From a virus: a stretch of 41,165 nt of DNA. The notes under the pieces are model-generated. The model worked only from the letters and a program-made list of their open reading frames with translations. It had not been told where the DNA came from and did no database searches. The stretch spans positions 1-41,165 of IMG/VR virus record IMGVR_UViG_3300024262_002839. One strand, written 5' to 3'. Made by a program: the position numbers and the translations under genes. Each line of letters starts with the position of its first letter. Position 1 is the first letter of the stretch. Positions 1-41,165 of this stretch are shown one piece after another.

Positions 1-2
1 AT

Positions 3-104
3 GGGTGGCACAGAGCTTACCGTAGATGGATAGACGGTGAAAAGACTATAAAAGTATATGTCATTGATAAAATAGAAGATGTAAATAAAATTAAATTAAA
101 CTAA
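3..104 (+). CDS. C-terminal end of a hypothetical protein (5' cut by window)
   Basis: An open frame entering from the left edge gives 33 residues, beginning GWHRAYRRWIDGEKTIKVYV, then TAA. The stop shares its last base with the ATG of the next gene (TAATG), the tight coupling seen across this genome. Too little remains to name a family. A competing ATG at base 1 runs only ten codons, so it is not the gene. The extension lies outside the window. Confidence 0.5.
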   Translation, partial: GWHRAYRRWIDGEKTIKVYVIDKIEDVNKIKLN

Positions 105-745
105 TGAAAAAGCTCACAACCTTTAATCAATTTATAAAAGAATCTATTAGGGATGAAATGAAACCCAAATCTGAAGAAGAAATTAAAAACTTATTGGGTC
201 CAGAAAGATATACATTATTTAGTAAATATGAAGATATATTAACTGATAAATCACCAGAATATATAAGGGGTTATATAGATGATATAGTCAGAAAGGAATA
301 TATGAAAATGGTTTTAACTACAGATAGGGTAACTTGTAATAATGAAGAAGAATTTAGAAGTGCTTTAAGTGATATACCTAAAAGTGGTGATATTATATTA
401 AAATATAGTTCACATTTGACTTGGTATGAAGATTCTAAACCAGTTAATATCCTTACTGGTAATTTAAACGATGGTAATGAATGGAAATATTTTACCAAGA
501 AAGGAATTGCAAATTTCTTTTATGATTATACTGGTAGAGTTTCTGCTTCTAGTTATAAATTACATACGATTAGTTATACTTCAACATATCTAAGGGGTGA
601 TAAAGACGCATTTCGAGTGGATATAGATTCGAATGACCCCAACAGATATAGTGATTATGGGTGGCATATGACTATTGATACAGATGATAATAAAAAATTT
701 AGAGAATATATAGAAAATATATTACATATTCCTTATGTTAGCTAA
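104..745 (+). CDS. Tagged hypothetical protein, candidate internal head protein
   Basis: 213 aa of unknown function. Residues 1-25 carry the tag seen repeatedly in this window: FNQFIKE, then SIRDEMKPKS. The IKE fits the [LI]xE cleavage rule known for the T4 prohead protease gp21, and the layout resembles the T4 internal-protein start MKTYQEFIAE. The rest is soluble and mixed alpha/beta, with no catalytic motif I recognise. It is coupled by TAATG to the gene before it and ends just ahead of a shared terminator. Packaging into the head is inference from the tag only. Confidence 0.8.
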   Translation: MKKLTTFNQFIKESIRDEMKPKSEEEIKNLLGPERYTLFSKYEDILTDKSPEYIRGYIDDIVRKEYMKMVLTTDRVTCNNEEEFRSALSDIPKSGDIILKYSSHLTWYEDSKPVNILTGNLNDGNEWKYFTKKGIANFFYDYTGRVSASSYKLHTISYTSTYLRGDKDAFRVDIDSNDPNRYSDYGWHMTIDTDDNKKFREYIENILHIPYVS

Positions 746-757
746 TTATTATAAATA

Positions 758-787
758 AAAAAGGTGATAATTTCTTATCACCTTTTT
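758..787. terminator. Bidirectional rho-independent terminator
   Basis: A perfect 13-bp stem (AAAAAGGTGATAA, then TTATCACCTTTTT) around a TTTC loop, with A-tract and T-tract flanks so it can work both ways. It lies between the convergent tagged gene and dnaK. Confidence 0.85.
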
Positions 788-791
788 CTTT

Positions 792-2672
792 TTACTTAAC
801 TTCTTCAAAGTCTGTATCTTCAACACCTGGGTCATCACCTGGGTCATCCCCTGGTCCACCATCATCTGTTGGTGGTTGTTGTGTTTGACTATAAATTCTA
901 GTTGAAATTGTATTCCATTTAGCTGTTATAGTATCAACATCTTCTTTGATCTTATCAAAGTTTTTAGCAGAATGTGATTCTTTTAATTCACCGACCATTT
1001 TTTCTAATTCTTCTTTTTCATCACCTTCAAATTTATCACTAAATTCTTTGATTTGTTTTTCAGTATTAAAAATCATACCATCAGCTTGATTAAGTGTATC
1101 TGTTTCTTCTTTTAACTTCTTATCAGAATCAGCATTTTCTTCTGCTTCTTGTTTCATTCTTTCAATTTCAGTATCACTTAGGTTGGAAGCACCCTCAATT
1201 CTAATTGATTGTTTCTTACCTGTTCCTTTATCGTGAGCTGATACTTGAAGAATACCGTTAGCATCTACATCAAATGTAACTTCGATTTGTGGAATCCCTC
1301 TCATTGAAGGTGGAATACCATCTAAGTGAAATCTACCTAATGTTCTATTATCTTTTGCCATTGGTCTTTCACCCTGGATAACATGAATTTCTACACTTGG
1401 TTGATTATCTGATGCTGTTGAAAACACTTGTGATTTAGATGTAGGTATTGTTGTATTAGAATCAATTAATCTTGTCATTACATTACCCATTGTTTCAATC
1501 CCAACCGAAATTGGAATAACATCAAGTAAAAGAACATCATTAATTGTTCCTGTTAAAACACCACCTTGAATAGCTGCACCAACGGCAACTGCTTCATCCG
1601 GATTCACATTCTTGGATGGTTCTCTTCCAAAAATATCCTTAACTAAATCTTGTACAATCGGAATTCTTGTTGATCCACCAACTAAAATAACTTCGTTAAT
1701 ATCAGTTGCTTTATAACCTGAATCTTTCAGAGCTTTCTTACAAGGTGTTTTCAACTTTGTAAGTAGTCCATCTACCATAGATTCAAACTTAGCTTTTGTT
1801 AACGTAACAACTAAGTGTTTTGGTACACCATCAACAGGCATAATATATGGAAGATTAATTTCTGTTTGTGATGAAGATGATAATTCAATCTTAGCTTTTT
1901 CTGCAGCTTCCCTAATTCTTTGGAATGCTGTTTTATCATGTCTAAGATCAAGATTATATTCTTTTTTGAATTCATCAACAAGAAAATCTATAATCATCTC
2001 ATCAAAATTATCACCACCAAGATTTACATCACCATTGGTTGATTTAACTTCAAATACACCATCACCTAATTCAAGGATTGATATATCAAATGTTCCACCA
2101 CCAAGGTCAAAAACAGCTATTCTCTTATCACCTTCGATCTTATCTAAGCCATAAGCCAATGATGCTGCTGTTGGTTCATTAATAATTCTTTTTACATCTA
2201 GACCTGCAATTTTACCAGCTTCTTTCGTTGCTGTTCTTTCCTGGTCATTAAAATAAGCGGGAACTGTAATAACAGCATCCGTTACTTTTACACCAAGATA
2301 ATCTTCTGCAGTTTTCTTCATTTTTTGAAGAATCATTGCTGATATTTCTTGTGGTGTGTAATCCCTGTCCTTAATACGGATAACAGGCATTCCGTTTTTA
2401 GATTCGTGTACGTCAAACGGAAATTTAAGATGTTTGACATCATTATAACTTTTACCAATTAATCTTTTTATACTATAAATCGTATCAGCATTAGTTACCA
2501 TTTGTCTTTTAGCAGGTTCACCTACTTTTATTTCCCCATTTTCAAGAAAACCTATAATAGATGGGGTTGTTCTTCGTCCTTCACTATTAGCGATAACTAC
2601 TGGTACACCACCTTCAATAACTGATACACATGAATTTGTTGTTCCTAAGTCTATTCCTATAATTGCTCCCAT
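792..2672 (-). CDS. dnaK: Hsp70 chaperone DnaK
   Basis: 626 aa, close to the usual length of about 640. The ATPase domain is complete: GIDLGTTNS near residue 6, SIKRLIG with the catalytic Lys near 69, the VPAYFND motif, DLGGGTFD and VGGSTRIP. The linker reads DVLLLDV, followed by the substrate-binding domain and helical lid. The C-terminus is a Gly/Asp/Pro-rich acidic tail ending EEVK, matching the bacterial DnaK end that binds co-chaperones. No DnaJ or GrpE gene is present here, so host co-chaperones are the likely partners. It is the last gene of hsp20-csp-dnaK, 28 nt after csp, and ends at a strong terminator. A full-length Hsp70 is uncommon in phages; no residue loss is visible, so it is probably active. 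Confidence 0.97.
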
Positions 2673-2700
2673 AATTTATTTGTTTTTTTAATTTTTGAAT

Positions 2701-2892
2701 TTATACTAGTGTTACGTTAACTGCATTTAATCCTTTTTTACCATCTACTAATTCGAAGCTAACTTCGTCATCTTCATTTAGTGAATCTTCATTAATTCCA
2801 GAAATATGAACAAAATATTCATTATCTGATTCGTTGTCTTTGATGAAACCAAAACCTTTGGTTACATTAAAAAATTTTACTTTTCCTTGCAT
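2701..2892 (-). CDS. Cold-shock domain protein (CspA family)
   Basis: 63 aa forming one complete cold-shock domain. RNP1 is KGFGFI (from residue 12) and RNP2 is YFVHIS (from 26), the aromatic RNA-binding surface of this family. The start MQGKVKFFN is typical. Known members bind single-stranded RNA or DNA and melt RNA structure. It sits between hsp20 and dnaK on the same strand with gaps of 48 and 28 nt, so it is probably co-transcribed as the RNA-chaperone part of a folding operon. Confidence 0.95.
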   Translation of the reverse strand: MQGKVKFFNVTKGFGFIKDNESDNEYFVHISGINEDSLNEDDEVSFELVDGKKGLNAVNVTLV

Positions 2893-2940
2893 TTTTAATT
2901 TGTTTTAATTTTTACTCTTTACTTTTTAAATAATTAGTTC

Positions 2941-3354
2941 TTACTTTATATCTATATTTTTAACTTTTGTTGAAGTTTCCACTTCTTTTATTTTATTAAG
3001 GGTTATAGATAAAATCCCATTTTCCATTGATGCATCAATATTATCTATATCAACATCTTCAGGTAAAAAATATTTCTTTTCAAATGAAGTTTTAAAATAA
3101 TTATTTTCGTCTGTTTCTTTTATTTCGCTTGTAATAAAAATAAGTCCTTCGTTTAATTCAATCTTTATATCTTCTTTTGAAAATCCAGGTAATGATAATT
3201 CAAGTTTATATGAATTATCGTTTTCAGTAATATTTTCATTTTTATCAATAAATCTATGACCTAATGATAAATTTTCATTTCCAAAAAATTCATTTAGAAA
3301 GCTACCCATTGTTGGAAGGGTATTCCATTCTTTGTTTTTTCTAACTACTAACAT
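2941..3354 (-). CDS. Small heat-shock protein (Hsp20/alpha-crystallin)
   Basis: 137 aa. The alpha-crystallin domain runs from about residue 45 (YKLELSLPGFSKEDIKIEL) to ENGILSITL, the family's conserved A-x-x-x-NGxL strand. The C-terminus holds IDI, the IxI anchor used for oligomer assembly. Known members are ATP-independent holdases that pass clients to DnaK, which is encoded two genes downstream. It is first in the operon, behind a leader with a 13-bp inverted repeat. Small heat-shock proteins have been reported in T4-like phages. Confidence 0.95.
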   Translation of the reverse strand: MLVVRKNKEWNTLPTMGSFLNEFFGNENLSLGHRFIDKNENITENDNSYKLELSLPGFSKEDIKIELNEGLIFITSEIKETDENNYFKTSFEKKYFLPEDVDIDNIDASMENGILSITLNKIKEVETSTKVKNIDIK

Positions 3355-3432
3355 AATTTTAATATTTTATTTTTTAATGTAATTAAACATTATCACATAA
3401 ATATTATCAAATTATGTACCATTGGATTTTTA

Positions 3433-3478
3433 AGTCAATTTGTCATATATATTAATCTTTAAAACTGACAAATTGACT
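3433..3478. promoter_or_regulatory. 13-bp perfect inverted repeat upstream of the chaperone operon
   Basis: AGTCAATTTGTCA (3433-3445) and its exact reverse complement (3466-3478) are separated by 20 nt of AT-rich DNA that reads TTAATATATA on the minus strand. It lies about 80 nt before the hsp20 start and just after the rmlC stop. There is no U-tract on either side, so a plain terminator is unlikely. An operator or RNA stem controlling the chaperone operon is inferred from position only. Confidence 0.6.
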
Positions 3479-3500
3479 ATACTATTTGGTATTTGAAAAT

Positions 3501-4034
3501 CTATGACAATAATAAAGGTAACTTATTATCTTTATCTGAAACTATAATATCTTCTTTTGGTATTTTCCAATCTATATTTAATTGTGGGTCATTATACCGA
3601 ATACCACCATCTGATTCAAAGTTGTAATATTCATCACATTTATATAGTATGGTTGCATATTCACTTAATGTAGAAAAACCATGTGCAAAACCCTTTGGTA
3701 TTAAAAGTTGTTGTTTATTTTCTAATGTCAAATTAAACCCCATCCATTCACCATAAGTTCTTGAACCTGGTCTAAGATCAACTACTACATCATAAACACT
3801 ACCTTCTAATACACGAATTAATTTTGTTTGTGCATATGGTTCTTTTTGAAAATGAAGTCCTCTAATTACACCATATGACGATCTTGACTGATTATCTTGT
3901 ACAAAGTTATAATCAATACCTAAGTCCAATAGTGTTTTTATATTATAAGATTCGTAGAAATAACCTCTTTTATCACCAAATATTTTTGGTTCAAGGATAA
4001 TTAATCCATCTATATTAGTTTTAACTATATTCAT
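3501..4034 (-). CDS. rfbC: dTDP-4-dehydrorhamnose 3,5-epimerase-like (RmlC/RfbC)
   Basis: 177 aa, the usual full length. RmlC epimerases act in nucleotide-sugar synthesis (dTDP-rhamnose route). Visible family features: FGDKRGYFYESY at 19-30, the RGLHFQ motif with the catalytic His at 61, Lys 71, the cupin core PKGFAHGF at 113-120, YKCDEYY at 131-137 and the late GIRYNDP motif. All active-site positions I can place are present. No other rhamnose-pathway gene is in the window, so it may feed a host pathway or modify a phage or cell-surface glycan. It abuts the lipoprotein gene upstream, consistent with an envelope role. Confidence 0.93.
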   Translation of the reverse strand: MNIVKTNIDGLIILEPKIFGDKRGYFYESYNIKTLLDLGIDYNFVQDNQSRSSYGVIRGLHFQKEPYAQTKLIRVLEGSVYDVVVDLRPGSRTYGEWMGFNLTLENKQQLLIPKGFAHGFSTLSEYATILYKCDEYYNFESDGGIRYNDPQLNIDWKIPKEDIIVSDKDNKLPLLLS

Positions 4035-4397
4035 TTATTCTGAATCTATTTTATATGTTGCATATGATACTTCTACTAAATTAACTAAAAAAGTATTTTC
4101 ACCATATTCTTTTTTAAATTCTTTCATAGAAAATCCCTCATGTGGTTGTGCAATAAAAGTATTAACTTTTGTTCCTTCACCTTTTATTTCCCACACGACA
4201 AACCAAAAAGAATATTCAATATTTTCATCATCATTTTGAATTTCTTTTGATTTCTTAACTTTTTTAACTTCCTTTTTATTTGTTTTTTGTTCTTGGAAAT
4301 TAGTATAATTATAATTTGGTTTTTCTGCTTTATTACATCCAATAAATGATATTGAAAAAAACATTATTGTTAAAATAAAAATAGTTGAAAATTTCAT
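4035..4397 (-). CDS. Small lipoprotein, hypothetical
   Basis: 120 aa. A hydrophobic signal (residues 3-20) ends in the lipobox SFIGC, so Cys 21 should be lipidated. A Lys-rich hydrophilic stretch follows, then a small domain rich in aromatic and charged residues (SFWFVVWEIKGEG). No family recognised. It shares a base with the secreted-protein gene upstream and abuts rmlC downstream, so these genes are probably translated together. Envelope location is well supported; function is unknown. Confidence 0.8.
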   Translation of the reverse strand: MKFSTIFILTIMFFSISFIGCNKAEKPNYNYTNFQEQKTNKKEVKKVKKSKEIQNDDENIEYSFWFVVWEIKGEGTKVNTFIAQPHEGFSMKEFKKEYGENTFLVNLVEVSYATYKIDSE

Positions 4398-4921
4398 TAT
4401 TCTAAAGTTTTATAAATTAATAATATTATTGATAAATTAAATGTAGAATCGGTACTTGAAATTTTTGCTTTTATTTCATTACCATTTTGTAAAATTTTAC
4501 CATCGAAGTTAAACACATCTAAAAGTGGTCTATCCATTGTTGCTATATTTAAAGAAAATGTAATATGATTATCATCTACTGTATAATAAGAATAATTATC
4601 AAATCCAGGTATAGACCATCCTAAATCAAGATAAATGTTTCCATCTATTGAATCTGATTCTTGTGTTTTTAAAGATTCAACAAAATTTTTGTGCATAAAA
4701 GATGTATCTTTATTTAAAGAATCTTGTATATAAGGAACTATAAATACTTTATCATCACCATCATCTGATAAAAATGACATAAAAATATATTTATTGAGGA
4801 GTGAATCATTAACTACACCATAGTAATAACCACTATCAGAAATAGGTTTATTTTGTGTTGGTTGTCCATAACCAATTAAACCCACACAAAACACTATTAA
4901 TATAAATATAAGTCTTTTCAT
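4397..4921 (-). CDS. Secreted hypothetical protein with signal peptide
   Basis: 174 aa. The N-terminus MKRLIFILIVFCVGLIGYGQ is a typical Bacteroidota Sec signal, with cleavage probable at GYG|Q. The mature part has alternating strands (YYYGVVNDSLLN, IYLDLGWSIPGF) suggesting a beta-rich periplasmic or surface domain. There is no lipobox or T9SS sorting tail. The start overlaps the gene before it by 4 nt. Function is unknown; exported location is inferred from the signal. Confidence 0.78.
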   Translation of the reverse strand: MKRLIFILIVFCVGLIGYGQPTQNKPISDSGYYYGVVNDSLLNKYIFMSFLSDDGDDKVFIVPYIQDSLNKDTSFMHKNFVESLKTQESDSIDGNIYLDLGWSIPGFDNYSYYTVDDNHITFSLNIATMDRPLLDVFNFDGKILQNGNEIKAKISSTDSTFNLSIILLIYKTLE

Positions 4922-5745
4922 TTATTTTTACTGATTTTAAGTATTCTATCAAACTGATTTTTAAGTTCTTCGTTGTCACCAACAGCATCATATATTGTCC
5001 TTTTTATATCAAAATCCCCAATAAGTTTAGTTTTTTCTATAATTTTTTCATTTTTATATTTCACACTAGATGGATTTAGTTTAAAAATTTCAATATTAAG
5101 AAGTGCTTTATTTTCTTCATCTAAATCATTATTTATTATTAAATGAATAATATTATTATCCTTTTTAATATCTTTAAAATCATCAAAAGAATTAATTTCG
5201 TATGTTATATGTTTAGGTGAATACTTATTATTTAATATAGTATGCTTATTATCAGACATTCTATTAATAAATATTCCACCTGGTTCATCATCATCTTCAT
5301 ATTGGATAGCATTAGGAATATCTATTTTTTTATTCAATAATTCTATTTTACTATTTTCAATATCAATAATACAATCACCAAATTTAATAATATCATCTTT
5401 ATTATAGGATACAATTTCAATATTATTTATATTCTTAAATAAATCTAATGTAGAATAATTATTTCCATCAAAATATCTTATATCATCTGGGGTAGAAACT
5501 AAAATAATTTTTATTATTTCTGAAAGTTTTATTAAATATTTGTGTGCATCTGATATTGCTACAATAGATGGGTTAGTATTAGAAAACACACCACCTACTA
5601 TTATTAGATTATCCTGATTTGTTCCTTTAGTAGAAATTATATTTAATAGATAGTCATCAAAATATTCAGATATGTTTTTCCTAATAGATTTATTTGTAGT
5701 ATATCTATAACCAAATTTTATATTTTTAATTATCCATAAATTCAT
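4918..5745 (-). CDS. Catalytically degenerate gp47/SbcD-like metallophosphoesterase relative
   Basis: 275 aa, against about 340 for T4 gp47 or SbcD. The order of elements follows that family, but the metal ligands are replaced. IIKNIKFGYRY (5-15) stands where DxH is expected, with N8 and K10. IIVGGVFSN (48-56) stands for GDxFD, with G52 and S55. VSTPDD (83-88) stands for GNHD. The segment that should carry GHxH appears to be deleted; the chain goes straight to IPNAIQYEDDDEPGGIFI, which resembles the IGxPYQ...D.KGF strand pair. I infer a nuclease-dead paralog kept for a structural or inhibitory role. This is memory-based alignment, so the family call is moderate. It overlaps both neighbours in a tight operon. 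Confidence 0.5.
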   Translation of the reverse strand: MNLWIIKNIKFGYRYTTNKSIRKNISEYFDDYLLNIISTKGTNQDNLIIVGGVFSNTNPSIVAISDAHKYLIKLSEIIKIILVSTPDDIRYFDGNNYSTLDLFKNINNIEIVSYNKDDIIKFGDCIIDIENSKIELLNKKIDIPNAIQYEDDDEPGGIFINRMSDNKHTILNNKYSPKHITYEINSFDDFKDIKKDNNIIHLIINNDLDEENKALLNIEIFKLNPSSVKYKNEKIIEKTKLIGDFDIKRTIYDAVGDNEELKNQFDRILKISKNK

Positions 5746-6332
5746 TATTCATTTTCCCATTCTGATTTATATTCTACGACCTTTAACATTAGACTATCAT
5801 AATATTCAATTCCCTTTTCTTTCAATATATTTAACCATTGTGTTCTTGTAACATCATTCTTAAATTTGAATTCATCTTTTGACATATTTTTTACTTGTAG
5901 TTGACCTTTTCCTAAATTCTGTATATACAAATATGTCCAATCTAATGATTCTATATTTTGAACACTTATTTTTGTTATTTTTAAATTATCATCTTTATAT
6001 TCATATTCAACAAAAATATATAAAATATTGTTAGTATGATCCATTAAAATATCTTTTGCTTTTTTTATGGAAATTAAATTGGGAAACGAATATGTTTTAT
6101 CTACATTTTGTGTTTTGATATTAATTTTATAAAATTTATCATCATAATTAATTTCAATATCACCAAAATCTTTATGTTCTTTTTTTATAGAATCATCTTC
6201 TATTTCTAATATTTTATCAGTACATAGTTTAACTAAACTAGGAATTAATTCACTATATTCAGTAATATTATACCTAATATTAACTATTGTATTTAATGCT
6301 TGATTTAATTGATCTATTAAATTAATTATCAT
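5745..6332 (-). CDS. Hypothetical protein, possible restriction-endonuclease-like fold
   Basis: 195 aa and soluble. The middle reads FGDIEINYDDKFYKINIKTQN, an acidic strand followed by a strand with IK, weakly like the D...(D/E)xK core of PD-(D/E)xK nucleases. Later come a hydrophobic strand (ILYIFVEYEY), then IQNLGKGQLQVKN. I do not recognise the family with certainty and the exact catalytic residues cannot be fixed by eye. It is first in the run leading to the dead gp47-like gene, overlapping it by one base, and is preceded by a TATTTATA/TATAAATA palindrome. Confidence 0.6.
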   Translation of the reverse strand: MIINLIDQLNQALNTIVNIRYNITEYSELIPSLVKLCTDKILEIEDDSIKKEHKDFGDIEINYDDKFYKINIKTQNVDKTYSFPNLISIKKAKDILMDHTNNILYIFVEYEYKDDNLKITKISVQNIESLDWTYLYIQNLGKGQLQVKNMSKDEFKFKNDVTRTQWLNILKEKGIEYYDSLMLKVVEYKSEWENE

Positions 6333-6376
6333 ATGTTATTATATACTATAATTGATTTTTTGTTTGGTAAAGCCAT

Positions 6377-6392
6377 TATTTATATATAAATA
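6377..6392. promoter_or_regulatory. Back-to-back T4-late-like promoter elements (TATTTATA/TATAAATA)
   Basis: A 16-nt perfect palindrome in the 76-nt gap between divergent genes. TATAAATA on each strand equals the T4 late promoter -10 consensus: 16 nt before the plus-strand start at 6409 and 44 nt before the minus-strand start at 6332. The plus-strand copy belongs to a 20-nt string repeated exactly upstream of another gene (15830-15849). Promoter function is inferred; AT-rich DNA gives chance matches. Confidence 0.45.
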
Positions 6393-6408
6393 AAAATAAA
6401 ACTAAGCA

Positions 6409-7050
6409 ATGAGTGGAAATAATAGTGCAAAAATTAATACACTAAAAAATAATATTAGAAGTTTAGAAGGTGAAATGAAAGGATTAGATGATGTATTAAA
6501 TTTAAGTCCAGAAGATTTATTACCAAGTGATGATATATTAGATGGTATAAATGATATTGAAATATTTGATTACCAAAAAGAAATAGATATTATACAACTA
6601 GATTGTAATGAAACTTTAGAATGCTTATCTAAATTATATCTAAGTACTGATGATATTCAGACAAAAAATTTATCTACTATTATTAAAAATGATTCTGAAG
6701 CATTATCAGATTTAAAATTTAGTTTATCTTGTAGTAAAAGGGGAATCATAAACTTAATGAGAAATATTGATATGGGTATTAATGATCCTTTAATGTATCA
6801 ATCAGTTGGTATATTACAAAAAGAAATCAGAGACTCTATTAAAATGCTTTATGATATCCAAAAGAAAATGAAAGATTTTTATAAGGAAGTTAAGGAAGAA
6901 TTAGACGAATTAAATTCTGTTGATTCTAATGGAGATGTGGATGAAGCTGAACTTCTAGATGATGATGATAATTCTTTACATCTTGTAGATATGGATAAAC
7001 TGACAGGTGAACTTGATGATTTCCGTAAATTAGGTAAGGAAACAGAATAA
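6409..7050 (+). CDS. Hypothetical coiled-coil, acidic protein
   Basis: 213 aa, without a signal or membrane segment. Long helical stretches with heptad-like Leu/Ile spacing run from the N-terminus (NTLKNNIRSLEGEMKGLDDVL) and again around residues 130-170. The C-terminal third is strongly acidic (DVDEAELLDDDDNS). Such proteins often act as structural or assembly partners, but I recognise no family. It is alone between a divergent promoter region and a host-type promoter, so it is probably its own transcription unit driven by the TATAAATA element. Confidence 0.75.
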   Translation: MSGNNSAKINTLKNNIRSLEGEMKGLDDVLNLSPEDLLPSDDILDGINDIEIFDYQKEIDIIQLDCNETLECLSKLYLSTDDIQTKNLSTIIKNDSEALSDLKFSLSCSKRGIINLMRNIDMGINDPLMYQSVGILQKEIRDSIKMLYDIQKKMKDFYKEVKEELDELNSVDSNGDVDEAELLDDDDNSLHLVDMDKLTGELDDFRKLGKETE

Positions 7051-7061
7051 TTTAAATAAAA

Positions 7062-7093
7062 TTTGTTTTATTAAAATCTTTTTATTACATTTG
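7062..7093 (+). promoter_or_regulatory. Bacteroidota host-type promoter (TTTG-N20-TACATTTG)
   Basis: TTTG (7062-7065), 20 nt, then TACATTTG (7086-7093), matching the -33 TTTG / -7 TAnnTTTG consensus of Bacteroidota primary sigma promoters. It lies 36 nt before the LemA-like start. Confidence 0.7.
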
Positions 7094-7129
7094 TACCGAT
7101 ATTTATATTTTTAACTAAAAAACAATTGT

Positions 7130-7654
7130 ATGAAAAAAATTTTGATTGTATTTGCAGTTCTGTTGGTAGTAGTAGGTCCGATAGTAGCATATTGGATAAA
7201 CACATCTAATACAGAAAAAACGCTGAGGAATGAAATTCCCGCACAACTTGACAAAGTAGATATGTTCTACACTAAACTTGTCGAAATTCTTGTTACCGAA
7301 GCTGGTGTAACTAAAGCTTATGCAGAAGCTGCTACTGATTTCCAGGTAGCTGTTATGGAAGGTCGTTATTCAACCGGGGAAAAAATGATGATGTGGATTC
7401 AAGAAGCTAATCCCACATTTGATCAAACCCTTTATCTAAATTTAATGAATTCTATTGAAGGTCTAAGAGAAGGTTTTTTCGTTGAACAGGTCATTCTTCG
7501 TGACTTGAAACTTACACACGATAATCTAATTGATCTATTTCCGTCAAGTCTTTTTGTTGGTAAACGTGGTAAAATTGATGTTCAGATATTGGTGAATGTC
7601 GAAACTAAAGCAGCACGTGAAACAGGAATTGACAAAACACCTGAACTATTCTAA
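7130..7654 (+). CDS. LemA-like membrane-anchored protein
   Basis: 174 aa. One N-terminal membrane segment (residues 3-23) is followed by an all-helical exposed domain. The end of the helical part, with DLKLTHDNLIDLFPSSLFVG, resembles the LemA core in which a helix carrying YN is followed by FP and a Gly-rich turn. The C-terminal KIDVQILVNVETKAA is like phage members of the family as I remember them. Codon use is less AT-rich than its neighbours, suggesting high expression or separate origin. It has a consensus host-type promoter, so early expression is likely. It precedes the Cys-rich membrane protein, a pairing I believe recurs in large phages. LemA function is unclear in general. Confidence 0.55.
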   Translation: MKKILIVFAVLLVVVGPIVAYWINTSNTEKTLRNEIPAQLDKVDMFYTKLVEILVTEAGVTKAYAEAATDFQVAVMEGRYSTGEKMMMWIQEANPTFDQTLYLNLMNSIEGLREGFFVEQVILRDLKLTHDNLIDLFPSSLFVGKRGKIDVQILVNVETKAARETGIDKTPELF

Positions 7655-7673
7655 TAATATTATAATCCAAACA

Positions 7674-7701
7674 GGGGATGTGGTAAATCATATCCCCTTT
7701 T
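7674..7701 (+). terminator. Stem-loop terminator after the LemA-like gene
   Basis: GGGGATGTG pairs with CATATCCCC (one G-U pair) around a short loop, followed by TTTT. The T-run is short, so it may be partial and allow read-through into the next gene. Confidence 0.55.
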
Positions 7702-7737
7702 GGTAGTACAAGAAATATAAATTAAAAAATAAATCAT

Positions 7738-9171
7738 ATGTTAGTATTTGGTGCATTATTGGTAAATATATTTGTAACACTTGGATTTTATCTTAAAAAT
7801 CCAAAAGAATATAAATGGTTTGAAGTTGTATTATCACTCACAATAACATTAGGGTTAATAATTGGTGCTAAAGCATTAGTAGACCACACATCTGTAATGT
7901 TTAATGAATATTGGGGTGAAACCATTGTAAGAATATATGAACAAGAACCATATAATTATTGGCATTCTGAAACTTGTTCAAGACAGGTTGCGTGTGGTAC
8001 TGATTCTGATGGTAATACACAATATTGTACGGAATATTATGATTGTTCACACCAGGATGATGTTGGACCTTCTTGGTGGTGTAAAACTGATTTGGGTAAT
8101 ACATATAATATGGGGGAAAATTATTATGATGAATTGGTTGTTTTATTTGGTACAGAAACACATAAAACCGAACAACACAAAAACTATGATGCAAAAGATA
8201 AATGTGTTAATTCAAAAGGAACAAAATTCCAAGGACAAAGAGTGGGGGAATATTCATATGTTAATGTAACAAATTGGGATAGTAAAGAAACTTCAAGAAG
8301 AGGGGTATTTACTAAACACCGTTATGAAAACCGTATAAAAGCATCTGATTTATCTTTGTTTAACCTTTCACCTATTTCGAAAGCTGAAGCTGATAGTTTA
8401 GGATTATTTCAATATCCAGAAAAAATAGATAAATATAATTGTCCTGTCTTTTTAGGTGGTAATGTGTCCAAAGAAACCCAAACTATGTTTAATAGATTAA
8501 ATGCTAAATATGGTCCATCTAATGAATTTAGATTGTGGATTCTTGTATATGAAAACAAACCATTATCAATTGCAATAAAACAAGAAAATTATTGGGTAAA
8601 GGGAAATAAAAATGAATTGGTTATTTGTATAGGAATAAATGATAAAAAAGAAATACAATGGTCACATTCGTTTTCTTGGGAAAAATCAAACAATTTAACA
8701 CCCGCTGTTAAATCCAGGGTATTAGATATGTATGAATATTCTATTGAAACAACAAAAGGTCAAAAATTACCTATTGCAATTCCTTTGAATACAAAATTAA
8801 AAAAATCTATTTCTGATGTAACTGGTATTGATACAACTTATTTACCACCAGTTCTTCCTATAAAAGAATTAGGTCTTACAGAAGAAGATATTGTAAGGGT
8901 TGTAAAATCACCCACACCAGTATTTAATGAAAGAACATTAGCTGAATATTATGAATATTTAGATATAAATCTGAAAAAATTTAAAAGGAGATCGTTTAGT
9001 GAATTTTATTACCTAAAAGTAAAACCAAAACCTTTACATACCAAATTAATATATTTGATGGCATTTATTGTATCTATTGGATTAAACTTATATTTCAGTT
9101 TAAATGATATAAATGAAGATAATAATTGGAAAAAACGAAAAAAATATCAGTATAGACGAAGAAGATTTTAA
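7738..9171 (+). CDS. Cys-rich membrane protein, conserved-type phage hypothetical
   Basis: 477 aa. Two membrane segments near the N-terminus (about 1-19 and 27-46) and one near the C-terminus (about 440-460) frame a large exposed domain. This begins with a Cys-rich stretch around residues 80-120 (ETCSRQVACG, YCTEYYDCS, SWWCKTD) with six Cys that could form disulfides or bind metal. The last residues are strongly basic and aromatic, ending QYRRRRF, which resembles the end of the WNNG-repeat protein. I recall similar YDC-type proteins in other large phages next to LemA-like genes, but have no name. An envelope location in infected cells is likely. Confidence 0.75.
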   Translation: MLVFGALLVNIFVTLGFYLKNPKEYKWFEVVLSLTITLGLIIGAKALVDHTSVMFNEYWGETIVRIYEQEPYNYWHSETCSRQVACGTDSDGNTQYCTEYYDCSHQDDVGPSWWCKTDLGNTYNMGENYYDELVVLFGTETHKTEQHKNYDAKDKCVNSKGTKFQGQRVGEYSYVNVTNWDSKETSRRGVFTKHRYENRIKASDLSLFNLSPISKAEADSLGLFQYPEKIDKYNCPVFLGGNVSKETQTMFNRLNAKYGPSNEFRLWILVYENKPLSIAIKQENYWVKGNKNELVICIGINDKKEIQWSHSFSWEKSNNLTPAVKSRVLDMYEYSIETTKGQKLPIAIPLNTKLKKSISDVTGIDTTYLPPVLPIKELGLTEEDIVRVVKSPTPVFNERTLAEYYEYLDINLKKFKRRSFSEFYYLKVKPKPLHTKLIYLMAFIVSIGLNLYFSLNDINEDNNWKKRKKYQYRRRRF

Positions 9172-9208
9172 TTATAAATTTTAATATTAACTAATAAACA
9201 AACAAATT

Positions 9209-9499
9209 ATGAAAAAAGTAATCGGAATTTTATTAATGGTGTGTGTAGTATTTATTATGACACTTACAGTAACCTCATGTACTGAAAACATGAGAGCAAA
9301 ACAATGGGGTGGTAATGCATCTATGGAACTTCCCGCAAACCAGAAACTGGTTGTGGTAACGTGGAAAGATAACGATCTTTGGTATCTTACTAAGCCAATG
9401 ACTGCTGATGATGTTGCAGAGACATATACGTTTCAGGAAGAATCTTCATGGGGTTTGATGGAAGGTACATATACTATCAAGGAAAAGAAAACTAAATAG
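9209..9499 (+). CDS. Small phage lipoprotein
   Basis: 96 aa. The signal (residues 3-23) ends in TVTSC, a clear lipobox. The mature protein has a compact beta-like domain with LPANQKLVVVTWKDNDLWYLTKPM and TYTFQEESSWGLMEGTYTIKE. I recall similar small lipoproteins in other Bacteroidota and large phages, always without a known role. GC content is higher than in neighbours. It follows the Cys-rich membrane protein by 37 nt and ends at a strong terminator, so LemA-like, Cys-rich and lipoprotein genes form one envelope cassette. Confidence 0.8.
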   Translation: MKKVIGILLMVCVVFIMTLTVTSCTENMRAKQWGGNASMELPANQKLVVVTWKDNDLWYLTKPMTADDVAETYTFQEESSWGLMEGTYTIKEKKTK

Positions 9500-9503
9500 T
9501 CAT

Positions 9504-9534
9504 AAAAAACCCCTAATTTTTAGGGGTTTTTTTT
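9504..9534. terminator. Bidirectional terminator between convergent genes
   Basis: AAAAAACCCCTAA pairs with TTAGGGGTTTTTT (13 bp, TTT loop) with A- and T-tracts on the two sides. The stop codon of the minus-strand gene lies inside the stem. Confidence 0.9.
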
Positions 9535-9914
9535 ATTAGTAATTTACTGGAGAATATTTCAAATGTTATTGTAAATAAACAATAGAATATTAAAGCATCT
9601 ACCCAAAATACGAATATCGGTGAATAAAACACAATAGCTAACGATATACATACTAACATTAACATCTTTACAAGATGCCACATATCAGTAACCCATACCA
9701 ATACTGTTGACATTATTTTATCAATTATATCTATTTGTTTACCAAAAATTTTTGTATCAATTCCCCATTTAGTATGCCACGATATAGATGGATCAATCCA
9801 TTGTTGATTTTTCCATGTACTAAATACACAAGTTTTCCATCTAACTTTTAATACATCCATTACAGCATTTAACATACCTGCAACTATAATTAATAAAGGG
9901 GATAACCACCACAT
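9513..9914 (-). CDS. Integral membrane protein, hypothetical
   Basis: 133 aa. Hydrophobic segments lie at about residues 3-22, 75-100 and 100-120, separated by a Trp-rich loop (CVFSTWKNQQWIDPSISWHTKWG). No family recognised. The start overlaps the stop of the preceding 82-aa membrane protein by one base, implying joint translation and perhaps a two-protein membrane complex. The end runs into the shared terminator. Confidence 0.72.
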   Translation of the reverse strand: MWWLSPLLIIVAGMLNAVMDVLKVRWKTCVFSTWKNQQWIDPSISWHTKWGIDTKIFGKQIDIIDKIMSTVLVWVTDMWHLVKMLMLVCISLAIVFYSPIFVFWVDALIFYCLFTITFEIFSSKLLIKKTPKN

Positions 9915-10162
9915 TATTCTTTATCTTCTAATTTTTTTGCTTTTCTTCTTTTAATGAGAGCTCTAATTGGATTAATTATCCAAGCAAATACCATTCCTAC
10001 TAAAGTAAACGGTATAAGTAATCCCCAAGGTGCAAGTGTTGCGATATAAAGCCATTGTGTATCAAATATTCTAAAAAGAATTCCAAATACTAAGGATGAT
10101 ATAAGTAATGCAGCTAACCAAAACCTGACGCTTTTTATTCTTTGTTTTAAATTTAATTTCAT
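9914..10162 (-). CDS. Small two-helix membrane protein, hypothetical
   Basis: 82 aa. Two membrane helices (about 14-32 and 38-60) lie between basic ends (KQRIKSVRFW, RALIKRRKAKKLEDKE). By the positive-inside rule both ends face the cytoplasm. The size and topology allow a holin, but many small phage membrane proteins look like this and no endolysin is nearby, so I do not call it one. It is translationally coupled to the next membrane gene. Confidence 0.72.
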   Translation of the reverse strand: MKLNLKQRIKSVRFWLAALLISSLVFGILFRIFDTQWLYIATLAPWGLLIPFTLVGMVFAWIINPIRALIKRRKAKKLEDKE

Positions 10163-10170
10163 AGTATTTT

Positions 10171-10689
10171 TTATTTTTTCGGTGGATAAGGATACCCACT
10201 ATCTTCTTTTATATCAACTGCTTCCGAATAATATCCATTTGATGTTCCATGCCACCTTATATCTACGTATCCTTTAATGGTAGCGAATTTATAAAATGTC
10301 CATGTACCTGATTCTGATGCAGTTGGATCATCTGCGATAACTTCTTCTGCTTTTAATAATGGTTCACCTATTAAGTCATCAAGATCACCATTAATATCAT
10401 TAATAGTTACATTTTCACAACAATCTTGTTGATGATACATTTTATATGTTTTACCGTTTTCAAACATAAACCATATTTCATCATCGGTTACTTTTCCACC
10501 ATCAATAAATTCATCATCTATTTGAAGAACTTCAATTTTTTCAATAGTTTGTCCTATTAATTCCTTGTAAGTGTTCACAGCAAGTCCTTTTTTATAACCA
10601 TTTATTATAGCTTCTATTTTTTCTCTAGGAACAGGTGTCATCTTATCCCTAATTGACTCATTTATAAAATCTTCAAATTTCGTTTTCAT
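10171..10689 (-). CDS. Tagged DUF7448-like protein
   Basis: 172 aa from the preferred start at 10689, one base after the upstream stop; an ATG four codons earlier lies inside the nuclease gene. Residues 1-20 are a clear tag: [11 protein letters not shown], then SIRDKMTP, with INE fitting the [LI]xE rule. The rest matches a second gene at 22533-22940: [29 protein letters not shown] and [20 protein letters not shown]. The YHxQDCCE core matches what I know as DUF7448; its Cys pair suggests metal or redox chemistry. Having a tagged and an untagged version in one genome suggests one acts from the virion and one is made in the cell. Confidence 0.75.
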
Positions 10690-10690
10690 A

Positions 10691-11038
10691 TTAATATTCA
10701 TGTCTTTCTGCTAATCCTTCATTGATTAGTTGTTCATTTAAATTTACTGTATTTCCATCTTCTGATTCTTTATAGAAAACTTCTGCAATCCATCTACCAT
10801 ATTTTCCTTTAGAATCTTTATATGTTTTAATAGTAATTTCTTTACCTAAGATTAATTCTCTAACCCTATCTCTTGAAATATACCCTTGTTCTTTTTCTTC
10901 CCCTCTCACTTCTGGTGTATTGATATAAGCTAATCTTAATTTTTGATCATTAAAAAATACACCAAACCCTAATTCAATATCTACCGTAATAGTATCTCCA
11001 TCGTATACTTTTGTTACTAAAGCTTTATATTCGTACAT
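10691..11038 (-). CDS. Staphylococcal-type thermonuclease (SNase family)
   Basis: 115 aa, one SNase domain. DGDT is at 13-16, the Arg of the active site at 35, NTPE at 40-43 and GRW with the second Arg at 82. These align with Asp19-Thr22, Arg35, Asp40-Glu43 and Arg87 of the S. aureus enzyme, a calcium-dependent nuclease of DNA and RNA. The calcium ligand Asp40 is Asn here, while Glu43 and both Arg are kept, so activity is plausible but metal use may differ. No signal peptide and no tag. It shares one base with the ParB-like gene upstream and lies next to the tagged DUF7448 gene. Confidence 0.9.
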
Positions 11039-11958
11039 TATTTCTTTTTAAATTTTTTAAGAATATCTTCTTCTGGGATAGATATTCCTTTTAGTGTTTT
11101 TCTTTTAAGTCTATGTGCTTTTTCAACCCTGTGATTACCATCTAAAACAGCTATAGGATTATCATCTTTATCTACTGTTACAATAATTGGATAATCTATA
11201 TCTGATTTTTCTATATCATCATTAACTTCTTTAGTTACTTTTTCTTGTTGTTTTTTAGATAAATCATAGTATGGAATCATTTTCTTTGTTTTATCATCGT
11301 AAGCAGTCCAATATTTTTTATCTTCTTCGGTATCTTTCCAACCACTAATTTTATATAAATCTTGCATCTTAAATGTTTTTATTGGATAATTACCATCATA
11401 TGCCATTTTAATTAAATTAGTAACTTTACCTTCAATTTCTTTATCCCCCACATCAGCACCAAATTCATTGTTAGCCGTACCTTTATTTTTCATAAATTCT
11501 TCGTAAGAACCTATTTTAAATTTCTCTAATAAATCATCATCATTCCAAGTTCCCAATTCTTTTCTTTTATTAACAAGATATTTCCTTTGTGCATCATTTA
11601 ATCTTTTTCTTTCACTTTCACTTAAATATCTCTTTTCGTCTTTCTTCTGTTGTTCTTCTTTTAATTCTAACCTTGTTTTATTAGTTTCAAATGTTTTTAA
11701 ATCACCATCATTAAAATCAGGAAAAACTATACTATGGGAAATCAAATCTAATGAATACCCATCACTAAACATATGAAGAATTAAATCTTTTTTATTTTCT
11801 ATTATTTTAATAGCAAGTGATGTACTGAAATCACCCCATTCTTTAACATAATCTATAAGTTCATTAGATATTTTTTCCCAAGTATCATCAATAAATTTAT
11901 TAGATTTAGGTGTCATTTGATCCCTGAGACTTTCATATAAATTAAATTTAGTTATCAT
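11038..11958 (-). CDS. Tagged protein with C-terminal ParB-like domain
   Basis: 306 aa. The N-terminus is the tag (ITKFNLYE, then SLRDQMTPKS; LYE fits [LI]xE). After a helical, charged middle, residues about 258-295 contain PIIVTVDKDDNPIAVLDGNH followed by RVEKAHRLKRKTLKGI, the ParB/Srx-like nuclease signature (GxHR-type helix). ParB-like domains bind CTP or act as nucleases; phage members are often stand-alone. Here it may be carried into the cell with the DNA. It overlaps the SNase gene by one base, so two possible nucleic-acid enzymes are translated in tandem. Confidence 0.75.
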   Translation of the reverse strand: MITKFNLYESLRDQMTPKSNKFIDDTWEKISNELIDYVKEWGDFSTSLAIKIIENKKDLILHMFSDGYSLDLISHSIVFPDFNDGDLKTFETNKTRLELKEEQQKKDEKRYLSESERKRLNDAQRKYLVNKRKELGTWNDDDLLEKFKIGSYEEFMKNKGTANNEFGADVGDKEIEGKVTNLIKMAYDGNYPIKTFKMQDLYKISGWKDTEEDKKYWTAYDDKTKKMIPYYDLSKKQQEKVTKEVNDDIEKSDIDYPIIVTVDKDDNPIAVLDGNHRVEKAHRLKRKTLKGISIPEEDILKKFKKK

Positions 11959-11975
11959 TATGTTGTTTATTTTTA

Positions 11976-13031
11976 TTATGAATATGGTTCAAAAGAATAT
12001 TTACCTTTAGAAACATTAAACACTTCAACCCCTAATGTTTTTTTCAAAAATTTTAATACAGCTTCATCACCACCATTTTTAAAATTTCTTATTACTAATT
12101 TTTTCATAACATCAGCACCTTTTTGGTCATAACCTTGTATTTTAAAAAGTCTATCAATTTCGGATAATCCAAAAGTAGAACCATATTCTAATAATAAACT
12201 TTCTTTAAGTAATTTATTTTTAAATTCTTTTCCTAATCTTTCTATTTCTTCTTTAGATATATCTTGTAATTCACCCATATCTCTATCAGCTTTATTATGT
12301 TGTGTTACATATTCACCAAATTCATCTTCATCTATACCCGGATTATTTTTAAGATATGTTGCAATGTAACCACACCCAAAATCACAAAAATCTTCATAAT
12401 TTTCAGTAACTAAATAATGTAAATCACCTATTAATGCTACATCACCAACTTTCCAATCTCTATCATCATCAATATCTTTTATTGATTTTCTTGGTAAATG
12501 AAATTTCAATTCTTCTTTTTCTTTTGGGGTTATGTCATCTGACATAAACATTCTTTGAATATTATCATCATCTTTTATTGATTCTTTAACTGGTTCAATT
12601 CCTTCTGGTTCAAAGTGCCAAGCTTTAATATTAAATGGTTTTTCATTACCTACATATCCTAAATCATTTTTATTTTTATGAAGTAATTGATTATATTCAT
12701 CAATAATTCTTAATAAAGTATTATATTCTTCTGGATCAGTTGTTATGAGTCTATCACGCCATTGTTTTAATTCGTGTGAGAGTGAATAATAACCATTTTC
12801 AATAAATTTAAATATGGTGTTAAAAAAAGAACCTAATATTTTTTTAGGAACATTACCTTTTCTTATTTCATTAAGGATATTTTGCATTCTTGCATATGCT
12901 GCTCTTAATAAATTGGGTTGATCTTGCATATTTTCTTTAACATACAGTAAAAAATCGTGTAATTCTTCGTTATCCTTTATTGTTAATTTATGTCTTTTTC
13001 TTTCATTAAGAAATTCTGTGTAATTTTTCAT
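11976..13031 (-). CDS. Tagged hypothetical protein
   Basis: 351 aa from the preferred ATG at 13031, seven nt after the upstream stop; an earlier in-frame start at 13061 would overlap that gene and put the tag inside. The tag is MKNYTEFLNE, with LNE fitting [LI]xE. The body is helical and charged, with no recognised domain. Around residues 275-280 is a second tag-like string, LLKESLLLEYG, with two more [LI]xE sites, so processing could also release the C-terminal part (about 75 aa). Confidence 0.72.
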   Translation of the reverse strand: MKNYTEFLNERKRHKLTIKDNEELHDFLLYVKENMQDQPNLLRAAYARMQNILNEIRKGNVPKKILGSFFNTIFKFIENGYYSLSHELKQWRDRLITTDPEEYNTLLRIIDEYNQLLHKNKNDLGYVGNEKPFNIKAWHFEPEGIEPVKESIKDDDNIQRMFMSDDITPKEKEELKFHLPRKSIKDIDDDRDWKVGDVALIGDLHYLVTENYEDFCDFGCGYIATYLKNNPGIDEDEFGEYVTQHNKADRDMGELQDISKEEIERLGKEFKNKLLKESLLLEYGSTFGLSEIDRLFKIQGYDQKGADVMKKLVIRNFKNGGDEAVLKFLKKTLGVEVFNVSKGKYSFEPYS

Positions 13032-13038
13032 ATATTTA

Positions 13039-13626
13039 TTATTGTTTTTGTATAAGATCATTTAATACATCTATATTCCAATACTTCATATCAAATAAGT
13101 CTACACCTAATCCAATAAAACATTCATATAAATCAGCGTGTATACCTTGTAATTCAGATTCAAATCGTTCTTTAATATCTTTATATAATTTTTCTTTATC
13201 AATATATTTATCATTTAAATAAAAATCATCAGCTTCATCACCACCAAAATATAAAAATGGTTCAGAAGAAAAAATATTATTTAATTCTTTATCTATTTCG
13301 GGTTTTGCATCTTTAAATATTTTATCTAAATGAAAAACTTCTGGTGGTGTACCAACACCAAGATCATATAATTCTATAAGTGAAGTAGGGTCTAATTCTT
13401 TTAAATTACTTAATCTTTCTTTTAATCTTTTCTTTTCATTAGCAAAATATTCTATTATATCTTTATCATTTTCATAAAATTTCTTTGGTATTCTATTTTT
13501 ATTGATAAATGCTATTTTATCTTCTACTGAATCCAATGAATTTAATTTATTAAATACATCTTCATCGGGTTTAGGTGTCATTGCATCCCTTAGACCTTCT
13601 TTTATAAATTGATTAAATTTTTTCAT
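13039..13626 (-). CDS. Tagged hypothetical protein
   Basis: 195 aa. The tag is among the clearest in the window: MKKFNQFIKE, GLRDAMTPKPDED, with IKE as the predicted cleavage site. The body is acidic and helical, with an Asp/Glu-rich stretch (YFGGDEADDFYLNDKY). No known domain. Its start overlaps the previous stop by 4 nt. It belongs to the run of tagged genes from 10171 to 15819, all on the minus strand. Confidence 0.75.
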   Translation of the reverse strand: MKKFNQFIKEGLRDAMTPKPDEDVFNKLNSLDSVEDKIAFINKNRIPKKFYENDKDIIEYFANEKKRLKERLSNLKELDPTSLIELYDLGVGTPPEVFHLDKIFKDAKPEIDKELNNIFSSEPFLYFGGDEADDFYLNDKYIDKEKLYKDIKERFESELQGIHADLYECFIGLGVDLFDMKYWNIDVLNDLIQKQ

Positions 13627-14144
13627 AATTTTTCAACTACCTTTTTTGAAATTTTCTGTAATTCATTTTCAAAGTCTTTTACATATGAACTTAAATCATC
13701 TTGTTCTTCATATAAAGAATCTAATTTATTTTTTAATTCTATTTTTTCATCTTTATCTAAATATGTATCATGATAAAGTTCATTTTCTATTTTTTCTATT
13801 TTATTATACATATCATAGTGTTCTTTATAATATTTATATAATCTTTCTAATTCAGAACATTCAATTCCTAAATCTTTTATCTCTTGAATATATTTATCCA
13901 TTCTTTGTTTATCTGCTTCTGATATAAACATTTTTCCATCTGCTGCTGATAACATAAAATTTTCAAAACCGAATTGTGGATACTTTTTATTTTTACCAAT
14001 GATTAAATCCGTAATCTGTTCTGATGTTATATCATTTAATGTAATATTACCGTCTTTTACTAACTTATTTATTATATCTAAAGTATTACCATATTCCTTA
14101 TTTTCATAAGATTCCTTTATATAGTTATTAAATCTTGTTATCAT
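13623..14144 (-). CDS. Tagged hypothetical coiled-coil protein
   Basis: 173 aa from the ATG at 14144; the codon before it in frame is TTG and is not needed. The start MITRFNNYIKE is the first half of the tag, with IKE as possible cleavage site, but the RDxMTP half is absent (SYENKEYG follows). Residues about 95-165 are a Lys/Glu-rich helix with heptad spacing, so a coiled coil is likely. Function unknown. Confidence 0.7.
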   Translation of the reverse strand: MITRFNNYIKESYENKEYGNTLDIINKLVKDGNITLNDITSEQITDLIIGKNKKYPQFGFENFMLSAADGKMFISEADKQRMDKYIQEIKDLGIECSELERLYKYYKEHYDMYNKIEKIENELYHDTYLDKDEKIELKNKLDSLYEEQDDLSSYVKDFENELQKISKKVVEKL

Positions 14145-14158
14145 CAATTTATCTTTTT

Positions 14159-14641
14159 TTATACTTCATCAACTTCTAATAATTCCTGATAAAGATATTG
14201 CCATATAATTATTCTTCTTGCTAATTCTGATGAACTTTCCCAATGATCATCTACATCATCATATTTTGAAAAATAACTAGCAGCTATATCACCATATTCC
14301 TGACCTATTAAACTTTGTAATAACATCATTGCTTCATCTAATGATTCTTCCCATATAACATCATCAATTTCACTTAAAATTTCTTTATGATCAATTTCCT
14401 TATCTGGTAATCTATGGTTTCTTATTCTTTTAACATAATCTATAATATCTTCATTTAGAAAAACTTCTAATTCACCCTTATAATCTTCTATTACTTCATC
14501 TGGAATATTATATTTATTAATATAATCTAATTTATATAATGTATCTAACCCATCTAATTTTTTTTTAATATCACCCAATGGTTTACCTACCATTTTATCA
14601 GTAAGTTTTTCGTTTAAGAATTCATTAAATTTTTTTATCAT
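14159..14641 (-). CDS. Tagged hypothetical protein
   Basis: 160 aa. The tag is MIKKFNEFLNE, KLTDKMVGKPLGD; LNE fits [LI]xE and the second half keeps the D-x-M spacing. The body is acidic and helical. It shows weak likeness to the tagged gene at 13039-13626 just after the tag (LDGLDTLYKLDYINKYNIP against LNSLDSVEDKIAFINKNRIP), so the two probably arose by duplication. Confidence 0.75.
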   Translation of the reverse strand: MIKKFNEFLNEKLTDKMVGKPLGDIKKKLDGLDTLYKLDYINKYNIPDEVIEDYKGELEVFLNEDIIDYVKRIRNHRLPDKEIDHKEILSEIDDVIWEESLDEAMMLLQSLIGQEYGDIAASYFSKYDDVDDHWESSSELARRIIIWQYLYQELLEVDEV

Positions 14642-14646
14642 AACTG

Positions 14647-14865
14647 TTATTTTTCTTCTTCTTGATTCATTAAATCTTCTAAGAAATCATATACTTTAGT
14701 AACTAAGTTATTTGGAAGTGAAGATACAGTTTTGCAAACATAATCTATCTTTTCACCCCTAGTTTCTTTATGATCTTCGTTTACTTGTTCTTCTTGTTCT
14801 TCGATTACTTCTTGTTCTTCGATTACTTCTTCTTCTTCATTAAAAAATTCGTTCCAACCTTTCAT
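14647..14865 (-). CDS. Short acidic protein with weak tag
   Basis: 72 aa. It starts MKGWNEFFNEEEE, similar in pattern to the tag but with FNE in place of [LI]xE. Short tandem repeats follow (EVIEEQEVIEEQEEQ), matched in DNA by repeats around 14775-14825. The C-terminal half is a helix ending in DLMNQEEEK. It may be an expanded, divergent member of the tagged set, or unrelated. It is first after a terminator, with its own AT-rich leader. Confidence 0.6.
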   Translation of the reverse strand: MKGWNEFFNEEEEVIEEQEVIEEQEEQVNEDHKETRGEKIDYVCKTVSSLPNNLVTKVYDFLEDLMNQEEEK

Positions 14866-14908
14866 AATTGTATTTATTATTTTTTGTTATTTATCTAATT
14901 ATTATATA

Positions 14909-14940
14909 TAAAAAACCCCGGTTAAATTTTAACCAGGGTT
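14909..14940 (-). terminator. Rho-independent terminator (minus strand)
   Basis: AAACCCCGGTTAAA pairs with TTTTAACCAGGGTTT around the centre, with one mismatch. On the minus strand it is followed by a run of six T. It ends the transcript of the 109-aa gene and separates it from the next gene. Confidence 0.8.
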
Positions 14941-14962
14941 TCTATATTAAAGCATTATAGTA

Positions 14963-15292
14963 TTATTTTTTCAATAATGTATTAAGGTCGTCTTTAATTC
15001 TATTAACTAATTCTTCATTTACATTAAGAATGATTGTAAAAGTATCATTTCCTTTAACTTTTGTTTTTGTAACAAATGGTGAAAGTTTTTCATTAGTACT
15101 ATAGAAATTAAATAGTTGAGAAATAAATGGTGTAAGTGTAAATTCACCACCATTATGATTAACTATATGAAATTCATTCTTTTCAATTATATATCTAGTA
15201 TAATAAATAATTTCATCCTGAAATGACATTGCTTCATTAATGTCATCCATTGAAAATTCATCTGAAAAATGTACTACTTTATAGTCTTTCAT
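14963..15292 (-). CDS. Hypothetical protein
   Basis: 109 aa and soluble, without tag or signal. The sequence alternates helices and strands (DYKVVHFSDEFSMDDINEAM, FTIILNVNEELVNRIKDDL) and could be a small alpha/beta domain. No family recognised. It lies between the low-complexity tagged gene and a terminator on the same strand. Confidence 0.65.
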   Translation of the reverse strand: MKDYKVVHFSDEFSMDDINEAMSFQDEIIYYTRYIIEKNEFHIVNHNGGEFTLTPFISQLFNFYSTNEKLSPFVTKTKVKGNDTFTIILNVNEELVNRIKDDLNTLLKK

Positions 15293-15318
15293 TATTTATC
15301 CTTAAATTTGTAAAAATA

Positions 15319-15819
15319 TTAAATTTCTTGTGCTGGTTGTCCACCTTGTACTTGTGGTTGACCCTGTGGAACAGTTTGAGCAACTTCTTGTGCTTGAACT
15401 TGCCCTTGAACTTGCCCTTGAACTTCTTGTCCTTGGGGTGCTTCTTCAACTTGTACTTCAGGTTCTTCAACTTGTGTTTCAACTTCAGTTTCCATTGGCA
15501 TTTCTTCCTGAACTTGTACTTGTGGTTGCTGTTCAATATTTGATACAATTGATGAAGGTAAATTTTCAACAGTCATAAAAGCAGTTGATACATATTTTGT
15601 AATTTCTTCTGCAAGTTCTTGTTCTGACCATTTTTTTCTTGGGTCCTCACCTGTTTCGGCTTGTACTTTTTTAACGTAAGCATTAATCAAAGAAGTAGGG
15701 ATTTCTACTCTTGTTCTTACTTTCCAAGAATCATCAAATAATTGAGCTCCTTCTACTATTTTTTCAGTAGCACCTCTTTTAATTTCTTTGAATTCGTTAT
15801 ATTCAGTCAAATTTTTCAT
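15319..15819 (-). CDS. Protein with weak tag and Gln/Val-rich disordered tail
   Basis: 166 aa. The start MKNLTEYNEFKE resembles the tag but lacks [LI]xE. Residues 25-100 form a folded-looking part (TRVEIPTSLINAYVKKVQ). The C-terminal 65 residues are low complexity: PQVQVQEEM, then GQVQGQVQAQ, ending QPAQEI. That DNA also has long open frames on the other strand, an artefact of its repeats. It could be a scaffold or linker protein. A TATAAATA element lies 19 nt before the start. Confidence 0.7.
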   Translation of the reverse strand: MKNLTEYNEFKEIKRGATEKIVEGAQLFDDSWKVRTRVEIPTSLINAYVKKVQAETGEDPRKKWSEQELAEEITKYVSTAFMTVENLPSSIVSNIEQQPQVQVQEEMPMETEVETQVEEPEVQVEEAPQGQEVQGQVQGQVQAQEVAQTVPQGQPQVQGGQPAQEI

Positions 15820-15829
15820 ATCTAAATGT

Positions 15830-15849
15830 TTTTATTTTTATTTATATAT
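15830..15849 (-). promoter_or_regulatory. T4-late-like promoter element, repeated string
   Basis: Read on the minus strand this is ATATATAAATAAAAATAAAA, identical over 20 nt to 6382-6401. It includes TATAAATA (15839-15846), 19 nt before the gene start at 15819. Two identical copies at similar distances before two genes favour a promoter over chance, though the composition is AT-only. Confidence 0.45.
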
Positions 15850-15938
15850 TAAATATTAATTTCCTAATATTCATATTTTTCGCATATATGATATATATTA
15901 AAGTTTTATATCCATTTTTTAGAAAACCCATTTACAAT

Positions 15939-15971
15939 AAAAACCCCATCAAAAATTTTAATGGGGTTTTT
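15939..15971 (-). terminator. Rho-independent terminator
   Basis: AAAAACCCCAT and ATGGGGTTTTT form an 11-bp perfect stem. It lies 14 nt after the stop of the minus-strand gene at 15986-16849. Confidence 0.85.
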
Positions 15972-15985
15972 ACTATATTTTTTTA

Positions 15986-16849
15986 TTACCAGTTATAAAT
16001 ATTATAAGTTAATGAAGGACCTACTACAACAGCTCCTTTTCCACCTATAATATCATATCCAGGTGTTACAGATATTCCTATTGAAAACCCTGTAAACCAA
16101 TGTTTCTTTTTCATTAAACTTTGTATATCCTTATTTGTATTAGGATCAATAAATACACCTTCCATTGATTCTGGTGTAAAACCTGGATATTTACTTTGAA
16201 TAAAAACATTATATTTACCATCTACTACTTTTTCACCAAAAGTAAGATCAATCTGTGAATCTCTATTAAGTAACCTAGTATCATCGTGCTTTATAATTAA
16301 TGTGCCATCAGGATTTAATTTAAATGTACCATCAGGATTTGTAGCAACACTAACAAATGTTTGACCTTTAAAATAATCAAAGTTGGTTTCATCCCAATTA
16401 TAATCAAGTTCCCAAGGAATCATCCACGTATTATTATCTATTTGAACTGCTTCTCCAAGTTTTTTAATTAATGTTTTAATACTATCATTTAATACTTTTT
16501 CATTTTGTCTCAATCTAATAACAGTTCTATTAAGTGATATAATATTACCATCTTGTTCTTTTATTTGTTTATAGAGATCAGAATTTTCAGCTTTTAATTC
16601 TTTTTCTGATTTAATGAAGATTTCCTTTTCAGCTTGTAATGCACCTGATTTAGTCTTATATAAATCAATTGTGTCATTAGCTGCGGATACATTCTGTTCT
16701 AATCTTGTATTATCTATTTTAAGGTCTTTCATATTACTACATTTGGATAATCCAAACATAAAAAGTAATACAATAACACCTAATAAAAATATTCTACTAT
16801 TTAGTACAACCCATACCCCTTTTAAGAATTTCTTTAGTTTTTCGTTCAT
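15986..16849 (-). CDS. Membrane-anchored coiled-coil protein, spanin-like architecture
   Basis: 287 aa. One membrane segment (about 17-36) follows a basic N-terminus. A long coiled coil comes next (residues 45-120, with LQAEKEIFIKSEKELKAEN) and a C-terminal beta-rich domain ending GFSIGISVTPGYDIIGG and PSLTYNIYNW, which looks like outer-membrane strands. Inner-membrane anchor plus periplasmic coiled coil plus outer-membrane-like end suggests it spans the periplasm, as spanins do. Cys 37 does not sit in a proper lipobox. An alternative is a structural envelope protein of unknown role. It is divergent from the T9SS gene and has its own terminator. Confidence 0.6.
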   Translation of the reverse strand: MNEKLKKFLKGVWVVLNSRIFLLGVIVLLFMFGLSKCSNMKDLKIDNTRLEQNVSAANDTIDLYKTKSGALQAEKEIFIKSEKELKAENSDLYKQIKEQDGNIISLNRTVIRLRQNEKVLNDSIKTLIKKLGEAVQIDNNTWMIPWELDYNWDETNFDYFKGQTFVSVATNPDGTFKLNPDGTLIIKHDDTRLLNRDSQIDLTFGEKVVDGKYNVFIQSKYPGFTPESMEGVFIDPNTNKDIQSLMKKKHWFTGFSIGISVTPGYDIIGGKGAVVVGPSLTYNIYNW

Positions 16850-16916
16850 TTTTACGCTTTTTTGTTTATTTTATATATTAAATTATTGTGTATTAGTTTA
16901 TTTTATATGTAAAATA

Positions 16917-16948
16917 TTTGGAAATGTCATTTATTTTTTATACTTTTG
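16917..16948 (+). promoter_or_regulatory. Host-type promoter of first T9SS cargo gene
   Basis: TTTG (16917-16920), 20 nt, TACTTTTG (16941-16948); start codon 31 nt beyond the last G. The spacer closely resembles that of the second cargo gene's promoter (GGAAATGTCATTTATT against GGAATTGTCAATTATT), so the promoter was duplicated with the gene. Confidence 0.75.
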
Positions 16949-16978
16949 TATCATTAAATTTAATTAAAACGAACAATT

Positions 16979-17896
16979 ATGAAAAAATTATTTGGACTTT
17001 TAGCAATTATGTTCACATTTGTAATGACTTCTTTTAGTCAGAATCAAATAAATGAAACAAATTTTAATCTAATTGTAGATGGTATATCGTCTACAGAATT
17101 CTTAGTTACTTATAATCCACAAGATCAGTTCAACCCAATGGGTGCTGGTGTTCTTCTTGTTCATTTTGATAATCCATTAGAAAGTATTGATTTTCAATGT
17201 GATGGTATAATCGGTGTAAATAATATGCTAGACTATTATACTGAACCAAAATTAGGGGTTGGTATTAATATGATTAGAATAGATTATCATATGATGGGTG
17301 CAGGTGAAGTTAATATAATTGCAACAAGTTTTGATGAAGATATTTATCTTGCTACTAAATTTAATGCACAAGACACTTTAAATTCGTGGAATGATGCAAT
17401 GATAATAGGTATAGAATATGGGTTAAAAGAAGGTATTGCATCAGTTGATACAGATTCTATTTATCTTGCGGGTGTTAATTCAGTAGATACAACAATGTAT
17501 ATTAATAAAGGAATTAATTCGGTTATTATACCTGAATGTAATTTGGATGCTGCTTATTTAGAAGGTCAGATGTCTGTTAATATGGATTCTATTGATATAT
17601 TTTATAATGTTGGGTTTGCTGATGGTCAGCTTAAATCAGCACAAACTACAAGTATGAAATCAACTACACTGGATATTGGACTTAGTGCATATCCTAATCC
17701 AGTAGATAATGGAACTGATGTAACTATTGATTGTTTTGATTTCTTAAAAGTAGATGTCTATAACATATCAGGTGTGAAAATGTTTACTACTGAATCACAT
17801 TATGTTTCCACCAATAATTTAACTAAAGGTGTATATGTTTTTGTAGTATGGGATCGTAACAATAATACAGATATAACTAAAATAATAGTTAAATAA
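16979..17896 (+). CDS. Secreted protein with T9SS C-terminal sorting domain (paralog 1)
   Basis: 305 aa. The Sec signal is MKKLFGLLAIMFTFVMTSFS with cleavage probable before Gln 21. An N-terminal beta-type domain (about 25-130) is followed by short repeats with Gly-Val/Ile-x-Ser-Val-Asp (GIASVDTDSIY, GVNSVDTTMY). The last 75 residues match the type A sorting domain: AYPNPVDNG, then VDVYNISGVKMF, LTKGVYVFVV and TKIIVK. In Bacteroidota this domain directs cargo through the type IX system to the cell surface, where it is removed. A phage gene with it implies that the phage displays or secretes a protein from infected cells. A tandem paralog follows, with about the same layout. Confidence 0.88.
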   Translation: MKKLFGLLAIMFTFVMTSFSQNQINETNFNLIVDGISSTEFLVTYNPQDQFNPMGAGVLLVHFDNPLESIDFQCDGIIGVNNMLDYYTEPKLGVGINMIRIDYHMMGAGEVNIIATSFDEDIYLATKFNAQDTLNSWNDAMIIGIEYGLKEGIASVDTDSIYLAGVNSVDTTMYINKGINSVIIPECNLDAAYLEGQMSVNMDSIDIFYNVGFADGQLKSAQTTSMKSTTLDIGLSAYPNPVDNGTDVTIDCFDFLKVDVYNISGVKMFTTESHYVSTNNLTKGVYVFVVWDRNNNTDITKIIVK

Positions 17897-17928
17897 TTTG
17901 GAATTGTCAATTATTATGCATATCTTTG
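17897..17928 (+). promoter_or_regulatory. Host-type promoter of second T9SS cargo gene
   Basis: TTTG directly follows the stop of the first paralog, then 20 nt, then TATCTTTG (17921-17928), a perfect TAnnTTTG. The start codon is 46 nt downstream. Confidence 0.78.
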
Positions 17929-17974
17929 TTAAACAATTAGAAATAAACTTAGTATTAATTTAAAAATTACAATT

Positions 17975-18862
17975 ATGAAAAAATTAATGATTCTTTTAGT
18001 CGTATTGTTTGCATTTACATTGACTTCTTTTAGTCAAAAAACCGTGAATACTGCAAATTGGTATCTTTTTGTAGATAATGTTTTATCAAGTGATACTTTA
18101 TTTGATGTGACATTTAATCCTACTAATCCTGCTACTCCATCGAGTGAAGGTTTTGTTATTGTTGTTTTTAATAACAAATTATATGATAATGTTTCCGTAA
18201 GTGCTTCTATGGTTTATTATGGAATTGATATTACACCATCGTATATTGATCCAGTTAATATGAAAGGTATTGGTTGGTTTAAGATGAATTATACTGCACA
18301 AAATCCTGGTTCAGCATATATTTATGTAAATACTACATCCTATGTAGCACCTAAATATACTGCTGCTGATACTCTTTCAGCATTTAATAATGGTGAATCT
18401 TCAGTTGATATTGATTATTACTTTAATAATGGATATGATGCTGGTGTTAATGTTGGGGTTGCTTCAGTTGATACCACAATATATTTTAATAATGGCGTTG
18501 CTTCAGTAGATACATTAATATATTTTTATAATGGTCAACTTTCAATTAATATTGATTCTATTTTTGAAGTTGGATTCCTTTATGGTAAATCAACTGATGT
18601 TGTAAATATTATAGAAGATGCAACATTTAGTGTATTCCCTAATCCTGTAAACCAAGGTGATAATGTAACTGTTTCTACATCTTCTTTCACCGTTAATGTG
18701 GATGTATATAATACTATTGGACAGTTGGTACACAAGGAAAATGGTAATATTTTTTCTACTAATGGATTTGAAAAAGGACTTTATGTACTAGTTATTACTG
18801 ATGATGATGGAAATGTAATTACTGATACAAATAGAAAGACTGCAAAAATTATAGTACGATAA
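17975..18862 (+). CDS. Secreted protein with T9SS C-terminal sorting domain (paralog 2)
   Basis: 295 aa. The signal ends FTLTSFSQ like its neighbour. The N-terminal domain (WYLFVDNVLSSDTLFDVTFN) parallels paralog 1 (FNLIVDGISSTEFLVTYN). Residues about 161-186 hold a tandem repeat of 13 residues (GVASVDTTIYFNN, GVASVDTLIYFYN). The sorting domain follows: FSVFPNPVNQGDNVTV, VDVYNTIGQLVH, FEKGLYVLVI and TAKIIVR. The two genes share design and promoter but have diverged widely in sequence, so the duplication is not recent. Likely role: surface-exposed or released protein in infected cells, such as blocking receptors; this is inference. Confidence 0.88.
   Translation: MKKLMILLVVLFAFTLTSFSQKTVNTANWYLFVDNVLSSDTLFDVTFNPTNPATPSSEGFVIVVFNNKLYDNVSVSASMVYYGIDITPSYIDPVNMKGIGWFKMNYTAQNPGSAYIYVNTTSYVAPKYTAADTLSAFNNGESSVDIDYYFNNGYDAGVNVGVASVDTTIYFNNGVASVDTLIYFYNGQLSINIDSIFEVGFLYGKSTDVVNIIEDATFSVFPNPVNQGDNVTVSTSSFTVNVDVYNTIGQLVHKENGNIFSTNGFEKGLYVLVITDDDGNVITDTNRKTAKIIVR
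18455..18532 (+). repeat. 39-nt tandem repeat, two copies, in frame
   Basis: Two 39-nt units (18455-18493 and 18494-18532) encode GVASVDTTIYFNN and GVASVDTLIYFYN. They differ at few bases, so this repeat is younger than the gene duplication or is kept similar by recombination. Confidence 0.8.
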
Positions 18863-18881
18863 TAAATATCACATATAAAAC

Positions 18882-18912
18882 AAAGGGTGTTCAAAATGGA
18901 CACCCTTTTTTA
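18882..18912. terminator. Bidirectional terminator
   Basis: AAAGGGTGT pairs with ACACCCTTT, flanked by A-rich and T-rich runs. It separates the plus-strand T9SS gene from the convergent WNNG-repeat gene. Confidence 0.85.
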
Positions 18913-18914
18913 TT

Positions 18915-20690
18915 TTAATATCTTCTTCGTCTAGGATATCTTCTTCGTCTATAATTTTTACTAAAAATACCAAATTCTTTAAAAGGTTTAAAAGGTTTAT
19001 TTGTTTTAAATTTTGGATTAATATAAGTAGTAACTGCACCTGTATAAAATGTTCCATTTTTCCAATCATCACCAGAAAATGTACCATAATAAAATTTACC
19101 ATCCTGCCATTCAGAATTACCCCAACCACCGAAAGTTCCACTATTAAAAGAACCATTACGCCATATGATAGATACTGAACTTGTGTTTCCGAATTGACTT
19201 TCATTAGCTATACCATTATACCAATCAATATTAGCTACTGATACATTATTCATTGTACCATTATACCATATACCATCTAACCACCCTCTACCATTCATTA
19301 TAAATGATGACATATCAATAAATACACCATAATAAACACTACCATATTGCCACCAAGAATTTTTCATTATACCATTATAAAAATCACCATTATACCATTT
19401 AGAATCTTCAAATTCACCATTATACCATTTTCCATCAGTCCAAATTGAACCACCTGTAAATTTCCCATCATAAAAATCTCCTGTTGACCAAGTACAACCT
19501 GATACTGTTCCATCATTGAATGTACCATTAAGCCAATTCATATTTGTTATTATACCACTATTAAAAGTACCATTATTCCAATTATATTTGGTAGATGTAG
19601 AATATATAGCACCATTATTAAATATACCATTATTCCAGGTAGTATCATACATAACACCACCATTAAATATACCATTATCCCAATATGAATTATATATTAT
19701 TCCATTATTAAATATACCATTATTCCAAGTTGTTCCAGATATTTCCCCATCAAGAAATTCGCCATCATTCCAAGACAACCCATTAAATATACCATTTTTA
19801 AAACGTCCATTTACCCAAGTAGAATCACTAGGGAAAATTCCATATTCCCATGTACCATTATTCCAAGTAAGGGGTTTAAATGGGTTATTTGTAGTTCCTG
19901 TATATTCACTTCCCCATGATCCAGCATTCCAGGTAGCATTTGATGATTCAAATTCACAATTAATAAGTTTACCACCATTTATAATATATGAATCCCCTAT
20001 ATAGCAATTATATAATTCACCACCTGATATGATATTATTATTTCCTTTTATAACACAATTATTAAATACACCTGCTGTTATATTACATTCCCCTAATTGA
20101 AATATATTATCTGATAAATTTATTATAGTTAAACCTACACCATAATTATTATAAGTATAAAAAGATTCTACTTGACCTTTTGAATTAATAATAGTTTTTA
20201 ATATTAATTTTGTATTTTCTGATTTAGAATTAAAATCAATATTAGTAATTGATCCTAATGTATCAAAAAGAATTCCTTGTTTCCATTCAATATTTGCTTT
20301 ACTTAATGGTTGTGTAGATGTATCTTTTATAAGACACCCATTAATAATACCTCTATTTATTGTTGAATTTGTAATATAAACTCTTCCTATGAAACAAGTT
20401 TCCGGTGTTAAACTATTTAACGATGTTATAAATGTATCATATTTTATATCTAAAACAATTCTATTTCCTTCTTTTTTTAATAATTCATATCCAATGTTAG
20501 CATCAGTAGAACCTGTATTAACTAAACTATCTAATAATGTATATTCTGTTATTCCTGTGTTATTAACAGCAATATACAATTTATCACCTACTTCAAATTC
20601 ACCATCAAACTCTGTATAAAATGTTACTTTGTTATCGGTATTTTCTATAATTGGTAATAATTTTACTGAACTTTTATTGAAGTCACTCAT
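18915..20690 (-). CDS. WNNG-repeat protein, probable fibre or adhesin
   Basis: 591 aa. The first 250 residues are beta-rich, with no signal peptide. From about residue 250 to 555 the chain is built from short units with Trp-x-Asn-Gly-x-Phe-x-x-Gly (WNNGIFNNG, WLNGTFNDG, WYNGDFYNG), expected to wind as a beta-solenoid. The end is basic and aromatic: KNYRRRRYPRRRRY. No signal means it stays in the cytoplasm until assembly, which fits a tail fibre or other virion surface protein better than a secreted one. The repeat count may vary between relatives. It could also be a decoration or inhibitor protein. It is a single-gene unit with a terminator. Confidence 0.75.
   Translation of the reverse strand: MSDFNKSSVKLLPIIENTDNKVTFYTEFDGEFEVGDKLYIAVNNTGITEYTLLDSLVNTGSTDANIGYELLKKEGNRIVLDIKYDTFITSLNSLTPETCFIGRVYITNSTINRGIINGCLIKDTSTQPLSKANIEWKQGILFDTLGSITNIDFNSKSENTKLILKTIINSKGQVESFYTYNNYGVGLTIINLSDNIFQLGECNITAGVFNNCVIKGNNNIISGGELYNCYIGDSYIINGGKLINCEFESSNATWNAGSWGSEYTGTTNNPFKPLTWNNGTWEYGIFPSDSTWVNGRFKNGIFNGLSWNDGEFLDGEISGTTWNNGIFNNGIIYNSYWDNGIFNGGVMYDTTWNNGIFNNGAIYSTSTKYNWNNGTFNSGIITNMNWLNGTFNDGTVSGCTWSTGDFYDGKFTGGSIWTDGKWYNGEFEDSKWYNGDFYNGIMKNSWWQYGSVYYGVFIDMSSFIMNGRGWLDGIWYNGTMNNVSVANIDWYNGIANESQFGNTSSVSIIWRNGSFNSGTFGGWGNSEWQDGKFYYGTFSGDDWKNGTFYTGAVTTYINPKFKTNKPFKPFKEFGIFSKNYRRRRYPRRRRY
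19025..19945 (-). repeat. Coding repeats of the W-x-N-G type
   Basis: About twenty degenerate units of roughly 13-18 codons, each with TGG-N-AAT-GGT for Trp-x-Asn-Gly followed by a Phe/Tyr and a Gly. On the plus strand this appears as recurrent ACCATTATxCCA strings. They are similar enough to recombine. Confidence 0.75.
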
Positions 20691-20800
20691 TTATTATAAA
20701 ATAATTTTTAAACTTTTTTATTTCTTTATTATATATTAAAATGTTATATTCAATAAGATTGGATAGTATAAAAATAGTATAAACAAAAAAAAGCAAAATT

Positions 20801-21247
20801 ATGAAAAAATTTTTAATGTATTTAACAGTTATTGTATTTAGTATGTTCGTATTTACTTCTTGTGTTAAACCACCTGAATGTGAAACATATAATACAGGTG
20901 ATGTAATCTTTCACGACAATGGACCATCTTGGGCATGGGATGGATGTTATATTGAAGTTGATTGGAATGACGGTAGTTATAATTCAGTAACATTTTATAA
21001 TACTAAATCCTATTATGATAAAGCAGCAGGTAGGGCTGAAGTTTATATGGAATGGGAAGATGCAGATAATTATTATTGGAATTATGGGTATATCAATTTA
21101 ATACAATGTGGTACAGTTGATGCTTATTGTAATTGGAGTAAAAAGAAATCAACTGAAGTTTCTGGATTTATAATTGAAAAAAGTGGGTCAGTATTAAAAA
21201 CTGATATTACATCAAAAGAAGAATTTAGAAAAACAATCATAGAATAA
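20801..21247 (+). CDS. Lipoprotein, hypothetical
   Basis: 148 aa. The signal (residues 2-20) ends in FTSC, a standard lipobox, and an envelope position follows from it. The mature domain is rich in Trp, Tyr and Asp (SWAWDGCYIEVDWNDGSYNS, YYWNYGYINLIQCG) with four further Cys, so disulfides are possible. No family recognised. It is followed by a terminator and stands alone. Confidence 0.8.
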   Translation: MKKFLMYLTVIVFSMFVFTSCVKPPECETYNTGDVIFHDNGPSWAWDGCYIEVDWNDGSYNSVTFYNTKSYYDKAAGRAEVYMEWEDADNYYWNYGYINLIQCGTVDAYCNWSKKKSTEVSGFIIEKSGSVLKTDITSKEEFRKTIIE

Positions 21248-21267
21248 AAATTGGGATTATTTTTAGG

Positions 21268-21300
21268 AAAGGGTAAACAATTTTGTTTATCCTTTTTTTT
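21268..21300 (+). terminator. Rho-independent terminator
   Basis: AAAGGGTAAAC pairs with GTTTATCCTTT (one G-U pair), followed by eight T in total. It follows the lipoprotein gene. Confidence 0.8.
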
Positions 21301-21338
21301 GTCTAAAACAAATCATACAATTTATTATATATAATAAT

Positions 21339-21716
21339 ATGAATACGAAGGAAGAATTATTAGAAACATTAACTAATCGTCTAAAAGAATTATTTGTTGA
21401 TAATTATGATATGGTAAATCATTCTAAAGATGATATCAATACATATTTGGAATCTATTAATGTAAATAATAAATATGAATATAATGAATTTTGTGCTGAT
21501 TTTCTAAAAGTATCAGATAAACTTATTCATTCACTTTCTTTAAATGATATACAAAATGTTGATGCAACATTTATTATGGCAGAAATAATGTCTATTATGG
21601 TTAAATATAAAATAATGGATAGTGAACCAGATGAAAGTAAAAGATTACATAAATTAATACAACACGAATTGAGAACAAAAGTAGTGAAAAATAACATTGA
21701 TATAGATAGTAGTTAG
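21339..21716 (+). CDS. Hypothetical helical protein
   Basis: 125 aa, acidic and helical, with no tag, signal or known motif. It starts MNTKEELLETLTNRLKELF. It is preceded by an AT-rich palindromic stretch (TTATTATATATAATAA), and its stop is joined to a 20-nt perfect inverted repeat that reaches the next start codon. Confidence 0.65.
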   Translation: MNTKEELLETLTNRLKELFVDNYDMVNHSKDDINTYLESINVNNKYEYNEFCADFLKVSDKLIHSLSLNDIQNVDATFIMAEIMSIMVKYKIMDSEPDESKRLHKLIQHELRTKVVKNNIDIDSS

Positions 21717-21735
21717 ATCAGTTAGTTAACTGATC
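21716..21735 (+). promoter_or_regulatory. Perfect hairpin filling the gap before a start codon
   Basis: GATCAGTT, AGTT loop, AACTGATC. The first base is the last base of the previous stop (TAG) and the last base touches the ATG at 21736. In mRNA it would cover the whole ribosome-binding region of the next gene. It has no T-tract, so it is not a terminator. Confidence 0.6.
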
Positions 21736-22020
21736 ATGAATACACATAGAAAACTATGGAAGGTAGTGCAAACTCATAAGATGGGAGCACAAGCCCCAAA
21801 GTATTTCGTTGAAACGGAATATTTTATCGTGAAATCCAAGTCTACCAGGGAAAATAAAGAGGTAGAAGAATTAATGGCTTTGAAAAAAGCAAAACAACTA
21901 ACAAGACTTTCCGATTTTCCGGATGTCTGGACCATCAGAGTAGAACATCAATCCAATAAATATTGGAATGCTAAAAGAGGAAAATGGTGGAACATAGAGG
22001 AAGGGGGGAAAGAAAAGTAA
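21736..22020 (+). CDS. Small basic hypothetical protein, atypical composition
   Basis: 94 aa, basic, with five Trp. Residues such as KYFVETEYFIVKSKSTREN and PDVWTIRVEHQSNKYWN suggest a small alpha/beta fold. The DNA is clearly richer in G and C than its neighbours and uses codons rare around it (CCC, GGG, ACC), which suggests recent arrival or strong expression. No family recognised. A hairpin sits directly before its start and a terminator directly after. Confidence 0.65.
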   Translation: MNTHRKLWKVVQTHKMGAQAPKYFVETEYFIVKSKSTRENKEVEELMALKKAKQLTRLSDFPDVWTIRVEHQSNKYWNAKRGKWWNIEEGGKEK

Positions 22021-22022
22021 AC

Positions 22023-22051
22023 AAAAAAGGGTGGATTTTTCCACCTTTTTT
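22023..22051 (+). terminator. Rho-independent terminator
   Basis: AAAAAAGGGTGG and CCACCTTTTTT around an ATTTTT loop, immediately after the stop of the 94-aa gene. Confidence 0.88.
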
Positions 22052-22061
22052 ATTAAAAATA

Positions 22062-22093
22062 CTTGTAGAATTAAATCTTTTTTCGTATATTTG
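22062..22093 (+). promoter_or_regulatory. Host-type promoter (CTTG-N20-TATATTTG)
   Basis: CTTG (22062-22065), 20 nt, TATATTTG (22086-22093). It lies 23 nt before the next start, directly after a terminator, so it opens a new transcription unit. Confidence 0.7.
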
Positions 22094-22116
22094 TATATAA
22101 CAAAAACAGTAATTAT

Positions 22117-22530
22117 ATGATAGATTTGACTTCAGAATATAGGGTTTTACCAGAACACATTAGATTTTCTAAAGGAATAAAAAGTGTATGTGTATCTACT
22201 TGTTTAAATTACTTTGGTATTACTCCTAATACATATAATTATACATCTTCTTCTAAAAATAGAACAGCTTATATTAATATATTGAGGAATAGAAGTTATT
22301 CAGTTAGAAGTAGAGTAACTGAATTTAAAGTAAAAAAGTTTAAAACTACATTAACAGAATTACGATATAATATGAGAAAATCAAATTATCAACAAAATGA
22401 TTATTTCATAGTATATGTAGCTAATAAAGGTGCAGCTCATTTAATAGTTTTAAACGGTAATGGTGAAACAGTTATTGATACTGCACCAAAATGTCGATGG
22501 AGAGTGGCACAAATACACAAAGTTTTTTAG
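22117..22530 (+). CDS. Possible papain-fold cysteine peptidase-like protein
   Basis: 137 aa. Order of possible catalytic residues: Cys in GIKSVCVSTCLNYFGI (about 25-29), His in GAAHLIVLNG (about 112) and Asp in ETVIDTAP (about 122). Cys, then His on a strand, then Asp, in a short chain, is the pattern of papain-like peptidases such as C39. I recognise the pattern rather than a named family. If active it could cut a host or phage protein early, since it has a host-type promoter. Confidence 0.55.
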   Translation: MIDLTSEYRVLPEHIRFSKGIKSVCVSTCLNYFGITPNTYNYTSSSKNRTAYINILRNRSYSVRSRVTEFKVKKFKTTLTELRYNMRKSNYQQNDYFIVYVANKGAAHLIVLNGNGETVIDTAPKCRWRVAQIHKVF

Positions 22531-22532
22531 AT

Positions 22533-22940
22533 ATGGATGTAAGAGAAATAAAAGAAATTTATAATAGAATCGTTATAAGAATTGATAAGACTGATGATGA
22601 ATTATTGTTTCATTTAGATGATGGTTCACGATGGAAAATGTATCATAGACAAGATTGTTGTGAATATGTAACACTTGATGATGTGTGTGGTGATCTTAAT
22701 GATTTACTTGATAGTCCTATACTTAAATTTGAAGAAGTTTATCAATATAGTAATAAAAATGATTCTAATTCTTTTACCTGGACATTCTATAAAATAGCAA
22801 CAATAAAAGGACAAGTTGATTTAAAATGGTATGGTACAAGTAATGGGTATTATTCTGAATCAGTTAATATAGAACAAATAAAAGACCCTGACCCAATAGA
22901 AATCCAAAGAAGTAAAAAAATTAAAAATTTATTAAAATAA
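22533..22940 (+). CDS. DUF7448-like protein, untagged paralog
   Basis: 135 aa from the ATG at 22533, three bases after the previous stop; an earlier ATG at 22491 lies inside the upstream gene and adds 14 residues without likeness to the paralog. The core is shared with the tagged gene at 10171-10689: RWKMYHRQDCCEYVTLDDV, GDLNDLLDSPILK, TWTFYKIATIKGQVDLKWYG and [12 protein letters not shown]. Here the virion tag is absent. It may share a transcript with the peptidase-like gene. Confidence 0.75.
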   Translation: MDVREIKEIYNRIVIRIDKTDDELLFHLDDGSRWKMYHRQDCCEYVTLDDVCGDLNDLLDSPILKFEEVYQYSNKNDSNSFTWTFYKIATIKGQVDLKWYGTSNGYYSESVNIEQIKDPDPIEIQRSKKIKNLLK

Positions 22941-22995
22941 TTTAAACTTTTCACCCAAAACACCATATATGATTTAGTATATTTAATATATACTT

Positions 22996-23011
22996 ATGTG
23001 ATAATTCACAT
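22996..23011. promoter_or_regulatory. 16-nt palindrome ATGTGA-TAAT-TCACAT
   Basis: A perfect inverted repeat with 6-nt arms and a 4-nt centre, 155 nt before gp32. The TGTGA/TCACA arms are those of Crp/Fnr-family sites, though E. coli CRP uses a 6-nt centre. Operator function is not shown. Confidence 0.35.
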
Positions 23012-23021
23012 TATTACATTT

Positions 23022-23085
23022 AAGGATTTAAAAAGATTAAAAGGTTAAAAGGATTTAAAGGTTTTGTAAGGATTATAAGGATTTT
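23022..23085 (+). promoter_or_regulatory. Repetitive AAGG/TTAAA leader, candidate gp32 autoregulatory site
   Basis: AAGG or AAAG followed by WTT recurs about every 8-10 nt (GG at 23024, 23043, 23051, 23060, 23070, 23079), and TTAAA occurs four times in the first half. The stretch has almost no C and cannot fold stably. In T4, gp32 represses its own mRNA by binding an unstructured leader with UUAAA repeats; the same principle is inferred here. Confidence 0.45.
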
Positions 23086-23165
23086 AGTATTGAAGATAAA
23101 CCCCCTCCAAATTAACAAGCATCCCACAATTTTCTTAAATGTCAAAAAATCATCCATAAATTAAT

Positions 23166-24137
23166 ATGAGTGAAAAAGAAAATGTTGTCAACTTATTTGA
23201 CATGGAAGCAGATGATTCTACAATGGATTTTCTGAACAAACGCAATGCAGCTGCAGATGGTATCTACAGAGCAAACCTAAAAGACGCTACAGATAAAAAC
23301 AAAGGTTATGTAGCAACAATCCGTTTCTTACCTAATGTAATGGAAGATGGTACACTTGGACAATCAGCGATTGAAAAACATGTACATTATGCAAACTTAC
23401 CAGACCATTCAGACTTACAGGGATATTATGATTCCTTAATCAATTTTGGTGAAAAATGTCCACTTACTACTTTGTATTGGAAACTTAAAAATTCCAAAAA
23501 TCAAGCAGAAGTTGAAAGAGCTGAATTAATTGGTCGTACTACTAAGTATTATTCTTATATCTTAGTTATTGAGGACGAACAGCATCCTGAATTTGAAGGC
23601 AAAATTATGATTTTCCCTTATGGTTATAAAATTAAGGAAAAGATTAATAACGAAAGAACCGGGGAAAATGCTGATAATAAGAAATGTAATGTTTTTGATC
23701 CAGCTAATGGTAAAGATTTCCGTCTTATCGTGAAAAAAGTTGGTGATTGGCCTAACTATGATTCTTCACAGTTTCGTTCAGTATCTCCACTTAAAATCTG
23801 GAATGAAGATAAAGGTGTTTTCGTTGAAACCCCTACTGAATGGGATGACGATAAAGAAAAATTCTTAATCAAGAGTGCAAAAGTTCAACAAAAAGTTATG
23901 ACTTATCTCCAAACTAAAGATGTAAATCTTGAAGATAATGCAGCTAAACCTTGGACTGAAGAAGAAAAAGTTAAAGTAGAAAAAATCATTGAAATCCTTT
24001 CGGGTCAAGATTTTAGCTTTGCTAAACAAAGTATTGATAATGCTGGAACATCTACTTCTTCAAATGAATCACTTGATGATACTTCATTAGATGAATCTGA
24101 TACAGATGATTTAGATGAATTCTTCGGTGATGACTAA
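23166..24137 (+). CDS. Single-stranded DNA-binding protein, T4 gp32-like
   Basis: 323 aa, close to the 301 of T4 gp32. The N-terminal arm is followed by a core with GYVATIRFLPN (about 47-57), the gp32-type strand. Then come HVHYANLPDHSDLQGYYDS, KCPLTTLYWKL and a second-strand region (YYSYILVIEDEQHPEFEG, KIMIFPYGYKI). The zinc ligands of T4 gp32 are not obvious. The tail is Ser/Thr-rich then very acidic (TDDLDEFFGDD), as in gp32, where it contacts replication proteins. Its long repetitive leader suggests autoregulation. Codon use is less AT-rich, fitting high expression. A clamp-loader-like gene lies two genes on. Confidence 0.85.
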   Translation: MSEKENVVNLFDMEADDSTMDFLNKRNAAADGIYRANLKDATDKNKGYVATIRFLPNVMEDGTLGQSAIEKHVHYANLPDHSDLQGYYDSLINFGEKCPLTTLYWKLKNSKNQAEVERAELIGRTTKYYSYILVIEDEQHPEFEGKIMIFPYGYKIKEKINNERTGENADNKKCNVFDPANGKDFRLIVKKVGDWPNYDSSQFRSVSPLKIWNEDKGVFVETPTEWDDDKEKFLIKSAKVQQKVMTYLQTKDVNLEDNAAKPWTEEEKVKVEKIIEILSGQDFSFAKQSIDNAGTSTSSNESLDDTSLDESDTDDLDEFFGDD

Positions 24138-24159
24138 GAATTAAATTCTATTAAAAATT

Positions 24160-24190
24160 AAAGGAGATTATTTATTTAATCTCCTTTTTT
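24160..24190 (+). terminator. Rho-independent terminator after gp32
   Basis: AAAGGAGATTA and TAATCTCCTTT around a six-base loop, with a run of T after it. Confidence 0.88.
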
Positions 24191-24203
24191 TATATATACA
24201 ACT

Positions 24204-25007
24204 ATGATAACTAATTTTAATGAATATAATTTATTACAAGAAAGTTTATTACTTGAAAAAAGTAGTCTTACTAAACTTGGTGTACCCAGGGAAGTTATGC
24301 AACCTATGCAAACTGATTTAGCATTATCACCTGATGCTGAATGGGAAAAGATGAATCATAAAAAAGATGTTGCTAATTATTTAAGAAAAGGTGATAAAAA
24401 CTTATTTATCCAGGTAGCACTTGATTCAATTAAAGTATTCGGATCATACCCATCTATAAAAGGTGTAACATATTTTATTGATAATTATATCTACAGGGAT
24501 ACTGGATGGTCTGGTGAATTTGAAAAACTGAAAAGAGAACATAAAACAATAACACAATTATTAATAGATGTAGACCCTAAGACTAATATTTATAAATTGA
24601 AAGGTGATTTTGAAATTAATAGACGACCAAAAAGAAGAATGATCAAAAAAGAAAAATCATTTATTGAATTTTCAGAAAGATTTAAGAAAGATTTTTTACA
24701 ACAATTTGATAAAATATTAAAAAGAATAACAGGTACAAATTTCAAAAAAGCAAAAGAAAAAATATCAGATAAAGCTAAAAAGATAGCTATAGAAAATAAC
24801 TTACTTATTAAAAGTTTAGATAATCCCCTTAATGGACCAAATGGGTTATCTATATTAGATGAATTTTTATATAAATTCGAAGATGTATATTCAGAATACT
24901 TCGGAGAAAGAATTGATATACAAGAATTAGCTGAATATTTTACTTACGAAAAAATCATGACAATGTTTATGTATTATATCTATACTGGTAAAATACTAAA
25001 TAATTAA
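24204..25007 (+). CDS. Tagged hypothetical protein
   Basis: 267 aa. The start MITNFNEYNLLQESLLLEKS is a variant tag with two [LI]xE sites (LQE, LLE) and no RDxMTP half. The middle is basic (RRPKRRMIKKEKS) and could contact DNA. The rest is helical. No domain recognised. It is the only tagged gene on the plus strand between gp32 and the right-hand genes. A head-packaged role is inferred from the tag. Confidence 0.7.
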   Translation: MITNFNEYNLLQESLLLEKSSLTKLGVPREVMQPMQTDLALSPDAEWEKMNHKKDVANYLRKGDKNLFIQVALDSIKVFGSYPSIKGVTYFIDNYIYRDTGWSGEFEKLKREHKTITQLLIDVDPKTNIYKLKGDFEINRRPKRRMIKKEKSFIEFSERFKKDFLQQFDKILKRITGTNFKKAKEKISDKAKKIAIENNLLIKSLDNPLNGPNGLSILDEFLYKFEDVYSEYFGERIDIQELAEYFTYEKIMTMFMYYIYTGKILNN

Positions 25008-25059
25008 TTAAACAAAAGTAGAATATTACGATATATTATATTAAATATTAATTTATTAT

Positions 25060-25464
25060 ATGCAATATGATATAAGACATATCGGAGATTTTATATTTAA
25101 ACAGAAAGATAAATATAAAGACCTTAGTGATGAAGATAAGGAAAAGTTCTTTTTTATAATGAACCGAAAGTTTGCTAGAAAATTCCCAAAGCATGCACAG
25201 TTCTTTAATAATAAAAATATGAACAAATCTAGTGCATTAGATATTTGGTATTATTTTTTTATAAAACAAAGAACAATGGATGTACCACAGTGGTATTGGT
25301 TTAAGATGAATAGAAAAAAAGAAGCTGGACCATTGAAAAAAGAAGAAGTAGAATTCTTAATGGATTTTTATGAAATTAAAAATGAAGATGTAGAATTTCT
25401 AATTAAGTATTATCCGGAAGAAGTAAATGAAGAAGTGAAAAAATTTAAGAAGTTCGGAAAATGA
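25060..25464 (+). CDS. Probable clamp-loader small subunit, T4 gp62-like
   Basis: 134 aa, like the short gp62 proteins of cyanophages (about 130) and shorter than the 187 of T4. After an acidic helix comes EKFFFIMNRKFARKFP, equivalent to the FIVNRxLS motif of those proteins. Then come a helical part, a region with Trp/Phe (VPQWYWFKMNRKK) equivalent to their FxKWxK segment, and a C-terminal helix bundle ending KKFKKFGK. With gp44 it would load the sliding clamp on DNA. The call is from remembered patterns. Position near gp32 fits a replication cluster. Confidence 0.55.
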   Translation: MQYDIRHIGDFIFKQKDKYKDLSDEDKEKFFFIMNRKFARKFPKHAQFFNNKNMNKSSALDIWYYFFIKQRTMDVPQWYWFKMNRKKEAGPLKKEEVEFLMDFYEIKNEDVEFLIKYYPEEVNEEVKKFKKFGK

Positions 25465-25736
25465 ACAAATTAAAAGATTTATATAATTTTATGCGGATTA
25501 ACGATTGTTGTAAGTTCAAACCAGTTGTTGATGTTGAAATAAATTATTTATATCTAAAAGATAATAAAGGAACTAAAATTTTTTATGAAGAAGAAGAAGA
25601 TTGTTTTAAAGTTAAATGTAGAATTAAATGCATTAAAGACGATAATTCTATAACATTCTTAGATGAACCTATTTATATGGACTTATTCGCAAAAGAAAAA
25701 ACAGATGTAATTTCAATCCTTAAAAGCAAATACTAA
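25461..25736 (+). CDS. Small hypothetical protein
   Basis: 91 aa overlapping the gp62-like stop by four bases (ATGA) and the next start by one (TAATG), so the three are translated in series. It is beta-rich in the middle (KPVVDVEINYLYLKDNKGTK) with three Cys. No family recognised. Confidence 0.7.
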   Translation: MNKLKDLYNFMRINDCCKFKPVVDVEINYLYLKDNKGTKIFYEEEEDCFKVKCRIKCIKDDNSITFLDEPIYMDLFAKEKTDVISILKSKY

Positions 25737-25897
25737 TGTATAACTTTCCACCATCAGGAAAAGAAATTGAAAAATTAACTAATGATGATTTAAGAAATAT
25801 TGAATTATCATTTGGTCATGAATTTTATTGGGAAATTAAAAAACACAGAGATTTAATTTTACGTAATAAAAAGTTAAATAAAATTTTGAATCGTTGA
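25736..25897 (+). CDS. Very small basic hypothetical protein
   Basis: 53 aa starting MYNFPPSGKEIEKLTNDDLR, ending KKLNKILNR. It begins on the last base of the previous stop (TAATG). Two predicted helices and a basic C-terminus. Its last bases overlap the promoter of the following gene. Confidence 0.6.
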   Translation: MYNFPPSGKEIEKLTNDDLRNIELSFGHEFYWEIKKHRDLILRNKKLNKILNR

Positions 25898-25915
25898 TAA
25901 TTATAACTATATTTG
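25885..25915 (+). promoter_or_regulatory. Host-type promoter (TTTG-N19-TATATTTG)
   Basis: TTTG (25885-25888), 19 nt, TATATTTG (25908-25915), 23 nt before the ATG at 25939. Confidence 0.68.
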
Positions 25916-25938
25916 TAAATTAACTAATAAAGTTTATT

Positions 25939-26352
25939 ATGGAAGATTATAAAGTTGAACGAGAAGTTAGACAAAAAGTAAATAAACTTCGTCAAGAATT
26001 TAGGGATGATAGTATTCTTTGTGGGTATAAAGCAATGAATGCAACTGAAGAATATTGGAATAGACATAGACAAGAAGTAGAAAAGCACGATGATATTGAT
26101 TTTATTGATATTGAAAAACCAATATATTTTAAAGTAACTGATAAACAATATTTCTTTGATCCAAAGAATGCAGGTCAATTAAAGAAACATCTGGAATATG
26201 GATTAACTGAATTGTTAGAAGGTGCAGAAGCATTAATTGATGCTATAAATGAGCTCAACATAAAGACAGCTAATACAGATGGGGAAAGACTTTTTGTTGA
26301 AAGAAAAATAAAAATAAGAGAATTAATGGTTAAATCTGGAAAAATAGATTAA
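25939..26352 (+). CDS. Hypothetical helical protein
   Basis: 137 aa. Charged helices at both ends (VEREVRQKVNKLRQEF, ELLEGAEALIDAINELN) flank a strand-like middle (IEKPIYFKVTDKQYFFDPKN). No tag, signal or known motif. It is the first gene after a host-type promoter and is followed by the receiver-domain gene 28 nt later, probably on one transcript. Confidence 0.68.
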   Translation: MEDYKVEREVRQKVNKLRQEFRDDSILCGYKAMNATEEYWNRHRQEVEKHDDIDFIDIEKPIYFKVTDKQYFFDPKNAGQLKKHLEYGLTELLEGAEALIDAINELNIKTANTDGERLFVERKIKIRELMVKSGKID

Positions 26353-26380
26353 TATATAAACACAAAATAAAAACTTTATT

Positions 26381-26734
26381 ATGAATGTATTAGTTGTAGA
26401 TGATAATCCCACAAATAGACTTCTTTTAAAATATATGATTACAAATGAAGGTCACAATGTGGAAGAAGCTGAAGATGGTATTTATGCAGTTGAAATGGTT
26501 AAAGAAAAAGAATACGATTTAATTTTTATGGATATGATGATGCCAAAAATGAATGGTTATTTAGCAACTAAACATATTAAAGAAATAAATCCCGATATCC
26601 CGGTGTATGTTGTTTCAGCATATAAAAAAGAAGATTTTCCTGCTGATTGGCAGAGTGTTGAATATGAAGATGTATTATCTAAACCAGTATCAATAGGTAT
26701 AATTTCAAATATATTAAATAAACACAATATATAA
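26381..26734 (+). CDS. Stand-alone response-regulator receiver domain (CheY-like)
   Basis: 117 aa, a complete receiver with nothing attached. The acidic pair is D7-D8 in VLVVDDNPTNR, the phospho-acceptor D51 in IFMDMMMPKMNG, the switch Ser at 79 in VVSAYK and the invariant Lys at 101 in SKPVS. All are intact, so it could accept phosphate from a host histidine kinase. DNPTNR after the acidic pair is typical of receivers from hybrid kinases. Lacking an output domain, it may act as a phosphate sink or as a docking competitor in host signalling. Single-domain receivers are unusual in phages. Confidence 0.93.
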   Translation: MNVLVVDDNPTNRLLLKYMITNEGHNVEEAEDGIYAVEMVKEKEYDLIFMDMMMPKMNGYLATKHIKEINPDIPVYVVSAYKKEDFPADWQSVEYEDVLSKPVSIGIISNILNKHNI

Positions 26735-26764
26735 TTTTTTATTAACTTTTTAAAACTCTAATTA

Positions 26765-27538
26765 ATGTCAGACTTATTTTTAAAATTAGAATCAGGACAA
26801 CAATTACGAATACTACCATTTAATAAAGATTCATTTTATAATGAAAATATAGTGTGGTATTGTAACCCTTTACAAAAATACTTTATATATAATGATTCAA
26901 GATTTATAGACTTCACACACAGAGAAAAAGTATATAGAACTGTAAAATATAATTTACCAGTAGAATATAATGATGAAATATATTTTATTAAAATTGGTAG
27001 GAAAATAAAAGATATATTAGATAGATTAATTTCTGATAATGATTTTAAACCCAACGATTTTTTAATAAATGAAATTTTATTAGATGTTAAGATTAAAGAT
27101 GTTCAAATTAGTGCAGGGTTTATTGTACCTAATTATGATGAATGCTCCATTAGTATAAAAGGTGAAAATGATTATTGGGAATTTTTTAAAACACCACAAT
27201 ATACAACTATTAGAAAAATGTATGATAGTTATGTAGATAATATGCAATTAGTAAAATCAAAAGAGATATTAAATTATCTAAATGATAATAATTTACTAGA
27301 ACCACAATATCAATTTTTAATGAGGTCATCTAAAATAAATGATATAAGAAGTCGTAAAATAAATACAACCAAAACTAAACTTTGGAACCAGGTAATTAAA
27401 ATGGTTGGTGAAACAGCACACGGAAATGATAACATAGAAGATATTGGGTATTTAGATAAAAATGAAGATGGTGAAAATGTTCATCAATTTATGGTAAATG
27501 GATATTTATTTGAAATTAAATTAATTGATAAAATATAA
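26765..27538 (+). CDS. Hypothetical protein
   Basis: 257 aa and soluble. The start FLKLESGQQLRILPFNKDSF has a faint likeness to the first strand of gp32-type OB domains, followed by strands and a helical C-terminal half. I do not press that. No catalytic motif is seen. It follows the receiver gene by 30 nt on the same strand. Confidence 0.68.
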   Translation: MSDLFLKLESGQQLRILPFNKDSFYNENIVWYCNPLQKYFIYNDSRFIDFTHREKVYRTVKYNLPVEYNDEIYFIKIGRKIKDILDRLISDNDFKPNDFLINEILLDVKIKDVQISAGFIVPNYDECSISIKGENDYWEFFKTPQYTTIRKMYDSYVDNMQLVKSKEILNYLNDNNLLEPQYQFLMRSSKINDIRSRKINTTKTKLWNQVIKMVGETAHGNDNIEDIGYLDKNEDGENVHQFMVNGYLFEIKLIDKI

Positions 27539-27542
27539 TATT

Positions 27543-27755
27543 ATGGAAATAGATACTAAACACGGAATATTAAAAGACACTATTATTAGTCTTTCTAAGA
27601 TGGGTGCTACCTATCATAAATGTGATGGTATAGATATCTTTTTTATGATAGAAAAAGATTCTGAACTAACCCCGGGATGTGATAAACTAAAAAACATCCG
27701 TGATTTTATTATGAAAGAATTTGGATATACATTAAAAGTATATTTTAAAAAATAA
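27543..27755 (+). CDS. Small hypothetical protein
   Basis: 70 aa from the ATG at 27543, four bases after the previous stop; an upstream in-frame ATG at 27525 lies inside that gene. Sequence features are a helix-strand pattern with two Cys (YHKCDGIDIFFMIEKD, LTPGCDKL). Its stop shares a base with the next start (TAATG). No family recognised. Confidence 0.65.
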   Translation: MEIDTKHGILKDTIISLSKMGATYHKCDGIDIFFMIEKDSELTPGCDKLKNIRDFIMKEFGYTLKVYFKK

Positions 27756-27943
27756 TGGGATTAATATCAAATATATGTAATCATACATATGCATTTTACT
27801 TTCACGAAAATGCACCACTATATTGTCCTGAATGTGGTAGTTACATTGATGGTGGTATGATAATTTCAAAAGGTGAAAAATATATGTTAAAAGAAAGAAA
27901 AGTGAAAATGGATAAAATAATTAGGAAATTAAATAATATATAG
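27755..27943 (+). CDS. Small zinc-ribbon-like protein
   Basis: 62 aa. CNHTY near residue 8 and CPECGSYIDGG near 24 give a Cys-His plus Cys-x-x-Cys set able to hold one zinc, followed by a basic helix (KERKVKMDKIIRKLNNI). Role unknown; such ribbons often bind nucleic acid or proteins. Confidence 0.65.
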   Translation: MGLISNICNHTYAFYFHENAPLYCPECGSYIDGGMIISKGEKYMLKERKVKMDKIIRKLNNI

Positions 27944-27952
27944 TTATCTTTG
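27921..27952 (+). promoter_or_regulatory. Host-type promoter, near-leaderless (TTAG-N20-TATCTTTG)
   Basis: TATCTTTG (27945-27952) is a full -7 match, with TTAG 20 nt upstream as a weak -33. Only four bases separate it from the ATG at 27957, so transcription should begin at or beside the start codon. Confidence 0.5.
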
Positions 27953-27956
27953 TAAA

Positions 27957-28127
27957 ATGAAAAGACAAATAAAATGTGATCACTGTGGTACAAGAAATCC
28001 AGAAACCTTTCCAGGTGGAAGATTAACAAAATGTTGTGCAGTCACAGAACGTGAAAGTGGTTGTTATGCTGTTAAAGATGAAAATGGTAAACAATTTTAT
28101 GCACTAGGTAAAACTTGGGAAATATAA
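27957..28127 (+). CDS. Small Cys-rich zinc-binding-type protein
   Basis: 56 aa, starting MKRQIKCDHCGTRNPETFPG and ending ALGKTWEI. CDHC and a later KCC with one more Cys make a plausible zinc site. The ATG lies four bases after a TATCTTTG element. The stop is 12 bases before the RtcB start, so it probably forms a short operon with it. Confidence 0.65.
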   Translation: MKRQIKCDHCGTRNPETFPGGRLTKCCAVTERESGCYAVKDENGKQFYALGKTWEI

Positions 28128-28139
28128 TAAATAAAAATA

Positions 28140-29537
28140 ATGATAGAATTAAAAGGAAAATATAACAAAGATTGTAAAATTTTTATTGATGATGTAGAAA
28201 CTGAAGCTATTTCATTAATACAATCTATCTTAGATCAACCCGCATCTGAAGATGTTCCGGTTAGAATAATGTGTGATACACACACAGGAAAAGGGATCGT
28301 TATAGGATTCACTATGCCATTAACACATTTATTAGACCCTGCGTGGATTGGTGTTGATATAGGTTGTGGTGTTCTAATGGCTTCATTTCCAACTACTTAT
28401 AAAATGGATTTGGAAAAAATTGATATCGCTATTCGTGAAAGAGTTCCTATGGGATTCAATATTCACGAATCAAGAATATTTTCCAATATTCCTTTTGAAG
28501 AAGTTCAAAAAATAGCAGATGAATTTACTAAAAATTTCAATGAAAAATTTGGTACTTCTTATGTTGCACCAACTTATAATGAAAAGTGGTTAGATAAAAA
28601 ATTAAAAGATGTGAAGATCGACCCTTCTAAATTTTGGAATGCTATCGGTACTATGGGTGGTGGTAATCACATGATTGAAGTAGGTAAATCAGATACTTAT
28701 AACAAATATTGGGTAACTATTCATTCTGGTTCAAGAAACTTCGGTTTAAAAATTGCTGATTATTGGACAAATGTTGCTAATGGTAAAATTAAAAATGTAC
28801 CAACTGAATATAATATTGAATTAGATAATATAATTCAAAATACTATTCCTAAATCAGACATCCCTAAAAAGATGAAAGAATTAAAAGAAAAGTATGGATT
28901 TGGTGTAGATAAAAAATATCTTGAAGGTGATAATCTTATTGGATATCTTTGGGATATGATTTTTGCACAACAATATGCTATGTGGAATCGTCAAACTATG
29001 TTAGAACAAGTTAAAAAAGCACTTAAAATTAAAAATTTTGATGAAGTATTTGATACAACACATAATTATGTTAACTTTAGAGATTTTATGATTAGGAAAG
29101 GTGCTATATCATCTTATATAGGTGAAAAAATGGCTATTCCACTTAATATGCGTGATGGTGTAATGATATGTGAAGGAAAATCAAATTCTGACTTTAATTT
29201 TTCAGCACCACACGGTGCAGGTCGTTTGATGTCTAGGTCTAAAGCTAAAGAATCAGTTGATTTAAAAGACTTTCAAAAAACTATGAAGGGGGTTTACTCT
29301 ACTTCTGTTTGTAAGTCCACTTTAGATGAAGCTCCATTCGCTTACAAGTCGTCAGAAATGATTGAACAAGCGATTGAACCAACTGCTACTGTTTTGGAAA
29401 AGATTAAACCAGTTCTGAATATCAAAGATAAATCAGAAGGTATGTCTTGGAAAGAAAGAAAAGCTAAAAAGAAAAAAGACCAAGATCGTAAAAAAGAACG
29501 AAGAGATAAATCTTTTAGAAATATGAAAAGGATGTAA
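28140..29537 (+). CDS. rtcB: RNA-splicing ligase RtcB
   Basis: 465 aa. RtcB joins RNA ends carrying 2',3'-cyclic phosphate or 3'-phosphate to 5'-OH, using GTP and manganese. Visible motifs: GVDIGCGV with metal ligands D73 and C76, GGGNHMIEVG (N176, H177), IHSGSRNFG (H195), THNY (H308) and APHGAGR with the guanylylated His at 358, then DEAPFAYKS. All are intact, so it is probably active. The last 35 residues are a Lys/Arg-rich extension not needed for catalysis. Phages may use RtcB to reseal tRNAs cut by host anticodon nucleases; a CCA-adding enzyme at the right edge fits tRNA repair. The promoter may be the one at 27921. Confidence 0.97.
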   Translation: MIELKGKYNKDCKIFIDDVETEAISLIQSILDQPASEDVPVRIMCDTHTGKGIVIGFTMPLTHLLDPAWIGVDIGCGVLMASFPTTYKMDLEKIDIAIRERVPMGFNIHESRIFSNIPFEEVQKIADEFTKNFNEKFGTSYVAPTYNEKWLDKKLKDVKIDPSKFWNAIGTMGGGNHMIEVGKSDTYNKYWVTIHSGSRNFGLKIADYWTNVANGKIKNVPTEYNIELDNIIQNTIPKSDIPKKMKELKEKYGFGVDKKYLEGDNLIGYLWDMIFAQQYAMWNRQTMLEQVKKALKIKNFDEVFDTTHNYVNFRDFMIRKGAISSYIGEKMAIPLNMRDGVMICEGKSNSDFNFSAPHGAGRLMSRSKAKESVDLKDFQKTMKGVYSTSVCKSTLDEAPFAYKSSEMIEQAIEPTATVLEKIKPVLNIKDKSEGMSWKERKAKKKKDQDRKKERRDKSFRNMKRM

Positions 29538-29557
29538 AATTTACATCCTTTTTTTAT
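29527..29557 (+). terminator. Rho-independent terminator overlapping the rtcB stop
   Basis: AAAGGATGTAAA and TTTACATCCTTT form a nearly continuous palindrome with the rtcB stop codon in its left arm, followed by a run of T. Confidence 0.85.
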
Positions 29558-29573
29558 TTTAATATATAAATAT

Positions 29574-30671
29574 ATGAAAAAGATATTATATATTTTAGTA
29601 TTATTAATTTTTACATATAGTTGTTCAAGTAAGAAAGCTGCAATTAAAGAAGAAAAAAGTATGGATTATACTTTAGAAGAAATTATTTCAGATCAAAGAA
29701 GAGATGATATTGGGTTTGGTTCAGAAGAACCCCATATGGAAGATTTAAATACTTCAACTACTAAAGATGAATCAAACGGTATGAAAGATGTAGAAATGCA
29801 ATTATCTGGACCATATAGACCATTAGGAACATTAGTATATAAAGTGGATTCAATTTTAACTATTGGTGTTGTATCCAGGGTTGAAGCAAGAATAATTAAA
29901 CAAGTAAGTGATGAAACTACAGAACAATTAATTTCATTAACAGCACATACTTCAACTGGTATTATTTATGAAGAAAGAATAGAAGTTGGTAATATAATGG
30001 ATATGGAATTAAAATCATTAGAATTAGACGCTTTTACAATAAATAAGATAACAGATGATGAACAATTAGTTGACGAAAATGATATTACATTTTGGTTATG
30101 GAGTGTTACAGCAAATAAAGTAGGTGATTATAATTTAATAATGACAGCAAAAATAAAAGATTATGGTCCAAGTAGAAATGTAATTATATTTGATAAACAA
30201 ATAAATGTGAAAAATAAACCTAAGAAAAAATATACTGTAATATTCACACCCCCTGACAATATAAAAAGATATAATGAAATTGAAATTGAATTAGATTTAG
30301 TTGAAATGAATCCATATGTTTATAATTTTGAATGGGGTGGTGAAGGTAAAGTTGTAATAAATTTCGGTGGTAATGTTATTGTAACATCAGATGAAAATAT
30401 TATTAATGATAATAAATCAGCTTTCCATTATAAATGGATTATAAAACCAGAAGGTAAAGAAAAAGTAATACCCTTTAATATTAAAATAATAGGTGATTAC
30501 GAAGATTTAATTATATTAGATGGTAATTTAATTATTGAAAAAAATATCAAAGAATCATTTAATAGATTTATAGATGGCGCAGTTAAAAGATGGTATTGGT
30601 TGTTTACAGCATTATTAATTCCACTTTTCGGATATATCAGAAAAAAATATTTCAAGAAGAAATCCGACTAA
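29574..30671 (+). CDS. Lipoprotein with C-terminal membrane helix, possible unimolecular spanin
   Basis: 365 aa. The N-terminal signal ends FTYSC, a lipobox. The chain is then beta-rich (residues 60-320, two or three domains), and near the C-terminus has one membrane helix (WYWLFTALLIPLFGYI) followed by basic residues. A lipid anchor at one end and a helix with a basic cytoplasmic tail at the other would tie outer to inner membrane. This is the layout of unimolecular spanins such as phage T1 gp11, which is much shorter. A bacterial-type membrane protein carrying a lipid for another reason is the main alternative. Confidence 0.7.
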   Translation: MKKILYILVLLIFTYSCSSKKAAIKEEKSMDYTLEEIISDQRRDDIGFGSEEPHMEDLNTSTTKDESNGMKDVEMQLSGPYRPLGTLVYKVDSILTIGVVSRVEARIIKQVSDETTEQLISLTAHTSTGIIYEERIEVGNIMDMELKSLELDAFTINKITDDEQLVDENDITFWLWSVTANKVGDYNLIMTAKIKDYGPSRNVIIFDKQINVKNKPKKKYTVIFTPPDNIKRYNEIEIELDLVEMNPYVYNFEWGGEGKVVINFGGNVIVTSDENIINDNKSAFHYKWIIKPEGKEKVIPFNIKIIGDYEDLIILDGNLIIEKNIKESFNRFIDGAVKRWYWLFTALLIPLFGYIRKKYFKKKSD

Positions 30672-30686
30672 TCCATATTTTTTTAC

Positions 30687-30694
30687 TATATTTG
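30687..30694 (+). promoter_or_regulatory. Host-type promoter -7 element (TATATTTG), weak -33
   Basis: Exact TAnnTTTG four bases before the ATG at 30699; 20 nt upstream is only TCCG. It would give a leaderless transcript. Confidence 0.4.
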
Positions 30695-30698
30695 TAGT

Positions 30699-31427
30699 AT
30701 GAAAGATCATAAACCTTTACGATTTGGTAAAAAGAAAAATTTCAAATTAGAAATTTATCCTTCCTGGGGTTTTTATATCAAATATCTAACTGAAGGATAT
30801 GGTGATTATGGATACCCATTATTTATATTCCAATTTATTTTTGGGAGTTTTTATTTAACACTTCCCTGGAAACATAATATTAAAGTTGATGGTGGTCAAG
30901 ATGCACCTTCTTATGGTATTACTTATCATATGTCTGCTTTTCAAATTTATTATGGTAAAAAGATAAAATTTATACATATGCCATATGAATATACCTGGAT
31001 AAGAACTAGTTTACTTTTAAAAGATGGAATTTGGGAACACGAAACTAAAGGAAATCGTAAAACATTTTACGAAGAACCTTGGTTATCGAAACAATGGCAA
31101 ATAACTATCCCATATAAGCATAGGACTTCAAATAAAGAGATTATAGAGCTTGATATAACTTGTCATATCACAGAAAGGGAATGGCGACAAAAGTGGTTAA
31201 AATGGACTAAATGGGGTGCTAAAATAAGAAGAACAGTAGATGTTGAATTTAGTGAAGAAGTTGGACCAGGAAGGGGATCGTGGAAAGGTGGTGTATTGGG
31301 TACAGGGTTTGATATTACAAAAACTGGTAATATTGAAGATGGTCTAAAAATAATGGAAAAACAATATGATATGTTTTCTATTGAATGGGAAAGACATAAA
31401 AAAATTAAACAAATTATTAAAAAATAA
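30699..31427 (+). CDS. Conserved-type phage hypothetical protein
   Basis: 242 aa, rich in Trp and Tyr (WKHNIKVDGGQ, YEYTWIRTSLLLKDGIWEHE). The later part reads ITEREWRQKWLKWTKWG, EFSEEVGPGRGSWKGGVLG and LKIMEKQYDMF. I recall similar proteins in many large phages and some bacteria, with the GSWKGGxxG motif, but no known function. No signal; probably cytoplasmic. Confidence 0.78.
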   Translation: MKDHKPLRFGKKKNFKLEIYPSWGFYIKYLTEGYGDYGYPLFIFQFIFGSFYLTLPWKHNIKVDGGQDAPSYGITYHMSAFQIYYGKKIKFIHMPYEYTWIRTSLLLKDGIWEHETKGNRKTFYEEPWLSKQWQITIPYKHRTSNKEIIELDITCHITEREWRQKWLKWTKWGAKIRRTVDVEFSEEVGPGRGSWKGGVLGTGFDITKTGNIEDGLKIMEKQYDMFSIEWERHKKIKQIIKK

Positions 31428-31459
31428 CTATACAAAGTAACACTATTTTTATTAAGAAT

Positions 31460-31768
31460 ATGACACAAGCAATGAAAATATCAGGAATCAAATGTGATAC
31501 ACCACATTGTAATTATAGAGATGATACTATACAATTTGAAGATTATCCAAAATGGATTAATAAACCATGTCCTGTGTGTAGTAGAAATCTATTAACACAA
31601 TCTGAATACGATCAATGTATTCGTCTATTTGAAATAGAAGATAAATTAAATAAATTTATGCATAAATGTAGATGGTTAAATCCTATGTTTTATTATAATA
31701 GAATTACTGGAAGAATACCTAAAGTTTATGAAACAACATATAATTTTCCTAAAAGAAAAATACAATGA
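31460..31768 (+). CDS. Small zinc-ribbon protein
   Basis: 102 aa. GIKCDTPHCNYRDD and, after FEDYPKWINK, PCPVCSRNLLT form a four-Cys zinc ribbon, a layout I recall in many large phages. The C-terminal half is helical then basic. It is the first of a run of overlapping small genes, overlapping the next by four bases. Confidence 0.75.
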   Translation: MTQAMKISGIKCDTPHCNYRDDTIQFEDYPKWINKPCPVCSRNLLTQSEYDQCIRLFEIEDKLNKFMHKCRWLNPMFYYNRITGRIPKVYETTYNFPKRKIQ

Positions 31769-32049
31769 AAATAAAAAGAAGATATCCGAATTTTTTCACA
31801 GGATTTGAAGAAACTGAACACGAAGTTTCTACAAAAGAAGAATTAATGAATATTGATTGGATAAAGAACTATAATAAAATTCCTAATCATATGGGTGTAT
31901 TTTATTCACCTAAAAGTTTTGATGATTCCCCTGATATGTTAATGTCATTAGCTAAAGATAATAATGGAAAAGTAATATACTTTGTTGTAGGATATATTTA
32001 TGGTGATGCTAAAGAATTAGGATTAGAAGATTATAAAAATTATGTGTAA
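31765..32049 (+). CDS. Hypothetical protein
   Basis: 94 aa. Strands and helices alternate (RRYPNFFTGFEETEHEVST, HMGVFYSPKSFDDSPDML, GKVIYFVVGYIYGD). No Cys ribbon, unlike its neighbours. It overlaps the genes on both sides, so it is translated with them. Function unknown. Confidence 0.7.
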   Translation: MKIKRRYPNFFTGFEETEHEVSTKEELMNIDWIKNYNKIPNHMGVFYSPKSFDDSPDMLMSLAKDNNGKVIYFVVGYIYGDAKELGLEDYKNYV

Positions 32050-32242
32050 AGAAAAACCTTATATAAGAAAATTAGAAGTTAAAACAATTATAACAGAAGA
32101 ATATAATCCCAAATATGGTGATAATAGAATTTGTGTTTGTGGTCATCCATATTATAGACATTTTGATTCATATGAAGAAATGGAACCATGTGGATGTAAA
32201 TATTGTGAATGTTATATTTTTGAAGAAAAACAAGATGACTGA
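32042..32242 (+). CDS. Small Cys/His-rich zinc protein
   Basis: 66 aa. RICVCGHPYYRHFDS and EPCGCKYCECYIF hold six Cys and two His in a CxCGHxxxxH...CxCxxCxC pattern, enough for two zinc ions. I recall this layout in other phage proteins. It overlaps its neighbours by 8 bases each. Nucleic-acid or protein binding is possible; nothing more can be said. Confidence 0.75.
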   Translation: MCKEKPYIRKLEVKTIITEEYNPKYGDNRICVCGHPYYRHFDSYEEMEPCGCKYCECYIFEEKQDD

Positions 32243-32372
32243 TTGGGAAAAATTTTGGAATGAAAGACTTGAAAAAAATTCAAAATCTTTAGAAAAGCAA
32301 TTTAAGATTCTTAATCGTAAAAAGAAAATAGAAAATTTAAAAGGAAAAATAAATGACCGATTACAAGATTAA
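32235..32372 (+). CDS. Very small basic helical protein
   Basis: 45 aa from the ATG at 32235, inside the end of the upstream gene: MTDWEKFWNERLEKNSKSL, then a long Lys-rich helix ending NDRLQD. A longer in-frame reading from 32115 exists but is only the shadow of the zinc gene. It overlaps the next gene by 20 bases. Confidence 0.55.
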   Translation: MTDWEKFWNERLEKNSKSLEKQFKILNRKKKIENLKGKINDRLQD

Positions 32373-32826
32373 AATTATAAAAAAAGATACGACTAAAAAG
32401 GATCATGGTTTTTCAAACGAACCAAGAAGTTATCGTGTTTCTATTGAATATGATAAAACATTAGAAGAAATTATAATAACCAGGGAATTTTATAGAGTTG
32501 GTTTTAGAGATGGTGAACGATGGGATGAAATATTTATGGATTATGATATGAAATGGAAAGATATGCTAGGTGTTCATTATGCATCTATAATGACAAGAAA
32601 TTTAGATAAAAATTATCTAATAGAAATTGAAAAGAAATTAATTAAAACATATTATGAAAATTGTTTTCAAAGTGTTAATAATATTGATGAAGAAATAAAG
32701 AAGAAAATAAAATCATTAAAGAATCAAAAACAAAATTACATAGATGTTATTGGTGCATTAGATAAAACATTCCGGAAAGAAAAAATTAACAACATTTTAA
32801 GTGGACAGAAAGAGTATAGTGAATAA
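32353..32826 (+). CDS. Hypothetical protein
   Basis: 157 aa. A beta-type first half (YKIKIIKKDTTKK, RSYRVSIEYDKTLEEIIITR) is followed by helices. No tag, signal or recognised family. It is embedded in the overlapping small-gene run. Confidence 0.7.
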   Translation: MTDYKIKIIKKDTTKKDHGFSNEPRSYRVSIEYDKTLEEIIITREFYRVGFRDGERWDEIFMDYDMKWKDMLGVHYASIMTRNLDKNYLIEIEKKLIKTYYENCFQSVNNIDEEIKKKIKSLKNQKQNYIDVIGALDKTFRKEKINNILSGQKEYSE

Positions 32827-33220
32827 AATCAAAAGATTTAAACTTGTATCATTTTTATTCAGAATAATATCACCTGGGTATAGTACATGTGATTGTTGTG
32901 GACTTCCTTGGAAATATTGTATTCCTAAATCAGTACCTACAAGTTATGGAAGTGCTACATTTGCAACTTGTCAATATTGTTGGGATAATTCTACTTTAAA
33001 CGAACTTAAAATATATTATACCGATACATACCATATGCAAAAAAATAGTCTATATAATACAAAATATAGTATGGGTCACACCTTAAAACAATTATTAGAT
33101 TCAGTTGAAATAGAATATAATAATGAAAAACTTAAAAGACGAAAACAAAAAGTTCTTTATATTAAAAGAACTTTAAAAAAGAATCGTAAGAAGAATGTCA
33201 CATTATTTAGACAAAATTAA
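32801..33220 (+). CDS. Zinc-finger-type hypothetical protein
   Basis: 139 aa. STCDCCGLPWKYC and, about 25 residues on, FATCQYCWDN form two Cys pairs typical of a zinc domain seen in phage proteins (CxxCGxPW...CxxCW). The rest is a basic helical tail (KLKRRKQKVLYIKRTLKKNR). The overlap with the previous gene is 26 bases; a GTG six codons later is an alternative start that would shorten it. Confidence 0.68.
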   Translation: MDRKSIVNKIKRFKLVSFLFRIISPGYSTCDCCGLPWKYCIPKSVPTSYGSATFATCQYCWDNSTLNELKIYYTDTYHMQKNSLYNTKYSMGHTLKQLLDSVEIEYNNEKLKRRKQKVLYIKRTLKKNRKKNVTLFRQN

Positions 33221-33812
33221 AAGATTTCCAATTTGGACAAAAGCATTTACTTATTTAATACAAAATAACATAGCATCACACCCTTATCACAATACAAGAC
33301 ATTGTATAAATGTTTTTGATACAGCTATTAATATACTTGATACATTAGAAGATATAGATATTAATGATATGATTAATTTAGGATTAGCTTGTTTATTCCA
33401 TGATTTTAATCATAGTGGTGGAAAATTAAAAGATAGAGAAAATATAGAAATTGCATTAGATGAATTTGATAAATTTGTAGAATTGAATGTACACGATTTT
33501 AGTGTATATACAGTAAGAGAAATTATTAGTATGATACTTAGTACTGAATTTCCAAAAGTTAAAGAACCAGAAAATTATCTTCAGCAAATAATAATGGATG
33601 CTGATTTATTACAATGTTATGATCACGATTGGTTTATATTTGCTATCAAGGGTTTAGCTGATGAAAGGGGTGTATCAGTATCACAAGCTTTATCGGATCA
33701 GACAAATTTTATAAATAATGTAACATATTATACGGAATACGCACAAAAATTACACAGGGAACAAAAAGAAGATTATTTGAAAAGATTGGAAAGTCTTAAA
33801 ACACTATTTTAA
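33195..33812 (+). CDS. HD-domain phosphohydrolase, phosphodiesterase-like
   Basis: 205 aa. The metal site is complete: H32 in YHNTRH (31-36), the HD pair H69-D70 in FHDFNHSGG with a further His at 73, and D135/D137 in IMDADLLQ. YHNxxH plus HDxxHxGG is the pattern of the cyclic-nucleotide phosphodiesterase branch of the HD superfamily. Likely reaction: hydrolysis of a phosphodiester or nucleotide phosphate; the substrate is unknown. In a phage it could destroy a signal nucleotide used in defence, or serve nucleotide metabolism. The start overlaps the previous gene by 26 bases. Confidence 0.85.
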   Translation: MSHYLDKIKRFPIWTKAFTYLIQNNIASHPYHNTRHCINVFDTAINILDTLEDIDINDMINLGLACLFHDFNHSGGKLKDRENIEIALDEFDKFVELNVHDFSVYTVREIISMILSTEFPKVKEPENYLQQIIMDADLLQCYDHDWFIFAIKGLADERGVSVSQALSDQTNFINNVTYYTEYAQKLHREQKEDYLKRLESLKTLF

Positions 33813-33821
33813 AAAATTCTT

Positions 33822-34595
33822 ATGGAGAATACTACAGATCGAGCTACAAAAAGCTTGGTTATTATAGGTGACAATTTTATTGCTCAATCGTTGTATAATG
33901 ATTACAAACGATATGGTAAATTTAAATTAAATATATCAAGGGATATAACCAATGTAAGGTATAAGGTTGATTATATCATTGATTGTTCTTTTAATGAAAG
34001 AACACAAAATTTATCATTATCTTTTTGTAGAATGAATAATATTGAAAAAATATTATTAATAAATCATTGGGAAAGAAAAAACCTACCAACAATTGATACC
34101 ACCATATTACAATCTATTCTTTATGATGTATATGGTGTAGATCACAATAGTTTTTATCGACCAGGTGCAGGAAATAATTATGAAACTGATATAAATTATT
34201 GCACATTAATAGCTGAATCTATCAGAAGAATACATGAAGCTAAAATAGGTGGTATTCCAGTTGTTTATATTCCATATGGTGAAACTAAAGTAAGAATTAT
34301 TCATATTGAACAAATATATGAACCTATCAATCATATGTTAACTACATTAAAAAAGAATTCAGTATATGCTGTTTATAGTGAAGAAAAATATGTTAGTGCT
34401 ATCTTAAATTCTGTACAAAAAATTATAGAATATCAAGGTACTGTTATATTTAATAATAATAATTCAATTTATACTAGACCAGTAGATACTTTAAAGGTTC
34501 ATATTAAAAGATATAATTTTGAACAATCAATAAGAAGGATTTATGGGTATTTGAAAAATAATAATCCCCGGTTTGATATTTTTATAAGTTTCTAA
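33822..34595 (+). CDS. Rossmann-like protein, possible degenerate NAD-dependent epimerase
   Basis: 257 aa. The start SLVIIGDNFIAQSLYNDYKR has the strand-loop-helix of a nucleotide-binding Rossmann fold, but the usual Gly-x-x-Gly-x-x-Gly is mostly lost (one Gly kept). Later strands (VDYIIDCSF, EKILLINHW) suit an SDR-type fold; the catalytic YxxxK is not clear. It may be an inactive relative or a different fold. Its last 14 bases overlap the end of the convergent 938-aa gene. Confidence 0.6.
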   Translation: MENTTDRATKSLVIIGDNFIAQSLYNDYKRYGKFKLNISRDITNVRYKVDYIIDCSFNERTQNLSLSFCRMNNIEKILLINHWERKNLPTIDTTILQSILYDVYGVDHNSFYRPGAGNNYETDINYCTLIAESIRRIHEAKIGGIPVVYIPYGETKVRIIHIEQIYEPINHMLTTLKKNSVYAVYSEEKYVSAILNSVQKIIEYQGTVIFNNNNSIYTRPVDTLKVHIKRYNFEQSIRRIYGYLKNNNPRFDIFISF

Positions 34596-37398
34596 AAGCT
34601 TCATTATATGATTTTTTATCAGGTGATTCATAGGAAGCATTTTCAAGTTTATATTCCATATCAGTTGGGGAATTTAATTCTTTTGCAACATATGATACAA
34701 GATTTCCCCAATCATATTTTTGACCATAATTATAATTTAAATCATAATAGTTATCTATAGGTTGTACTAAATTTGAAATATCAATTGTAAATAATAATTT
34801 ACTATCAACGAATTTGTATATACTATCACCCGATACTTTAGGGGTTTCTTCATCATTATTAGGCCAATTACTACCACCTAAATATTCACCTATAGTATCT
34901 ATTAAAGCATTCCACATATAATCATATTGTACACTTTCTTGTGCATACATTAGAGCTCTATATATCATTTCTTTTTTTATATCTTCTTCAATAAAATCCA
35001 TATCATAATCTTCATAATTAAAATCTACTACATCTGTATCTTCATAATTAAATATTATATTATCTAATATTTTTTTAATTTCTTTTAATTTTTCCGTTGA
35101 ACCATATTGATATTCTAATCCTTTTAATGGTACTTTTACTTTCTTACCATTCACTACCATATTTTCAGAATCAGTAATATATTCATTTACTAATTTAGAT
35201 GGTAATAATTTTTCAAATTCTGGACTTTCTATTAAAATATGTTTTGCTATATCAATAATATTATAATCATCTAGATCATCAAAGTAACTTTCTAATGTAT
35301 AATCATCAACATCATACCAGTCAAAGTGCTGGAAATCTTCTAACATATTAAAGTATTCTTCTTTAAATATTAAATCATCAAAAGAAGTAAAATCTGAAAC
35401 TTCAACATAATCTACACCATTTTCATCTGTATGTACATCAATGCGTTCTTTAAATATTTTATTATATTTATTATCTAATTCATTATAAGCATATAAACCA
35501 AAAATATCATCAGTTTTAACTAAATCTGTCACATCTATGTTTACACCTTTTATTAAATCTGTTAAAAATTGATTTGTGCTTGAATCATCTAAACAAGAAT
35601 AGTCATCACCATTACCACCTGCATCATCAAGTATTAAACCAACAGTATCTAATAATATTTTTTTATCATTTTTCCTTAAATTTAATTGTTCAGATATAAA
35701 TTCAAAAAATTCTTTTTCATCGGAAAATCTTTTTGATAATCTACCCACAACTTCAAAATAAGTAAACATTGCATCGTATGGTCCAGTATCATCTTTTATA
35801 TCTATAGGTAATTGAAATTTATCATAAATCTTTTTATAACCATCAAATGTACCAAAGAGATCGTGATTAGTATCTAATTCTAATATTAATCTAATACTTT
35901 CTTTTTTAGTTTTATTCATAAAATCAAAATATTTTATAATAGATTCATCATCAACTATAATATTTAATTTAGATAATAATGTTTTTATAGTATCTTTTGT
36001 TATATCAATGTTCTCTAAAAATTTAATCACTTCATCATTTCCAGGGGGGAATATTGAATCTGTATATTGATCAACTTTCACCATTTGTCTTTGTAATCTA
36101 TCGGGGTTAAGTAAATGAAAAAAGTATAGGATTATCATCTGTGATACTAATTTATCTGAAAGTATTAGTGCAATTGGTAATAAATTAGATAATTCATAAT
36201 GTGATAATATTTTATCAACATATTTAGTTTTTAATATTATTACAGTTTCATCTAATGTTTTATCTTTAAAAGTATTATTAAATCTTAAATTACTTTCACC
36301 TGTTGGTGTCCTAGTACTACTTATAGATTCTAATACCTGGTTTATGTATATTTCATCATCTTCTTCTGGAAATTCTTTTAACATTTCATTTATAAATGAA
36401 ATATATGTTGTATCAGGTTTTACAAAAAATTGTAATAAATTATGCATTTTTAATTTAGCACCTGCTATTTTGGGATCAGGTACTAATATACCATCAGGAA
36501 TTCCTGTATATTCTTTTATTTGTTCAAGTGACACACCTTGATTAGTTTTATTCTGACAACCACCATATTTAGTTTTACCATCATATTCCATTGTTATACC
36601 AAACATAGAATTAGATAAAGAAGATGGTAAATTAAAATTATATACAATAAATTGTGTATTAGCTGATTCTGGATTATAATATGAATAATAATTATCCGGT
36701 GAATATACAATACACCAACTTTGCGATCCTAAATCACAAACTGTTTCTTTATCATTCGTTTGAATAACTAAAACATTATCCTGATTATATTTTATTTTAT
36801 ATTTTCCTTTATGGTTTTCTAATTTTTTTAATATACTTTCTTTATCATTATTTACTGTTTCATTTTCTATAAAATTATGAAGAACTTCCATAAATTGTTG
36901 AATGGAAATATGATTCATTTTAAAATATTTTAATGGTGTAAATTGTTTCTTTGTTTCTTCTGGTAGTTCAGTAAAAGCTAATGCTAAATCATCAAATTTA
37001 TTTCGGTTCACTTTATCTAATTGATCTACGGATTTCCTCATTGAACCATATAAACTTTTATAAAATTTATTTGTTTTTATTTTTCTTTCCAGGTCTTTAA
37101 CATCATCTTCTAATTCTTCTATTGTTTGGTATTCTAAAACATTTTTTGGTAACTGACCAACCTTATCTCTATTTGCATTAATCCAATCTATTACTTCTTC
37201 TATTCCACCCATAGAACCAGATGGTTCTTCGTGTGCTAATTTAACAAAATGACCAATTAGATTAGGGGTAGATTTTAATAAATCTTTTATAATAATAAAC
37301 ATTGTATCATCTTTTGGGTCTATCCCCTTTTCCTTTAAATATTTCTTAGCTTGTTGTATATTTTCTAATAAAAGAAATTGGTTTATATTAGTTATCAT
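34582..37398 (-). CDS. Large tagged protein (938 aa), unknown function
   Basis: The largest gene here. It starts MITNINQFLLLENIQQAKKY, a variant tag with LLE as the [LI]xE site, as in the gene at 24204. Around residues 225-300 is a compact beta-type domain: CDLGSQSWCIVYSPDNYY, then FIVYNFNLP, FGITMEYDGKTKYGGCQN. I recall this LGSxxWC...Y pattern in other phage and bacterial proteins of unknown role. The remainder is long, acidic and helical, perhaps several repeated bundles. If the tag works as in T4, this would be a major injected internal protein. No membrane segment. A divergent gene pair shares its 58-nt upstream region. Confidence 0.78.
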   Translation of the reverse strand: MITNINQFLLLENIQQAKKYLKEKGIDPKDDTMFIIIKDLLKSTPNLIGHFVKLAHEEPSGSMGGIEEVIDWINANRDKVGQLPKNVLEYQTIEELEDDVKDLERKIKTNKFYKSLYGSMRKSVDQLDKVNRNKFDDLALAFTELPEETKKQFTPLKYFKMNHISIQQFMEVLHNFIENETVNNDKESILKKLENHKGKYKIKYNQDNVLVIQTNDKETVCDLGSQSWCIVYSPDNYYSYYNPESANTQFIVYNFNLPSSLSNSMFGITMEYDGKTKYGGCQNKTNQGVSLEQIKEYTGIPDGILVPDPKIAGAKLKMHNLLQFFVKPDTTYISFINEMLKEFPEEDDEIYINQVLESISSTRTPTGESNLRFNNTFKDKTLDETVIILKTKYVDKILSHYELSNLLPIALILSDKLVSQMIILYFFHLLNPDRLQRQMVKVDQYTDSIFPPGNDEVIKFLENIDITKDTIKTLLSKLNIIVDDESIIKYFDFMNKTKKESIRLILELDTNHDLFGTFDGYKKIYDKFQLPIDIKDDTGPYDAMFTYFEVVGRLSKRFSDEKEFFEFISEQLNLRKNDKKILLDTVGLILDDAGGNGDDYSCLDDSSTNQFLTDLIKGVNIDVTDLVKTDDIFGLYAYNELDNKYNKIFKERIDVHTDENGVDYVEVSDFTSFDDLIFKEEYFNMLEDFQHFDWYDVDDYTLESYFDDLDDYNIIDIAKHILIESPEFEKLLPSKLVNEYITDSENMVVNGKKVKVPLKGLEYQYGSTEKLKEIKKILDNIIFNYEDTDVVDFNYEDYDMDFIEEDIKKEMIYRALMYAQESVQYDYMWNALIDTIGEYLGGSNWPNNDEETPKVSGDSIYKFVDSKLLFTIDISNLVQPIDNYYDLNYNYGQKYDWGNLVSYVAKELNSPTDMEYKLENASYESPDKKSYNEAFRNL

Positions 37399-37417
37399 TA
37401 AAAATAAATATAATTTA

Positions 37418-37449
37418 TTTGTATATATTAATTTTTGTTTGTATATTTG
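37418..37449 (+). promoter_or_regulatory. Host-type promoter, near-leaderless (TTTG-N20-TATATTTG)
   Basis: TTTG (37418-37421), exactly 20 nt, TATATTTG (37442-37449). The ATG at 37457 is seven bases on, so the transcript would have almost no leader. Confidence 0.68.
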
Positions 37450-37456
37450 TGGTTCA

Positions 37457-37747
37457 ATGATTAGGAAATATAAATATAGAATAAAAACAAAAGGTGAATT
37501 CCTTCTAGAATTTGGTTATACTTGGAGAAATCAAGTTAGTTGTACTTTTGTACATCAAATGGATTTTTTATTTGGATTAAAATTAGACAAAAAATTCTAT
37601 GATAAAATAGATTATATTTTTAATAATGATGATGGAATAGATTATTTTAATTATATTAACGATGGGGTAAGTTGTAATATATCAAAAGATATGATTAAAA
37701 GAATAGATATGATACCACAATATGAACCCAAAAAATTTATTTACTAA
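37457..37747 (+). CDS. Small hypothetical protein
   Basis: 96 aa from the ATG at 37457; a TTG start six codons earlier falls inside the promoter and is rejected. It starts MIRKYKYRIKTKGEFLLEFG and is basic and aromatic, with strands and helices (FLFGLKLDKKFYDKIDYIF). No family recognised. It is followed by the two-helix membrane protein gene 14 nt on. Confidence 0.68.
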   Translation: MIRKYKYRIKTKGEFLLEFGYTWRNQVSCTFVHQMDFLFGLKLDKKFYDKIDYIFNNDDGIDYFNYINDGVSCNISKDMIKRIDMIPQYEPKKFIY

Positions 37748-37761
37748 TTAAAATTAAAAAT

Positions 37762-38274
37762 ATGAATGAATTATCAATTTATAATCGTCTAAAGATAACA
37801 TACACAAAAATTCAAAAAAGAATTAATTTGATGTTTATAATTTTAGGTGGATGGGTGTTTTATACAATAATACTATTTGCTATACTTAAAGGTTCAATTT
37901 GGACATTGATTACAATTTTTACACCTTTAATTCCTATAGCATTTTTTACAATTTTATATATATCAAAGAAGTATAAATTTGCTAAAAAATATACAATCTT
38001 TTATAATAATTGGACTGACCAGGATTATTTTATAAATGAATTAAAATCAAGGATACGAAATAGAGTTCAGGATAATCCATCCACAATTAAAATTAAAAAT
38101 GCTGCTGGAAAATATATTGATGAACTAATTGATAATTATAGTGATAATAAAATGAAATTATCTGATGCTTTGTATAATGCTATTATTGAAACTAACTTAG
38201 TTACTGAAATGAATTATTATGAAAAATTTAAAAGGTTTAAGAATCAGATGAATGTTTATAGAAATCAAGTTTAA
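37762..38274 (+). CDS. Two-helix membrane protein with cytoplasmic helical domain
   Basis: 170 aa. Two membrane helices (about 23-43 and 48-68; LMFIILGGWVFYTIILFAI and LITIFTPLIPIAFFTILYI) form a hairpin, followed by a charged helical domain of about 100 residues. By charge both ends should be cytoplasmic. Function unknown. It ends at a bidirectional terminator. Confidence 0.72.
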   Translation: MNELSIYNRLKITYTKIQKRINLMFIILGGWVFYTIILFAILKGSIWTLITIFTPLIPIAFFTILYISKKYKFAKKYTIFYNNWTDQDYFINELKSRIRNRVQDNPSTIKIKNAAGKYIDELIDNYSDNKMKLSDALYNAIIETNLVTEMNYYEKFKRFKNQMNVYRNQV

Positions 38275-38297
38275 GTTTATATTCTAATTGTAATGAG

Positions 38298-38328
38298 AAA
38301 CCCTGCGTTATTTTAATGTGGGGTTTTT
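38298..38328. terminator. Bidirectional terminator between convergent genes
   Basis: AAACCC..GCGTTA pairs with TAATGTGGGGTTT (several G-U pairs), followed by a T-run on the plus side. The GU pairs mean it is stronger on one strand. Confidence 0.7.
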
Positions 38329-38330
38329 CT

Positions 38331-38774
38331 TTAATCTTCTACCTTATTTCTAATCTTATTAATCTTATTGATTTCACTATCCATCATTAATCCATTTATG
38401 ATGTGTTTTCTTGTCTCTAATAGATTTTCTGCTACTGTGTATAGTGCAACATACCTATAAAAATTTTCTTTATTATATTCAATAGAATCACCAAAATTAG
38501 TGATATAATAATTAGATGTATTATGTTTATCATTATATTCCAATACATAATGTAACATTTCAAGGTTAGCTGTATCATAATAACATACTGATAAATTTTC
38601 TATAGAATCAATTGCTTCGGGTAAATTTGAATACTTAGATATTAATTCTTCAGTATCAGTAAATGTTTCTGTTTTTTTAGTGTCTTTATTAATTAAAGAA
38701 TTTGACATAAATCCTAATAAGAACACTACAAAAAGTATTAATCCTAAAACTAATTTGCTTTTTTTATTTTTCAT
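38331..38774 (-). CDS. Membrane-anchored hypothetical protein
   Basis: 147 aa. One N-terminal membrane segment (about 7-25, VLGLILFVVFLLGFMSNSL) after KNKKSK, so the rest should lie in the periplasm. No lipobox. The exposed part is helical (IDSIENLSVCYYDTANLEML, LYTVAENLLETRKHI). Function unknown. It follows the 283-aa gene by seven bases. Confidence 0.7.
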   Translation of the reverse strand: MKNKKSKLVLGLILFVVFLLGFMSNSLINKDTKKTETFTDTEELISKYSNLPEAIDSIENLSVCYYDTANLEMLHYVLEYNDKHNTSNYYITNFGDSIEYNKENFYRYVALYTVAENLLETRKHIINGLMMDSEINKINKIRNKVED

Positions 38775-38781
38775 AATAAAT

Positions 38782-39633
38782 TTATATTTTTAACTGTTTT
38801 TTATATTCCAAATCTTTAATTGGGAAAACATATTTTTGTTCTATTTTACCATTGTTTTTATTTTCCTGTTCTCTAACTTCTACATTTTTATTTTTGAATA
38901 AAAATAATTCTTTATTTCTAGTTGAAAAACTCATATAATCTACATCATACACTTGAATACCAGCTACTCGATAAACATGGTAATATCCTTTTCCTTTAAA
39001 TACAGAATAACAAGTTTTATGTTGCACAGTTTCCACTACCCCCCGGTTGGTAAATTTGATATCAATACCTTTTTTAATATCATCTTTATTTCCATCACCA
39101 CCAGTTTCTATATCTCTTATATAAGGTTTACACGATTTAATAAATTCCAATATTTGTTTTTCTGATATTTTTCCAGTTTCACCCAACTTTCTTAGATGTT
39201 CTATTAATATATCAAAAAATTCTTTATCACCATTTTCATCTATTATATCATAAATTAATTCAGGAAGAATTTGAAGAAATCTATTAAATTCTTTATTTAA
39301 ATTTTCTGTATTATTAAAATCAAGTTGTTTATTTGATATTAATTGTCCTTTTTGTGCTGCTTCTACAATTCGTTTATTAGTATAATTAATTAATAATGCA
39401 ACACCCTGTCTATTTCCAGGTAAATAATTTAATTTAGAATATGGTGTAGGATCACCTGGTATATTAATAAAATTACCATTCTCATTTTTTAAATCTGGGT
39501 ATCTATTATCTAATGCTCTACTGATAATTCTATTATAGAATGTTAAACTTTTAGGTTCATCATAAAAAAATTTATATTTATATTCTAATATTTCTTGATC
39601 TTCAAGATTAATGTTATCGGTTAATATATCCAT
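38782..39633 (-). CDS. Hypothetical protein, possible nuclease-like core
   Basis: 283 aa. The first 170 residues are helical. The last 110 are beta-rich: GIDIKFTNRGVVETVQHKTC, YHVYRVAGIQVYDVDYMSF, ELFLFKNKN. A conserved-looking Asp followed by QxK on the next strand recalls PD-(D/E)xK nucleases with Gln in the third position, but this is weak. It begins three bases after the true end of the frameshifted tagged gene. Confidence 0.65.
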   Translation of the reverse strand: MDILTDNINLEDQEILEYKYKFFYDEPKSLTFYNRIISRALDNRYPDLKNENGNFINIPGDPTPYSKLNYLPGNRQGVALLINYTNKRIVEAAQKGQLISNKQLDFNNTENLNKEFNRFLQILPELIYDIIDENGDKEFFDILIEHLRKLGETGKISEKQILEFIKSCKPYIRDIETGGDGNKDDIKKGIDIKFTNRGVVETVQHKTCYSVFKGKGYYHVYRVAGIQVYDVDYMSFSTRNKELFLFKNKNVEVREQENKNNGKIEQKYVFPIKDLEYKKQLKI

Positions 39634-39656
39634 ATATTATTTCTTTTTGGTTATTA

Positions 39657-40115
39657 TTAAAGTATCACCAAATAAAGCTTTTTTATATTTGTAATTATCT
39701 GGTAACAATTTTTCAATATATCTAATATATATATGTTCTTTCGTCTTTTGTCCTTTTTAAAATTAGAAACTGGATTAATTTTTAATAATTTTGGATCATA
39801 TTCTTTTACAAATTCTTTAATAATATTAACAACAGTTGACATCACCTTATAGAATCTTCCTTTATTTACAACAATTCTATCACCTTCATTTTCATCATCC
39901 CCTGTTGTTACAAATTCTACTTGATAATGACCCATCCATTTTTCTTTATGTTGAAATTCCCCTATATGAAAAAACCTAACTATATATTTATCATTATCTT
40001 CTGTTGTGAATGTGTAATATGTTGCTAATTCATAATCTATTTCTTTTTTATATTCATATGAGTCAACCATTGATTGTCCTACTTCTTCGTTTATGAATTC
40101 TACAAAATTTTTCAT
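39657..40115 (-). CDS. Tagged protein with frameshifted C-terminus
   Basis: 152 aa as read. The tag is MKNFVEFINE, EVGQSMVDS, with INE fitting [LI]xE. The body (YYTFTTEDNDKYIVRFFHIG, HYQVEFVTTGDDENEGDR, KVMSTVVNIIKEF) resembles phage proteins that end in an Arg-x-x-x-Tyr-x-x-Tyr-Ile helix. After FKKDKRRKN this frame turns into improbable sequence, while the -1 frame continues as HIYIRYIEKLLPDNYKYKKA, then LFGDTLIITKKK, stopping at 39637, three bases before the next gene. So the intact gene was probably 39637-40115 with one base lost around 39735-39755, or it is read through a programmed shift. Confidence 0.7.
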   Translation of the reverse strand: MKNFVEFINEEVGQSMVDSYEYKKEIDYELATYYTFTTEDNDKYIVRFFHIGEFQHKEKWMGHYQVEFVTTGDDENEGDRIVVNKGRFYKVMSTVVNIIKEFVKEYDPKLLKINPVSNFKKDKRRKNIYILDILKNCYQIITNIKKLYLVIL

Positions 40116-40119
40116 TTTA

Positions 40120-41165
40120 TTATTTCATTTTAAATATATCAAATGATTCTATTATAATAGATTCTTTAAGAAGTTCTTTAAATTTTTTAGCTTCTCTTTT
40201 TCTGATTTCATTTCCAACACCAATTCCTTTAAACCCATCAGCCATAACATCCTTACCAGAAGTGGATGGTTCATAGTCTAAGAAGGTCATATATGACTTA
40301 TCTGTTAAACCCATAACCTTTATCCACTCTTCTAAGATATCTCTCCTAACGTTCTTATTTCGCACTTGTTTGTACAATTCGTACACATCTTCAGGTGCGA
40401 TTGCTTTCATTTGCCACATTTTAATTAAAATTGATATAATTTCTACAAAATCGGTAGGAATTCTAGCATCAATAAGAAGTTTTTTGAAATCATCATTAAC
40501 TTCGTTATCCCTTAAAACTTGTGCAATAGCGACAGTTAAATATGTTGTAGGTTTGATTGCTTTTTCTTTTGTAATAACAGGAAAGATTTGATCCATTATA
40601 TCATACTTGATTAAATCATCAACAAATCTTTTTATGATTTTAGGGTCATTGTTTTTTCTTGCTTTTTCTTTTACTTTTTTGAATTCTAAGAAAATTCTTT
40701 CCCTGGATACATCATCAACATCTGATATACCAAATAATCTACTATCCTTTTTAATAGCATCTTCTGTTTCTTCATCTAATTTACTATCAGTAGTAGCTAC
40801 AAACCTTAATGCTCTAAGAATTCTTAATCTATCTTCATCAAATCTTTTTTGTGGAACACCCACAGCTCTAATGATTCTATTTTTAATATCTTTCTGACCT
40901 CCTACAATATCTACAATTTCACCTGTACCAATATCATAAAAAAGTGCATTTATAGAAATATCACGCCTCATAACATCATCGTTAATTGTAATATGATCTC
41001 CGATATCAACTTTTTTATCAGTTCCTTTATTATCCCTACCTTTAGATATATCTTTTCTATAAGAAGCGATTTCATATCCTTCAGGTTCATCTTTAGTAAA
41101 TACCCTAACAACACCAAACTGGACACCCTGTAAATCTGTCTTATAATCTTTAAGAATTTCCATTG
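40120..41165 (-). CDS. cca: CCA-adding tRNA nucleotidyltransferase, 5' end beyond window
   Basis: 347 aa visible; the N-terminal strand with the GGxVRD and DxD metal motifs lies beyond the right edge, so the start is not in view and the first Met seen is internal. Present are the RRDISINAL motif (67-75), GEIVDIVGGQKDI and RFDEDRLRILRALRF, which are class II CCA/poly(A) polymerase motifs B-D. The enzyme adds or repairs the 3' CCA of tRNA. The C-terminal domain is helical. The last residues read KKFKELLKESIIIESFDIF, like the tag but at the C-terminal end. It lies four bases before the frameshifted tagged gene. Confidence 0.92.
   Translation of the reverse strand, partial: MEILKDYKTDLQGVQFGVVRVFTKDEPEGYEIASYRKDISKGRDNKGTDKKVDIGDHITINDDVMRRDISINALFYDIGTGEIVDIVGGQKDIKNRIIRAVGVPQKRFDEDRLRILRALRFVATTDSKLDEETEDAIKKDSRLFGISDVDDVSRERIFLEFKKVKEKARKNNDPKIIKRFVDDLIKYDIMDQIFPVITKEKAIKPTTYLTVAIAQVLRDNEVNDDFKKLLIDARIPTDFVEIISILIKMWQMKAIAPEDVYELYKQVRNKNVRRDILEEWIKVMGLTDKSYMTFLDYEPSTSGKDVMADGFKGIGVGNEIRKREAKKFKELLKESIIIESFDIFKMK

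Follow-up and report, generated by a model that had tools for sequence, protein, structure and literature searches.

Two tandem genes, both on the plus strand of a 41,165-base virus record, which was analysed over its whole length and is referred to below as the window, encode proteins built like the cargo of the type IX secretion system (T9SS). The chances appear to us about even that this pair represents T9SS-exported phage surface proteins with exchangeable heads, which most likely hinder the adsorption of competing phages. The features on which this reading is built are the following:

16917..16948, plus strand: Bacteroidota-type promoter TTTG-N20-TAnnTTTG of cargo gene 1, from pattern scan, 31 nt upstream of the gene
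16979..17896, plus strand: cargo gene 1, 305 aa, with signal peptide, beta-rich head, repeats and T9SS sorting domain
16979..17041, plus strand: Sec signal peptide of cargo gene 1, from sequence, ending SFS/Q (Q-rule)
17042..17395 (limits approximate), plus strand: head domain of cargo gene 1, from alignment
17426..17629 (limits approximate), plus strand: GVxSVD-type repeat stalk of cargo gene 1, from sequence and alignment
17687..17893, plus strand: T9SS type A sorting domain of cargo gene 1, TIGR04183 at 33.3 bits in DNA search
17897..17928, plus strand: Bacteroidota-type promoter of cargo gene 2, from pattern scan, 47 nt upstream of the gene
17975..18862, plus strand: cargo gene 2, 295 aa, with the same architecture as cargo gene 1
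17975..18037, plus strand: Sec signal peptide of cargo gene 2, from sequence, ending SFS/Q
18038..18379, plus strand: head domain of cargo gene 2, from alignment
18380..18598, plus strand: GVASVDTxxYFNN repeat stalk of cargo gene 2, 13-residue period
18632..18859, plus strand: T9SS type A sorting domain of cargo gene 2, from DNA search, TIGR04183, PF18962 and alignment
18883..18911, no strand assigned: hairpin and T-run, terminator between convergent genes, -16.4 kcal/mol for the folded stretch
18915..20690, minus strand: convergent gene for a 591-aa WNNG-repeat beta-solenoid protein with N-terminal barrel, from predicted structure and fold search
23166..24137, plus strand: gp32-type ssDNA-binding protein, PHROG 224 match, closest to that of the T4-like megaphages

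Architecture, sorting domain and promoters of the cargo pair

The comparison of the two cargo proteins showed that they are paralogues along their full length (33% identity, E=7e-39), and the positions and features given for them in the original prediction, which were a tandem pair with an SFSQ signal, a beta-type domain, GVxSVD repeats and a C-terminal domain, were confirmed. A Sec/SPI signal peptide, consisting of MKKL, a hydrophobic core and SFS/Q, could be read from the sequence of both proteins, and both signal peptides conform to the Q-rule described for Bacteroidetes (PMC5837995). The head which follows is about 115 residues long. The head is predicted to be beta-rich, and the mean pLDDT of 37.6 obtained with AlphaFold2 on the cargo alignment made the model too poor for naming the fold. 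In Pfam and PADLOC searches the head showed no recognised enzymatic, adhesive or toxic domain and none known for receptor binding; PADLOC found nothing at all.

The assignment of the pair as T9SS cargo, which had earlier been made without database searches, was upheld by both sorting-domain families. The C-terminal parts of cargo proteins 1 and 2 matched TIGR04183 with 30.9 and 30.1 bits, respectively, against a curated cut-off of 23, and PF18962 (Por_Secre_tail) with 29.7 and 31.4 bits against a cut-off of 27; the sorting domain was also detected by a DNA-level search of the virus record. The domain is located at the extreme C-terminus of both proteins, where the last residues, KIIVK and KIIVR, form a basic end, and in cargo protein 2 a short insert precedes its last strand. 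When the family profile was compared with solved chains, it matched 8glk_D ("Endonuclease I") via the C-terminal region with E=1.3e-4, and also 8glj_D, which is a Por secretion sorting-domain protein, with E=0.015. The combination of a Sec signal with a C-terminal sorting domain is the same as in the type A cargo of Bacteroidota (TIGR04183, PF18962). The present pair differs from this cargo in being phage-encoded and in its head family, for which no cellular homologue was detected by pattern scans of genome contigs, a search insensitive to distant relatives.

Export of the cargo pair via the T9SS is well supported by these sequence features, and we regard it as highly probable. As expected from the established knowledge of these families, Sec would carry the proteins across the inner membrane, cleavage of the signal peptide would occur before the glutamine, and the C-terminal sorting domain would direct passage through the T9SS of the host. 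A variable head, borne by a repeat stalk that is conserved, would then be exposed at the surface of the infected cell or set free from it. It is natural to suppose that the phage uses the host's own T9SS, which would place the cargo proteins at the cell surface.

The paired host-type promoters proposed earlier were also recovered, one upstream of each cargo gene. The TTTG-N20-TAnnTTTG pattern had 7 matches in the window versus about 3 expected, and the promoter is kept ahead of the single cargo gene of a sister strain (G002). On the opposite side, the hairpin terminator located 3′ of cargo gene 2 separates the unit from the convergent gene. From the promoter type, the host would be a member of the Bacteroidota and its polymerase would transcribe the pair; by themselves these promoters only suggest early expression. 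The strict promoter was rejected as a general mark of phage cargo, as in relatives it precedes 3 of 27 cargo genes versus 11 of 305 other ORFs.

Phage origin of the window and sorting domains in giant phages

The possibility that the locus is bacterial, which would have undermined the original prediction, was not borne out, because the gp32 gene and sister phage contigs identify the contig as phage. Host contamination was ruled out by gp32, by sister phage contigs with the same site, and by the empty site in a further relative (G003). Record G001 is 99.96% identical to the window across 24.8 kb and carries the same cargo pair. The nearest relatives of gp32 in the phage collection were those of LR756504, LR756501/LR756503, LR745206 and LR756502, which are genomes of 634-735 kb, with 44-51% identity, while the next best identity outside these genomes was 33%. 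Five genomes above 634 kb were previously placed in the Mahaphage clade, with Bacteroidetes as predicted hosts (Al-Shayeb et al. 2020, PMC7162821); the main text of that study makes no mention of the T9SS. An affinity of the window to Mahaphages is suggested by gp32 as a single marker, the clade-defining terminase and capsid not having been identified in the window. The window is probably a fragment of a genome of several hundred kilobases.

The search for sorting domains in related phages showed matches above the cut-off in all four complete megaphages (Mahaphages) searched, and in 17 of 50 further, larger gp32-related viral records. Among the gp32-related records of at least 200 kb they were present in 9 of 11, a count whose independence is slightly overstated since G010 may be the same as W01. 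No sorting domain was found in 26 short gp32-related fragments, nor in 50 cyanophage-type T4-like control records (1.82 Mb), where about 4.9 would be expected at the rate of the relatives. All 28 listed phage cargo ORFs, which include four from weaker or doubtful matches, begin with a hydrophobic leader of the export type, and in most of them Q occupies the predicted cleavage point. These leaders provide independent support for the C-terminal matches, because spurious matches would show none. A doubtful case is the W02 protein at 653378-654718, in which the C-terminal domain is internal. The passenger modules of the other phage cargo, which are of kinds typical for extracellular proteins, include cohesin, subtilase, laminin-G/lectin, InlB-type, Ig-like, Reg_prop propeller and Fib_succ_major domains, and one orthologous small cargo family is common to three megaphages (W03, W04 and G048; 29-35% identity). 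Searches for relatives of the cargo pair gave nothing convincing in INPHARED phages or plasmids. A large phage (G045) encodes, at L162 2634-4328 on the minus strand, a secreted protease of the subtilase type that carries a T9SS sorting domain.

On these data, giant Bacteroidota phages probably alter the surface of the host cell during infection. The more far-reaching proposal, that giant T4-like Bacteroidota phages generally carry T9SS-routed surface proteins, and that here these serve an exchangeable-head, strain-specific, T9SS-dependent exclusion of competing phages, is tentative, and as a whole we consider it rather unlikely.

The statement of the original prediction that no phage system of this kind is described did not hold, as Cryophage (PMC7468147) and BACON phages (PMC6949934) already carry T9SS-tagged proteins. 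Cryophage, a 76-kb phage of Bacteroidetes, contains three variable T9SS-tagged genes, for which hijacking of the host T9SS and superinfection exclusion were proposed (Bellas et al. 2020, PMC7468147). It is similar to the present case in being a Bacteroidetes phage whose variable loci encode several proteins with type A sorting domains, but it is another kind of phage, its passengers are endoglucanase, GH39 and PA14, and it has no paralogue pair with small head, stalk and anchor (PMC7468147). T9SS sorting domains were also described in BACON-carrying gut phages (de Jonge et al. 2019, PMC6949934), where they likewise lie near structural genes; the BACON domains of these phages had no Pfam match at E<=1 in the cargo pair. 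The Q-rule signal-peptide proteins of P. gingivalis phage are a further example of phage proteins adapted to Bacteroidota export, although no T9SS sorting domain is reported for them in the text of that paper (PMC10367356). As far as the open-licence literature shows, the recurrence in megaphages with a negative control, the paralogous head-stalk-anchor family and the evidence for head exchange are new. The recurrence in giant phages, the variation of presence and copy number at the locus, and the unlike evolution of head and anchor go beyond the original prediction.

Strain variation at the cargo site and the convergent gene

The cargo site differs between related strains. The sister strain G002 (gp32 91%) has one cargo gene in the same place, and G003 (gp32 73%) has none, its spanin-like gene directly adjoining the WNNG-repeat gene. 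The contigs of G001 and G002, which are different strains from one metagenome, both start exactly at the base matching window position 16349, which is 630 nt upstream of the cargo pair; this shared start could be an assembly break or real.

The domain-wise divergence was measured between cargo gene 2 and the G002 gene, that is, in one strain pair. The amino acid identity and dS were 0.76 and 0.09 for the signal peptide, 0.27 and 0.97 for the head, 0.82 and 0.33 for the repeat stalk, and 0.80 and 0.47 for the sorting domain. Nine of ten neighbouring genes had dS values of 0.21-0.80 and amino acid identities of 0.62-0.94 between the window and G002. The exception was a small lipoprotein-like gene at 20801-21247 on the plus strand (30% identity between the strains, dS 1.05), which is divergent like the cargo heads. 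Because the dS of the head climbs along with its amino acid divergence, the simplest account for this one strain pair is that the head module was exchanged between strains by recombination, in which the head would be swapped and the stalk and sorting domain retained. Positive selection as the sole cause of the head divergence was set aside as the less simple reading, since dS is up together with dN in the head.

The stalk and the sorting domain had a dN/dS of about 0.3-0.4 in the same strain pair, and they look to be under purifying selection. This is different than expected if the cargo genes were morons, i.e., captured host genes without a selected phage function, which could otherwise explain why the site contains 0, 1 or 2 copies. 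The recurrence of the domain across megaphages, one family being common to three of them, and the lack of a cellular homologue in the pattern scans also argue against this explanation, which we consider very improbable.

The convergent WNNG-repeat protein was modelled as a confident beta-solenoid at about residues 220-460 (pLDDT mostly 85-97). Its N-terminal region gave weak fold matches, including phage tail, head-tail and baseplate-wedge proteins, with no PDB match at E<=0.001, and the protein is probably, judging from these models, a tail- or baseplate-associated virion protein. In W03, W04 and G048 a small cargo gene is also convergent with the gene of a giant WNNG-repeat protein, with zero or one gene between them, and these proteins align to that of the window mainly through the repeats. 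On the other hand, the cargo genes of W01, W02 and G006 are sited elsewhere, so that the association of cargo and WNNG genes is suggestive. Since the pair lies beside a gene for a beta-solenoid that is probably part of the baseplate or tail, the cargo proteins could also be virion-associated: after export to the periplasm or surface they would attach to progeny at lysis, as decoration or as an adhesin, and the sorting domain would serve as an Ig-like module. However, a cleavable Sec signal takes the cargo out of the cytoplasm, where T4-like virions are assembled, and the sorting domain is conserved with its terminal consensus kept, which makes this explanation improbable.

Possible role of the cargo pair and other genes of the window

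The favoured role of the cargo pair is superinfection exclusion or receptor masking, to which we give a little less than an even chance: an altered surface of the infected cell would lead to poor adsorption of competing phages. In F. columnare, mutants defective in the T9SS or in gliding become resistant to phage (PMC9233685), which suggests that T9SS-dependent surface components affect adsorption and favours exclusion. Exchange of the head while the anchor stays constant also fits strain-specific interactions. Additionally, the llp gene of phage T5 is located beside the receptor-binding gene (PMC9586334), as the cargo pair abuts a probable tail or baseplate gene. T5 Llp and T1 Cor, which serve here as a working model, are likewise small exported phage proteins whose genes neighbour one for adsorption or the tail (PMC9586334), but they are lipoproteins, to which the cargo pair is unrelated, and the cargo pair has no lipobox and another export route. 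A lipoprotein-type exclusion protein was rejected for the pair, as neither cargo protein has a lipobox or a cysteine at the SFSQ cleavage site.

On the other hand, the head variability is also compatible with antagonism or adhesion, and the different location of cargo genes in other megaphages, together with the subtilase and lectin passengers, suggests other uses. The cargo proteins could then be surface or released proteins, exported by the T9SS for adhesion, aggregation or interbacterial antagonism, to the benefit of the infected cell or of progeny spread. This would be consistent with the cohesin, lectin, InlB-type, Ig and subtilase modules on other phage cargoes, and with the inter-strain competition named by Bellas et al. 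as an alternative for Cryophage (PMC7468147). However, a probably lytic T4-like phage would profit little from a long-term benefit to its host, and the small head contains no recognised adhesive or toxic domain. We regard this explanation as unlikely.

If the wider proposal of T9SS-routed surface proteins in giant phages is true, a secretion machine found only in the Bacteroidota lineage is used as a matter of routine by the largest known phages to reshape the surface of the cell they infect, which would account for part of the "predicted surface proteins" of huge phages. Uncultured phages with T9SS-bearing hosts could then be recognised by this signature, and competition between phages could be put to the test in a phylum whose exclusion mechanisms are hardly known.

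Several other genes of the window and its surroundings were noted. A T4 capsid-targeting-like N-terminal motif, MKKFNEFLNE(K/S)xxD with an (I/L)xE cleavage site, was found in 7 of 60 ORFs versus 0.8 in shuffles (104-745 on the plus strand, and 10171-10701, 11976-13061, 13039-13626, 13623-14147, 14159-14641 and 15319-15819 on the minus strand), and these ORFs may possibly form a battery of packaged internal megaphage proteins. The genes at 10171-10701 (minus strand) and 22491-22940 (plus strand) are paralogous and lie on opposite strands, one of the two related sequences being YHRQDCCEYVTLDDVCGDLNDL; the window at 10.2-10.5 kb also matches the DNA of G001 and G002 at the second paralogue copy. 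Genes which are host-like by sequence (DnaK, CspA-like, Hsp20, RmlC-like epimerase and RtcB-like ligase) are located at 792-4034 (minus strand) and 28140-29537 (plus strand). In the sister record G001, just right of the window, the gene L025 16994-18325 on the minus strand (G001 36994-38325) encodes a protein that has a Q-rule signal together with a TonB-C-terminal-like sequence.
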